From contig JAHDDC010000006.1 of assembly GCA_020629545.1 (NCBI GenBank), positions 1 through 44,681 of the forward strand: a stretch of DNA of 44,681 bases, in the 5' to 3' direction. Position 1 is the first letter of the stretch; every line of letters begins with the position of its first letter. Below are positions 1 to 44,681 of the stretch, piece after piece. The position numbers and the translations under genes are program-made. The stretch comes from Hellea sp. GTDB lineage: Bacteria; Pseudomonadota; Alphaproteobacteria; Caulobacterales; Maricaulaceae. Under the pieces are notes generated by a model. It was given only the letters and a program-made list of their open reading frames with translations. It was not told the origin of the DNA and did no database searches.

Positions 1-426
1 CTGGCAGAATTTATCAAAAATACACGCTCGGTCTCAATCGATCCGGTCGTCATTCGTCAAAACTGGCTCAAAGCCTATGACTTTGCGACCGATCAGGCAG
101 CCATAACGCTGAACACCCATGCCCGTGATCATGATCCATTTGCGCAGGTGGGTAGCCGTTCGGTTACCGTTGATGTGACCAGTATTGTCCGCGCCTCGGA
201 TGACAGCTTTGACATTAGATGGCGGGAGACAGCTTACCGCAATGGTGCTTTGCAAGGCTCGAGCGATTACACGGCGGTTCTGTCCATCATAATTAAACCG
301 CCCACGGATGCGGCGACGCTCCATAAAAATCCGCTCGGTCTTTACGTCCACGGCCTGAACTGGAGCCAGGACCTGATCACCCGTTCATCTTCAACAGACA
401 CAAACACGCTCGGAGGCCTGCAATGA
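1..426 (+). CDS. trbF: Conjugal transfer protein TrbF (VirB8-like), 5' end outside window
   Basis: The reading frame is open from base 1 and gives the last 141 residues of a TrbF/VirB8-family inner-membrane component of a Trb-type IV secretion (conjugation) channel. The visible part has the family's periplasmic NTF2-like fold signatures: 'DPVVIRQNWLKAYDF' near the start, 'HDPFAQVGSRSVTVDV' and the tail 'NPLGLYVHGLNWSQDL'. The N-terminal cytoplasmic part and the membrane helix lie before the window. The stop overlaps the next start (ATGA at 423-426), so trbF and trbG are translationally coupled. The order trbF-trbG-trbI is the usual one in Trb operons of plasmids and ICEs. Family assignment is confident; the length of the missing part cannot be judged. 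Confidence 0.87.
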   Translation: MAEFIKNTRSVSIDPVVIRQNWLKAYDFATDQAAITLNTHARDHDPFAQVGSRSVTVDVTSIVRASDDSFDIRWRETAYRNGALQGSSDYTAVLSIIIKPPTDAATLHKNPLGLYVHGLNWSQDLITRSSSTDTNTLGGLQ

Positions 427-1460
427 AACTTGGCATGAAAACATCTTTGTTGGCAATCACGGCAGCTTTAACATTCTCCGGATGCACAACACTGGAGGGC
501 GTTTGGGCGGATTTAAGTAGGAGCAAAACAGACTCAAAGACCGCTAAGGCACCGGATACATTATCTGATGATGAGGTTCAGGAACTGGTCGAAGCGACAG
601 CTCTTTGGGGCGACGATATGCAAGATATTGAAATGGAAGAAATGGTTGAACCTGTTGCGGCTCCGGCCATCTATTACCCAAAAGGTGAGATCAAGATTTT
701 TCCGGCTTCGGTGGAAGATGCTCACAGTCTCGCGCGTGTTGAACCGGGCGGCGGAGATTATCTTGGGGCGCTTCAGGTCTATCCGTTTAAACGCGGCTCT
801 GTCTTTCAGGTTTACACGGTGCCGGAACAGGTGACTGACATCGCGCTCGAACCAGGTGAAGAGCTGATATCGGTGTCAGCAGGCGATACATCCCGCTGGA
901 TGGTCGGCGACACGCGATCAGGTGCGGGCGCAAATGTTCAGGCCCATATTCTAGTCAAACCTTTGCAAGCTGATATCTCGACCAATCTGGTCGTGCTCAC
1001 ATCCAAACGGACCTATTATATGGAACTGCATGCCCGCGAGCGCGGCTATATGGCCGGAGTGTCTTGGAGTTATTCGGATAGGCTACGTCCGCCAAGCGAG
1101 CTTGGATTGATGCAGGTGAACGCAACGCCTCGACTGCGGGGTATATCTGGAACTGGATACGAAATGGTCCCAGATATCGAGGCCTTGAACTTTTCATATC
1201 GTATTAAAGGCGACCATCCTGACTGGCGTCCCGTGCGCGCCTTTGATGACGGGCGCAAGGTTTATATCCAGTTTCCGGTTACCATTGGCCGTTCTGAAGC
1301 CCCGCCCTTATTTGTGAAGTCCGGCGGCGAGACGGCGCTCGTCAATTACCGCGTCAAAGGACGGTATTATGTGGTCGACCGGCTGTTTGAGGAGGCCGAG
1401 CTACGCCTGGGCGAAAAAGACCAGCAGGTTGTCCGTATCCTTAAAAAGGACGCGCCATGA
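423..1460 (+). CDS. trbG: Conjugal transfer protein TrbG (VirB9-like lipoprotein)
   Basis: A 345-residue outer-membrane-complex protein of the conjugation channel (TrbG/VirB9/CagX family). The N terminus is a lipoprotein signal with a lipobox ending at Cys21 ('TFSGC'). Unlike plain VirB9, TrbG proteins often carry this lipidated N terminus and partner with TrbI in the outer-membrane core. Residues about 85-335 form the VirB9-like region: 'YPFKRGSVFQVYT', 'DTSRWMVGD', 'HILVKPLQADISTNLVVLTSKRTYYMELHA' split across that stretch, and a C-terminal 'VKGRYYVVDRLFEEAELRLG' segment. The start is fixed by the ATGA overlap with trbF, and its own stop overlaps the trbI start in the same way. It is a standard member with nothing broken. 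Confidence 0.92.
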   Translation: MKLGMKTSLLAITAALTFSGCTTLEGVWADLSRSKTDSKTAKAPDTLSDDEVQELVEATALWGDDMQDIEMEEMVEPVAAPAIYYPKGEIKIFPASVEDAHSLARVEPGGGDYLGALQVYPFKRGSVFQVYTVPEQVTDIALEPGEELISVSAGDTSRWMVGDTRSGAGANVQAHILVKPLQADISTNLVVLTSKRTYYMELHARERGYMAGVSWSYSDRLRPPSELGLMQVNATPRLRGISGTGYEMVPDIEALNFSYRIKGDHPDWRPVRAFDDGRKVYIQFPVTIGRSEAPPLFVKSGGETALVNYRVKGRYYVVDRLFEEAELRLGEKDQQVVRILKKDAP

Positions 1461-2677
1461 GTGAGGATCTGGCTATCCGGGCAAGGCCCAAACCCGTGAA
1501 AAGGTTCTCGAAAAAGGCGCTTTTTATTGGGGCGGGGGGACTCGCGCTGACCTTATCAGCCGCGCTCGCCTTTGCCTTGCAGCCGGTCAGTTATGACGAC
1601 GCTCAAAACACCGAGCTCTATAATGTGACTCATAAGCCTATGGCTGAAGGACTAGAACAGCTTCCGGCCAGTTATGATGAGGTCAAACCGGCCGTGCCAG
1701 TGCTCGGGCCGCCATTACCTGGCGATTTGGGCCGTGCTTATATGGCCGGCGGGGTTCAAATAGAGGAATCTTCCAAAGACAATCCATTTAGGTATGAACG
1801 CGGGCAAAGCGCGCCGAGGTCTACATTATCAAGACCGCGATCCGTTAGGCCCGTTACACCGCCCGTTCAATCACTAACGGAAATCGATCCCATCGAGGTC
1901 GCGCGGTCTTCCAGTCTGTTCTTCGAGGTTGGAAATAATCAAGCGCAGACAGCGTCAGCAATAGAGCAACCGGCTTTCGGGGCCGGGTTTGCTCAAGATC
2001 CATTATTGACTGGTTTAGACCCCGCATTATTGCGTCAGGCCGGATTAGGCGCGCAGTTTGTAACCGCTAGTCTTCAGTCGCCGCCCAACACTCCCTCTGA
2101 AATCCAGGAATTGTCGTCGCCTTATACGGTCATGGCGGGCACGCTAATTCCGGCGACTTTGGTGACAGGGATCAATTCTGATTTGCCCGGTCAAGTGATT
2201 GGTCAGGTCACGGAAAATGTGCACGATACGGTATCGGGGCGGTATTTGCTCATACCGCAGGGTTCAAAACTCATTGGAACTTATGATGCGCGGCAAAGCT
2301 ATGGCGATAAGCGCGCCTTTGTGACCTGGTCGCGCCTAATCTTCCCAAACGGGAATTCCGTCAATCTGGCCAATATGTCCAGTGTTGATGCAGGCGGATA
2401 TGCGGGTTTGCGCGATGATGTCGACAACCATACGGGGTCAATTGTTAAAGCCGGAATTCTGTCATCGGTTCTAGGTGTCGGAACGGAGCTTGCGACAGAT
2501 GATGACGACCGAATTGTCCGAGCCCTGCAAAATAGCGGACAAAGCACCGTCAATATCGCCGGACAGCGCATGGTGGACCGCTCTCTGAATGTTGAGCCGA
2601 CAATCACGATCAGGCCCGGATGGCGGTTTTCCGTCATGGTCAGCGAAGACCTCATACTCAAACCGTACACAAACTAA
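1457..2677 (+). CDS. trbI: Conjugal transfer protein TrbI (VirB10-like)
   Basis: A 406-residue TrbI/VirB10 protein that spans the periplasm and links inner and outer parts of the mating channel. A single membrane helix lies at about residues 22-42, followed by a proline-rich periplasmic linker (about 80-150). The conserved C-terminal VirB10 domain runs from about 215 to 400 and includes 'VMAGTLIPATLVTGINSDLPGQ', which I break at the family core, then 'LIPQGSKLIGTYDARQSYG' and the terminal 'VEPTITIRPGWRFSVMVSEDL'. The start overlaps the trbG stop (ATGA). The domain order and length are those of the family. It is the last structural channel gene here, as usual for Trb modules in which DUF2274 comes next. 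Confidence 0.93.
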   Translation: MSEDLAIRARPKPVKRFSKKALFIGAGGLALTLSAALAFALQPVSYDDAQNTELYNVTHKPMAEGLEQLPASYDEVKPAVPVLGPPLPGDLGRAYMAGGVQIEESSKDNPFRYERGQSAPRSTLSRPRSVRPVTPPVQSLTEIDPIEVARSSSLFFEVGNNQAQTASAIEQPAFGAGFAQDPLLTGLDPALLRQAGLGAQFVTASLQSPPNTPSEIQELSSPYTVMAGTLIPATLVTGINSDLPGQVIGQVTENVHDTVSGRYLLIPQGSKLIGTYDARQSYGDKRAFVTWSRLIFPNGNSVNLANMSSVDAGGYAGLRDDVDNHTGSIVKAGILSSVLGVGTELATDDDDRIVRALQNSGQSTVNIAGQRMVDRSLNVEPTITIRPGWRFSVMVSEDLILKPYTN

Positions 2678-2697
2678 CCCAAAAGAAAGGAACACCT

Positions 2698-2922
2698 ATG
2701 GATATGCCAAACCTCAAAATCGCCAAGCTCCGCGACATGACGCCAACTAAAATAGCGATCAATGTCACGCCAGACCTGAAATCCGATCTCGATATCTATG
2801 CTCGCCTCTACGAGCGCGCTTATGGCGACAAGCAGGACATCACAAACCTTATTCCGCTCATGCTGGAAGGGTTTTTGGCCTCAGACTCCGGCTTCAAGAA
2901 AGCCAAACGCGAGTTTGAATAA
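2698..2922 (+). CDS. DUF2274 family protein, trb-operon accessory
   Basis: A 74-residue protein with no signal peptide or membrane helix. It matches the DUF2274 family, whose genes lie directly after trbI in many proteobacterial ICEs and plasmids. Recognisable stretches are 'KIAINVTPDLKSDLDIYARLYE' (cut here to its key run) and 'NLIPLMLEGFLASDSGFKKAK', which resemble a ribbon-helix-helix or other small DNA-binding fold; that reading is my inference and the function is unknown. The start at 2698 is preceded by AAAGAAAGGAA; a second ATG two codons later is also possible. It sits 20 bases after trbI and is probably the last gene of the transfer operon. Confidence 0.85.
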   Translation: MDMPNLKIAKLRDMTPTKIAINVTPDLKSDLDIYARLYERAYGDKQDITNLIPLMLEGFLASDSGFKKAKREFE

Positions 2923-2962
2923 CGAATAACAATTTTCAACCACAGCCACGAAAGGAAAAACT

Positions 2963-3277
2963 ATGGCTCATATTGGAAGCTTTAAGCAGACCGAAACAGG
3001 ATATGAAGGAACGATTGCGACCCTTCATCTCAATAAAAAGGTTAAATTTATACCCAGTGACAACAAGAAATCGGATGGAAGTCCGGACTATTTTGTCAAA
3101 GCCGGGAAGTCAGACTACGGCGCAGCCTGGAAAGAGACAAAGGACGGTGATGAACCGCTCAACTATCTTAGCGTCAAGCTTGATTGTCCGACACTTTCAA
3201 AGCCGATTAATGCTGCATTGTTTGATCGCGAGGGCGGCGCTGATTTGGTTTGGTCGAGATCGAAGGCAAAGAAGTAA
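2963..3277 (+). CDS. DUF736 family protein
   Basis: A 104-residue cytosolic protein of the DUF736 family. Diagnostic stretches are the N-terminal 'MAHIGSFKQTETGYEGTI', the central 'SPDYFVKAG' followed by 'GAAWKET', and the C-terminal 'YLSVKLDCPTLSKPI' and 'DLVWSR'. DUF736 proteins are almost always carried by plasmids and ICEs of alpha- and gammaproteobacteria, near transfer or partition genes. Their biochemical role is not established. The start has a GAAAGGA ribosome-binding site. Its position close to the inferred attachment junction supports this whole segment being element DNA. Family call confident, function unknown. Confidence 0.87.
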   Translation: MAHIGSFKQTETGYEGTIATLHLNKKVKFIPSDNKKSDGSPDYFVKAGKSDYGAAWKETKDGDEPLNYLSVKLDCPTLSKPINAALFDREGGADLVWSRSKAKK

Positions 3278-3286
3278 CTGATTTCG

Positions 3287-3454
3287 ATGGAGCCAACCAT
3301 TGAAAATTTAGAAAAATCTCTCCGCAAGGTAGCTCGCCTTGTGGAGGCTTATGGTGATGAATATTGGCCAACTTTTGAGCGGTTGGAAAAGGAACTAAAG
3401 GCAAAACAGAATAAAGACTCTCGTTTAACAAAGTACCTGTCGTTCAAAGAATAG
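3287..3454 (+). CDS. Small hypothetical protein at the end of the conjugative element
   Basis: A 55-codon frame beginning 9 bases after the DUF736 stop: MEPTIENLEKSLRKVARL, then residues including 'YGDEYWPTFERLEKEL', ending SFKE. It is strongly charged and almost entirely helix-forming, and it has no signal peptide. Short proteins of this style ('...YWPLFERLERE...') are a common cargo of alphaproteobacterial ICEs, from my memory of such elements. The close spacing suggests co-transcription with DUF736. No clear function. The coding call rests on frame length, amino-acid composition and context rather than on a domain. Confidence 0.6.
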   Translation: MEPTIENLEKSLRKVARLVEAYGDEYWPTFERLEKELKAKQNKDSRLTKYLSFKE

Positions 3455-3545
3455 TTTTACAAAACTCAGCATAGTAAAATACTTTTTCCATATTTGCGCC
3501 ATTTAGCGTTCAATGGTATAGCGGAATAATGATTGAAAATCAGTT

Positions 3546-3581
3546 TTGTGTAACAAATTGTGTAACATTTTGTGTAACAAA
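3546..3581 (+). repeat. Three tandem 12-bp iterons (TTGTGTAACA core)
   Basis: The decamer TTGTGTAACA occurs three times, at 3546-3555, 3558-3567 and 3570-3579, with exactly 12-bp spacing; the two linker bases are AA, TT and AA. This regular array lies in AT-rich non-coding DNA about 60 bp left of the tRNA-like sequence at 3641-3656. Arrays like this beside an attachment core commonly serve as arm-type integrase or excisionase (recombination directionality factor) sites; that role is inference. Binding of another element-encoded regulator is possible. Confidence 0.7.
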
Positions 3582-3640
3582 TCAAAATATTAAATCAATT
3601 AAGTCATTGAAAAATAACAATTAGTGAGTCCGGATGTGTT

Positions 3641-3656
3641 CCGGCCGCCCGCACCA
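3641..3656 (+). other. Candidate attachment-site core (tRNA-Leu-like 3' end)
   Basis: The 16 bases read CCGGC CGCCCGC A CCA: the 3' half of a 5-bp T-stem, the 3' strand of a 7-bp acceptor stem, a discriminator A and CCA. CGCCCGC-A-CCA fits tRNA-Leu species whose acceptor begins GCGGGCG. The 7 bases before it do not form a T-loop (no TTCRA), so this is not a complete tRNA. A lone tRNA 3' end is what tyrosine-recombinase ICEs leave at the end away from the intact tRNA. The rest of the 286-base gap (3455-3740) holds the 12-bp iterons and AT-rich DNA, with no other gene seen. Inference from geometry; the partner copy is outside the window. Confidence 0.55.
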
Positions 3657-3740
3657 TATTTCCAATATGGAAATTTATTTAAATCATTCTTTTCAGTTGA
3701 TTGTTTGTCATATAGCGTCCCTGGGAAACTGAGGATTTTG

Positions 3741-4574
3741 ATGCCGGACATCTTTATCATGTTACTCGTCATGTCAGTGACCGGGGCTTTGGCGGGTTTG
3801 GGCGCAGGATTATTCGGGATTGGCGGTGGAGCGATTATGGTTCCCGCCCTCTATTTTGCTTTCATGTATTTGGGATATGATCAATCCACAGTGATGCATA
3901 TGGCCGTCGCAACGTCGTCGGCCGTTATCATTGTGAATGCTATTCGGTCGGTTAAAGCCCATGATGCTTTGGGTAATGTTGATTGGAATCTTTTATGGCC
4001 AAAACCGCCGTGGAATAGTTATGCAATTTGGATCGGTATCGGGGCCTTTATCGCGTCACTTGCGATTGCACCCCGTTTATCCGGGCAGCACCTGACACTG
4101 ATATTCGCGGCGCTGGCGCTTCTTATTGCGCTTCAATTCATATTTGGTCGCCCGAATTTCGTCATATCGAAAACTATACCGGGCGGCCTGGCATTGCCTG
4201 GCATTGGCTCTATTGTCGGCGTTTTATCAGCTTTGATCGGAATAGGGGGTGGTTCGCTAACTGTCCCGCTTATGTCACTTTGTTCGGTCCCAATCCACCG
4301 TGCGATTGGTACTGCTTCAGGCTTTGGTTTTGCGATTGGCGGACCGGCGACCCTAGGTTACATTATGTCCGGCTGGAACGTTCCGATGCGAGCGCCTTAT
4401 TCGCTGGGTTATGTCAACATTCCGTCATTTTTTTTCTTAACAATGGCCGCTTTCTTGTGTGTTCCGCTCGGAGCTAAGCTGGCAAACAGGCTTCCGCAAA
4501 ACACGCTCAAACGCGTATTTGGGATCTGTCTGTTTTTGGTGGCGCTTAATCTCATTCGAAAAATTATTTTCTAA
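3741..4574 (+). CDS. TauE/SafE-family sulfite/anion exporter-like membrane protein
   Basis: A 277-residue polytopic inner-membrane protein of the TauE/SafE (TSUP) family, members of which move sulfite, sulfoacetate or other organosulfur anions. The two internally repeated signatures are visible: 'GLGAGLFGIGGGAIMVPAL' near residues 15-35 and 'ALIGIGGGSLTVPLM' near 155-170. About eight hydrophobic segments are present. The start chosen (ATG 3741) has GAGG six bases upstream; an upstream in-frame GTG at 3624 would add a non-hydrophobic tail running through the attachment-site core and is unlikely. It is the first gene to the right of the inferred element junction. It converges with lpdA, the stops overlapping by 4 bases. 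Substrate cannot be assigned. Confidence 0.85.
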   Translation: MPDIFIMLLVMSVTGALAGLGAGLFGIGGGAIMVPALYFAFMYLGYDQSTVMHMAVATSSAVIIVNAIRSVKAHDALGNVDWNLLWPKPPWNSYAIWIGIGAFIASLAIAPRLSGQHLTLIFAALALLIALQFIFGRPNFVISKTIPGGLALPGIGSIVGVLSALIGIGGGSLTVPLMSLCSVPIHRAIGTASGFGFAIGGPATLGYIMSGWNVPMRAPYSLGYVNIPSFFFLTMAAFLCVPLGAKLANRLPQNTLKRVFGICLFLVALNLIRKIIF

Positions 4575-5965
4575 ATATGTAAAGCCCTATCATAAGCCGC
4601 TAGTGTGGCTTCATGCATCATTTCCGACAATGTTGGATGAGGGAATACGGTTTCAATTAGCTCATGCTCAGTTGTTTCGAGCTGGCGAGCTATCGTATAG
4701 CCTTGGATGAGCTCAGTCACTTCTGCGCCAATCATATGCGCTCCCAGTAATTCGCCGGTTTTGGCGTCAAAAACAGTTTTGATCAGGCCCTCAGCTTCCC
4801 CAAGGGCGACAGCTTTTCCGTTCCCCATAAAGGGGAAGCGTCCAACTTTTATCTCATGTCCGTTGGCGATAGCTTCGGCTTCGGTTTGCCCGACACTGGC
4901 TATTTGCGGATGGCAATAGGTACAACCCGGTATGCTATCGGCATTAAGCGGATGAGGATTTTGTCCTGCAATTTTTTCTATACAAATGATCCCTTCATGG
5001 GATGCTTTGTGGGCCAACCAAGGCGGCGTGGTCACATCGCCGATCGCGTAAAGCCCGGGAACGCCTGTAAATGAATATTCATCGACTTCGATATGGGTTC
5101 GGTCGACTTTGACGCCAAGAGCCTCAAGCCCCATGTCTTCAACATTACCGACAATGCCGATAGCAAGAATTATACGGTCAAATGTTTCGTTGCTCTTGCC
5201 GTCTTTCCCGGCAAAAGTCGCCGTTATATTTTGGCTGCCAGGGTTAACAGATTTGACCTGTGTTTCAGTCATTATCTTTATACCGTGTTTGGTAAAAGAT
5301 TTGCGCGCGAAGGCAGAGATTTCTGCGTCTTCAGCAGGTAATATACGGTCTACCATTTCCACCACAGTCACATCAGATCCAAATGCGTTGTAAAATGATG
5401 CGAATTCCATTCCTATGGCGCCAGACCCAATAACCAAAAGTTTTCCAGGCATATCTTCCGGGATCATGGCTTCTTTCGCTGTCCATATAAACTTCCCGTC
5501 AGGCTCCAGGCCGATTTGTGGTATCGTTCGGGCCCGCGCGCCAGAGGCTAAAATTACATGTTTGGCTTGATATTTGTCACGTCCCACTTTGACGATCGGT
5601 GCAGGTTTGCCCGCTTCAAAGGTGGCAAAACCTTCAATGACAGTTATTTTATGCTTCTTCATCAAGAATGATATGCCGCGGGACATTTGTGCCGCAATAT
5701 TTCGAGATCTCTTTACAATTGCGGCAAGATCGAATCCGGCTGTTGCGGTGAGTCCGTAATCTTTGGCATTTTGCATTTGTGTGAATATTTCGGCTGATCG
5801 AAGCAGGGCTTTGGTAGGTATGCATCCCCAGTTTAGACAGACGCCGCCAAGAGCATCTTTCTCAATAATCGCGGTTTTGAACCCAAGTTGAGATGCGCGG
5901 ATCGCTGTTACATAACCGCCTGGACCTGATCCGACGACGATGACATCAAACTTATTTTCAGACAT
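4571..5965 (-). CDS. lpdA: Dihydrolipoyl dehydrogenase (E3)
   Basis: A 464-residue flavoprotein that reoxidises dihydrolipoamide with NAD+ in 2-oxoacid dehydrogenase complexes and the glycine cleavage system. It has the FAD-binding 'GSGPGG' (12-17), the redox-active disulfide Cys43/Cys48 in 'GGVCLNWGC', the NAD motif 'GSGAIGMEFA', and the C-terminal dimer-interface pair His443/Glu448 in 'PHPTLSE'. The start at 5965 (MSENKFDVIV) is chosen because AGGA lies about 7 bases upstream and family proteins start here; an upstream ATG at 6043 would add 26 unrelated residues. No E1/E2 genes are adjacent, so it may serve several complexes. A 20-bp dyad lies in its upstream region, shared with the divergent gene. 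Confidence 0.95.
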   Translation of the reverse strand: MSENKFDVIVVGSGPGGYVTAIRASQLGFKTAIIEKDALGGVCLNWGCIPTKALLRSAEIFTQMQNAKDYGLTATAGFDLAAIVKRSRNIAAQMSRGISFLMKKHKITVIEGFATFEAGKPAPIVKVGRDKYQAKHVILASGARARTIPQIGLEPDGKFIWTAKEAMIPEDMPGKLLVIGSGAIGMEFASFYNAFGSDVTVVEMVDRILPAEDAEISAFARKSFTKHGIKIMTETQVKSVNPGSQNITATFAGKDGKSNETFDRIILAIGIVGNVEDMGLEALGVKVDRTHIEVDEYSFTGVPGLYAIGDVTTPPWLAHKASHEGIICIEKIAGQNPHPLNADSIPGCTYCHPQIASVGQTEAEAIANGHEIKVGRFPFMGNGKAVALGEAEGLIKTVFDAKTGELLGAHMIGAEVTELIQGYTIARQLETTEHELIETVFPHPTLSEMMHEATLAAYDRALHI

Positions 5966-6021
5966 TACAATTCCTATGCGGATTATTTCGGGGAGCGGCG
6001 TTATGGGATATTTTTGATTGG

Positions 6022-6041
6022 GATGAAATACAAATTTCATC
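6022..6041. promoter_or_regulatory. Inverted repeat between divergent lpdA and FGE-like genes
   Basis: Perfect 8-bp arms GATGAAAT and ATTTCATC are separated by the 4-base spacer ACAA. The dyad lies near the middle of the 138-bp gap between the divergent starts at 5965 and 6104, where a shared operator would be expected. It has no T-run on either side, so it is unlikely to be a terminator. The cognate protein is unknown. Confidence 0.5.
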
Positions 6042-6103
6042 AAATGAGAGCGGAATGTTTAAATTATGCTGCAAATCGCAACTTGAATGTTTATGTAAGG
6101 TCC

Positions 6104-7009
6104 ATGAATCGAAATCCGTCAGTTTATGTTACGCTTATTTCTATTGCGCTCATGTTGAGTGTTTCGGCCTGTTCTGAAGCAGACACTAAGGTCAGTGAAA
6201 GGTCTTGCTCTAGCGCTAAATCGACGCCCATCAATATTACCGGTGGGAAGGCAATTCTTGGATCAGATAACTTTTACCCAGAAGAGCGCCCTCGACGTGA
6301 AGCCTTGGTTGAGAATTTTAATCTCGATAGAACTGAGGTCACCAATGACATGTTCGCCAAATTCGTTGAGGCCACCGGATATGTAACAGATGCCGAAAGG
6401 GATCAACCCGGTTTTGGGATGCCTGGCGCGGCAGTTTTTGCCGGACCAAGTGCGGAAAACCCTAGCGGTTGGACGTTTGTTGAAAACGCATATTGGAGAG
6501 CTCCAGAGGGCCCGCAAAGCGATATTAAAGGGCGTGGTAATTATCCGGTCGTGCAGGTTTCTTTGCGGGACGCCAAAACCTATGCGAAATGGGCCGGCAG
6601 GAGATTGCCCAATGAGGCTGAATGGGAATTCGCGGCCCGGGCTGGAAGTGACACTACCTATATTTGGGGAGAGGAAAAGTCTCCGGGAGGACAAGAACAA
6701 GCTAATACATGGCAAGGCGCTTTTCCCATTCAAAATGACGTGAAGGATGGTTTTGCTTCAAGGGCTCCCGTGGGATGTTTTTCGGCCAATGATTTCGGGC
6801 TATATGACATGATAGGAAATGTTTGGGAATGGACAGACACAACCTATCGCGACTCGCAAGGTGAAGCTATCCATGTCATTAAAGGCGGATCATTCCTTTG
6901 CGCCGCCAATTATTGTGCCCGTTACAGAGCCTCTGCCCGTCAGCCGCAAGAAGCGGGGTTCGCGACCAATCATATTGGATTTAGAACTGCTGGGGATATC
7001 GAAGAATAA
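6104..7009 (+). CDS. Formylglycine-generating enzyme family lipoprotein (SUMF1-type)
   Basis: A 301-residue protein with a lipoprotein signal ending at Cys23 ('LSVSAC') and a full FGE-sulfatase domain (about 40-298). FGE oxidises a cysteine in sulfatases to the catalytic formylglycine. Family marks seen: 'RTEVTNDMFAKFVEATGYVT', 'GRRLPNEAEWEFAARAG', 'GNVWEWT' and 'GGSFLCAANYCARYRASAR'. The last carries Cys266 and Cys271, matching the copper-binding catalytic pair of true FGEs (spacing of five); EgtB-like or other relatives lack it. The start at 6104 has AAGG just upstream and gives a proper signal peptide; the frame extends further upstream without one. No sulfatase gene is in this window. Enzyme identity likely; periplasmic location inferred from the lipobox. 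Confidence 0.85.
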   Translation: MNRNPSVYVTLISIALMLSVSACSEADTKVSERSCSSAKSTPINITGGKAILGSDNFYPEERPRREALVENFNLDRTEVTNDMFAKFVEATGYVTDAERDQPGFGMPGAAVFAGPSAENPSGWTFVENAYWRAPEGPQSDIKGRGNYPVVQVSLRDAKTYAKWAGRRLPNEAEWEFAARAGSDTTYIWGEEKSPGGQEQANTWQGAFPIQNDVKDGFASRAPVGCFSANDFGLYDMIGNVWEWTDTTYRDSQGEAIHVIKGGSFLCAANYCARYRASARQPQEAGFATNHIGFRTAGDIEE

Positions 7010-7047
7010 TTCTTGAAAACAACCATCCTTCACCCATATAAAAACCT

Positions 7048-7197
7048 ATGTCGAATTCTGGTAAGTCAAAAGCCGCCAAGCCAACGCGAGAAGAACGTTT
7101 GGCTCAAAACCTACGAGCAAATTTGCGGCGCCGAAAAGCCGCCGCGCGTAAACAGAAAACACAAGATAAAAGTGACACGGCCCCTGAATCGCCATAG
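7048..7197 (+). CDS. Small basic protein upstream of murA
   Basis: A 49-codon frame: MSNSGKSKAAKPTREERLAQ, then 'NLRANLRRRKAAARKQKTQD' and a short acidic tail. A very basic Lys/Arg/Ala-rich helix-forming protein containing 'REERLAxxLRxNLRRRKAxAR' is found just before murA in many alphaproteobacteria, from my knowledge of such loci. That conservation makes this frame preferable to the overlapping frame that starts at 7013. It has no known function; RNA or nucleic-acid binding is only a guess from charge. It lies 38 bases after the FGE-like gene and 56 bases before murA. Confidence 0.65.
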   Translation: MSNSGKSKAAKPTREERLAQNLRANLRRRKAAARKQKTQDKSDTAPESP

Positions 7198-7253
7198 TCC
7201 AGCCTAAATCATCTGGCAGTCCAAATTAGGACTCACAGTAATGGAAAAATAAT

Positions 7254-8516
7254 ATGGACAGTATTGTCATAGAAGGCGGTCACCCGCTTTCCGGTGAAAT
7301 CGAGATTAGCGGTGCAAAGAACTCAGCGATCAAATTGCAAGCTGTTTGCTTATTAACGGATAAAAAGATCGTCCTAAAAAATATGCCTAGGCTTCGCGAT
7401 ACTCGGTTTATGGGTCAGCTTTTAGCGCATATGGGAGTAGATGTTGAAGAGGGCCCAGGTGCCCAAATGACACTTCACGCCAAATCTCTTTCCTCTACCA
7501 CAGCCCCCTATGATCTTGTTCGGAAAATGCGGGCGACCTTTAATGTTTTAGGGCCATTAATCGCTCGGACAGGGGCAGCAAAAGTTTCTTTGCCAGGAGG
7601 CTGTGCAATCGGCGCACGCCCTGTGGATCTACATCTCAAAGCTATTGAGGCACTTGGGGCTAATATTGCGCTCGATGAAGGTTATGTGATCGCTAATGCT
7701 AAAGATGGCCTAAGAGGTGCGGAAATTACTTTTCCATTTGTCAGCGTAGGTGCAACAGAACATACCATGTTAACGGCGGTTCTCGCCAAAGGTAAAACAG
7801 TACTCAACAATGCTGCGCGGGAGCCGGAAATTATGGACCTAGCAGCCTGTCTCAACACTATGGGCGCAAAAATCACAGGGGCCGGGCGGTCTGAAATTGA
7901 GATTGAAGGCGTAAAGTCCTTGGGCGGCGTTACTCATCACGTTGTGCCTGACCGTATCGAAGCCGGAACCTATGCGCTGGCCGCGGCTACGGCCGGTGGC
8001 GAGGTAACCCTTACGAATCTGCGTCATGACCACCTTGGTTCATTATGGCCGCTCATCGCGCAAGCCGGGGCTGATGTGAAGCTCAAAAAAGACTCGGTAG
8101 TCGTCACACGGGGTAGTGAACGGTTACGAGCCGTTGATATGGAAACGCAGGTCTATCCTGGATTTCCAACCGACTTGCAAGCCCAGTTTATGGCGATGAT
8201 GACCTTGGCAGACGGTGTTTCAATTATACGTGAAAATATTTTTGAAAATCGATTCATGCATTGCCCGGAACTATCGCGGATGGGCGCGAATATCACGGTC
8301 ACTGGAAGAGAGGCTGTTGTCAGAGGTGTAAAGTCCTTGCACGGTGCGCAGGTAATGGCGACTGATCTACGCGCGTCTGCGTCATTGATTAGTGCTGGGC
8401 TTGCCGCTAAAGGCACTACGACAATTGGCCGTGTCTACCATTTGGATCGCGGTTTTGAGCATATAGAAATAAAACTTGGACAATGCGGTGCCAAGATAAA
8501 ACGAGTATCAGAATGA
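7254..8516 (+). CDS. murA: UDP-N-acetylglucosamine 1-carboxyvinyltransferase
   Basis: A 420-residue cytosolic enzyme that transfers enolpyruvate from PEP to UDP-GlcNAc, the first committed step of peptidoglycan synthesis. Seen: the N-terminal 'LSGEIEISGAKNSAIK' with the conserved Lys22, the catalytic loop 'LPGGCAIGARPVDLHL' with Cys117 (the residue alkylated by fosfomycin in sensitive enzymes), and 'VYPGFPTDLQAQFMA' near residue 300. Length is typical. A modest GGAA ribosome-binding site precedes ATG 7254. Its TGA overlaps the next ATG, so it leads an operon of alphaproteobacterial housekeeping genes running to yacG. Confidence 0.97.
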   Translation: MDSIVIEGGHPLSGEIEISGAKNSAIKLQAVCLLTDKKIVLKNMPRLRDTRFMGQLLAHMGVDVEEGPGAQMTLHAKSLSSTTAPYDLVRKMRATFNVLGPLIARTGAAKVSLPGGCAIGARPVDLHLKAIEALGANIALDEGYVIANAKDGLRGAEITFPFVSVGATEHTMLTAVLAKGKTVLNNAAREPEIMDLAACLNTMGAKITGAGRSEIEIEGVKSLGGVTHHVVPDRIEAGTYALAAATAGGEVTLTNLRHDHLGSLWPLIAQAGADVKLKKDSVVVTRGSERLRAVDMETQVYPGFPTDLQAQFMAMMTLADGVSIIRENIFENRFMHCPELSRMGANITVTGREAVVRGVKSLHGAQVMATDLRASASLISAGLAAKGTTTIGRVYHLDRGFEHIEIKLGQCGAKIKRVSE

Positions 8517-8950
8517 GTGGATCGCTAAAATTACGGGCCGAAAATGAAGATGATTTGGTTGTAATATCGTCGGCTCTTCAAGACGCCATTTTAAAGGTAG
8601 GAGAGATTGTCTTTAACCCTCGCGGTCGATATTTAAGTCTGCGTTTATCCAGGTTTCGCCACGAAAATGATAAAAACGAACGCGTGGAAACCGGACTTAG
8701 GATTGACTCTGTACTTGGAGTCAAAAGCCGTTTGATTGACCGTAGCGATCCAGAGGCATTTGCTGTGTTGTTGTCTGCCCAATTTGAAAAGGCCAGTGTT
8801 TCAGAAGAAGACCCTTCTGGAGATATACGTCTCGTCTTTGCTGGCGGGGGGGAAATCGATATCGCTGTTGAATGTGTTGATGCGACTTTAGCAGATTTAA
8901 AAAATGTTCGGGCAACCGATAAGCTCCCAATCCATTATGACGGGACGTAA
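8513..8950 (+). CDS. DUF2948 family protein
   Basis: A 145-residue cytosolic protein of the DUF2948 family, which is confined largely to alphaproteobacteria and normally sits directly after murA. Marks are 'LKLRAENEDDLVVISSALQDAI', shortened here, 'RYLSLRLSRFRHE' and the central 'RVETGLRIDSVLGVKSR'. The start at 8513 (MSGSLKLRAE) is taken because it overlaps the murA stop as ATGA; the longer frame from 8483 would overlap murA by 34 bases. Its stop overlaps the UPF0262 start by one base. In many relatives hisD follows DUF2948; here it does not. Function unknown. Confidence 0.87.
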   Translation: MSGSLKLRAENEDDLVVISSALQDAILKVGEIVFNPRGRYLSLRLSRFRHENDKNERVETGLRIDSVLGVKSRLIDRSDPEAFAVLLSAQFEKASVSEEDPSGDIRLVFAGGGEIDIAVECVDATLADLKNVRATDKLPIHYDGT

Positions 8951-9450
8951 TGAGCGAAGACGAGCATAAATCAGGCGAGGGCGACCACTATATCGTGGAG
9001 CTCAATATTGATACTGACAGCTTACCAGCCACTAGTCAGGAGATGCTTCATGAGCGCCGCGTAGCGATTTTTGACTTGTTGGAAGAAAATGAATTTAGGC
9101 CTCTCGAGAGTCCGTCTGGACCTTATGTAGTCAATATAGGACTACAAGATGGCGTACGGCTGATTTTTGATGTAAAGCGTTCCAATGGTAGTGATCGGGG
9201 TAATTTTTCCTTATCGCTCCAGCCATTCCGCCGAATTATTAAAGACTATTTCCTGATCTGTGAGAGCTATCACAACGCCATTCGCACGGCGACGTCAGCC
9301 CAAATTGAAGCTATCGATATGGGCCGTAGAGGGCTTCACAACGAAGGTTCCCGGTTATTGACAGACTCGCTTAGAAATCACGCCGAGATTGAGTTCAACA
9401 CTTCGCGGCGCTTGTTTACTTTATTGTGTTCGTTGCACAGGCGGCCATAA
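8950..9450 (+). CDS. UPF0262 family protein
   Basis: A 166-residue cytosolic protein of family UPF0262, specific to alphaproteobacteria. Marks are 'HERRVAIFDLLEENEF', 'PYVVNIGLQDGVRLIFDV', 'FRRIIKDYFLICESYHNAI' and 'IEAIDMGRRGLHNEG'. The function is not known. It starts one base inside the DUF2948 stop and its own stop overlaps the phosphatase start by one base, so this part of the operon has no spacers. The conserved neighbourhood (between hisD and a low-molecular-weight phosphatase in relatives) supports the call. Confidence 0.88.
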   Translation: MSEDEHKSGEGDHYIVELNIDTDSLPATSQEMLHERRVAIFDLLEENEFRPLESPSGPYVVNIGLQDGVRLIFDVKRSNGSDRGNFSLSLQPFRRIIKDYFLICESYHNAIRTATSAQIEAIDMGRRGLHNEGSRLLTDSLRNHAEIEFNTSRRLFTLLCSLHRRP

Positions 9451-9872
9451 TGACCCGAAATCCTACATCCGTGCTATTCGTTTGTTATCTAAATTCAATC
9501 AGATCGCCCATGGCAGAAGGATTGACTAAGAAATATTATGGCGATGAAATCTACGCCCAGTCTTGTGGTTTAAAGGCGGGAGAGCTGGATGACCTTATGG
9601 TGGCTGTCATGCGCGAAAAGGGCGTCGATTTATCGGGACACAGTGCGCAAACGCTCGAAACATTGGCAGATACAAGTTTTGATCTGGTCGTCGCTTTTAC
9701 TGAGGATGCTGAGGAGGCTGCACGTGCTGTTTTCGCCGGATCCGACACGGAAATTATTATTTGGCCAACTCCTGATCCAACCCATGGCGCGCTTGATGTG
9801 CGGGCAATGATGAATAATTATCGGTCCGTAAGAGACTTTATTGAAGGGCGGCTGAAAAAACTGTTCGGTTAA
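9450..9872 (+). CDS. Low-molecular-weight protein-tyrosine-phosphatase-like protein
   Basis: A 140-residue member of the low-molecular-weight phosphatase / ArsC-thioredoxin-type fold. The P-loop CX5R is 'VCYLNSIRSPMAEGL' with nucleophile Cys12 and Arg18, and the general-acid loop is 'WPTPDPTHG' with the Asp at about 109. The start at 9450 is chosen because it overlaps the UPF0262 stop; the frame from 9426 would run back into that gene. In alphaproteobacteria this gene conventionally precedes infA and its physiological substrate is unknown. An AT palindrome (9892-9905) and a hairpin follow before infA. Confidence 0.85.
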   Translation: MTRNPTSVLFVCYLNSIRSPMAEGLTKKYYGDEIYAQSCGLKAGELDDLMVAVMREKGVDLSGHSAQTLETLADTSFDLVVAFTEDAEEAARAVFAGSDTEIIIWPTPDPTHGALDVRAMMNNYRSVRDFIEGRLKKLFG

Positions 9873-9920
9873 TTCCCGCACTTTTCCCTGTATTTTTTAA
9901 AAAATCTTCCTATATAGGCG

Positions 9921-9941
9921 CTGCAGCACATGAGTCTGCAG
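9921..9941 (+). promoter_or_regulatory. Hairpin in the infA leader
   Basis: CTGCAG at 9921-9926 pairs with CTGCAG at 9936-9941 across a 9-base loop. It is not followed by a T-run, so it is not an intrinsic terminator. It lies 20-40 bases before the infA leader ORF and, if transcribed, would be a 5'-UTR stem. A role in translation or RNA stability is inference. Confidence 0.4.
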
Positions 9942-9960
9942 ATTATTTAGGAATAGACAT

Positions 9961-9981
9961 ATGAGAATTGACCTTGGCTAA
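9961..9981 (+). promoter_or_regulatory. Six-codon leader ORF overlapping the infA start
   Basis: ATG AGA ATT GAC CTT GGC TAA encodes MRIDLG. Its ATG has AGGA at a good distance upstream (AGGAATAGACAT), whereas the infA TTG start at 9974 has no ribosome-binding site of its own. The leader stop (9979-9981) lies five bases beyond the TTG, in the next frame, an arrangement that suits termination-reinitiation. Whether the leader is translated is inference. Confidence 0.5.
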
Positions 9982-10195
9982 AGAAGACCTGCTGGAGTTC
10001 GAGGGCGAAGTAATGGAACTTCTGCCGAACGCAACTTTCCGGGTGCGCCTCCTGGCAAATGACCACGAGATCATCGCACACACAGCGGGCAGAATGCGGA
10101 AAAACAGAATTCGCGTTCTTGCCGGTGATAAAGTCACCGTTGAAATGACCCCTTACGACTTGTCCAAAGGGCGAATTACTTATCGTTTCAAGTAA
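9974..10195 (+). CDS. infA: Translation initiation factor IF-1
   Basis: A 73-residue S1/OB-fold protein that binds the 30S A site with IF-2 and IF-3. The sequence is nearly canonical: '[21 protein letters not shown]', shortened, then '[20 protein letters not shown]' and the end '[13 protein letters not shown]'. The conserved N terminus M-A-K-E-D requires the start to be TTG at 9974; a TTG two codons earlier (9968) is the only other nearby in-frame start and no in-frame ATG exists. The TTG lies inside a six-codon ORF at 9961-9981 that has the better ribosome-binding site, so translational coupling is possible. maf follows after 9 bases. Confidence 0.95.
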
Positions 10196-10204
10196 ATTGT
10201 TAGA

Positions 10205-10789
10205 ATGGCTGCGTCAAACGTAAGCCTAATACTCGCTAGCGCTTCGCCGCGGCGATTGGATCTGCTTGCCCAAATTGGGGTGAAGCCGGATAAAGTCCTG
10301 CCTGCTGATATCAATGAAGACCCTATCCCAGGTGAGTTGCCTCGCGAGCATGCGCTGCGGTTAGCAACTGAAAAGGCTTTAAAGATTGCAAGCAATCACA
10401 AGGGAAGCGTCGTTATCGGTTCAGATACAGTCGTTGGAGTAGGGCGCCGAATTCTCCCAAAGACTGAAACCAAAGCCGAAGCACTTATGTGCCTCGACTT
10501 AATGTCGGGCCGTGCCCATAGAGTCTATACTGGCGTCGCCGTTATCGATGCAGATGGAAGCTTGACGACCCGAGTCAGTGAAACTCGGGTCAAGTTCAAA
10601 CGTTTGTCAAAAGATGAGGTGTCAAACTATCTCGATAGCGGAGAATGGGCCGGCAAGGCTGGGGGTTATGGTATTCAGGGAAAAGCCGGAGCGTTTATCC
10701 AGCATTTATCTGGGTCTTATTCAGGCGTTGTTGGCCTGCCCCTTTTTGAAACCCGTAATCTTCTCACATCAGCAGGCATTAAAACGTGA
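10205..10789 (+). CDS. maf: Maf family nucleotide pyrophosphatase
   Basis: A 194-residue Maf/HAM1-fold protein; family members hydrolyse non-canonical or canonical nucleoside triphosphates (dTTP/UTP or m7GTP types) to monophosphates. Marks: N-terminal 'LILASASPRRLDLLAQIG', 'VVIGSDTVV' with the metal-binding Asp, 'LMSGRAHRVYTGVAV', and 'AGGYGIQGKAGAFI' with 'GSYSGVVGLPL' at the end. Length is normal. It lies between infA and the RNase gene and its stop overlaps the following GTG start by four bases. The precise nucleotide preference cannot be read with confidence from sequence alone. Confidence 0.93.
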   Translation: MAASNVSLILASASPRRLDLLAQIGVKPDKVLPADINEDPIPGELPREHALRLATEKALKIASNHKGSVVIGSDTVVGVGRRILPKTETKAEALMCLDLMSGRAHRVYTGVAVIDADGSLTTRVSETRVKFKRLSKDEVSNYLDSGEWAGKAGGYGIQGKAGAFIQHLSGSYSGVVGLPLFETRNLLTSAGIKT

Positions 10790-11790
10790 AACGCAAGGCC
10801 GTAATCGACACAGCCGTCGGGGAAACGCGCTGCGCCATCTATGAAGGCAGAAGCCTGGTTGAAATTTACATAAGGCGCTGGTCGGATAAAGGTATGCCGC
10901 GACTCGGTGATATTTTCGCCGGTAGAATAACCTCTACAGATAAGTCGCTAGGTGGTGCGTTTGTTGACCTGGGCATTGGGCCACACGGACTTCTGAAGTT
11001 TACAAATGCGAGCGGAGCCCCGCGTTTAACAGAAGGACAAATGATAAAGGTCGAAATCATCCGTGAATCCATTGCCGAGAAAGGTCCAGTCCTCAGATTT
11101 GTTGATGTGTCTGAAATGACCGATCCAACAGCCTTAGTGCAAATTTCGCTAGCTGATTTTATAAAGCGCAGGTTTGGGCCGGAAATTATTTTCGAAGAAG
11201 CTCCAGTCAATTTTGTTGAAGACGCCGTTGAAACAGTCATCGCGCTTCCCGGCGGCGGAGATATTGCGATTGAACCGACGCGGGCGCTCATTGCAATAGA
11301 CGTTGATAAAGGATCGGCGTTAAGCGGTTTTGATGTTTCAAAGACTGCGGCTCCGGTGATTGCTCAGCAATTGCGTTTGCGCGGATTGGGCGGTCTAGTT
11401 GCTATTGATTTCCCGAATATTCGCCAGCCAAAGCAAAGAGAACAATTGCTAGATTTGATGCAAAAGGCTTTTGAGGATGATCCCAACCCCGTCAAAATCG
11501 CGTCTTTGTCACGTTTTGGGGTGATGGAGATGACTCGAGCTGTGAAAACTCGATCGCTCGACGCTCTTTACGCCAATAAAAAAATATCAGGAGCTATGCT
11601 AGCTCTTAAACGGCTGGAGCGTGAAGCCGTTTCTTCGCCCGGTGCTCAGCTCGTTCTGACTGTCCCGCATTATATCCATAAGTGGTTGGCGGATGATGTG
11701 ATAGGATGGGAGGCTTCTATGGCAAATAGAATAGGTAAGCGATTTACTTTAGAAGCTGGAACACAATTGTCCGTAAAGGCGGATCGATGA
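10786..11790 (+). CDS. Short ribonuclease E/G family protein
   Basis: A 334-residue RNase E/G-family protein with an N-terminal S1-like domain (about 35-110, 'GDIFAGRITSTDKSLGGAFVDL', cut here) and the catalytic DNase-I-like region (about 165-250). The metal-binding Asp positions are kept in 'ALIAIDVDKG' and 'VAIDFPNI'. It is much shorter than Escherichia coli RNase G and lacks the zinc-link cysteine motif used for tetramerisation, as is usual for the small paralogue beside maf in alphaproteobacteria. The GTG start overlaps the maf stop and the TGA overlaps the yacG ATG. It is probably not the main degradosome RNase E. Confidence 0.85.
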   Translation: MKRKAVIDTAVGETRCAIYEGRSLVEIYIRRWSDKGMPRLGDIFAGRITSTDKSLGGAFVDLGIGPHGLLKFTNASGAPRLTEGQMIKVEIIRESIAEKGPVLRFVDVSEMTDPTALVQISLADFIKRRFGPEIIFEEAPVNFVEDAVETVIALPGGGDIAIEPTRALIAIDVDKGSALSGFDVSKTAAPVIAQQLRLRGLGGLVAIDFPNIRQPKQREQLLDLMQKAFEDDPNPVKIASLSRFGVMEMTRAVKTRSLDALYANKKISGAMLALKRLEREAVSSPGAQLVLTVPHYIHKWLADDVIGWEASMANRIGKRFTLEAGTQLSVKADR

Positions 11791-11987
11791 GCGCAAAAGA
11801 TAAATGCCCGATTTGTAAGAAAGCAGCATCGGCTGACCATAAACCATTCTGTTCAAAACGTTGCGCTGATGTTGACCTACATCGGTGGCTATCTGGAGGC
11901 TATGTGGTCGCTGGTCAAGACGGTGATGCCATGTCTGAAATTGTTGCCAATGGAGCAGCAAACGAGAACGAGCCCGAGGATAGCTAA
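11787..11987 (+). CDS. yacG: DNA gyrase inhibitor YacG (zinc-finger protein)
   Basis: A 66-residue protein with a Cys4 zinc finger: Cys7 and Cys10 in 'CPICKK', Cys22 and Cys26 in 'FCSKRCADVDLHRWL'. YacG binds GyrB and inhibits gyrase in Escherichia coli. The C-terminal tail is acidic ('NEPEDS'). It ends the murA-yacG operon, overlapping the RNase stop by four bases. In several alphaproteobacteria a tRNA-Phe gene follows yacG; none is present in the 83 bases here. Confidence 0.93.
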   Translation: MSAKDKCPICKKAASADHKPFCSKRCADVDLHRWLSGGYVVAGQDGDAMSEIVANGAANENEPEDS

Positions 11988-12070
11988 GGCGAATGTTTAT
12001 CCTGAAATTGTCCATGGACTGTGTCTTTTCTACTCGATAATCCTATCCTAAAATAAGGGAGTTAACGGCA

Positions 12071-13042
12071 ATGAAGGCTTTATCCATAGGACTGATAACA
12101 GGCATCGCTTTAACCTTTATGTCGACAACCGGATATTCTCAGGCCGTTGAGGCTGTGAACCTCGATAGCGAAAAATGGAATTTGGTTTGGTCAGATGAAT
12201 TCGACGGTAATGAGCTAGATACATCGAAATGGAGCTATGAAATCGACTGTTGGGGCGGTGGCAATGAAGAACGCCAGTGCTACGTTGAAGACAGCGATAA
12301 TGTCAGTGTAGAAAACGGGAAGTTGTTGATCACGGCGCATCGGAAACGAACAAGCGGTCACGCGCTACCACAACGAATGCGAAAAACGGGCGACGAAAAC
12401 AAAAACTCCACTGTAAAGCCTTATAGCTCTGGACGTATCAGATCTTTAGGGAAGGGGGATTGGCGATATGGTCGTTTTGATGTGCGCGCCAAGCTTCCTC
12501 AAGGACAGGGCACATGGCCTGCGATCTGGATGCTACCAAGTGATGAACATTATGGAACCTGGGCCGCATCTGGTGAGATTGATATAATGGAAGCTGTCAA
12601 TCTGGGAGAGGCCTGTGACGAGTGTGAGGGCGGAATTGAAAATCGAGTCCTTGGTACGTTACATTATGGGGATAAATGGCCCAAAAATAAACATAGCGGA
12701 AGCAATACGCCAATACCGGGAGCGATTGATGACTTTCATACATATTCTCTGGTTTGGAGTGCCGGAGTTATAACCTGGTATGTCGATGGTGAAAAATTTG
12801 CGCGGCAGACATTTAAAGATTGGCATACAAATAGTCCAACAGCCGAAGGACGAGTTCTGGCGCCTTTTGATCAAAGATTTCATATGATTTTGAACCTAGC
12901 CATTGGCGGCAATTTACCTGAGGGACGAAATGCTGGTGGTGTATCTAAGGATAACTTTCCAAAATCAATGGAAATAGATTATGTGCGTGTTTATGAATGT
13001 GCATCCGATCCCGAAACCGGTTTGGATTGTATATCTCTATAA
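12071..13042 (+). CDS. Secreted glycoside hydrolase family 16 (laminarinase-like)
   Basis: A 323-residue secreted hydrolase. A Sec signal peptide spans about residues 1-25 (hydrophobic 'LSIGLITGIALTFM', cut near 'GYSQA'). The GH16 domain (about 35-312) has the catalytic motif 'GEIDIMEA' with nucleophile Glu169, Asp171 and acid/base Glu174. 'NLVWSDEFDG' and the C-terminal 'MEIDYVRVY' are also typical. GH16 members of this subgroup cut beta-1,3(-1,4)-glucans such as algal laminarin, which fits a marine setting; exact polysaccharide unproven. It contains several cysteines that may form disulfides. AGGGAG precedes the ATG. It lies alone between the yacG operon and a membrane protein, with no carbohydrate-utilisation cluster. 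Confidence 0.9.
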   Translation: MKALSIGLITGIALTFMSTTGYSQAVEAVNLDSEKWNLVWSDEFDGNELDTSKWSYEIDCWGGGNEERQCYVEDSDNVSVENGKLLITAHRKRTSGHALPQRMRKTGDENKNSTVKPYSSGRIRSLGKGDWRYGRFDVRAKLPQGQGTWPAIWMLPSDEHYGTWAASGEIDIMEAVNLGEACDECEGGIENRVLGTLHYGDKWPKNKHSGSNTPIPGAIDDFHTYSLVWSAGVITWYVDGEKFARQTFKDWHTNSPTAEGRVLAPFDQRFHMILNLAIGGNLPEGRNAGGVSKDNFPKSMEIDYVRVYECASDPETGLDCISL

Positions 13043-13114
13043 TGTTTTGACTTCTGGAATTGTATGGGCTTTCAATATAATAACTCGTTTTAATTGGAGC
13101 TTATTTAAGGCCAG

Positions 13115-13867
13115 ATGAGCAAAAAAACGCAAACTAAAAAGGCAATCAAAACTGTTGGCAGGCTTGTTCTCGGCCAGTATGTGCCAGGTTTTTTAAAAAT
13201 TCATCTCCGATATATTAAGCGAAACTTCCGGGTGTGGTTGGCTCTTTTCGTTGCGCCCTTTTTGGCACTTAAATTATTTTTTGTGGCGCTTTTCAACGCG
13301 GTATCGGACGGAACCACGGGTGCGTGGAAGTTTGATCTGATGGCTATTTTTGTTATCGCCTTGTGTTTCTTCATGGCGGAACGTCACCGAGGATTTCGGA
13401 AATTCTACGTATATTTGGCACCCGCTGTTATGTGTATTGGTTTGTTATACTGGGCGGCGAGTGGCGGAGCCGATATTTTTACGCCGGGTTTTATTGTGAA
13501 GGCTGTTCTCGTTGGTTATCTGACTTTCAGGGTAGGTCGATTTACGATCAATATAGCTTATCAAATACTTACTGAAGCTGCCGATCCTGATTACCGAAAT
13601 GGCCGAGACCTCTACGAACAAAAGAAGTTCGATATCGCAATACCGTTACTCGAGGCATCCGCCGCGCGGGGGAACTTTAAGAGCCTGTTTTTGATCGGTG
13701 ATGCCTATGAACAGGGTCATTTTTTTGAAAAAAATAGGACCAAGGCTGCAGAATATTACTGGGAGGCAGGCAAAAGGGGATATGCGAATGGGAATGAGCG
13801 GTTCCGGAATCTGATGGAACGCATGTCCGATGATGAAAAGGGAAAATTGGACAAAAACCTGAACTAG
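13115..13867 (+). CDS. Membrane protein with C-terminal Sel1-like repeat
   Basis: A 250-residue protein I do not recognise as a named family. The N-terminal part is basic, followed by three or four membrane segments between about residues 40 and 145 ('VWLALFVAPFLALKLFFVAL', 'FDLMAIFVIALCFFM', 'VYLAPAVMCIGLLYW', 'GFIVKAVLVGYLTF'). The C-terminal third (about 160-245) resembles Sel1/TPR-like helical repeats ('YEQKKFDIAIPLLEASAARGN', shortened, then 'GDAYEQGHF' and 'KAAEYYWEAGKRGYANG'), probably cytoplasmic and protein-binding. TAAGG lies before ATG 13115. It converges with the GDPD gene, overlapping by four bases. Function unknown. Confidence 0.75.
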   Translation: MSKKTQTKKAIKTVGRLVLGQYVPGFLKIHLRYIKRNFRVWLALFVAPFLALKLFFVALFNAVSDGTTGAWKFDLMAIFVIALCFFMAERHRGFRKFYVYLAPAVMCIGLLYWAASGGADIFTPGFIVKAVLVGYLTFRVGRFTINIAYQILTEAADPDYRNGRDLYEQKKFDIAIPLLEASAARGNFKSLFLIGDAYEQGHFFEKNRTKAAEYYWEAGKRGYANGNERFRNLMERMSDDEKGKLDKNLN

Positions 13868-14694
13868 CCGGTTATAGAAGCATGTTGATCAAACAATATC
13901 CTATTGTCGACAAAGTATGCATCTAACCCAAATTTCTGAGCTGTTTCTTCTATCACAGAGCTATCGACAAATGAAAATGAGCTAACTTCTATGCCGTCTT
14001 TTTGATAGTTCTTAACAATCTCAGCATTGAGCATGTTGACGGGTAGGCAGACTGATCCTCGCGAAGCTTGTATGATTTGCCTAAGTTCGCCTTTTAAACC
14101 ATTTTCTACATACCAGCCTGATCTTTGTCCGTGAATAAATGTTTTTGGTAGTCTTGGAATTATACCATTCTTCGCGGGAAAAACTTTGTGCTGGGATCTT
14201 ATTATTGCATTCGGATTTTCCGGCCAATGTGATAGGCATAAAGGGATTTGAGGTGCGACCTCTGCCATTTTGTAAAGGACATTCGGTACCCAGGATACAT
14301 AAACGGTTCTGGATTGTAACCTGTGTAAATGGATCAACGCATTAATTTCGGTCTCAAATCCAAAGTCTTTGATATCGACCAATAGCCGACAGGTCTTATT
14401 GGTATGAACAGCCGCAGCTGCGAGCAATTGATTGGCCGTGGGAATGTGGTTGAATGTGCCACCTATATCACGAAAATCCTTTGCCAAAGTTTCACAAATC
14501 ATCCGAGGCTGACCGTTTTCATCAATGGCATATTCGTCATGATAGATTACCGGTGTACCGCAATGCGTGACACGGATATCAAATTCAACAATTTGTACGC
14601 CAAGATCGAGCGCTTTCTTCAGCCCGTCAATCGTGTTCTCGAATTCGGAGAACCCTCTAAATCTGTGTGAAATAAGCTGATCGAATCTTGGCAT
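13864..14694 (-). CDS. Glycerophosphodiester phosphodiesterase family protein
   Basis: A 276-residue GDPD-family TIM-barrel hydrolase without a signal peptide, so probably cytosolic. Conserved residues are visible near the N terminus: 'ISHRFRGFSEFENT' (catalytic His, then Glu-Asn), 'VEFDIRVTHCGTPVIYHDE' (metal-binding Glu-x-Asp and second His) and 'LLVDIKD' further on. The family releases an alcohol such as choline or ethanolamine and glycerol-3-phosphate from glycerophosphodiesters. Start chosen at 14694 (MPRFDQL) because AGGGA lies seven bases before it; an ATG five codons upstream has none. A link to the betaine genes to the right through choline supply is only a possibility. Confidence 0.82.
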   Translation of the reverse strand: MPRFDQLISHRFRGFSEFENTIDGLKKALDLGVQIVEFDIRVTHCGTPVIYHDEYAIDENGQPRMICETLAKDFRDIGGTFNHIPTANQLLAAAAVHTNKTCRLLVDIKDFGFETEINALIHLHRLQSRTVYVSWVPNVLYKMAEVAPQIPLCLSHWPENPNAIIRSQHKVFPAKNGIIPRLPKTFIHGQRSGWYVENGLKGELRQIIQASRGSVCLPVNMLNAEIVKNYQKDGIEVSSFSFVDSSVIEETAQKFGLDAYFVDNRILFDQHASITG

Positions 14695-14863
14695 TACTTT
14701 CCCTTTCATTGTTGATTGAGCTGCAAAGGTAGTTTGTCAACGATCAAGTGCTGATAGAAACCAGTTTAGAAATGTTAGATTTCAAAAGAGCTTATTGTGT
14801 GATTCGGCTAACTTGACTAAATTCTCAGCGCGTTCGAATGTGTTTGCATAGCAGGAGATATTC

Positions 14864-15874
14864 ATGGCCAATACGTCAGCGCAAACACTTCCGTTTCCGA
14901 GCCAAAGGCCACCGGAATATATCAAACTGGACGGGGAGCCGGTTTTTGATCCGCTAAAACATTTGCAACTTGAGTCGCCCGAAACTCAGGTTTCGTTGAT
15001 TGATCTTGGGTATTCAGAAGCTGATGTTTCGGAATGTCCGTCAGATTTTGGAGTCTGCTCCGCATTTCGAATTCTTTCTGATGAAGGTGTTTCCATAATG
15101 CACGAGATTTGCCTGAAGATGTATTCAAATCGAAATATCAGCGTGGGTACCGGTGTCAATCGGCTTGGGTCCTATGTGCGCGGAGCAGGATATAGATCAA
15201 AGTTTATAAAAGATTTTTGTGAGAGTCCGGAACTAGCGGAACATCTCTCAAGCTTAGCTGGCGTCCGCCTTGAGCGCCATTCAGTACCGGCGGTCGCTTG
15301 CGGTGTGAATTATGCTCCAGAGGATATACGTCGTGCCATTGATAGTTGGCACACAGACTCAGTGGCATTTGATATTGTCATGTTAATGTCTGATCCAATG
15401 CAATTTGAGGGCGGGGAGTTTCAATACTTCGCGGGAACTAAAATGGAAGGGCAAGACATTTTAGGTATTTCAGGCGAGGAGGGCATTAATGCTGAATTGC
15501 CGGAAGATAGGATTGTGACAGTACCTTTTCCCAAAGCTGGTTATGGGTTTATGCAGCAAGGCAATATGATTTTTCATCGCGCGCGACGATTAAAACGCAA
15601 AGCTGAACGGATCACGATGATACCGTCTTTTGTCGTCATGCCTGCGCACGAAGCTGATGCGACAAATTCTGTGAATATGGCGGGTTGGGACGATCCGGGA
15701 TTGGCCGCCGAGTTGGCGCGGCATGAAGCATGGCGCGCATCAGCGCGGTTAAACAATTTGGTTGACCGTATTAGCTTACACGATGACCGAAAGAGACTCG
15801 TGTCTGATATGGACGAAGCCTTAGCGCCATTGCTTGCATTTCGAGACCGCCTCGCCCAAGATAATGCCCAATGA
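14864..15874 (+). CDS. Fe(II)/2-oxoglutarate-dependent oxygenase-like protein
   Basis: A 336-residue soluble protein that shows the facial triad of 2OG-Fe(II) oxygenases: 'SWHTDSVAFD' (His163-x-Asp165), distal His238 in 'MIFHRARR', and a candidate 2OG-anchoring Arg249 in 'ERITMIPS'. Between them 'FEGGEFQYFAG' resembles the GGxF/L strand of the jelly roll. I cannot place it in a named subfamily. It has a strong AGGAGA ribosome-binding site and its stop overlaps the next start, making it the first gene of a tight run ending near a BCCT transporter. By context it may hydroxylate or demethylate an imported zwitterion. Fold assignment moderately sure; substrate unknown. Confidence 0.68.
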   Translation: MANTSAQTLPFPSQRPPEYIKLDGEPVFDPLKHLQLESPETQVSLIDLGYSEADVSECPSDFGVCSAFRILSDEGVSIMHEICLKMYSNRNISVGTGVNRLGSYVRGAGYRSKFIKDFCESPELAEHLSSLAGVRLERHSVPAVACGVNYAPEDIRRAIDSWHTDSVAFDIVMLMSDPMQFEGGEFQYFAGTKMEGQDILGISGEEGINAELPEDRIVTVPFPKAGYGFMQQGNMIFHRARRLKRKAERITMIPSFVVMPAHEADATNSVNMAGWDDPGLAAELARHEAWRASARLNNLVDRISLHDDRKRLVSDMDEALAPLLAFRDRLAQDNAQ

Positions 15875-16833
15875 GCGATCTTACCGGTAAATCAGTACTT
15901 GTAACCGGCGCAGCAGGATGCATTGGAGCTTGGGTTGTGAAGGAGCTCAGCGCGACAGGCGCAAAGCCGATCGTGTTGGATCTAAGTGAGAATCGTTCCC
16001 GGCTAAAACTTATAATGGATGAGGCGGAACGCGTCCCCTGGATTAAAGGGGATATTACCGATTATGATCAAGTGGTTTCGGCCGTCCGAGACAATGATGT
16101 TTTCGGCATTATCCACTTGGCAGCTTTGCAAGTTCCGTTCGCCAAAGCCAATCCAATACTTGGAACCAAGGTCAACGTGATGGGAACGACCCATGTTTTT
16201 GAGGCGGCCAGGGAAATAGGGGTGTCACGGATAGCTTATGCAAGCTCTATTGCGGCGCCGGCGATGGGCGAAAATGAATATATGGAAACATTATATGGGG
16301 CCCACAAAGTTTGTAACGAGCAGATGGCATCTGTTTACTGGCAGGATTGGAAGGTACCATCAGTGTGTATTCGGCCAGGTGTTGTTTATGGGCCTGGGCG
16401 AGATCAGGGTATGAGTGCTGCGCCTACGATTGCGATGTTGGCAGCTTTTGCCAAGAAGGAATATGAGATTCCCTTTACAGGGCCGGTAAGCTACGTTCAT
16501 GCACAAGATGCTGCGACCCGATTTATCGCAGCGATAGCGCGTGAAACACAAGGTGCACCCATCTTCGATATGAATGGCAGAGTTGTCGATATGACCGATG
16601 TGTGTTCAGAAATTTCCACTCAAACCAGTGAAAATAGAGCCCGTGCCGTAGGGAAAAGTTTGCCATTCCCGGCTCTGCCTGATGATGGAAATCTAGACGC
16701 TTTTCTTGGTGTCAGCGATCACAAGACATTTTCGCAAGGCGTCGCCGAGACACTGGATCTATTTCGTTCAGCCCGCGAACGAGGTGTGCTGACAGACGAC
16801 CTCATAACCGAACTTATAAGGAAAAACTCATGA
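15871..16833 (+). CDS. NAD-dependent epimerase/dehydratase family protein
   Basis: A 320-residue extended SDR. The Rossmann motif 'GAAGCIG' (13-19) begins near the N terminus, 'DITDYD' follows, and the active site is Ser125/Ser126 with Tyr142-x3-Lys146 ('YGAHK'). 'RPGVVYGPGR' at about 172 is typical of the sugar-epimerase superfamily. Members oxidise, epimerise or dehydrate NDP-sugars, or oxidise free polyols and uronates; the absence of any nucleotide-sugar pathway nearby argues for a small-molecule dehydrogenase. Start and stop both overlap neighbours as ATGA. Substrate not identifiable. Confidence 0.85.
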   Translation: MSDLTGKSVLVTGAAGCIGAWVVKELSATGAKPIVLDLSENRSRLKLIMDEAERVPWIKGDITDYDQVVSAVRDNDVFGIIHLAALQVPFAKANPILGTKVNVMGTTHVFEAAREIGVSRIAYASSIAAPAMGENEYMETLYGAHKVCNEQMASVYWQDWKVPSVCIRPGVVYGPGRDQGMSAAPTIAMLAAFAKKEYEIPFTGPVSYVHAQDAATRFIAAIARETQGAPIFDMNGRVVDMTDVCSEISTQTSENRARAVGKSLPFPALPDDGNLDAFLGVSDHKTFSQGVAETLDLFRSARERGVLTDDLITELIRKNS

Positions 16834-17678
16834 AGCTCATTCGGTTTGGCGAAAAAGGACGTGAAAAAGCCGGGATTGTTGATGATCAAGGTGTGCGGAG
16901 AGACGTGAGTGAAATCGTTAGTGACTGGACAGGCGAAACTATTCAGCCAGCAATATTTGATCGAGTTAAATCCCGGGATTTATCAACCTATCCCGCAATT
17001 AATGACGATGTGAGATATGGCGCTCCAATAGGCAACGTTCCAAAGATAATTGGTTGTGCATTGACATATGGAAAACATGCCAAAGAAGCTGGTCTTGATA
17101 CACCCGTTGAGCCCATGTTCATGCTAACGGCAAGAACCGCAATTAATGGCCCTTACGACGATGTCATTATGCCTAGGGGATGCACAGAGCTAGACTGGGA
17201 AGCAGAGCTTGTTGTCATTATCGGCAAAGGAGGCAGCTATATTCCAGTTGAAAAGGCTATGGATCATATTGCCGGATATGCAGTCGGAAATGACGTGAGT
17301 GAAAGACAATTTCAACTGGTTCGAAGCAATCAGTGGACGAAGGGAAAAAGCGCAGATACTTTAAAACCGATTGGACCCTGGCTGGTTACAAAAGATGAAA
17401 TCGCTGATGCGAACGCCCTTGATATTTCAATTAAGGTCAATGGTATAACCCGTCAGTCGTCCAATACCGGCGATATGGTATTCTCAGTTGCAGATCTCGT
17501 ATCTCAAATTTCTCAATTCCTGACTTGGGAAGCGGGAGACGTTATGTTTACTGGAACGCCAGCAGGTGTTGGATATGGAATGGATCCCCAACTTTATCTG
17601 AAGCCAGGCGATGTAATGGAACCCAAGATTGCCGGTTTGGGAAAACAAAGAAGCATTGTGAAAAAGATTTATGACTGA
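16830..17678 (+). CDS. Fumarylacetoacetate hydrolase family protein
   Basis: A 282-residue FAH-superfamily enzyme. The metal site acids lie in 'ELDWEAELVVIIGKGG' (about residues 113-128), followed by 'GYAVGNDVSERQFQ', 'KPIGPWLVTKDE', 'GDMVFSVADLVSQISQFLTWE', shortened, and 'GDVMFTGTPAGVGYG'. It belongs to the group that cleaves acylpyruvates or 2,4-diketo acids (for example the hydrolase of L-fuconate/2,4-diketo-3-deoxy-acid pathways), giving pyruvate or oxalate-type products. The two SDRs just downstream could create the diketo substrate. Its stop overlaps the next start by eight bases. General class sure, specific substrate not. Confidence 0.88.
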   Translation: MKLIRFGEKGREKAGIVDDQGVRRDVSEIVSDWTGETIQPAIFDRVKSRDLSTYPAINDDVRYGAPIGNVPKIIGCALTYGKHAKEAGLDTPVEPMFMLTARTAINGPYDDVIMPRGCTELDWEAELVVIIGKGGSYIPVEKAMDHIAGYAVGNDVSERQFQLVRSNQWTKGKSADTLKPIGPWLVTKDEIADANALDISIKVNGITRQSSNTGDMVFSVADLVSQISQFLTWEAGDVMFTGTPAGVGYGMDPQLYLKPGDVMEPKIAGLGKQRSIVKKIYD

Positions 17679-18420
17679 TTTTTCGGGAAAAGTTGTTATT
17701 GTCACTGGCGGTTCCCAAAATATAGGTCTTGCCATTTGCGAACGGTTTCTGGATGCTGGTGCTACGGTCATCTCAGCTGACCTAAATCCGTCTGACAACC
17801 CTCATATTCATTTTTATCGCACAGATATTTCAAACGAAGAAGATGTGAAAGTCTTGATGGATTATGTGTCAGGCGAATTTGGCGGTATCGACATCTTGGT
17901 CAATAATGCCGGAGTTGGACTTGAAGTTCCGCTTCACGAGATGAGTGTCGAGCAATGGGACCTGGTGATGAATGTCAATGTCAAAGGTGTATTTTTGACA
18001 ACCAAACACGCATTTGAACATCTGAAAATTTCCGAGTCCAGGGCAATCGTAAATATTAGTTCGATAGAAGGATTGGGCGCAAACCCGCTCCATGCGGCTT
18101 ATGGGGCGTCCAAGGGCGCTGTTTCCTCATTCACGCATAACACAGCGTTAGAATATGGTCCGTATGGTATACGCTGCAATGCAATTGCGCCGGGGTGGAT
18201 CAATACACCCTTTAATGAGAAATTTTTAGAGCAATATCCGGACCGAGCCAAAGTTGATAGCGAGATTAAAGCGCTTCACCCTGTTGGCCGTTTAGGGCTT
18301 CCATCTGATATAGGGGATGTGGTTTTGTGGCTGTCCGGGCCGCATTCGGCATTTGTTACTGGACAGACTATAATCGTAGATGGAGGCAGATTGGCGAAAC
18401 TGCCACTCCCCAATATGTGA
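17671..18420 (+). CDS. SDR-family NAD(P)-dependent oxidoreductase (first of two)
   Basis: A 249-residue classical short-chain dehydrogenase. Cofactor motif 'GGSQNIG' (13-19), 'NNAG' (78-81), catalytic Ser130/131, Tyr144 and Lys148 in 'YGASK', and the C-terminal 'TGQTIIVDGG'. The acidic residue at the end of beta-2 ('SADLNP') suggests preference for NAD(H). It overlaps the FAH gene by eight bases and is followed after seven bases by another SDR. In sugar-acid pathways such an enzyme oxidises a 2-keto-3-deoxy acid to the diketo substrate of the FAH hydrolase; applied here that is inference. Confidence 0.9.
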   Translation: MTDFSGKVVIVTGGSQNIGLAICERFLDAGATVISADLNPSDNPHIHFYRTDISNEEDVKVLMDYVSGEFGGIDILVNNAGVGLEVPLHEMSVEQWDLVMNVNVKGVFLTTKHAFEHLKISESRAIVNISSIEGLGANPLHAAYGASKGAVSSFTHNTALEYGPYGIRCNAIAPGWINTPFNEKFLEQYPDRAKVDSEIKALHPVGRLGLPSDIGDVVLWLSGPHSAFVTGQTIIVDGGRLAKLPLPNM

Positions 18421-18426
18421 GATTCG

Positions 18427-19185
18427 ATGAGCGGTGACCCTAAAGATTTTCAAAACAGCACAGTCGTTATTACGGGCGGCGGTAGCGGCGTGGGCCTCGA
18501 AGTAGCCCGGCTTTTTATTAGCGAGGGCGCCGATGTAACGATTATGGGGCGCTCGAAAGATCGACTGAATTCTGCGTTAAAGATATTGGGGTCTTCAAAG
18601 GCTTATGCATTTTCTGGGGATGTCACGAACTCTGAAGACTGCGATGCGGCTATAAAATTTGCATCTGAAAAAAGTGGCCGTCCTGTCGACGTATTGGTCA
18701 ACAATGCTGGCGTCATTTTGCGCAAGTCTGCGGTAGATACTTCTGATGATGAATGGCGCCATCTTATGGATATAAATGTAACGGGCCTGTTTTTTATGAG
18801 TCGGGCCGCGGCGCGTCAAATGCCTGAAGGGGGTGTCATCGTAAACTTATCGTCGACCTGTGGCCGGTTTGGTGCAGCGGGCCTCATGGCCTATTGTGCA
18901 AGTAAAGGAGCGGTAGATCAGATTACGCGTTCAATGGCGCTCGAATTGGCACCGCGCAATATCACCGTTAATGCAGTTGCGCCGGGAGCTATAAATTCGC
19001 CAATGTTGTTTTCTGAGCATCAAACTCAGGCTCAGCTCGATAGCGTTGTTGAGCGTAATGTTGCGGCCATTCCAATTGGGGCCGTTGCTGAGCCTGAAGA
19101 AGTGGCTCGTGCCATTTTATTTCTCGCACGTGAAAGACATATAACAGGTTCGATTTTATCGATTGATGGCGGCTATACGGCTTAG
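18427..19185 (+). CDS. SDR-family oxidoreductase (second of two)
   Basis: A 252-residue classical SDR with 'GGGSGVG' (17-23), 'NNAG' (92-95), Ser142/143, Tyr156 and Lys160 in 'YCASK', and 'TGSILSIDGGYTA' at the C terminus. The 'MGRSKDRL' after beta-2 (Arg present) suggests NADP(H) may be used, unlike the preceding SDR. Having two SDRs of apparently different cofactor preference side by side would fit an oxidation followed by a reduction or an epimerisation by way of a keto intermediate. Same operon as the upstream genes. Substrate unknown. Confidence 0.9.
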   Translation: MSGDPKDFQNSTVVITGGGSGVGLEVARLFISEGADVTIMGRSKDRLNSALKILGSSKAYAFSGDVTNSEDCDAAIKFASEKSGRPVDVLVNNAGVILRKSAVDTSDDEWRHLMDINVTGLFFMSRAAARQMPEGGVIVNLSSTCGRFGAAGLMAYCASKGAVDQITRSMALELAPRNITVNAVAPGAINSPMLFSEHQTQAQLDSVVERNVAAIPIGAVAEPEEVARAILFLARERHITGSILSIDGGYTA

Positions 19186-19195
19186 GAGATGAAGT

Positions 19196-19831
19196 ATGGG
19201 ACATAGTTCAAACCCAATATTGGAAAAAGTTTATGCGGCTCAAACCGATGCTGACAGACGCGATGCTTACAATGCGTGGTCTGAAAATTATGATCGGGAT
19301 GTTACGGAGTTTGGTATCCAGCTCCCTTATGTAGGAGCCTGCGTTTTTGCGCAGCATGTCAAAATTGGAACTAGCCCTATATTGGATGCCGCATGCGGAA
19401 CGGGCATGCATTCTTTACCCCTTAAACTGACAGGATATTCTGGGTTTCATGGTATAGATATATCGGAAGGCATGCTGGCGATTGCACGCGAACGCAATAT
19501 TTACGACACACTCCAACAGATGGTATTGGGAAAGCAATTAGATTTCCCGGACAATCATTTTGAACTGACTTATGCGATTGGTGCCTTGGCTCCTGGTAAT
19601 GCACCGCCTGAAAGCCTCGATGAGTTTTTACGGGTTACTCGGATAGGGGGCTTGGTCATTTGGTCTACCCATGCACATGACAATGAACGAACAAAGCCGT
19701 ATCACGACTATCGACACCGACTAACTGACGAAAAAAAGTGGAAAGTTGTGTTTGAAACTGAGCCATTTGTTTCAATGCCGACTGGAGACTCAAAAATAAA
19801 ACATGCGGTCTATGTTTATGAGGTGCTGTAG
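19196..19831 (+). CDS. Class I SAM-dependent methyltransferase
   Basis: A 211-residue methyltransferase with SAM motif I 'ILDAACGTG' (62-70), an acidic ribose-binding Asp88 in 'GIDISEGML', and 'FPDNHFELTYAIGALAPGN' in the motif IV region. The N-terminal 'AYNAWSENYDRDV' is typical of the small-molecule group related to METTL27. It has its own GGAG site and is the last enzyme gene before the BCCT transporter. Whether it adds a methyl group to, or accepts one from, an intermediate of the pathway cannot be told. Transfer to an N or O of a betaine-like compound is a guess from context. Confidence 0.82.
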   Translation: MGHSSNPILEKVYAAQTDADRRDAYNAWSENYDRDVTEFGIQLPYVGACVFAQHVKIGTSPILDAACGTGMHSLPLKLTGYSGFHGIDISEGMLAIARERNIYDTLQQMVLGKQLDFPDNHFELTYAIGALAPGNAPPESLDEFLRVTRIGGLVIWSTHAHDNERTKPYHDYRHRLTDEKKWKVVFETEPFVSMPTGDSKIKHAVYVYEVL

Positions 19832-19956
19832 GATTTCCTCGTAGCACTATTAGAAATACTTCTTTGTTCGTATTCCTGAAAATACTCGTGGACGAGGCCC
19901 CCCGCCTTGTGACAGAAAAGCGTAACAAAAAATGAAATAATAATATTGGGGATCTC

Positions 19957-21600
19957 ATGTCGGCTGAAATGCAGCAATCAATAATAGATGTTAAAACTGA
20001 AACAACGGGATTTTTCTCTGGACTGAATAAAGCGGTATCGGTCGCTGCTATCGTTACGACCGTACTCTTTTTGCTGTGGGTGAGTATCAGCGACGAAGCC
20101 GACAATGTATTGAGCGCTATTCAGTCGGCATTCAATTCTATTTTTGGCGGTTGGTATTTATATGTTTCTGTCTTTTATCTTGTGGTTTGCCTGGCATTAG
20201 CGCTTTGGCCCCGCTCTGGAAAAATCGTTTTAGGCAAAGTAGGGGAGAAGCCTGAGTTTTCTACTTTCTCTTGGTTTTCCATGATGTTTGGAGCCGGGTT
20301 GGGCGTCGGCATGTTGACTTATGCTGTTGGGGAACCCGTATTCCACTTCGCTGATAATCCCGATGTAATACGGGGACTGGCTTCGAGTGCATCAGAAGAT
20401 AATATTCGTTCAGCGTTTAAATTTACCTTGCTGCATTACGGTTTGACAGCATGGGGAATCTACGGAATGGTTGGACTGTCTCTTGCCTATTTTTCGTACA
20501 ACAGAGATTTACCCCTAACTATTCGATCTGGTTTGAGTCCTTTATTCGGACGCGCATTATCTGGCCCGTTAGGACATATCGTCGATATTACGGCGATAGT
20601 AGCGACGATCACCGGTGTTGGGTACACGATCGCGCTTGGCGTAAAGCAATTTGCCTTTGGATTGCACAATATTTCTGGTGCTCAATGGATTATCCCGCAA
20701 GGTGCGACTGAACCGGTTTTATTTGCATTGCTTCTTTGCTTGGGTGTTATTCTAATTGCATCAACATTGTCTGCGATTTCCGGCGTCGGAAAAGGCATCA
20801 AGTGGCTCTCAAATATTAATATGGGGTTGTCATTTTTCCTTTTGATTTTCTTTGCTGTTTTTGGGGCGGTATCAGGTGCTCTAATTTTCGGGGCTAAACA
20901 CTACGGACTAGCTATTTTCGATTATGTAACTGATTTTCCTGGAATGAGTCTTTCTATTTGGGGAGGCGAGAAGGCCGCGGACGGGTCATGTTTGGATGTC
21001 GGATGTAAACTAGGGGTTTGGCAAGGCGGCTGGACCATTTTATATTGGGCATGGTGGATTGCTTTCGCGCCATTTGTAGGCTTGTTTCTTGCGCGGGTTT
21101 CAAGGGGGCGAACTGTTAGAGAGTTTGTAACTGGCGCTATGCTGGCACCAAGTCTTATGTGTCTCGTTTGGTTTACCCTTGCCGGCGGTAGTGCTATTCA
21201 TGCAGAACTATATGGCGAAGCAAACGGGTCTATCTTGGGGAGTGACCTTTCTGCACAGCTATTTCAAACTATCAATGTCATTTTGTCTGAAGGCTCAATT
21301 GGAGCTTTATTGATGTCGCTCATCATTGTCATTCTGCTGATCACATATCTCGTAACATCGGCAGACTCAGCCATCCTTGTGATTACGACAATTGCCTCCG
21401 GGGGAAATGCCCACACGCGACACACAAAGCATATTATATTCTGGGGGTTAATGTTAGCGGCCGTTGTTGGGATATTATTGAAAGTAGGTGGGTTAGACGC
21501 ATTGCGAGCCGCGATGCTGATAGGAGCGCTGCCTTTCTCCGCTGTGGTCGCTTTAATGGCAATTTCACTGATTATTGCTGTTGTCCGAACTCGTACGTAG
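19957..21600 (+). CDS. BCCT-family betaine/carnitine/choline transporter (module A)
   Basis: A 547-residue, 12-helix inner-membrane transporter. The BCCT signature is at 359-373 ('WTILYWAWWIAFAPFVG', with the aromatic box Trp364/366/367), and TM3 carries 'GAGLGVGMLTYAVGEP' (112-127), in which the glycine-rich unwound stretch resembles sodium-coupled BetP more than the antiporter CaiT. It lacks long cytoplasmic osmosensing extensions at both ends, which suits a catabolic uptake system. Ribosome-binding site GGGGA precedes ATG 19957. It follows module A enzymes by 125 bases. It is a close relative of the transporter at 38882; both begin with 'KTETTGF'. Substrate presumably a quaternary ammonium or sulfonium zwitterion. 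Confidence 0.93.
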   Translation: MSAEMQQSIIDVKTETTGFFSGLNKAVSVAAIVTTVLFLLWVSISDEADNVLSAIQSAFNSIFGGWYLYVSVFYLVVCLALALWPRSGKIVLGKVGEKPEFSTFSWFSMMFGAGLGVGMLTYAVGEPVFHFADNPDVIRGLASSASEDNIRSAFKFTLLHYGLTAWGIYGMVGLSLAYFSYNRDLPLTIRSGLSPLFGRALSGPLGHIVDITAIVATITGVGYTIALGVKQFAFGLHNISGAQWIIPQGATEPVLFALLLCLGVILIASTLSAISGVGKGIKWLSNINMGLSFFLLIFFAVFGAVSGALIFGAKHYGLAIFDYVTDFPGMSLSIWGGEKAADGSCLDVGCKLGVWQGGWTILYWAWWIAFAPFVGLFLARVSRGRTVREFVTGAMLAPSLMCLVWFTLAGGSAIHAELYGEANGSILGSDLSAQLFQTINVILSEGSIGALLMSLIIVILLITYLVTSADSAILVITTIASGGNAHTRHTKHIIFWGLMLAAVVGILLKVGGLDALRAAMLIGALPFSAVVALMAISLIIAVVRTRT

Positions 21601-21773
21601 AGCAATGCGATAAGGTGTGACTTAAATGTCGCGTGTTGGAATAAAATTCTGTTTAAGCCATAGTATTAGCGATATTGATATTGTTGATAGAGGGCATTAA
21701 ATATTAATAAAAACAATGATTTAAGCCCATTTTCTTGTTCGGTTGAGCTAACCAGACATATTTCCTGACTAAT

Positions 21774-21800
21774 AAGGCCTGTCGAAGGCCTTTCATTTTT
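21774..21800 (+). terminator. Intrinsic terminator between BCCT and TonB receptor genes
   Basis: Arms AAGGCCT (21774-21780) and AGGCCTT (21786-21792) enclose a 5-base loop and are followed by TCATTTTT. It lies 174 bases after the BCCT stop and 114 before the receptor start, so it either ends module A transcription or acts in the receptor leader. The rest of the 313-base gap (21601-21913) is AT-rich with no gene seen. Confidence 0.65.
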
Positions 21801-21913
21801 ATGCCCAAGATGAAATAGTGTGAATCAAGTTGATCTAAGAATTAAATCCAAGGAATTCGACTTAAAACTATTGAATTTACAGGCCAACGCCTAACCATGC
21901 AAAGGGGAACTAT

Positions 21914-24466
21914 ATGCAACGAAATCGATTACTCGCCTATTCAGCCGCAGGAGCGCTGTCCCTGGCAATCGCCTCAGCGCCGGCATACGCGCAGCTAGAA
22001 GATGAGATCATCGTCACGGCGACCAAACGTGCTCAAACACTCTCAGATGTTCCGATCGCTGTTTCGGCTCTAGGTGAAGAGGCTCTTGAAGAGCTCAACG
22101 TCAATGTGTTTACTGATTACCTCGTGCAATTGCCGGGCGTATCAGCCGGTGGTTCTGGTCCAGGTACAAGCACTATCTATATTCGCGGCGTGGCTTCAAC
22201 GACTCCAACACTTTCAGTTGCTGGTGTTGCTGGTCTAGCGCCAAACGTTGCTTTCTATCTCGACGAGCAGCCTCTATCCCAGCCAGGCCGTAACCTAGAT
22301 GTTTACGCCGCTGACATGGAGCGGGTCGAGGTTCTGTCTGGACCACAAGGTACGCTTTTCGGAGCGAGCTCACAGGCTGGTACAGTTCGTATGATCACGA
22401 ACAAGCCTAAAATTGGTGTCGAAGAAGCATCGTTTAAGCTTGGCACATCATTCACCAAGGGTGGTGATATGAGCTACACAGGTGAGGCTGTTTACAATGC
22501 GCCGATCTCAGAGAAACTCGCAGCGCGTGCAGTTGTTTATTATGATCACCAAGGTGGCTATATTGACAACGTTCAAGGCACATTAACAGCCAGAGACTCC
22601 GCGCGTTTCCGTCCAGCAGGTACGGTTCGTTCTAACGGAACTGTTGTTCAGCCAATCCGTCAAGGCTTTAGCTCAGGCGCAGCCTATCTTGCTCAGCTCG
22701 ATGCGAATGTGAACTTCCTTGAAGCTAATAACCAAAACCTTGTGGAAGATAACTTCAATGACGCCCGTTATTGGGGATTACGTCTAGGTGCGAAGTACGA
22801 GATCAATAATGATTGGTCTGTCAACGTTGGTTACGCGCACCAGGAACTTGATGCTGACGGCGTTTTCTACTTCGACCCATCTCTTAACCAAGGTCTGGCT
22901 ATCCAGCGCTACGCGGATGAAACGCTTAGTGATAAGTTCGATAACTACAACTGGACTGTAAAAGGTCGTTTGGGTGATTTGGAGGCTGTTTACACAGGTG
23001 CCTTTAACGATCGCGAATCAAATCAGGTTATTGACTACACTGATTACCTATATGTCGGTCAGTACTTGCCTTACTACATTTGTGATAGATCGGTTGTTTA
23101 TCAAGGTGGACCAGGAACTTACGCGGCGGCTAGCCCTCCAACCGGGACCTGCCAATCACCAGCTCTATTGTTGCCTTCACTATCCAATACGACGGTGCAG
23201 TCACACGAATTCCGCGTCACCACACCAGGCGACAAGCGTCTCCGCGCTACTGCGGGTGTGTTCTACAGCGATCTTAAGCTGGAAGAACGCAATGACTTTA
23301 CCTATCCCGGTGCCGAGTTTACGACTGCACCAGGCGGGCTAGTCGGATTTGGACCAGCGACCTCAGCTACGGGCGCGACCCTGACAGATACAGGTATCTG
23401 GCCAGAAGGTGTTATCTTCCGTAACGATGTCACGCGTACAGATGAACAAGTCGGTGTATTTGGTGAAGCGACTTTCGATGTAAGCGATGCTTTATCATTG
23501 ACACTTGGCGCCCGCTGGTATGACATTGAAGTTGACCTTAAAGGTAGTGCTGCTGGCCTGTTCGGTAGCCGCGGAGCAACGACTATCGATACGAATGACA
23601 GCCGAAACCTGGACGTTCTATTCGATGGCGATCCGAACCCGGATGTTGCGGCAACAGATGGTGTTATCTTCAAAGTGACTGGTACCTACGAGCCTTCACC
23701 TGATATGCTGCTTTACGCGACATATTCGCAAGGTTTCCGTCCTGGCCTACTTAACCGTCCGGGCGGCGCGACCCTTACTGATCCAAATACAGGCAATGTT
23801 CTTTATACAGTACCTGTGGCGATCGATACCGATGATGTTGATAATTTCGAATTCGGTTGGAAAACTACGCTCATGGATAACCAGCTCCGTTTCAACGGTG
23901 CGGCTTTCTATGTGGATATTTCCAAGCTTCAAACAACGATCTTCGATCCAACAATTGTCAACCTTTTCTTCTCTGATAACGCAGCGAATGCTGAAGTTAT
24001 GGGCGTCGAGGGCGACCTGACTTACGCGCCAGCAAGTGTTGACGGTTTGACCTTTAGCGGAGCGTTCTCGTTCTTGGACACAGAAATCAAAGACGTATTA
24101 GTTCCAACCGGAGACGTCGTTGCTGGAGATCCATTAGCATTTGCGCCTGAATTCCAGGCTAATCTGCGGGCTCGTTATGAGTGGGATTTCAACTCAGATC
24201 TTCTGGGCCACGTAATGCCAAGCATCGTCTATTCTGGTTCGTCTAACAGTGACGTATTACGATTTAATACTGATCGCGTGGCAGGATATACGCAGGTCGG
24301 ATTGGCAGCTGGTGTAACCGGCGACAATTGGACTGGTGAAGTCTTCGTCAATAATCTGCTTGACGATGATGGCGAGCTGGCACGTTTCTACGGTAATGAC
24401 CAAGAGCGTGTTACGCCGGTTAAGCCAAGAACGATTGGTGTGCGCCTCGGATATAATTTCCGATAG
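21914..24466 (+). CDS. TonB-dependent outer-membrane receptor
   Basis: An 850-residue receptor with a Sec signal (1-26, ending 'SAPAYA') and a TonB box in 'DEIIVTATKR' just after. The plug domain runs from about 45 to 155 ('TIYIRGVAS', 'VEVLSGPQGTLFGASSQAGTV'), then a 22-strand barrel ending 'TIGVRLGYNFR'. It is of the Caulobacter/Sphingomonas-type family used for plant- or algae-derived compounds rather than classical siderophores, judging by general likeness only. Codon use is more biased than that of its neighbours, with many GCG/CGT/GTT codons, suggesting high expression. AGGGGAA precedes the ATG, and a strong terminator lies just after the gene. It is flanked by a betaine transporter and a TPR-sulfotransferase, so its ligand may be linked to either. 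Confidence 0.94.
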   Translation: MQRNRLLAYSAAGALSLAIASAPAYAQLEDEIIVTATKRAQTLSDVPIAVSALGEEALEELNVNVFTDYLVQLPGVSAGGSGPGTSTIYIRGVASTTPTLSVAGVAGLAPNVAFYLDEQPLSQPGRNLDVYAADMERVEVLSGPQGTLFGASSQAGTVRMITNKPKIGVEEASFKLGTSFTKGGDMSYTGEAVYNAPISEKLAARAVVYYDHQGGYIDNVQGTLTARDSARFRPAGTVRSNGTVVQPIRQGFSSGAAYLAQLDANVNFLEANNQNLVEDNFNDARYWGLRLGAKYEINNDWSVNVGYAHQELDADGVFYFDPSLNQGLAIQRYADETLSDKFDNYNWTVKGRLGDLEAVYTGAFNDRESNQVIDYTDYLYVGQYLPYYICDRSVVYQGGPGTYAAASPPTGTCQSPALLLPSLSNTTVQSHEFRVTTPGDKRLRATAGVFYSDLKLEERNDFTYPGAEFTTAPGGLVGFGPATSATGATLTDTGIWPEGVIFRNDVTRTDEQVGVFGEATFDVSDALSLTLGARWYDIEVDLKGSAAGLFGSRGATTIDTNDSRNLDVLFDGDPNPDVAATDGVIFKVTGTYEPSPDMLLYATYSQGFRPGLLNRPGGATLTDPNTGNVLYTVPVAIDTDDVDNFEFGWKTTLMDNQLRFNGAAFYVDISKLQTTIFDPTIVNLFFSDNAANAEVMGVEGDLTYAPASVDGLTFSGAFSFLDTEIKDVLVPTGDVVAGDPLAFAPEFQANLRARYEWDFNSDLLGHVMPSIVYSGSSNSDVLRFNTDRVAGYTQVGLAAGVTGDNWTGEVFVNNLLDDDGELARFYGNDQERVTPVKPRTIGVRLGYNFR

Positions 24467-24495
24467 AACTCACTAACCAATTTAGATATAAGACA

Positions 24496-24520
24496 ACGCC
24501 CCTGAGAAGGGGCGTTTTTT
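24496..24520 (+). terminator. Intrinsic terminator after the TonB receptor
   Basis: Arms ACGCCCC and GGGGCGT with a 6-base loop, followed by six T residues (last arm base included). It lies 30 bases after the receptor stop and only 15 before the start of the TPR-sulfotransferase, so readthrough or a promoter overlapping it is needed to express the latter. A strong canonical structure. Confidence 0.88.
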
Positions 24521-24534
24521 AATATGGGATGACA

Positions 24535-26532
24535 ATGAGTGAAGCCGATCCAATAAATGCTTTGATGGATATTCAAAAGCTTATGCAGTCGGGAAAGTTC
24601 GATCAGGCTTTAGCTCGCACTGAAAAAGTCATTCTAGACCACCCGACTAATGTTGATCCATTATTTCTTAAGGCTGTATGCCTCAGATATTTGAAAGAAT
24701 ATGATAAAGCTTTTGCGAGCCTTGATGAGGTAAAGGAACTGGTTCCTGAGTTTGGCCGGGCTTTTCAGGAGGAAGGCCATCTCTATAAAGCCAAAGGCAA
24801 CTTCGATTTGGCATTACAAGCCTATCGTCGCGCTTGCCAGTTTAATCCGGCCTTAATCGCCAGTTGGCAGTCTCAAGCGGACATTCTAAAACAGAAGGGT
24901 GGCGACCCTAGCGCAATACAGGGGGCTCTGGCACAAGTTAGTCGTCTGAAGGCGATGCCCCGCGAACTCATTGCTGTCACAAATATGCTTTATGAACGCA
25001 AGTTACTTAAGGCGGAAAATCTTTGCAGACAATTTTTGAGGGCGAACCCAACTCATACAGAAGGAATGCGCCTCTTGGCATTGATCGGCGAGAAGTTCGG
25101 CGCCTTTGACGAAGCCGAATATTTGCTTGAAAGTGCGGTTGAGTTTGAACCTGACGTTATCCAGCTCCGTCTCGACTATCTCCAAATGTTACGTAAGAAG
25201 CAAAAGTTTTCAGCTACCAAAGAGCAGGCGGAATATCTACACGACCGGGATCCTAGCAATACAACTTTCTTGGCGCAGTTGGCGATTTCCGAAATGCAAC
25301 TTGGCAATAATAATGACGCTCTTAAACACTTTGAGGCTGTTCAAAGAGCCGAGCCAGGCAACGCTGAAAATCTCGTTACAATGGGTCATGTTTACAAAAC
25401 TATGGGACGACAAGAAGACGGGATCAATGCCTATCAAAAAGCTTATGGATTGCGGCCTAATTTAGGAGAGGCATACTTTTCATTATCTAATCTAAAAACA
25501 TACAAGTTTTCTGATGATGAGCTATCATCGATGCATGCTCAGGTCGAAACTGGAAACCTGACCTATCATGATAAGATACAATTCCTTTTTGCATTGGGAA
25601 AAGCCCACGAAGACCGAAAGCAATTTGAGCAATCGTTTTCATATTATGAGCAAGCCAATACATTAGGCCGATTGAAAATGAGATATAACGCGGAAAATAT
25701 GACGAAAGAGCTTGCAGCTCAGAAAACCGTTTGTACGACCGAGTTCTTCAGCTCGTTTGCGGGCTCAGGAAATAACGCGAAAGACCCGATTTTTATCGTT
25801 GGATTACCCCGCGCCGGGTCGACTTTGTTGGAGCAAATCGTTGCCTCCCATAGTCTAGTTGACGGAACTATGGAGCTTGGAAATATTTTATCGATGGCTC
25901 ATCGCCTGCGCGGGAAAGGAATGTCAACCGAGCGATCTGAGTATCCAGCGGCATTGAAAGATTTGTCTTTTGATCAACTTGCTGAGCTTGGCCAAAAGTT
26001 CATTGAGGACACCCAAATACATCGCCAGGGCGCGCCACACTTTATTGATAAAATGCCTAATAACTTCAGGCATATTGGATTGATCCATTTGATATTACCG
26101 AATGCGAAAATTATCGATGCCCGTCGACATCCTATGGCCTGTTGTTTCTCGGGCTTCAAACAACATTTCGCTCAGGGGCAAGAGTTTACCTATGGTCTCG
26201 AACAGATCGGGACTTACTATCGTGACTATGTGGATTTAATGGATCACTGGGATTCTGTTTTGCCAGGAAAAATTTTGCGCGTTCAATATGAGGATGTTGT
26301 TGCTGAGACGGAAACCCAAGTGCGGCGGGTATTAAACTATCTAGGCTTACCTTTTGAGCAGGCCTGCGTTGACTTCCACAAATCAAAACGATCCGTTAGA
26401 ACAGCGAGCTCTGAGCAAGTTCGACAGCCTATTTTTAAATCGGGGCTGGAACAGTGGCGAAACTTCGAGCCCTGGCTTGATCCTTTAAAAAAGGCGCTCG
26501 GACCGGCTTTAGATCGTTATCCAATTACCTGA
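24535..26532 (+). CDS. TPR-repeat sulfotransferase family protein
   Basis: A 665-residue soluble protein. Residues about 1-375 are tandem TPR-like repeats (for example 'GKFDQALARTEKVILDHPTN' and 'AENLVTMGHVYKTMGRQ'). A PAPS-dependent sulfotransferase domain follows, with the 5'-phosphosulfate loop 'IFIVGLPRAGSTLLEQ' at about 419-434 and the 3'-phosphate motif 'RRHPMACCFSGFK' at 530-542. ATG 24535 is chosen over 24529 since GGGAT lies seven bases before it. Such proteins often sit directly beside TonB receptors in alphaproteobacteria; the acceptor is unknown. It converges with the CaiD-like gene with one base between stops. Confidence 0.9.
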   Translation: MSEADPINALMDIQKLMQSGKFDQALARTEKVILDHPTNVDPLFLKAVCLRYLKEYDKAFASLDEVKELVPEFGRAFQEEGHLYKAKGNFDLALQAYRRACQFNPALIASWQSQADILKQKGGDPSAIQGALAQVSRLKAMPRELIAVTNMLYERKLLKAENLCRQFLRANPTHTEGMRLLALIGEKFGAFDEAEYLLESAVEFEPDVIQLRLDYLQMLRKKQKFSATKEQAEYLHDRDPSNTTFLAQLAISEMQLGNNNDALKHFEAVQRAEPGNAENLVTMGHVYKTMGRQEDGINAYQKAYGLRPNLGEAYFSLSNLKTYKFSDDELSSMHAQVETGNLTYHDKIQFLFALGKAHEDRKQFEQSFSYYEQANTLGRLKMRYNAENMTKELAAQKTVCTTEFFSSFAGSGNNAKDPIFIVGLPRAGSTLLEQIVASHSLVDGTMELGNILSMAHRLRGKGMSTERSEYPAALKDLSFDQLAELGQKFIEDTQIHRQGAPHFIDKMPNNFRHIGLIHLILPNAKIIDARRHPMACCFSGFKQHFAQGQEFTYGLEQIGTYYRDYVDLMDHWDSVLPGKILRVQYEDVVAETETQVRRVLNYLGLPFEQACVDFHKSKRSVRTASSEQVRQPIFKSGLEQWRNFEPWLDPLKKALGPALDRYPIT

Positions 26533-26533
26533 T

Positions 26534-27331
26534 TCATCGCCCCTTCCAAATTGGTTCTCTCTTTTCAGCAAATGCTTTGAAACCTTCAATCACGTCTTCA
26601 CTTCCGTAAAGAGTGTCAACGGTTTGGAGTTGACGAGTTGTGACCTTGTTTAGTGTATCTTGAAACTTTTCATCTTCCGCTTCACGCACTATTTCTTTGA
26701 TGGCGGCCATGACCAGTGGGGGTCCCGCTGCAATTAGGCGGGCAATTTCCCAAGCTCTGTCCAAGAGCTTATCGGCTTCAACGATCTCATTAACAAATCC
26801 CCATCGGTTGGCCTCTTTTGCGTCGAGCCATCGACCGGTTAAGAGCATTTCCATAGCGATGTGATACGGAATTCGTTTAGGTAATTTGATGGAAGCAGCG
26901 TCTGCCACAGTGCCGGAATTTATTTCGGGCAGGGCGAATGTCGCATGCTCAGCAGCAAGGATAATATCTGTTGATAGCGCGATTTCCAGTCCGCCTCCGC
27001 AGCAAATTCCATTCACCGCGGCAATAATAGGTTTGTTGAGACGCGGGAGCTCTTGCATGCCGCCAAATCCGCCGACGCCATAATCGCCATCAACTTCGTC
27101 GCCATCGGCAGCCGCTTTTAAATCCCAGCCCGGGCAAAAGAACTTTGGCCCGGCAGCTGTAATAATTGCGACCCGCATTTCCGGGTCGTCACGAAAATCT
27201 TTAAAAATATTTCCCATGATCCGGCTAGTCGCCAAATCAATTGCATTGGCCTTGGGGCGGTCGATTGTGACCTCGAGAATATGTCCGTCTTTTCGTGTTC
27301 TTATGGGTCCATTCTGATCTGTTGCGGGCAT
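26534..27331 (-). CDS. caiD: Crotonobetainyl-CoA hydratase / carnitinyl-CoA dehydratase-like protein
   Basis: A 265-residue crotonase-fold enzyme. It resembles Escherichia coli CaiD over the whole length: 'FFCPGWDLKAAADGD', 'NKPIIAAVNGICCGGGLEIAL' (oxyanion-hole glycines, cut here), and the very similar tail 'SEDVIEGFKAFAEKREPIWKG'. CaiD interconverts crotonobetainyl-CoA and L-carnitinyl-CoA. Start at 27331 (MPATDQ) is taken because GGAG lies seven bases upstream and the ligase gene ends one base before it. As last gene of the five-gene minus-strand set, it fits hydration of the enoyl-CoA made by the acyl-CoA dehydrogenase. Symbol used by analogy. Confidence 0.85.
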   Translation of the reverse strand: MPATDQNGPIRTRKDGHILEVTIDRPKANAIDLATSRIMGNIFKDFRDDPEMRVAIITAAGPKFFCPGWDLKAAADGDEVDGDYGVGGFGGMQELPRLNKPIIAAVNGICCGGGLEIALSTDIILAAEHATFALPEINSGTVADAASIKLPKRIPYHIAMEMLLTGRWLDAKEANRWGFVNEIVEADKLLDRAWEIARLIAAGPPLVMAAIKEIVREAEDEKFQDTLNKVTTRQLQTVDTLYGSEDVIEGFKAFAEKREPIWKGR

Positions 27332-27332
27332 T

Positions 27333-29345
27333 TTAATTCTCCGTTCTTTCAATTATAAGCGCGTCCAATACCATGGTTTGAGTTGGTCCTGCAGCCAGGG
27401 GATTGATATCCAGTTCGACTATGGAATCGCTATTGTTTTCAATAAATTGAGCAATTTTTTGGATGCTATAAACAAGTTCATTCATGTCTGTAGCGGGTTG
27501 TCCGCGATAACCACTAAAGAGCTTTCGAATTTTCAAACTCGACAAAGCATTTTCGATAGATCGAATGGATGTCGGTAATGTCAGAGTTGCAACATCATTT
27601 AATATTTCGGTCAATACGCCGCCCGCGCCAATAGTCAGGGTCCACACTCCTGTAGCGTCAACGACTGCTCCAACGATCAACTCGACGAAAGGCCCCTTCA
27701 TCATCTCCTCGATAAGTATATTTTCTGAAAGCGCTGAAATGTTTTTAACAGCTTGTGCGAGTTCAACATTCGTCTCTATTCCCAAAATTACGCCGCCGGA
27801 GTCAGTTTTATGGGCAATGTCTGTAGCCTTGACGGCGAGCGGGAAAGAAAGGGACGTAGCCTGATCGGTATCGGATACAATGCATCCGAGTGGGACCGGG
27901 ATGTCAGATGCAGCTAATTTTAGTTTGGCATCGTACTCCGACAATGTGCGTGTGTTTTCGCGCACCGTATCGGACATCAATACAGGCACGTTAAGGTCTG
28001 TTTGTTTTGCCGATAGAATGTCGATGACGCGCAAAGCGACCTGCATATCGAGAAGCGGAACGACCCCTCCATTGATGAACCGCGCAATGACATCTTCCTC
28101 TAGATTTTCGGGTAGGCTGCCAATCACGGCTGCTTTTCCGCCAGTATTAGCTTTGGCTCTTATAATGGCTTCGATCGCACAATCATGTCCTGCAGGGATG
28201 CATTTGTCGGCGCGAGGAATATCTAAAACAAAAAGGCTAATATCTGTTTTCTCCTTCATGACCGCCGAGAATACATTCGTCATCACGGGAACATCGCCCC
28301 AAATATAAGTGTGATAATCGAGAGGGTTGGCGAGGTCGACTTTATCACCAAGAAGTCGGTTAAGTGTTTCGAGTCCCGGGGAGCTAAATCCAGGATATGT
28401 CAGTTCCGTGTCTCGAGACAAATCTGACATTAGGCTGGCTTCACCGCCAGAACAACTGACAGATGTCACGCGATTACCTTCAAGAGGGCCCACAATATGC
28501 AGAAACTTCAGGCATTCTAAAAATTCAGCCAAAGTTTCGACTTCGTAGAAACCAAGCCTTTTTATTAAAGCAGACGCAACTTTATCACTCCCGGATAGTG
28601 AGGCGGTATGGGAGATCGCAGCTGATCGAGATTTTTCCGTTTTACCTGTTTTAAGAATGACAACAGCTATGTCTCGGGCCCGGGCTTCGCTTGCAAATCG
28701 TTCAAGCGCGCGAATATCGCCAAATCCTTCCAAATATAGGCCAATCGCTTTGATGCGTGGGTCGGCAAGCATATGGAGCCCAAGGTCAGCGATACCAATA
28801 ACAGCTTGATTGCCAATGGTGACAAGTTGCGCTATATCGAGGCCTCGTTTTTGCATCGTCAAATTTATGGATATATTTGACGACTGCGCAATTATCCCAA
28901 CGCCGTTCTCCACTTGTTGGCCGCCATGTTGATCTGGCCAAAGAGTGACATTTTCTAAGTAGTTTAAAAATCCATAGCAATTGGGGCCCAGAAAGGGCAT
29001 GTCTCCGGTTGCCGCGACCAATTCGTCTTGCAATTCAGCGGTGTCGGCTTCTGCAAACCCTGATGCAAAACAAATAGCTCCGCCTGCGCCCGAACTTGAA
29101 AGCTCTTTGATAACCGATACCGTCAATTTCCGATTTACTCCGATAAAGACAGCATCTGGGACGCCGGGAAGCCCATCTGTATCGGGGAAACACGGAAGCC
29201 CCAACATTTCGTGTTTCTTAGGATGGACCGGCCAAATTTCACCTTTGAAGCCCGATTTTTTGAGCTGTTCCAAGACGTTAGTCGACCAGCTCCCGCCATA
29301 AAGCGCGATTGATTTCGGGTTGAATAATCTGGATAGTCGGCTCAA
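27333..29345 (-). CDS. ADP-forming acid-CoA ligase (acetate-CoA ligase family)
   Basis: A 670-residue single-chain enzyme with an N-terminal CoA-binding domain (about 5-120), a succinyl-CoA-ligase-like flavodoxin region with the phosphorylatable His246 in 'ISHTASLSG', and a C-terminal ATP-grasp domain (about 460-665, 'PLAVKATDIAHKTDSGGVIL', 'GPFVELIVGAV', 'ELDINPLAAG'). Such enzymes form an acyl-CoA, ADP and phosphate, and can run reversibly. In this operon it probably activates gamma-butyrobetaine, crotonobetaine or carnitine, the job done by the AMP-forming CaiC or CoA-transferase CaiB in enterobacteria. AGGGGA lies four bases before the ATG. Chemistry confident, substrate inferred. Confidence 0.83.
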   Translation of the reverse strand: MSRLSRLFNPKSIALYGGSWSTNVLEQLKKSGFKGEIWPVHPKKHEMLGLPCFPDTDGLPGVPDAVFIGVNRKLTVSVIKELSSSGAGGAICFASGFAEADTAELQDELVAATGDMPFLGPNCYGFLNYLENVTLWPDQHGGQQVENGVGIIAQSSNISINLTMQKRGLDIAQLVTIGNQAVIGIADLGLHMLADPRIKAIGLYLEGFGDIRALERFASEARARDIAVVILKTGKTEKSRSAAISHTASLSGSDKVASALIKRLGFYEVETLAEFLECLKFLHIVGPLEGNRVTSVSCSGGEASLMSDLSRDTELTYPGFSSPGLETLNRLLGDKVDLANPLDYHTYIWGDVPVMTNVFSAVMKEKTDISLFVLDIPRADKCIPAGHDCAIEAIIRAKANTGGKAAVIGSLPENLEEDVIARFINGGVVPLLDMQVALRVIDILSAKQTDLNVPVLMSDTVRENTRTLSEYDAKLKLAASDIPVPLGCIVSDTDQATSLSFPLAVKATDIAHKTDSGGVILGIETNVELAQAVKNISALSENILIEEMMKGPFVELIVGAVVDATGVWTLTIGAGGVLTEILNDVATLTLPTSIRSIENALSSLKIRKLFSGYRGQPATDMNELVYSIQKIAQFIENNSDSIVELDINPLAAGPTQTMVLDALIIERTEN

Positions 29346-29355
29346 TCAGATCCCC

Positions 29356-30519
29356 TTATGCGCCAAGTGGCCGTAACAGGCTTCGGGATATGATGTGACG
29401 CTGTATTTCTGATGTACCTTCCCAGATTCGCTCTATTCTGGCATCGCGCCAAATGCGTTCAAGGGGTAAGTCGTCCATCAAGCCCATACCGCCATAGATC
29501 TGTATGGCTTCATCTGAAACAAAGGCGAGCATTTCGGAAGCTTTCAGCTTTGCCATCGCCATGTCCATGTCAGTGCAGGTTCCCTGATCATATTTCCAGC
29601 CCGCTTCACGCACTAATAGCTCAGCGGCCTTAAGTTCAGTCGCCATATCGGCGAGTTTGAATGAGACACCTTGAAACTTCCCAATTTTTTGATTGAACTG
29701 CTCCCGTTCAGCAGCGTAACTGACAGCGAGATCAAAAGCGCGTTCGGCACGGCCCAAGCATGTTGCGCCGACTTGCAAACGAGTGGCACCCAGCCAATCA
29801 TTTGCGACGTCAAATCCCTTGTGGACATCTCCTAGCATTGCACTTTGGGGAACACGGCAATTATCAAACTCTAAAATCGAATTTGTGTAACCCCGGTGAG
29901 AGACATTGTTGTAACCATCGCGTATGGTAAGGCCGGGGTGGTCATGATCGACAAAAAATGCTGAGATGAGCTTCTTTTTGCCGCGCGGTGTATCTTCTTC
30001 ACCGGTTGCCATGAAAGTGATTGTAAAATCGGCTGTGTCCGCATGGCTAATGAAATGCTTCGTGCCATTTAAGATCCAGTCGTCACCGTCTTTTTTAGCG
30101 CTAGCGGTCATGCCGCGTAGATCAGAACCAGCGCCTGGCTCAGTCATGGCGAGACAATCAGACTTTTCGCCGCGCAAACATGGCTCCAGATATTTTTTGC
30201 GTTGTTCTGCCGTTCCAGCACACAAGATGTTTGATGGGCGCGCGACACACGTCCAGTGCAGAGCATAGGATGTTTTCCCCAGCTCTTTCTCATATAAGAG
30301 CCAGGTTTGGGTATCGAGCCCAACACCCCCAAACTCTTCAGGGATGTTGGCGGCGTATAACCCGGCCTGTATTGCCTTTTTCTTGAGTTCAGCGGCTAGC
30401 TCAGGACGTAGATAACCCGTTTTCTCTAGCTCGGCCTCGTGCGGATAAAGTTCATTCTCGACAAATGCCTTAGTCGTTGCAACGATAAGTTCCTGTTCTT
30501 CACTTAGGGAAAAGTCCAT
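29356..30519 (-). CDS. Acyl-CoA dehydrogenase, probable gamma-butyrobetainyl-CoA dehydrogenase
   Basis: A 387-residue FAD-dependent acyl-CoA dehydrogenase. Family signatures are 'CLAMTEPGAGSDLRGM' near residue 120 and 'RIERIWEGTSEIQRHIISRS' near the end, with catalytic Glu367 in 'WEGT'. 'YGGMGLMDDLPLERIWRDAR' completes the C-terminal pattern. In this operon the natural reaction is desaturation of gamma-butyrobetainyl-CoA to crotonobetainyl-CoA, as done by CaiA or the later-described bacterial butyrobetainyl-CoA dehydrogenases. Electrons would go to ETF, whose genes are not in the window. One base separates it from the upstream stop. Class certain, substrate inferred from the neighbours. Confidence 0.88.
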   Translation of the reverse strand: MDFSLSEEQELIVATTKAFVENELYPHEAELEKTGYLRPELAAELKKKAIQAGLYAANIPEEFGGVGLDTQTWLLYEKELGKTSYALHWTCVARPSNILCAGTAEQRKKYLEPCLRGEKSDCLAMTEPGAGSDLRGMTASAKKDGDDWILNGTKHFISHADTADFTITFMATGEEDTPRGKKKLISAFFVDHDHPGLTIRDGYNNVSHRGYTNSILEFDNCRVPQSAMLGDVHKGFDVANDWLGATRLQVGATCLGRAERAFDLAVSYAAEREQFNQKIGKFQGVSFKLADMATELKAAELLVREAGWKYDQGTCTDMDMAMAKLKASEMLAFVSDEAIQIYGGMGLMDDLPLERIWRDARIERIWEGTSEIQRHIISRSLLRPLGA

Positions 30520-30520
30520 T

Positions 30521-31933
30521 TCAGCTCTCCAGGATCAATGGCAAATTTCGATGTAATTCCGCCAATTCAGTTTTTCGCTTTAAAACATCCGCGCGCGGGG
30601 TTGATGACTTCCGACTGGTAAGATCAACGTGCAGTAAGAATTGTTCACAAACAGCCAGGACATCTCCATTTTTGCGGCACATTTTGTGGGCCAGTTTCAG
30701 CTTCTTGCCGTCACCAATCAGAATTTGAGAATCTACGATAAATCGATCACCCGCAACACATTCGTCCAAATATTTAATTTTCGTTTCAACGGTGAAATAG
30801 CTTAGCCCGTCTTTAATATATTCTGCGTCGGCACCAATAGCGATCATGACCGCATCCGCGGCATCAGAAAAGACCTGCCCATAGCGGCTCTCATTCATAT
30901 GCAAGTTATAGTCAGTCCAATCTATTGGAACACTTCGCGAAACTGAACGGATATAGGATGCGTCAGCGTGTGTCCTCTCCACGAGGCTAGAATCCATTTT
31001 GTTCAGAAGAGCGCCGGTTCCCCAGTTGCGATTTTTAAGAGCGCGCATAATCGCAACAAGATTATCATCGCGTTTACGTTCAAGCTCCCGAATTGAATAT
31101 GCACCGGATTGCGCATCGGATTGATCCGCGATCTGCTGAACAAGCTCATCTGTGAGGTCAGGGACGTCCATGAGTTTTGTCCATGGCCATTTCAGCGCGG
31201 GACCAAATTGGGCCATAAAATGCGCCATTCCGGCTTCTCCGCCGGCAACGCGATAAGTCTCGAATAGACCCATTTGCGCCCAACGAAGTCCAAACCCATA
31301 GGTAAAGGTTGCGTCGATTTCCTCTGTGGTCGCAATGCCATCATTGACGAGCCAAAGGCCTTCTCGCCAAACAGCTTCTAATAGGCGATCCGCAATATGT
31401 GCATCTATTTCTTTGCGAACATGAAGCGGGTAGTTCCCGAGCTTTGACAGTATCTGCTGGGCTTTTTCAACTGTTTGAGTTGGCCCAACTAATTCTACCA
31501 ACGGAATAAGGTAAACCGGATTAAATGGGTGAGCCACAATAATGCGCTCAGGTGTTGACCGACCTTCATGTAGTTCGGAGGGTTTGAACCCTGAGGTGGA
31601 CGATGCAATTATCGCGTCAGGGGGGCAATGGTTTTCAATTTGGCCCAAAATTTTTTGTTTTAGAACCAGCCGTTCTGGTACTGATTCTGCAATCCAGGAG
31701 GCTGTCTCGACGGCAGCTTCCAGATTGTCATGAAAGGTCAATTGTCCTTCTTTGGGTAGTGCGTGGTCATAAATACCAGGAACAGAGCGTCGGGCATTCT
31801 CCAAAACCTCGCCAATTTTCCGTTTAGCTTCGGGATCAGGGTCGAAAATGTTGACGTCCCATCCCATAAGTAAAAAGCGGGCAGCCCATCCGCCGCCGAT
31901 AACGCCCCCGCCGATAATCGCCGCAACTGGCAT
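30521..31933 (-). CDS. lcdH: Carnitine 3-dehydrogenase fused to betainyl-CoA thioesterase
   Basis: A 470-residue fusion. Residues 1-318 are a 3-hydroxyacyl-CoA-dehydrogenase-like domain: Rossmann 'GGGVIGGGWAARFL' (8-21), 'SSTSG' and 'AHPFNPVYLIPLVELV' with His135 and Glu147, as in L-carnitine dehydrogenase, which makes 3-dehydrocarnitine with NAD+. Residues about 330-465 form a hot-dog domain ('VPIDWTDYNLHMNESRYGQVF' region, cut here). In known carnitine loci this domain is a betainyl-CoA thioesterase, separate or fused. Together with the upstream BKACE gene this gives carnitine to glycine betaine. The start overlaps the BKACE stop by one base. The symbol follows usage for carnitine dehydrogenase. 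Confidence 0.9.
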   Translation of the reverse strand: MPVAAIIGGGVIGGGWAARFLLMGWDVNIFDPDPEAKRKIGEVLENARRSVPGIYDHALPKEGQLTFHDNLEAAVETASWIAESVPERLVLKQKILGQIENHCPPDAIIASSTSGFKPSELHEGRSTPERIIVAHPFNPVYLIPLVELVGPTQTVEKAQQILSKLGNYPLHVRKEIDAHIADRLLEAVWREGLWLVNDGIATTEEIDATFTYGFGLRWAQMGLFETYRVAGGEAGMAHFMAQFGPALKWPWTKLMDVPDLTDELVQQIADQSDAQSGAYSIRELERKRDDNLVAIMRALKNRNWGTGALLNKMDSSLVERTHADASYIRSVSRSVPIDWTDYNLHMNESRYGQVFSDAADAVMIAIGADAEYIKDGLSYFTVETKIKYLDECVAGDRFIVDSQILIGDGKKLKLAHKMCRKNGDVLAVCEQFLLHVDLTSRKSSTPRADVLKRKTELAELHRNLPLILES

Positions 31934-32841
31934 CAGGCTGGTGCTCTCTTGGTTAAGCCGAGCTTCTCGCGCACCTGAGCCGGGCTCATAATATTTGCGC
32001 CCATTCGTTCGATAATTCCGACCGCTTTTTGAACTAGGCTTTCATTGGTCGCTAAAACGCCTTTCTCAAGCCATATATTATCCTCAAGGCCGACCCTGAC
32101 ATTGCCGCCTGCAAGAACAGCCGCCGCAACAAAGGGCATTTGGTTGCGTCCGATAGAGAAAGCAGACCAATTCCAATCTGAAGGTATGTTGTTTACCATG
32201 GCCATGAATGTGTTCATGTCATCTGGAGCTCCCCATGGAATTCCCATACAAAGCTGCACCAAAGCTGGGCTGTCTAAAATTCCGTCTTCAACGAGTTTTT
32301 TAGCATACCAAAGATGCCCTGTATCAAAGGCTTCAATTTCTGGCTTCACGCCGAGCTCTGTCATCATCTTTCCCATGGTTTGCAACATGCCAGGCGTATT
32401 GGTCATAACGTAATCGGCTTCCGCGAAGTTCATGGTGCCGCAGTCCAAAGTACATATTTCTGGAAGACAATCCGCAATGGGTTCCATCCGGTCTTCGGCG
32501 CTGCCCATATCGGTGCCTTCTTGCAAAGGTAACGGAGATGACGGCGGTCCAAAATACAGGTCTCCGCCCATGCCGGCTGTTAGATTCAGGACAACATCTG
32601 TTTTCGCGTCTCTTATGCGTTCCGTCAATTCGCGATATAATTTGGGGTCCCGTGACGCGACGCCCGTTTCGGGATCACGTACATGGCAGTGGACGATAGC
32701 TGCGCCCGCTTGAGCGGCTGCTATTGCGCTATTTGCAATTTGCTCAGGAGATCTAGGGACATGATGGCTTCTATCCTGTGTGCCGCCTGAGCCCGTGACA
32801 GCGCAAGTTATGAATACATCCTTATTGATTTGCAGCGGCAT
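31933..32841 (-). CDS. BKACE (DUF849) protein, probable 3-dehydrocarnitine cleavage enzyme
   Basis: A 302-residue zinc-dependent beta-keto acid cleavage enzyme. The metal ligands are in 'IVHCHVRDP' (His51, His53), and 'VRVGLEDNIWL' near residue 258 holds the conserved Glu. BKACE enzymes condense a beta-keto acid with acetyl-CoA, releasing acetoacetate and a new acyl-CoA. The carnitine-locus members convert 3-dehydrocarnitine and acetyl-CoA to betainyl-CoA and acetoacetate. Being first in an operon with the dehydrogenase-thioesterase fusion and divergent from a CdhR-like regulator makes that specificity likely. AGGGGAAG precedes the ATG. Confidence 0.9.
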   Translation of the reverse strand: MPLQINKDVFITCAVTGSGGTQDRSHHVPRSPEQIANSAIAAAQAGAAIVHCHVRDPETGVASRDPKLYRELTERIRDAKTDVVLNLTAGMGGDLYFGPPSSPLPLQEGTDMGSAEDRMEPIADCLPEICTLDCGTMNFAEADYVMTNTPGMLQTMGKMMTELGVKPEIEAFDTGHLWYAKKLVEDGILDSPALVQLCMGIPWGAPDDMNTFMAMVNNIPSDWNWSAFSIGRNQMPFVAAAVLAGGNVRVGLEDNIWLEKGVLATNESLVQKAVGIIERMGANIMSPAQVREKLGLTKRAPA

Positions 32842-32900
32842 ATTCTTCCCCTAATTTTGATTTGTTGATTTACTGATACAACGCCTTGAAAATCATAATT

Positions 32901-32915
32901 GACAATAATAGACAA
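32901..32915. promoter_or_regulatory. Candidate regulator site in the BKACE-cdhR divergent promoter
   Basis: GACAA occurs at 32901-32905 and again at 32911-32915, exactly 10 bp apart (one helical turn), the layout expected of an AraC-type two-helix-turn-helix site. It lies in the 79-bp gap between divergent starts at 32841 and 32921, overlapping a TTGACA hexamer at 32899-32904. No matching -10 hexamer at 16-18 bp could be found before the regulator start. Short half-sites, so weak on its own. Confidence 0.4.
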
Positions 32916-32920
32916 ATTAT

Positions 32921-33895
32921 ATGCAGAAAAGGACTCATGTTAAACCGGCTTCAAATACGATCAAGATCGTTTTGTTCGACGGATTTTCGAATCTCTGCTT
33001 GGCTAATGCGATAGAGCCATTGCGCGCCGCAAACAAATTTTTAGGTCAGGACACTTATGCATGGAGAGTATTGACCCTAAATGGCGATCCAGTTCAATCA
33101 TCAAGTTCTCTCACAATTATGCCAGATGGTGCATTGTCAGAAATAGGTGATGCGGCCCGAATATTTCTCATTTCGAGTTATGGATATGATGATTTGTATT
33201 CAGAGGCATTAGGCCAAATATTGCGAACACGTCTAAAAAGCGGGTCGCATATTTTTGGTTTTGATACGGGAGCTTGGCTTATGGCAAAAGCCGGCCTTTT
33301 AAAACGCAGGAAAGCGACGATCCATTGGGATGTTCTATCGCGTTTTGAGGAACAGTTCTTGTCAACAAATGTTATCAATCAGCCTTTTGTTGAAGACGAA
33401 AATGTTACGACGTGCGGAGGCGCTATGGCAACATTCGATCTGATGCTTGGGCTGATTGGCGAAGATTGCGGACCTGAGGTGAGATATGATGTTGCCCGTC
33501 TTTTTGTTCCGATTTTATCGCACAACAGAACATCACTCACTAACGATGTGTCGGAATCGAGTCTGACGAGTAGGGCTCTTTCGATAATGCAAGATAACAT
33601 TGAAACGCCCATTGGCTTAACAGAGCTCTCACAGCAATTGGGTCAGTCGGCCAAAACAATTGAAAGAGCTTTCAAGCGGGATTATAATGTTCCCACTGGA
33701 CAAATTTATAAACGATTGCGGTTAAGTTCTGTTCGAGAGATGGTTGAGAATACGAGCCAAAATTTTTCCGTCATAGCTGTCCGGTCTGGCTATAAAAGCG
33801 CTAGCGCTATGACCCGAGCTTTTGTTTCTGAATTTGGATACACACCCAGCGAACTCAGAAGTTCGGTGGAAAAGTTTCACGCTCCGAGGTACTAG
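32921..33895 (+). CDS. cdhR: GlxA/CdhR-type transcriptional regulator
   Basis: A 324-residue regulator with an N-terminal DJ-1/PfpI (class I glutamine amidotransferase-like) ligand domain (about 14-190: 'KIVLFDGFSNLCLANAIEPL', 'GFDTGAWLMAKAGLLKRRKAT', shortened) and a C-terminal AraC-type DNA-binding domain (about 215-318: 'IGLTELSQQLGQSAKTIERAF' cut, then 'FSVIAVRSGYKSASAMTRAF'). CdhR of this architecture activates carnitine dehydrogenase genes in pseudomonads; GbdR is a sibling. Position, divergent from the BKACE operon, supports the same role. No ribosome-binding site is visible before ATG 32921, and no alternative start exists nearby, so leaderless or weak translation is possible. It may also control the plus-strand genes after it. 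Confidence 0.85.
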   Translation: MQKRTHVKPASNTIKIVLFDGFSNLCLANAIEPLRAANKFLGQDTYAWRVLTLNGDPVQSSSSLTIMPDGALSEIGDAARIFLISSYGYDDLYSEALGQILRTRLKSGSHIFGFDTGAWLMAKAGLLKRRKATIHWDVLSRFEEQFLSTNVINQPFVEDENVTTCGGAMATFDLMLGLIGEDCGPEVRYDVARLFVPILSHNRTSLTNDVSESSLTSRALSIMQDNIETPIGLTELSQQLGQSAKTIERAFKRDYNVPTGQIYKRLRLSSVREMVENTSQNFSVIAVRSGYKSASAMTRAFVSEFGYTPSELRSSVEKFHAPRY

Positions 33896-33984
33896 TCACT
33901 ATTCGGGACGGTAATATTACATTCTGACGTCTTGGCTTTTCCAGCGATTACCCGTAGTCCATCGTCAAAGATAAAAGGAATACT

Positions 33985-34983
33985 ATGTCGCATAAAACGA
34001 TGAATGTTGAAGAAATTCACGCACTGGCAAAGTCAACTTTGATGCGCCACGGGGCTGATGATGTAAATGCAACGGCTGTAGCTGATATTATTACAATGGC
34101 CGAACGTGATGGATGCCATTCACACGGCTTGATGCGATTGGCGGGTTATGCCGCCACATTGAAAAGTGGCAAAGTTAACGGAAAAGCTCGTCCGACTGTC
34201 AAACAACTCGCGCCAGCGGTTGTTCAAGTCAATGGTCACAATTGTTTCGCGCCTTTAGCTTTGGAAACAGGGCGACCACATTTGATTGAAGCCGCTAAGA
34301 CCTGTGGTGTCGCCATAATGCCTTTGATTGGAATACACCATTTTGCGGCGCTATGGACCGAGGTTGAACCGATTGCCGAAGCCGGCCTCGTCGGGTTCGC
34401 TTGTACTTCTTACAAACCTGCCGTAATTCCTGCAGGTGGTACCAAAGCGCTCTACGGTACGAACCCGATAGCGTTTGGATGGCCGCGAAAGGATGGCCCG
34501 CCAATGGTATTCGATCAGGCGTCATCTGTTATGGCTCGCGGTGAAGTTATGTTGGCAGCGAGGGAAGGGCATGAATTGCCAGAGGGCGTGGGCGTCGACT
34601 CTGATGGGAAACCATCGACTGACCCGAACGAAGTGCTCAAAGGCGCCTTACTGGCATTTGGGGGCTATAAAGGGTCGTCGATAGCGATGATGGTTGAACT
34701 ACTGGCTGGTGCTATGACTGGTGAAAGCTTCAGTTTTGAAGCTGCGGCCCGTGACAATGGAGACGGGGGGCCCCCGCAGGGCGGAGAGTTTTTAATGGCG
34801 ATTGATCCGACACTGGTTCGTGGTGATGACGGCTGGGCTGATCACGCTGAGACGTTTTTCGACAAAATCCAAGAACAAGACGGCGCGAGATTACCTGGAA
34901 TGCGTCGGCACCGAAATCGCGCAAATTCGGGTAAAGGTGTCGAAGTGTCGACAATAGTCCTTGATAAAATTGCTGACATCTAG
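33985..34983 (+). CDS. Ldh-family NAD(P)H-dependent oxidoreductase (DpkA-like)
   Basis: A 332-residue member of the malate/L-lactate dehydrogenase-like fold. Seen: 'GCHSHGLMRLAGYAATL' with the catalytic His, 'KALYGTNPIAFGWPR', and 'FGGYKGSSIAMMVELLAGAMTGE', which I shorten. The last is most like delta1-piperideine-2-carboxylate / delta1-pyrroline-2-carboxylate reductases (DpkA). These reduce cyclic imines or 2-oxo acids with amines, including N-methylated ones. AAAAGGAA precedes the start; a 10-bp palindrome GTAATATTAC (33911-33920) lies in the 89-base gap after cdhR. First gene of the module B plus-strand operon. The cyclic imine assignment is inference. Confidence 0.82.
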   Translation: MSHKTMNVEEIHALAKSTLMRHGADDVNATAVADIITMAERDGCHSHGLMRLAGYAATLKSGKVNGKARPTVKQLAPAVVQVNGHNCFAPLALETGRPHLIEAAKTCGVAIMPLIGIHHFAALWTEVEPIAEAGLVGFACTSYKPAVIPAGGTKALYGTNPIAFGWPRKDGPPMVFDQASSVMARGEVMLAAREGHELPEGVGVDSDGKPSTDPNEVLKGALLAFGGYKGSSIAMMVELLAGAMTGESFSFEAAARDNGDGGPPQGGEFLMAIDPTLVRGDDGWADHAETFFDKIQEQDGARLPGMRRHRNRANSGKGVEVSTIVLDKIADI

Positions 34984-34997
34984 CGATAGGATTTAGA

Positions 34998-35594
34998 GTG
35001 AAAGAACTTAGAAAACTTGTTCGTTATCAAGAAACGGTTTTTATCGAAGGCGGCAAAGAGGCACCTGAGCCTTGGGTACAAAGTGCTGTTGCGGCGATTG
35101 TGAAAAATCCTTGGGCAGGAAAGTTCGTTGAAAATCTACGTCCAGAGATATTACGTCTTAGTCCGGCGCTAGGCGAACTTATGACAGCTGAGCTTATGGA
35201 CCTTAGCGGTGGTAAAGACCATGTTGAGGCTTTTGGTAAAGCCGCAATAGTTGGCGTTGACGGAGAAATCGAACACGCCTCTGGTTTGATTCACACCCTG
35301 CACTTTGGCAATCATTTCCGAAAAGCTGTTGAAGCCAAAAGCTATTTGTCTTTTACTAATCTTCGCGGAGGTCCGAATACGCCGATTGCCGTGCCAATGA
35401 TGGATAAAAATGAACCCGGAAGACGATCTCACTATTTAACAGTCCAGTTTTCAGTTGTAGATGCTCCAAGGGCCGATGAAATTTTGCTGGCCATAGCGGT
35501 TGCAAATGCTGGTCGGCCTCATCACCGGATAGGCGATAGGTATCAGGATTTGAAGGATTTGGGTCATGACGTGGACAACCCGGCCGCGGTCTAA
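34998..35594 (+). CDS. DUF1185 ('amino acid synthesis') family protein
   Basis: A 198-residue protein of the AA_synth/DUF1185 family, whose biochemical role is not established despite its name. Typical pieces are 'FIEGGKEAPEPWVQSAVAAI', shortened, 'KNPWAGKFVENLRPEI', 'GKAAIVGVDGEIEHASGLIH' and 'DAPRADEILLAIAVANAGRPHHR'. It is often found with LLM monooxygenases, hydrolases and aldehyde dehydrogenases in proteobacterial degradation loci, from general knowledge. The start is GTG 34998, with AGG seven bases upstream and no better ATG. It overlaps the next gene by 29 bases, a long overlap pointing to tight coupling. Confidence 0.85.
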   Translation: MKELRKLVRYQETVFIEGGKEAPEPWVQSAVAAIVKNPWAGKFVENLRPEILRLSPALGELMTAELMDLSGGKDHVEAFGKAAIVGVDGEIEHASGLIHTLHFGNHFRKAVEAKSYLSFTNLRGGPNTPIAVPMMDKNEPGRRSHYLTVQFSVVDAPRADEILLAIAVANAGRPHHRIGDRYQDLKDLGHDVDNPAAV

Positions 35595-36360
35595 GCTAAA
35601 ATCCGGGTTGTCCTACTTCCAGGCGGGTCGCGGACCATTGGTTCTTTTGGTTCATGGCGTGGGTTTGAGAGCAGAAAGCTGGAACCCTATTTTTGATCAG
35701 CTAAGTCAATCTTTTGAGGTTCTCGCGATTGATTTACCGGGACATGGGTTTTCAGATAATGCGCCTGAAGACATAACAACTGTTGGTGCAATAACTGACT
35801 TTATAAAATTAAGCCTTGGTCGGAAGCCCGATTTCATAGCCGGGCATTCTCTTGGCGCACTTGTTACGATGGATTGGGCGTCCCGTTTCAATAGTGGGTT
35901 GCGCGCGGTCGTTGCTCTAAACACTATTTTTGAGCGTCCTGCCAAGGCATCAGAAGAGGTCAAGGCTCGTGCTGAAAGCCTGGCTGATAGGACGGAAATA
36001 GATCCTCGTGTAACATTGAATCGATGGTTTGATGACGTCGATAGTCCGGAAAGAGCTGCGTGTTTTGACTGGCTAACATCAAATCGGATTGATCAATATG
36101 CCCAGTTTTACAAAATATTTGCCCATTGCGATGGAGTGGACCCCATTTCCGCGGCAAATTTTGAACAACCAGCACTGTTTTTAACTGGCAAGAATGAACC
36201 AAATTCAACGCCTGCGATGTCGGAGCGATTGGCTAGTCTGGTCGGGAATGGTAAGTCTTATATTGTTGAGGATGCAGCACATATGGCACCAATGACTCAC
36301 TCAAAAATCGTTGGGTCCGAGATTGCTAATTTTTTCATTCATCATTCTGGGGATGTCTAG
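35566..36360 (+). CDS. Alpha/beta hydrolase
   Basis: A 264-residue alpha/beta-fold hydrolase. The oxyanion-side 'LLVHGVGLRAESW' (about 27-40), nucleophile elbow 'AGHSLGA' with Ser95, and the C-terminal His239 in 'EDAAHMAPM' give a complete triad apart from the acid, probably an Asp or Glu near residue 210 ('TGKNEPNS'). Such enzymes act on esters, lactones, or enol-amides formed after ring opening. The ATG at 35566 has AAGGA eight bases before it and lies inside the DUF1185 gene. It directly abuts the LLM monooxygenase, so it may process that enzyme's product; substrate unproven. Confidence 0.88.
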   Translation: MTWTTRPRSKLKSGLSYFQAGRGPLVLLVHGVGLRAESWNPIFDQLSQSFEVLAIDLPGHGFSDNAPEDITTVGAITDFIKLSLGRKPDFIAGHSLGALVTMDWASRFNSGLRAVVALNTIFERPAKASEEVKARAESLADRTEIDPRVTLNRWFDDVDSPERAACFDWLTSNRIDQYAQFYKIFAHCDGVDPISAANFEQPALFLTGKNEPNSTPAMSERLASLVGNGKSYIVEDAAHMAPMTHSKIVGSEIANFFIHHSGDV

Positions 36361-37398
36361 ATGGAATTTTCTTTATTTGTTCATATGGAACGGACCAATG
36401 ATCGACAATCACATAGCGAGCTCTACCAAGAGTTTTTGGCATTATGCAAAATAGCAGATCAAGGTGGAATGCGCGCTGTATGGACCGGTGAGCACCACGC
36501 TATGAATTTCACGATTGCACCCAATCCATTTATCAATCTCGTCGATGTAGCTCGCCATACAAAGAATGTACGTCTAGGCACAGGTACTATCATCGCTCCG
36601 TTTTGGCACCCGATTAAGCTCGCGGGCGAAGCTGCAATGACAGATATCATCACCGATGGGCGATTGGAATTGGGTATTGCCCGGGGTGCTTATTCCTATG
36701 AATATGAACGCCTTATGCCGGGCATGGACGCGTGGGAAGCGGGTTTACGTTTGCGGGAAACGGTTCCAGCCCTCAGAAAATTATGGAAAGGCGACTACGC
36801 CCATGACGGAGAATTTTTTAAGTTTCCGTCGACAACATCTTCGCCGCAACCTGTACAAGACAATGGACCGCCATTATGGATTGCTGCAAGAGATCCAAAT
36901 AGCCATGAATTTGCTGTCGCAAATGATTGTAATGTACAGGTCACGCCACTTTGGAACGGAGATCCAGAAATTGAAACCCTGATGGAACGTTTCAAGACTG
37001 CCAAGGATCTACACGGAAAAGGGAAGTCACCGAAAATCATGCTTTTACATCATGGATATGTTGCAAAAGATGATGAGGATGCTCGAGCTGCGGCCAAAAC
37101 GCTAGGGGGGTTCTATTGTTATTTTGGTGCGTGGTTTATGAATAAACGTCCTGTTAGTCTGGGCCTGATTGAGCAATTTACGCCAGAAGAAATAGCGGGT
37201 AATGAAATGTATTCACCGGAAGTCATGATGAATAATATGGCAATCGGGACTGCTGATACGGTCGTTAGACGTCTCAAAAAATATGAGGCGATGGGGTATG
37301 ATGAATATTCACTTTGGATCGATTCAGGTATGACCTTTGAGCAAAAAAAGGCTTCACTGAGCCGGTTTATCGATGATGTTATGCCGGCGTTTGGATAG
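36361..37398 (+). CDS. LLM-class flavin-dependent monooxygenase
   Basis: A 345-residue bacterial-luciferase-like TIM-barrel protein. Marks: 'MEFSLFVHMERTN' start, 'WTGEHHAMNFTIAPNPF' (the E-H-H stretch of the family), 'LGTGTIIAPFWHPIKLAGE', 'DGRLELGIARGAYSYEYERL' and 'GTADTVVRRLKKYEAMGYDE'. Class members oxidise substrates with O2 and reduced FMN supplied by a separate reductase; no flavin reductase gene is in this operon. Related enzymes (trigonelline TgnB and pyridine oxygenases) open N-heterocyclic rings. Start directly follows the hydrolase stop. Class sure; ring-opening role inferred from neighbours. Confidence 0.88.
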   Translation: MEFSLFVHMERTNDRQSHSELYQEFLALCKIADQGGMRAVWTGEHHAMNFTIAPNPFINLVDVARHTKNVRLGTGTIIAPFWHPIKLAGEAAMTDIITDGRLELGIARGAYSYEYERLMPGMDAWEAGLRLRETVPALRKLWKGDYAHDGEFFKFPSTTSSPQPVQDNGPPLWIAARDPNSHEFAVANDCNVQVTPLWNGDPEIETLMERFKTAKDLHGKGKSPKIMLLHHGYVAKDDEDARAAAKTLGGFYCYFGAWFMNKRPVSLGLIEQFTPEEIAGNEMYSPEVMMNNMAIGTADTVVRRLKKYEAMGYDEYSLWIDSGMTFEQKKASLSRFIDDVMPAFG

Positions 37399-37400
37399 TT

Positions 37401-38882
37401 ATGACAAAACCCTTTTTCCAGCTTTATATTGATGGTGAGTTTCGTAACGGAAGCGCGGGACAAAAAATGGAAACTCGCAACCCCGCTAATGGAGAGGTTT
37501 GGGCGGAGTTCGCGTGCGCGTCGACATTAGACGTCAATCAAGCCGTTGAGGCTGCGAGGCGTGCACAAAATGATCCCATATGGCGCGATATGCTACCCAC
37601 GCAGCGTGGTAAGTTATTGTACAAACTAGCTGAATTGGTCGCAGAAAAAGCAGTTCAGCTCGGCGAAATCGAAACGACCGATAGCGGAAAGCTTCTGGCA
37701 GAAACATCTAAACAAACTGGCTATGTGGCGGATTACTATCGTTACTATGCTGGCCTTGCCGACAAAATTGAAGGGGCGGTATTGCCCATTGATAAGCCCG
37801 ATATGCATGTATTTACAAAGCCCATGCCAATCGGAATCGTTGCTGCAGTTGTGCCATGGAATGCGCAGATGTTCTTAGCTGCTACTAAAATTGGACCAGC
37901 TCTGGCAGCCGGCTGTAGTGTCATTGTAAAGGCGTCGGAAGAAGCTCCTTGTGCTATGCTCGAATTTGCCAAGATATTCGATCAAGCCGGATTCCCAAAA
38001 GGCGTATTTTCGGTGATTACAGGCGATGCGGAAAATTGCGCCATTCCTTTAACGAGTCATCCGGATATTGATCGCATCGCGTTTACGGGCGGGCCGGAAA
38101 CTGCGAAACACGTTATTCGAAATTCAGCTGAAAACTTCGCCGTTACGAGTCTGGAGCTTGGCGGCAAGTCTCCGATTATTGTATTTGACGACGCAGATGT
38201 TGAAAGTGCTGCAAATGGGCTCATTGCAGGAAATTTCGGGGCGTCTGGGCAATCCTGCGTAGCTGGGTCGCGTGGTATTGTGCATCGGTCTATTCTCAAT
38301 AAATTGATCGGCGAAATTAGCAAAAAATGTAAAGACATTGTGGTCGGTGACCCACTTGCGGCGCAAACCCAATTAGGGCCTTTATGCACTAATGCTCAAA
38401 TCGAAAAGATTGAAAAGACTTTGTCCAAAGCGAAAACGCAAGGCGCGATCATTCATTTCGGAGGTTCTCGTCCAGATGGTCTGGATTCCGGGAATTACTT
38501 TGCGCCCACGTTAGTTGAATGTCCAAATGCCGACATAGAAACTCTGAAGATTGAAATGTTTGGGCCTGTCATGTCGCTTATGCCATTTGATACTGAGGAA
38601 GAGGCGATCGCATTGGCCAATGATACGATTTATGGCTTGGGGTCGGGTGTTTTTACGAGCAATGTAGCGCGTGCACATCGGGTTTCTAAAAACATCAATG
38701 CGGGAATTTGTTGGATTAATACCTACCGTGCAATTTCTCCAATTGCGCCATTTGGAGGCATCAATCAATCCGGGTATGGCCGAGAAGCCGGACTGCAAGC
38801 TATCCAAGATTACACTCGTACAAAAACGACATGGATCAATACGTCAGACAAGCCGATGTCGAATCCGTTTGTGATGCGGTGA
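37401..38882 (+). CDS. NAD(P)-dependent aldehyde dehydrogenase
   Basis: A 493-residue ALDH-superfamily enzyme with catalytic Cys286 in 'ASGQSCVAGSR', general base Glu252 in 'LELGGKSP', and the cofactor segment 'VVPWNAQMFLAATKIGPAL', including Asn154. The 'KP...GIVAAVVPWN' pattern is of the betaine-aldehyde/4-hydroxymuconic-semialdehyde type group. In this operon it probably oxidises the aldehyde or semialdehyde released by ring opening. Its stop shares one base with the BCCT start, so transporter and enzymes are co-expressed. Confidence 0.93.
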   Translation: MTKPFFQLYIDGEFRNGSAGQKMETRNPANGEVWAEFACASTLDVNQAVEAARRAQNDPIWRDMLPTQRGKLLYKLAELVAEKAVQLGEIETTDSGKLLAETSKQTGYVADYYRYYAGLADKIEGAVLPIDKPDMHVFTKPMPIGIVAAVVPWNAQMFLAATKIGPALAAGCSVIVKASEEAPCAMLEFAKIFDQAGFPKGVFSVITGDAENCAIPLTSHPDIDRIAFTGGPETAKHVIRNSAENFAVTSLELGGKSPIIVFDDADVESAANGLIAGNFGASGQSCVAGSRGIVHRSILNKLIGEISKKCKDIVVGDPLAAQTQLGPLCTNAQIEKIEKTLSKAKTQGAIIHFGGSRPDGLDSGNYFAPTLVECPNADIETLKIEMFGPVMSLMPFDTEEEAIALANDTIYGLGSGVFTSNVARAHRVSKNINAGICWINTYRAISPIAPFGGINQSGYGREAGLQAIQDYTRTKTTWINTSDKPMSNPFVMR

Positions 38883-40477
38883 TGAAAACGTTCAAAATAA
38901 AAACCGAAACGACTGGTTTCTATGCGGGGGTCAATAAATTTGTAGCGTTGATTTCTAAAGCATTGCTTTTAATGCTTGTGGCATGGGCAGCTTTATTCCC
39001 AGAAACTGCACAATCTGGCTTTGGCAAAATCACCGGATTTATAAATCAATATTTCAATGGCTGGTATTTGTGGGTGATGGTTTTCTATCTCTTGCTGTGC
39101 GTTATTTTGGGCTTATGGCCAAAAACGGGCCGGGTTCGCCTAGGGAATGTTGACGAGAAACCTGAATTTTCGCGTATTTCTTGGTTCGCTATGCTTTTTG
39201 GGGCTGGGATCGGCATTGGTATGTTGACTTATGCAACCGCTGAACCCGTTTATCATATGGCATCAAATCCAGATATCATAATTGGGGACGTAGAAGCCAA
39301 CTCGGTAAGTGCGATTAGGTCTTCAATGAAATGGTCTTTCCTTCATTGGGGGCTATCAGCCTGGGGATGCTATGCTATGATTGGACTCGCGCTAGCTCTA
39401 CCGACATATCGCAAGGGAATGCCGTTAACGATACGTACTGCTTTAGCCCCTCTTTTTGGACGATATCTAGGCGGGTGGTTTGGGCATGTTATTGACATTG
39501 TCGCCGTCATTGCTGCGGTTACCGGTGTGTCGGTGGCCATTGGGCTTGGTGTTTCACAATTTGCGTCAGGGTTGTTCAGTCTGACAGCAAACCCAAGCCT
39601 GATGAATGCCGATGGAGACCCAGCGTTATGGGGTATGATTTTCTCATTGGTTATTATCGTGAGTGTTTCGACTTTTTCTGCGCTATCAGGCGTCGGAAAA
39701 GGTATTAAATGGCTTTCAAACCTCAATCTGTTTTTGTCATTTTTCTTATTGGGTGTGTTACTCATATTCGGTTCTGCGAGTTTTGTATTCAAGGCTTTTG
39801 GCCTCGGTCTAATTGATTATATCCGAGAGCTACCATCTCTGGTCACAAATGTTTACGATAGTGACGCAATGCCTAATGGCGAGGCATTGGCAGATTGGCA
39901 GGCATCTTGGACGATATTTTATTGGGCGTGGTGGATTGCATTTGCGCCATTTGTGGGCGTGTTCTTTGCCCGTATTTCCAAAGGACGTTCAATCCGTGAA
40001 TATGTACTGGCTACGCTTATCGTACCAAGTCTTATGTGCTTTACATGGTTTGCTATTGCAGGCGGAACTGCCATTTGGTTAGAGCTGTCTGGACAGGCAG
40101 CCGGGGCCATTAATGATGCAGGGCAATCTGCAAAACTATTCGCGACTATTGAGGTTCTCTTTGGGTCAGTGGGTGCGAAATTTATGGCGTGCATCGTAAC
40201 GATTTTGCTTTTGACTTATCTGGTAACATCCGCCGATTCAGCTATTTTGGTCATCAACACAATATTGGGCGCTGGCCGTATCATGCCGAAAATTAGATAC
40301 CATATTGTTTTTTGGGGCTTGGCGTTAGGCGTAGTCATAGCTGTGCTTTTAAAGACAGGAGGCTTGGATGCGATTTTTGCAGCTATGTTGATCGGGGCTC
40401 TTCCATTTTCAGTGGTTATGTTCCTAATGGGATTGTCACTGATTAAATCGCTCTTTATCGACGGGTCTTATCGCTAG
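38882..40477 (+). CDS. BCCT-family transporter (module B)
   Basis: A 531-residue betaine/carnitine/choline-type transporter. TM3 has 'GAGIGIGMLTYATAEP', and the signature 'WTIFYWAWWIAFAPFVG' begins at Trp343. Termini are short, as in the module A transporter, to which it is clearly paralogous: both start 'KTETTGF(F/Y)xGxNK' and end in 'GALPFS' followed by a last helix. Start ATG 38882 is taken because it overlaps the aldehyde dehydrogenase stop and gives the conserved N terminus; the frame from 38831 would run inside that gene. It converges with the FrhB-like gene, overlapping it by 23 bases. Probable uptake system for the substrate of module B. Confidence 0.92.
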   Translation: MKTFKIKTETTGFYAGVNKFVALISKALLLMLVAWAALFPETAQSGFGKITGFINQYFNGWYLWVMVFYLLLCVILGLWPKTGRVRLGNVDEKPEFSRISWFAMLFGAGIGIGMLTYATAEPVYHMASNPDIIIGDVEANSVSAIRSSMKWSFLHWGLSAWGCYAMIGLALALPTYRKGMPLTIRTALAPLFGRYLGGWFGHVIDIVAVIAAVTGVSVAIGLGVSQFASGLFSLTANPSLMNADGDPALWGMIFSLVIIVSVSTFSALSGVGKGIKWLSNLNLFLSFFLLGVLLIFGSASFVFKAFGLGLIDYIRELPSLVTNVYDSDAMPNGEALADWQASWTIFYWAWWIAFAPFVGVFFARISKGRSIREYVLATLIVPSLMCFTWFAIAGGTAIWLELSGQAAGAINDAGQSAKLFATIEVLFGSVGAKFMACIVTILLLTYLVTSADSAILVINTILGAGRIMPKIRYHIVFWGLALGVVIAVLLKTGGLDAIFAAMLIGALPFSVVMFLMGLSLIKSLFIDGSYR

Positions 40478-41708
40478 TGTTGATTTTGATTGCACGGCGA
40501 TAGGCGCCATTTTTTTGATCCTGATATTCAGACTTTGAAAGTCCTTTGGAAAGTGTTTCTAATCTCAAACCTGTTGTTTCAGGAACGAGTTTTCCAGCCG
40601 CTTTAATTCCTGCATATCGTGCCCCCATAGTATTTTTCTTTGTCACTTGATGAGGTTGTGTGGAGGAAAGGTAATCGGGCGAAACGGGTTTACCAACTTT
40701 CAAATAACCCGCGTGAATGGCGGCCGCCATCAACTCCATTCCAGCCCAGCTTCGGATAATTACGGAATTAGTTCCGGGATCAGTCCTAGATAATTCGCGA
40801 TTAGGACTAGCATTAGGCCAAGTATCTGCAGCCGCAATATCTGCAGATTCTCCGATACCATCCGGGCAGATTTTGCATCGAAAAGGTAGCGACCAAGCAC
40901 TTTCATCTTCTCCCCAAAAGTCAAGATAGTGCCAGTCTCGACGAGTTCCATTTCTAAAGTGAGCCGTGGTTGGCCCTGGGCATCCTTTTCCGCGATAATT
41001 AAAAGCTCTGATGTCGTTTGCATTGATTTGGGATTTACTCAAAAAATCCTGCATGGACTGACCTGGCATGAACCCGCCGCATACAGGCGTAAGCCAGTAT
41101 TTTACAAGTTCATTCACGCGCGCGTCAATTTTTGCCAAGTTACGCAACGCGCTGACATCACAAGGCTTTCCGATTATAGCAAATGGTTTTTCAAGCGCTA
41201 AAATATCATCGATATCTTTCAGCATGGCTGTTGGTCCGTATCGCGATCCGGCATTTGAGAGTACGGCTTCAGCGGAGTGGCTCAATACATGTTGGCCTTG
41301 GGTTGGAACGGATTCCGAGGGGCCAACATGTAACACAAATTTTACGCGCTCACTTTCAACAAGAAACATTCCCAGAGCTGTCAGAACGCCGCCAGTCGCG
41401 CCCTCAAATCTTACCTTGGGATCGGCAGCCCATGCTAATACAAGGTCTTGATAAGGACCCCATACTGGGTCATGATTTTCGGCTTGGTCTAAAAGCTTTT
41501 GAGGAAGCCCTTCAACGCGAGTGCCAGGGCAAGTTTGGTAAATTTTGTCCACCAGACTTTCAGAAAGTTCTCCGTTGACCTGAGGGCGGAGCTCAAAGTC
41601 TTTTGAGATTTCCATATTAATTTTGCCATTGCCAGCGATGCTTGCGCAAAGGCCGCATCCAATGCATAGACCGTCATCAATTATCTTTTGAAATCGCGCA
41701 TTAGCCAC
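40455..41708 (-). CDS. FrhB/FdhB-family iron-sulfur flavoprotein ('coenzyme F420 hydrogenase beta subunit' family)
   Basis: A 417-residue protein with an N-terminal [4Fe-4S] ferredoxin-like site (Cys15-x2-Cys18-x2-Cys21, plus Cys60 in 'TCPG') and FrhB N- and C-terminal domains: 'GATGGVLTALGMFLV', 'GKPCDVSALRNLAK', 'NYRGKGCPGPTTA', and 'FRCKICPDGIGESADIAAADTW' (cut; two more Cys). Family members are flavin-dependent reductases or dehydrogenases that take electrons from ferredoxin or F420. No F420 biosynthesis gene is seen, so F420 use is doubtful. The start is GTG at 41708 (no ATG is available ahead of the cluster) and overlaps the sulfotransferase-like gene by eight bases. Reaction unknown. 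Confidence 0.83.
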   Translation of the reverse strand: MANARFQKIIDDGLCIGCGLCASIAGNGKINMEISKDFELRPQVNGELSESLVDKIYQTCPGTRVEGLPQKLLDQAENHDPVWGPYQDLVLAWAADPKVRFEGATGGVLTALGMFLVESERVKFVLHVGPSESVPTQGQHVLSHSAEAVLSNAGSRYGPTAMLKDIDDILALEKPFAIIGKPCDVSALRNLAKIDARVNELVKYWLTPVCGGFMPGQSMQDFLSKSQINANDIRAFNYRGKGCPGPTTAHFRNGTRRDWHYLDFWGEDESAWSLPFRCKICPDGIGESADIAAADTWPNASPNRELSRTDPGTNSVIIRSWAGMELMAAAIHAGYLKVGKPVSPDYLSSTQPHQVTKKNTMGARYAGIKAAGKLVPETTGLRLETLSKGLSKSEYQDQKNGAYRRAIKINTSDKTRR

Positions 41709-42441
41709 GGATGCGATGTTTCCGCAAATGTTCGTAATGCGGTCTCATTTTCTCATAAACTATTTTGACCCGGTCTGGAGCCTCTTCAATATCAATATAC
41801 TGAGTGCGTTTCTGTGGTTTTAGGCCATTGGAGTTTCGTAAGTTAGCGTGGAAAGAACCACCATCCCACCAACTGACTTCGTCGCGTTTGCCCGGATCCC
41901 ATGATAATGCCTCTTCGATAAACGGAATTCCAACGCTCTGGCACCAAAGGTCTATAATTTTGAATGGGTCTTCTAGCATATCATCGCTATCAATAACGGG
42001 TGGAGCTTTTCCTTGTTTTTGCGCGATGCGGTCAAATAATTCGCGTTGGTCCGGAAAGCCCACTTCTTTCTCATGAAAGTCTGGCCATTTGTCGTACATT
42101 GATGTGATTGTTTTAGCAGGATCACGAATAAGAAATGAATGCGTAAAGAGGTCGGCGCGTTTGTCCGTCCACATGTGATCTATATAAAGCGGAAAGTCTT
42201 TTATGAAAACCGAAGACTTACGGGCGCGTTCTTCCAGATCCAGCCATACCCCGTCAAGTGTAAGGCCGGGCGTCCGAACACTTTGCGCTGTTAGGCGTGG
42301 CCAAAGTGGATTTTCGCCCTGATACCAAGCCTCCCCGAAAGGCTCGTGAAGGCATTCCAGATCACCGCGTTGACGCATCATCCATTCAAACGCCGTTGAT
42401 GTAGAACGGGGCACGGCCCACAACGCTATAATTTTAGGCAT
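41701..42441 (-). CDS. Sulfotransferase-like protein
   Basis: A 246-residue P-loop protein. It begins with 'IIALWAVPRSTSTAFEWMM', the 5'-phosphosulfate-binding loop, then 'LHEPFGEAWYQG'; a possible 3'-phosphate motif is 'FLIRDPAKTITSMYDKW' (about 103-119). This subgroup is also found as an N-terminal domain on plant branched-chain aminotransferase-like proteins, and databases sometimes mislabel it accordingly. PAPS use has not been shown for the subgroup, to my knowledge. AGAGGAA precedes the start, and both ends overlap neighbours by eight bases. Acceptor unknown. Confidence 0.78.
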   Translation of the reverse strand: MPKIIALWAVPRSTSTAFEWMMRQRGDLECLHEPFGEAWYQGENPLWPRLTAQSVRTPGLTLDGVWLDLEERARKSSVFIKDFPLYIDHMWTDKRADLFTHSFLIRDPAKTITSMYDKWPDFHEKEVGFPDQRELFDRIAQKQGKAPPVIDSDDMLEDPFKIIDLWCQSVGIPFIEEALSWDPGKRDEVSWWDGGSFHANLRNSNGLKPQKRTQYIDIEEAPDRVKIVYEKMRPHYEHLRKHRIRG

Positions 42442-43279
42442 TTGTTTCCTCTAGCGATGACAATAACTGACCTTGATTTGTGACAGGAGCTATTTTGAGG
42501 GTTTTCATTATTCGCCAATAGAGAGCATTGTCATGACTGATTACAGGTTTACCCAAAATGGACTCAAGCATGACTTCTAAATGGATTGGCCTTTCTGCAA
42601 GTTTGTCTGGTCCGCTTCTGAAATTACACATTCCATTTATTAGATAAGCGTCGGCGTTTGGGGCTTTTTCTGCTACATACTCAAAAGATTTCCTGGCTAG
42701 GTCGCCGTCAAAACACCAGATACAATTGTTCACATCTTCTTGTGTTTCAAACCAGCCCTGATCAACAAAATTACCGGCCCACAAAACATCAAACCCGGCC
42801 TCTTCGAGAAAGCTAACGGTGCCTTGCCACCAATCTGGCCAATGATAAGCAGCATTGAGAGCTACTTTTTCTATATTTTGGTCCCTTAGAGCTTCAACCA
42901 TTGCATAGCCCGCCATGTGAAAAGGCGTTTCATATTTGTCTGAAAGCTTCTGGCAAAAATCCCTGATACCGTTGACGCCAAGTCCCGATGCGTGAACCCA
43001 ATTTGATCCAACCTGGCCGCAAGCATCAACGCCGTTATTTGCCATGCATTCAACGAATTCTTCGAGTAAATCGAAATTCTTCTTACGTTGATCAAGTCGG
43101 TGTGCATAGTCCGGGACATAGAGCATACGCCCGTGCACGCCAACAGAGCGAGGTGACATTCTCAAAAAATCGCTTGGAGCAGCATCATAGTCATGCGGCG
43201 GACACGTAAAGCCCACCTGATAACGAAATAATTTGTTGTCCGGGTTATTCCAGTGGTCGGCTTTGCGGTATGGGGTCAT
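42434..43279 (-). CDS. Asp/Glu racemase-superfamily protein (arylmalonate decarboxylase/maleate isomerase-like)
   Basis: A 281-residue protein. The C-terminal half has the superfamily pattern 'INGMCNFRSGPDKLAE' with Cys218, then 'LESILGKPVISHDNALYWRIM'. The N-terminal half has 'NNGVDACGQVGSNW' where racemases and maleate isomerases have their first catalytic Cys in a G-C-T/N context; by my alignment Cys87 is three to four residues off, so only Cys218 is in a catalytic position. That lone C-terminal Cys recalls arylmalonate decarboxylase. No signal peptide. The start has a weak GCGGAA site. It heads a three-gene run on the minus strand. A decarboxylase, isomerase or racemase acting on a carboxylated zwitterion is plausible but unproven. 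Confidence 0.7.
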   Translation of the reverse strand: MTPYRKADHWNNPDNKLFRYQVGFTCPPHDYDAAPSDFLRMSPRSVGVHGRMLYVPDYAHRLDQRKKNFDLLEEFVECMANNGVDACGQVGSNWVHASGLGVNGIRDFCQKLSDKYETPFHMAGYAMVEALRDQNIEKVALNAAYHWPDWWQGTVSFLEEAGFDVLWAGNFVDQGWFETQEDVNNCIWCFDGDLARKSFEYVAEKAPNADAYLINGMCNFRSGPDKLAERPIHLEVMLESILGKPVISHDNALYWRIMKTLKIAPVTNQGQLLSSLEETNA

Positions 43280-43360
43280 TTCCGCGACTTTCTCTTATGA
43301 TCGACTGAAATCTATCAAACCAATCGAATTAATAAAGCAAATATAATTGTAGCATAATAT

Positions 43361-43376
43361 CGATTTTATAAAATCG
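43361..43376. promoter_or_regulatory. 16-bp perfect palindrome upstream of the racemase-like gene
   Basis: CGATTTTA TAAAATCG is a perfect 16-bp palindrome in the 112-base gap between the BCCT stop (43392) and the racemase-like start (43279). Read on the minus strand a TACAAT hexamer lies just downstream, so the palindrome is well placed for an operator at the promoter of the three-gene run. A weak terminator is a less likely reading, since there is no GC stem. Confidence 0.45.
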
Positions 43377-43391
43377 TATTGCTTAAGCCTT

Positions 43392-44681
43392 TTAGGAATA
43401 ATCTCTCTGCAATTGTCGGGTTAGAGAGATAGACATCAATATGATAATTGGAAGCAGGGGGAGTGCTCCAATAACCGTGATTGACATGACCGTACTCAAA
43501 CTATCGGATAATACGGCGCCCAAAGTCATCAGGAATAATATACCGATCCAGACAAAACGGAGACCTAATGATGGGTCCTCATTTGCGCCTATGTTTTCGG
43601 AAGATATAGCAGCGGAAATATAAGCGGCTGAATCCATAGTCGTAGCATAGAAAATCGTGCAAAGAATTATGAAGAAAAACAGGCTGACTTTTCCAAATGG
43701 TAAGTGACCCGCTATTTTGGCTGTCATGACATAAAGAGTTCCGTCGCCATAGGTTTCTGTATCCGACAGGATTTGCGTGAGCGGAAGAATGCCTTCTTTT
43801 TCGAGATGAAGCGCATAGCCACCGGCAATAGCTAGGTAGGACATGGTTCCCAAGCATCCCCATATTAATGTTCCGAGAACGATTTGTTTAATCGTTCGAC
43901 CACGGGAAATTCGAGCAATGAATAGCCCGACAAATGCAGCAAATGCTAACCACCAGGCCCAATAGAATATTGTCCAACCTTCAGGAAACCCTGATTTGTC
44001 GATAGGGTCTGTCCATAGAATTATTCGGAAAAACTGATCTGCCATCAATCCAAGGGAATTCGTCGTAATATTGAGAATAAAAACTGTTGGCCCAATAAAA
44101 AGGATGACCATCATCAAAAGCCCGGCCAAGATCATATTGAGATCCGCTAGCTTTTGAATGCCTCGCTTCAGGCCGCGAAGGGTACTCGTACCAAATATCA
44201 GGGCCCAGACCACCAATACAGCAACTTTGATCAACAGAGAGTCCGGCTGACCGGTCAGTTCTGAAATCAGCGCAGATAAGAGCGGTACACCAATCCCCAA
44301 CGACGTCGTTGTACCTGCTATGATTCCCAGAATGATAAAAACATCGATGACCGTTTTAAGTGCTGGCTTTCCGCGAGTAGGCAAAGCGGTTTCGCAGGAT
44401 TCACTGATCCGCAAATATGGGCTTTTCACAACATAAAGTGAATAGGCGATAGGAACGGCTGCGACGGCATAAAATGCCCATGGAACTAAACCCCAATGGA
44501 TAAGCGGATACATGTGCGCCATTTCGTAAGCTGCCGAAGACATAGGCTTGATCCCTAATGGCGGTGACTGAATGTAATTGAGAGGTTCACCAAACGCCCA
44601 TGTAACCAGCCCGGCACCAATACCGGCGGTAAACATCATTGCGATCCAGTGTAGCGTGCTAAACTCCGGTTTCTCGTCTTT
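43392..44681 (-). CDS. BCCT-family transporter (module C), 5' end outside window
   Basis: The frame is open to the last base of the window and gives the C-terminal 429 residues of a BCCT transporter; about 60-100 N-terminal residues are missing, judged from the other two. TM3 reads 'FTAGIGAGLVTWAFGEPLNY', and the signature is 'WTIFYWAWWLAFAAFVGLF'. It belongs to a different subgroup from the transporters at 19957 and 38882: 'GAGLVTWAFGEP' in place of 'GMLTYAxxEP', and 'ATTMDSAAY' in place of 'VTSADSAIL'. It precedes the module C genes on the same strand with 112 bases between. Substrate unknown. Confidence 0.92.
   Translation of the reverse strand, partial: KDEKPEFSTLHWIAMMFTAGIGAGLVTWAFGEPLNYIQSPPLGIKPMSSAAYEMAHMYPLIHWGLVPWAFYAVAAVPIAYSLYVVKSPYLRISESCETALPTRGKPALKTVIDVFIILGIIAGTTTSLGIGVPLLSALISELTGQPDSLLIKVAVLVVWALIFGTSTLRGLKRGIQKLADLNMILAGLLMMVILFIGPTVFILNITTNSLGLMADQFFRIILWTDPIDKSGFPEGWTIFYWAWWLAFAAFVGLFIARISRGRTIKQIVLGTLIWGCLGTMSYLAIAGGYALHLEKEGILPLTQILSDTETYGDGTLYVMTAKIAGHLPFGKVSLFFFIILCTIFYATTMDSAAYISAAISSENIGANEDPSLGLRFVWIGILFLMTLGAVLSDSLSTVMSITVIGALPLLPIIILMSISLTRQLQRDYS

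Follow-up and report, generated by a model that had tools for sequence, protein, structure and literature searches.

Bacteria use homarine and trigonelline, both marine osmolytes, as nutrients. The trigonelline (tgn) cluster of Acinetobacter baylyi ADP1 was reportedly described by Perchat and colleagues in 2018, and the genes of the pathway are said to include a GntR regulator, transporters and a succinate-semialdehyde dehydrogenase (SSADH). A homarine catabolic pathway has likewise reportedly been presented by Ferrer-Gonzalez and colleagues, in Nat Microbiol in 2026. One source assigns the ring-opening step of trigonelline to TgnA/TgnB (PMC8269262), and another gives Q6F9F6 as the accession of TgnB (PMC11354265). 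Further, N-methylglutamate dehydrogenase (Mgd) takes part in homarine catabolism, according to a third (PMC13390433).

The window analysed here is the whole 44,681-nucleotide stretch of a contig of Hellea sp.; the host is a marine-type alphaproteobacterium. Positions 33985-40477 form a tight co-directional run of six genes (Table 1), in the order Ldh_2/DpkA-like reductase, AA_synth (DUF1185), alpha/beta hydrolase, LLM oxygenase, aldehyde dehydrogenase (ALDH) and BCCT transporter, all of them intact by profile search and ORF list, as the sequence-only reading had named them. The spacings within the run, from -29 to +14 nt, suggest a single coupled operon, and we infer that the six genes are co-transcribed. 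The BCCT ORF is listed from 38831, the ATG at 38882, with a 1-base overlap with the ALDH stop, being the likelier start. On balance, we lean towards reading the run as a derived operon of the tgn type that acts on an N-methylpyridinium carboxylate, either homarine or trigonelline, with Ldh_2 and Mgd as its exit.

Table 1. Features of the candidate ring-opening operon and its upstream neighbours (positions in the window).
Feature	Position	Strand	Basis
Ldh_2 / DpkA-like imine reductase, first gene of the operon	33985..34983	+	PF02615 E 4.3e-96
AA_synth (DUF1185)	34998..35594	+	PF06684 E 3.5e-67
Alpha/beta hydrolase, proposed TgnD-type enamide hydrolase	35566..36360	+	solved relatives; aligned residues
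LLM flavin-dependent oxygenase, proposed TgnB-type ring opener	36361..37398	+	PF00296 E 5.1e-49
Aldehyde dehydrogenase (ALDH), proposed TgnC-type	37401..38882	+	PF00171 E 3.6e-154
BCCT transporter, proposed betaine uptake	38882..40477	+	PF02028; start inferred
CdhR-like regulator (DJ-1/PfpI + HTH_18), neighbour	32921..33895	+	domain models
Carnitine module: ECH, CoA ligase, acyl-CoA DH, carnitine 3-dehydrogenase, BKACE	26534..32841	-	context

That the operon opens the ring of some N-methylpyridinium carboxylate is, judging from its protein sequences, quite probable. Its core, AA_synth-hydrolase-(flavin reductase)-LLM-ALDH, recurs widely as a conserved operon, and the larger Acinetobacter and rhizobial versions carry GntR, transporters and SSADH in addition. 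The order in an A. baumannii record (L154) is GntR-AA_synth-hydrolase-FR-LLM-ALDH-permease-u389-SSADH-CMD, FR being the flavin reductase, and the S. meliloti pSymA cluster likewise ends in SSADH. The LLM oxygenase, ALDH and hydrolase of the window fall in this operon family, as the earlier tgn-like reading held, and AA_synth is their partner in the Acinetobacter clusters too. AA_synth adjoins LLM in 92 of the 93 clusters examined, window included, which makes the gene set more than chance; in a Foldseek search its model matched only two DUF1185 structures (3byq/2qtp) at E <0.001.

The window LLM retains all 130 residues conserved in 91 relatives, including 22/22 positions at which a different residue is fixed in a more distant LLM family. 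It is 65-69% identical to the LLM present once per genome in 35 of 299 genomes of the Psychrobacter family, 65% identical to the S. meliloti pSymA LLM and on average 65.5% (maximum 66.7%, n=7) identical to seven Moraxellaceae LLMs, whose genomes are assigned to Acinetobacter since their cluster is also that of the named A. baumannii record. This identity and the conserved residues agree with a TgnB-type oxygenase. Grouping with sulfonate or alkane monooxygenases, which the sequence-only reading had named as evidence against itself, was not seen, the NCBIfam SsuD and SfnG models (cut-offs 518 and 383 bits) scoring the LLM at just 28 and 47 bits. Mean identities to the same seven clusters are 54% for the ALDH and 30% for the hydrolase, and the presumed catalytic residues are retained, in agreement with TgnC- and TgnD-type enzymes. 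In the hydrolase these are the GHSLG serine, a Glu and the AHM histidine, which align with its relatives. Among its 104 solved relatives, an enamide hydrolase in fourth place (N-acetylaminomethylene-succinate hydrolase, 3kxp) and a deformylase in eighth (4l0c) speak for the ring-opening reading; the top hits, unspecified hydrolases and 3-oxoadipate enol-lactonase, count against it.

The minus-strand module upstream is, by its sequence, a carnitine module (30524-31933 passes the NCBIfam carnitine 3-dehydrogenase cut-off, 702 vs 592 bits), and its adjoining position is one reason to consider a Baeyer-Villiger style route, in which LLM would make an ester from a ketone such as dehydrocarnitine and the hydrolase would cleave it. 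Distant LLM cluster relatives are moreover joined to ECH- and CDH-like genes in 7 of 16 regions (BKACE-like in 6). Such a route is nevertheless highly improbable: the carnitine 3-dehydrogenase and BKACE of the module would already consume dehydrocarnitine, in L155 a member of the LLM family is accompanied by SSADH and transporters but by no annotated carnitine gene, and similarity to diketocamphane monooxygenase is weak (E 2.8e-7). The same distant clusters were set aside as candidates for hom, their chemistry offering no obvious fit.

Compared with tgn, the operon lacks an adjoining flavin reductase, GntR, NCS1-type permease and SSADH, and has BCCT and Ldh_2 instead. The six-gene run indeed holds no TgnA-type flavin reductase, as had been claimed; the best match in the genome (42% over 151 aa) lies on another contig. 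Among 80 relatives the flavin reductase is separate in 68, fused in 8 and missing in 4. A BCCT gene also follows ALDH in Psychrobacter and Arenicella clusters, with 44-48% identity to that of the window. Its closest match outside its own genome, among the loci labelled, is at 53% and sits in a different block (L283), so the transporter may not be exclusive to the ring-opening pathway. No GntR or LysR regulator was found adjoining the operon. The cdhR gene, on the same strand, ends 89 nt upstream; a promoter and terminator scan listed no terminator-like site in this gap, but the counts it gave for both were not above chance. CdhR, whose placing had earlier been read as a sign of control, is an unproven candidate regulator of the operon.

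Homarine and trigonelline both held up as candidate substrates and are close to a tie, each a little short of an even chance, while nothing in the cluster points to proline betaine, also proposed earlier. The run could possibly be an ordinary tgn operon, in which SSA would be oxidised by another ALDH and Ldh_2 would serve an unrelated imino acid. The LLM, with its 130 conserved residues in the Acinetobacter/S. meliloti cluster family, fits this, and at positions where clusters labelled T and P agree against H it is T/P-like at four (96, 137, 190 and 284) and H-like at two. One candidate, a dioxovalerate-type ALDH (contig 45321-46775), lies 4.8 kb downstream, its best NCBIfam models being dioxovalerate/ketoglutarate-semialdehyde dehydrogenases, below cut-off. 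SSADH is not universal near the cluster even in T (7 of 52 loci, among 80 relatives), neighbour absence in short loci such as L048 and L074 being a minimum statement; in 20 Psychrobacter-family LLM regions it was present in 19, and CMD in all 20. Against an ordinary tgn operon stands the failure to find an SSADH ortholog in the genome, where the query matched four ALDHs at no more than 33%; at 91.6% completeness and 7.5% contamination of the assembly, however, genes that seem absent may lie in sequence that was not assembled. The hydrolase, too, is H-like at all three T/P-versus-H markers and groups with the LysR type (88/77; grouping with P is not rejected, p-AU 0.080), and Ldh_2 ends just 14 nt before AA_synth. 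A CMD protein at contig 44789-45166 was dismissed as a tgn marker, with homologs of 75-81% in 16 of 17 LysR-type genomes and none in their fetched LLM loci.

It is rather unlikely that the LysR-type clusters and the window together make up a separate branch dedicated to homarine, which might be the published hom operon. The expected end point of homarine is 2-oxoglutarate/N-methylglutamate, and within the fetched stretch SSADH or CMD occurs in none of 17 LysR-type loci, against 14/52 T and 8/9 P; with SSADH alone the contrast is weak (0/17 vs 7/52). Diagnostic residues are H-like at 45/48 positions in the ALDH (mean identity 73% to H-type, 72% to P-type and 56% to T-type) and at 9/10 in the hydrolase, but those of AA_synth are mixed (5 H, 3 T, 4 neither), as are the type-separating residues of LLM (4 H-like, 3 T-like, 1 neither). 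Five genes plus LysR would fit the name homABCDER, yet the more distant clusters L262, L263 and L270 also have FR, ALDH, LLM and AA_synth, two of them the hydrolase as well, next to a divergent ORF of 284-304 aa. Nor does the concatenated tree (41 of 93 clusters; the hydrolase tree has 55) settle between H and P (p-AU 0.079 and 0.086); its best topology places the window, L002 and L019 beside H with support 87.

Regulator type (GntR or LysR) was discarded as a substrate proxy, being suggestive but with conflicting trees. IQ-TREE joins the window LLM to Psychrobacter and L019 (95/86), a region with no support in FastTree (0.013), where the ALDH goes with the LysR type (0.344). G306 (L130), with no whole LLM and an LLM-ALDH stretch containing N, was excluded from the trees, L129 has no ALDH or hydrolase, and G308 is apparently the same genome as G001/L002, their contigs being of equal length (24988). 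Two LLM copies in one genome were found in none of the 65 LLM-bearing genomes of one family sample. Zero is expected if all types share one substrate, though by our estimate chance would give only about 2 double carriers; with just 30 of the 65 typed (20 T, 10 H), the observation is weak. One paper argues that TgnA/TgnB is unlikely to open homarine, which counts against a homarine substrate (PMC8269262).

For the derived tgn-type operon, Ldh_2 is the distinctive component. Its DpkA-like identity, suggested earlier, was confirmed: DpkA (1wtj, E 1.5e-77) is the top solved relative, followed by ureidoglycolate dehydrogenase (1.9e-38), and a HHFAALW stretch is common to Ldh_2 and DpkA. Ldh_2 is thus closest to DpkA rather than to malate, sulfolactate or ureidoglycolate dehydrogenases, and it is 48.6% identical to a protein annotated lhpD. 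In passages of PMC6110843, DpkA, known from D-lysine degradation and not from a ring-opening operon, is reported to carry out reductive methylamination of 2-oxo acids; 2-oxoglutarate is not among the substrates they list, which counts against the role proposed for Ldh_2. None of 92 other clusters has Ldh_2 at its head, and the proposed role therefore depends on a single genome.

The genome probably encodes Mgd, a feature of the homarine pathway, on contig C5, where the MgdA sequence, on which the call is based rather than on the gamma/D subunit, is 74-76% identical to MgdA near synthase-type genes in L280/L281. A second, SoxBDAG-like set from C135:53837 reached only 48-49% in the same comparison and was taken as sarcosine oxidase. 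The NCBIfam soxA/soxB subfamily models match both sets. No N-methylglutamate synthase was detected in the genome, where the marker PF01493 matches one 1508-aa ORF, taken as GltB; one match each was likewise found in G305, G306 and G001 of the same genus. With the Mgd-like set, chemistry leading to N-methylglutamate would fit the homarine pathway.

We infer the substrate, every catalytic step and the role of Ldh_2 as follows. BCCT would import the betaine, LLM, with reduced flavin supplied in trans, would cleave the C5-C6 ring bond, ALDH would oxidise the resulting aldehyde, and the hydrolase would remove the N-formyl group as formate. Ldh_2 would then act on a 2-oxo acid carrying a C=N-CH3 imine, whose reduction would give an N-methyl amino acid. 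From homarine, 2-(methylimino)glutarate would form directly and be reduced to N-methylglutamate; from trigonelline, Ldh_2 would need free methylamine and a 2-oxo acid. Mgd, whose genes lie apart from the operon in this genome, would convert N-methylglutamate to glutamate and a C1 unit. The stronger proposal that Ldh_2 replaces N-methylglutamate synthase, reducing the ring-opening product of homarine directly so that glutamate is reached with neither free methylamine nor GmaS nor the synthase, is somewhat doubtful.

The Ldh_2-headed operon offers a directly testable enzyme for the step from ring opening to N-methylglutamate. A gene set separating homarine from trigonelline degraders, together with a route retaining the N-methyl nitrogen in an amino acid, would alter the list of genomes thought to release methylamine.

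The genes of the operon are closely spaced, at +14, -29, 0, +2 and -1 nt in order of transcription, the last value assuming the BCCT start given in the table. The carnitine module lies on the far side of cdhR, and its dehydrogenase exceeds the NCBIfam cut-off for carnitine 3-dehydrogenase.

Coordinates of the operon, its surroundings and a second island in the same genome
Feature	Coordinates	Strand	Content
Operon	33985-40477	one strand	six intact genes: Ldh_2 (DpkA-like imine reductase), AA_synth (DUF1185), alpha/beta hydrolase, LLM oxygenase, aldehyde dehydrogenase (ALDH), BCCT
BCCT start	38882		ATG, assumed
cdhR	3' end 89 nt upstream of operon	shared with operon
Adjoining block	40455-44681 and C135:44789-45166	minus	FrhB-like, sulfotransferase, arylmalonate-decarboxylase-like, BCCT2, CMD
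Genes adjoining carnitine module	21914-26532		TonB-dependent receptor, TPR-sulfotransferase
L127	own contig C5:40000-58000		Mgd-like set; trimethylamine-methyltransferase-like protein and TmpA-like dioxygenase, both below cut-off; 1189-aa PutA-like ORF (named by eye)

A genome scan for relatives of the LLM oxygenase, the proposed TgnB-type ring-opening enzyme, confirmed at least 584, of which the best 80 were kept for comparison. Among these 80, the genes typically run AA_synth, hydrolase, flavin reductase, LLM and ALDH, with a divergent regulator that is GntR in 61, LysR in 16 and labelled as neither in 3. AA_synth lies within 6 kb of LLM in 92 of 93 clusters, window counted (the exception is L003), and the AA_synth-hydrolase-flavin reductase-LLM-ALDH set is a conserved operon. 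Within the best 80 of at least 584, 68 have a stand-alone flavin reductase, eight a fusion of it with the hydrolase (a single ORF of 577-641 aa in L005, L013, L032, L051, L052, L057, L060 and L078) and four none (L002, L039, L076, L080). The sequence-only reading had described a cluster without a flavin reductase; this was borne out, and the gene is also absent from the same-genus locus L130, so that its absence looks like repeated loss. Ldh_2 heads the operon in none of the 92 other clusters, a minimum search since some loci are short, and is near one of them (L011, 39%, about 7 kb downstream of the ALDH's neighbour region). Searches of the open literature, not aimed exactly at such an operon, returned no description of an Ldh_2-headed trigonelline (tgn) operon.

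The relatives fall into T type (GntR regulator), H type (the 16 LysR loci and L063) and P type (Psychrobacter, with GntR and BCCT). Succinate-semialdehyde dehydrogenase (SSADH) is present in 19 and CMD in all of the 20 Moraxellaceae T regions fetched, one of them Psychrobacter-like (L152), together with an outer-membrane-protein-like ORF judged by eye. The named A. baumannii record L154 shows the same cluster, and on that ground most of these genomes are taken as Acinetobacter. The Acinetobacter clusters match the reported tgn gene list, and the rhizobial examples, including that of S. meliloti pSymA, terminate in SSADH. Among the best 80 of at least 584 relatives, SSADH is in reach at only 7 of the 52 T loci (SSADH or CMD, 14/52); P loci have SSADH in 6/9 and CMD in 8/9, and neither is in reach of any of the 17 H loci.

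The window's nearest relative is L002, a Hellea sp. MAG cluster (LLM, 82%), and in the concatenated tree the two group with H and P versus T (SH-aLRT 100). The best concatenated tree sets them and L019 beside H (support 87), with neither H nor P placement rejected (p-AU 0.079 and 0.086). The LLM-only tree places them with P and L019 (95/86), and the hydrolase tree with H (88/77), P placement not being rejected (p-AU 0.080). At diagnostic residues the window is H-like at 45 of 48 in ALDH and 9 of 10 in the hydrolase. Of the 8 in LLM, four are H-like, three T-like and one matches neither type; for the 12 in AA_synth the corresponding numbers are five, three and four. At sites where T and P share a residue that differs in H, the window is H-like at 3/3 positions in the hydrolase, 2/6 in LLM, 2/4 in ALDH and 1/1 in AA_synth, and the presumed catalytic acid of the hydrolase is Glu in the window and H, Asp in T and P.

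The LLM gene occurs in four of the 149 genomes of the relatives set, own included, all four of the window's genus (10 members listed); the cluster is therefore patchy. In the same-genus G305 (L129), LysR, AA_synth, flavin reductase and LLM are followed directly by cdhR and carnitine genes, and in G308 (L128) a carnitine island ends in the core. Further, cdhR-, BKACE- and CDH-like genes are in reach of L077 and four Leisingera loci, all five of T type. These arrangements support a shared location of the core and the carnitine genes, but not shared control. G305 has no hydrolase or ALDH ahead of cdhR. In G308, the carnitine genes and the LLM core are separated by ORFs similar in size to the receptor-sulfotransferase pair of the table.

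The later tgn steps, reportedly set out by Perchat et al. in 2018, are said to be C5-C6 cleavage, an ALDH, a hydrolase freeing methylamine, formate and CO2, and then SSADH. TgnA/TgnB ring opening is the first step of trigonelline degradation (PMC8269262). The window LLM retains all 130 residues that 91 relatives conserve at 97% or more. The top eight of the hydrolase's 104 solved relatives include 3kxp (N-acetylaminomethylene-succinate hydrolase, E 1.6e-10) and 4l0c (a deformylase, E 1.4e-8); unspecified hydrolases outrank both, and 3-oxoadipate enol-lactonase also outranks 3kxp. The reactions of these two resemble the hydrolase step proposed for the window. Two Roseobacter plasmids (L289, L290; Sulfitobacter, Sagittula) carry tandem AA_synth genes next to the one for 6-hydroxynicotinate reductase, an arrangement that therefore ties the AA_synth family to N-heterocycle catabolism. 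UPF0280 and molybdopterin-binding protein genes also adjoin these pairs.

Two N-methylpyridinium carboxylates are rival candidates for the substrate. Homarine is attractive because its ring opening would, from the chemistry, give 2-(methylimino)glutarate, an alpha-imino acid of the kind that DpkA-type enzymes reduce, here presumably to N-methylglutamate for N-methylglutamate dehydrogenase (Mgd); because Mgd participates in homarine catabolism, as stated in PMC13390433; and because trigonelline would limit Ldh_2 to rescue of free methylamine and leave succinate semialdehyde in need of a different ALDH. Trigonelline is attractive because of the LLM's family, and the two appear about equal.

DpkA is the closest relative of the Ldh_2 protein, and reductive methylamination of 2-oxo acids is reported for DpkA in PMC6110843. 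Relatives of Ldh_2 occur in 357 plasmid records, five of which were inspected for gene context. In three, a hydroxyproline epimerase or proline racemase is encoded no more than about 6 kb away, and two show mixed contexts. No SSADH ortholog was found in the own genome, with four ALDHs at 33% or less. L127 is a candidate for a further island concerned with a betaine or an N-methyl amino acid, and its MgdA shares 74-76% identity with those of L280 and L281. Short PF01493 proteins close to MgdA in the latter two genomes are putative N-methylglutamate synthase genes, judged from gene order and the PF01493 match. The single PF01493 match of the own genome lies in a 1508-aa ORF taken as GltB; same-genus G305, G306 and G001 have one match each, and an extra short one is present in 10 of the 17 H-type genomes.

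Pieces of the adjoining FrhB-to-CMD block recur together in H-type genomes (CMD-BCCT-ALDH-FrhB in L283; CMD-ALDH-sulfotransferase-AMDase in L285), which suggests a separate betaine pathway. A more distant LLM/ALDH/hydrolase/flavin reductase/AA_synth cluster is found in the family of G006. G006 carries the H-type cluster L079 too, and at L279 (G006:C5) distant-type ALDH, hydrolase, flavin reductase and AA_synth adjoin synthase/gmaS-like ORFs, with no LLM inside the fetched stretch. Enoyl-CoA hydratase and carnitine-dehydrogenase-like genes are linked to the distant cluster in 7 of the 16 fetched regions (L257, L258, L261, L265-L268), and a BKACE-like gene in six; the cluster may represent an undescribed ring-opening pathway.
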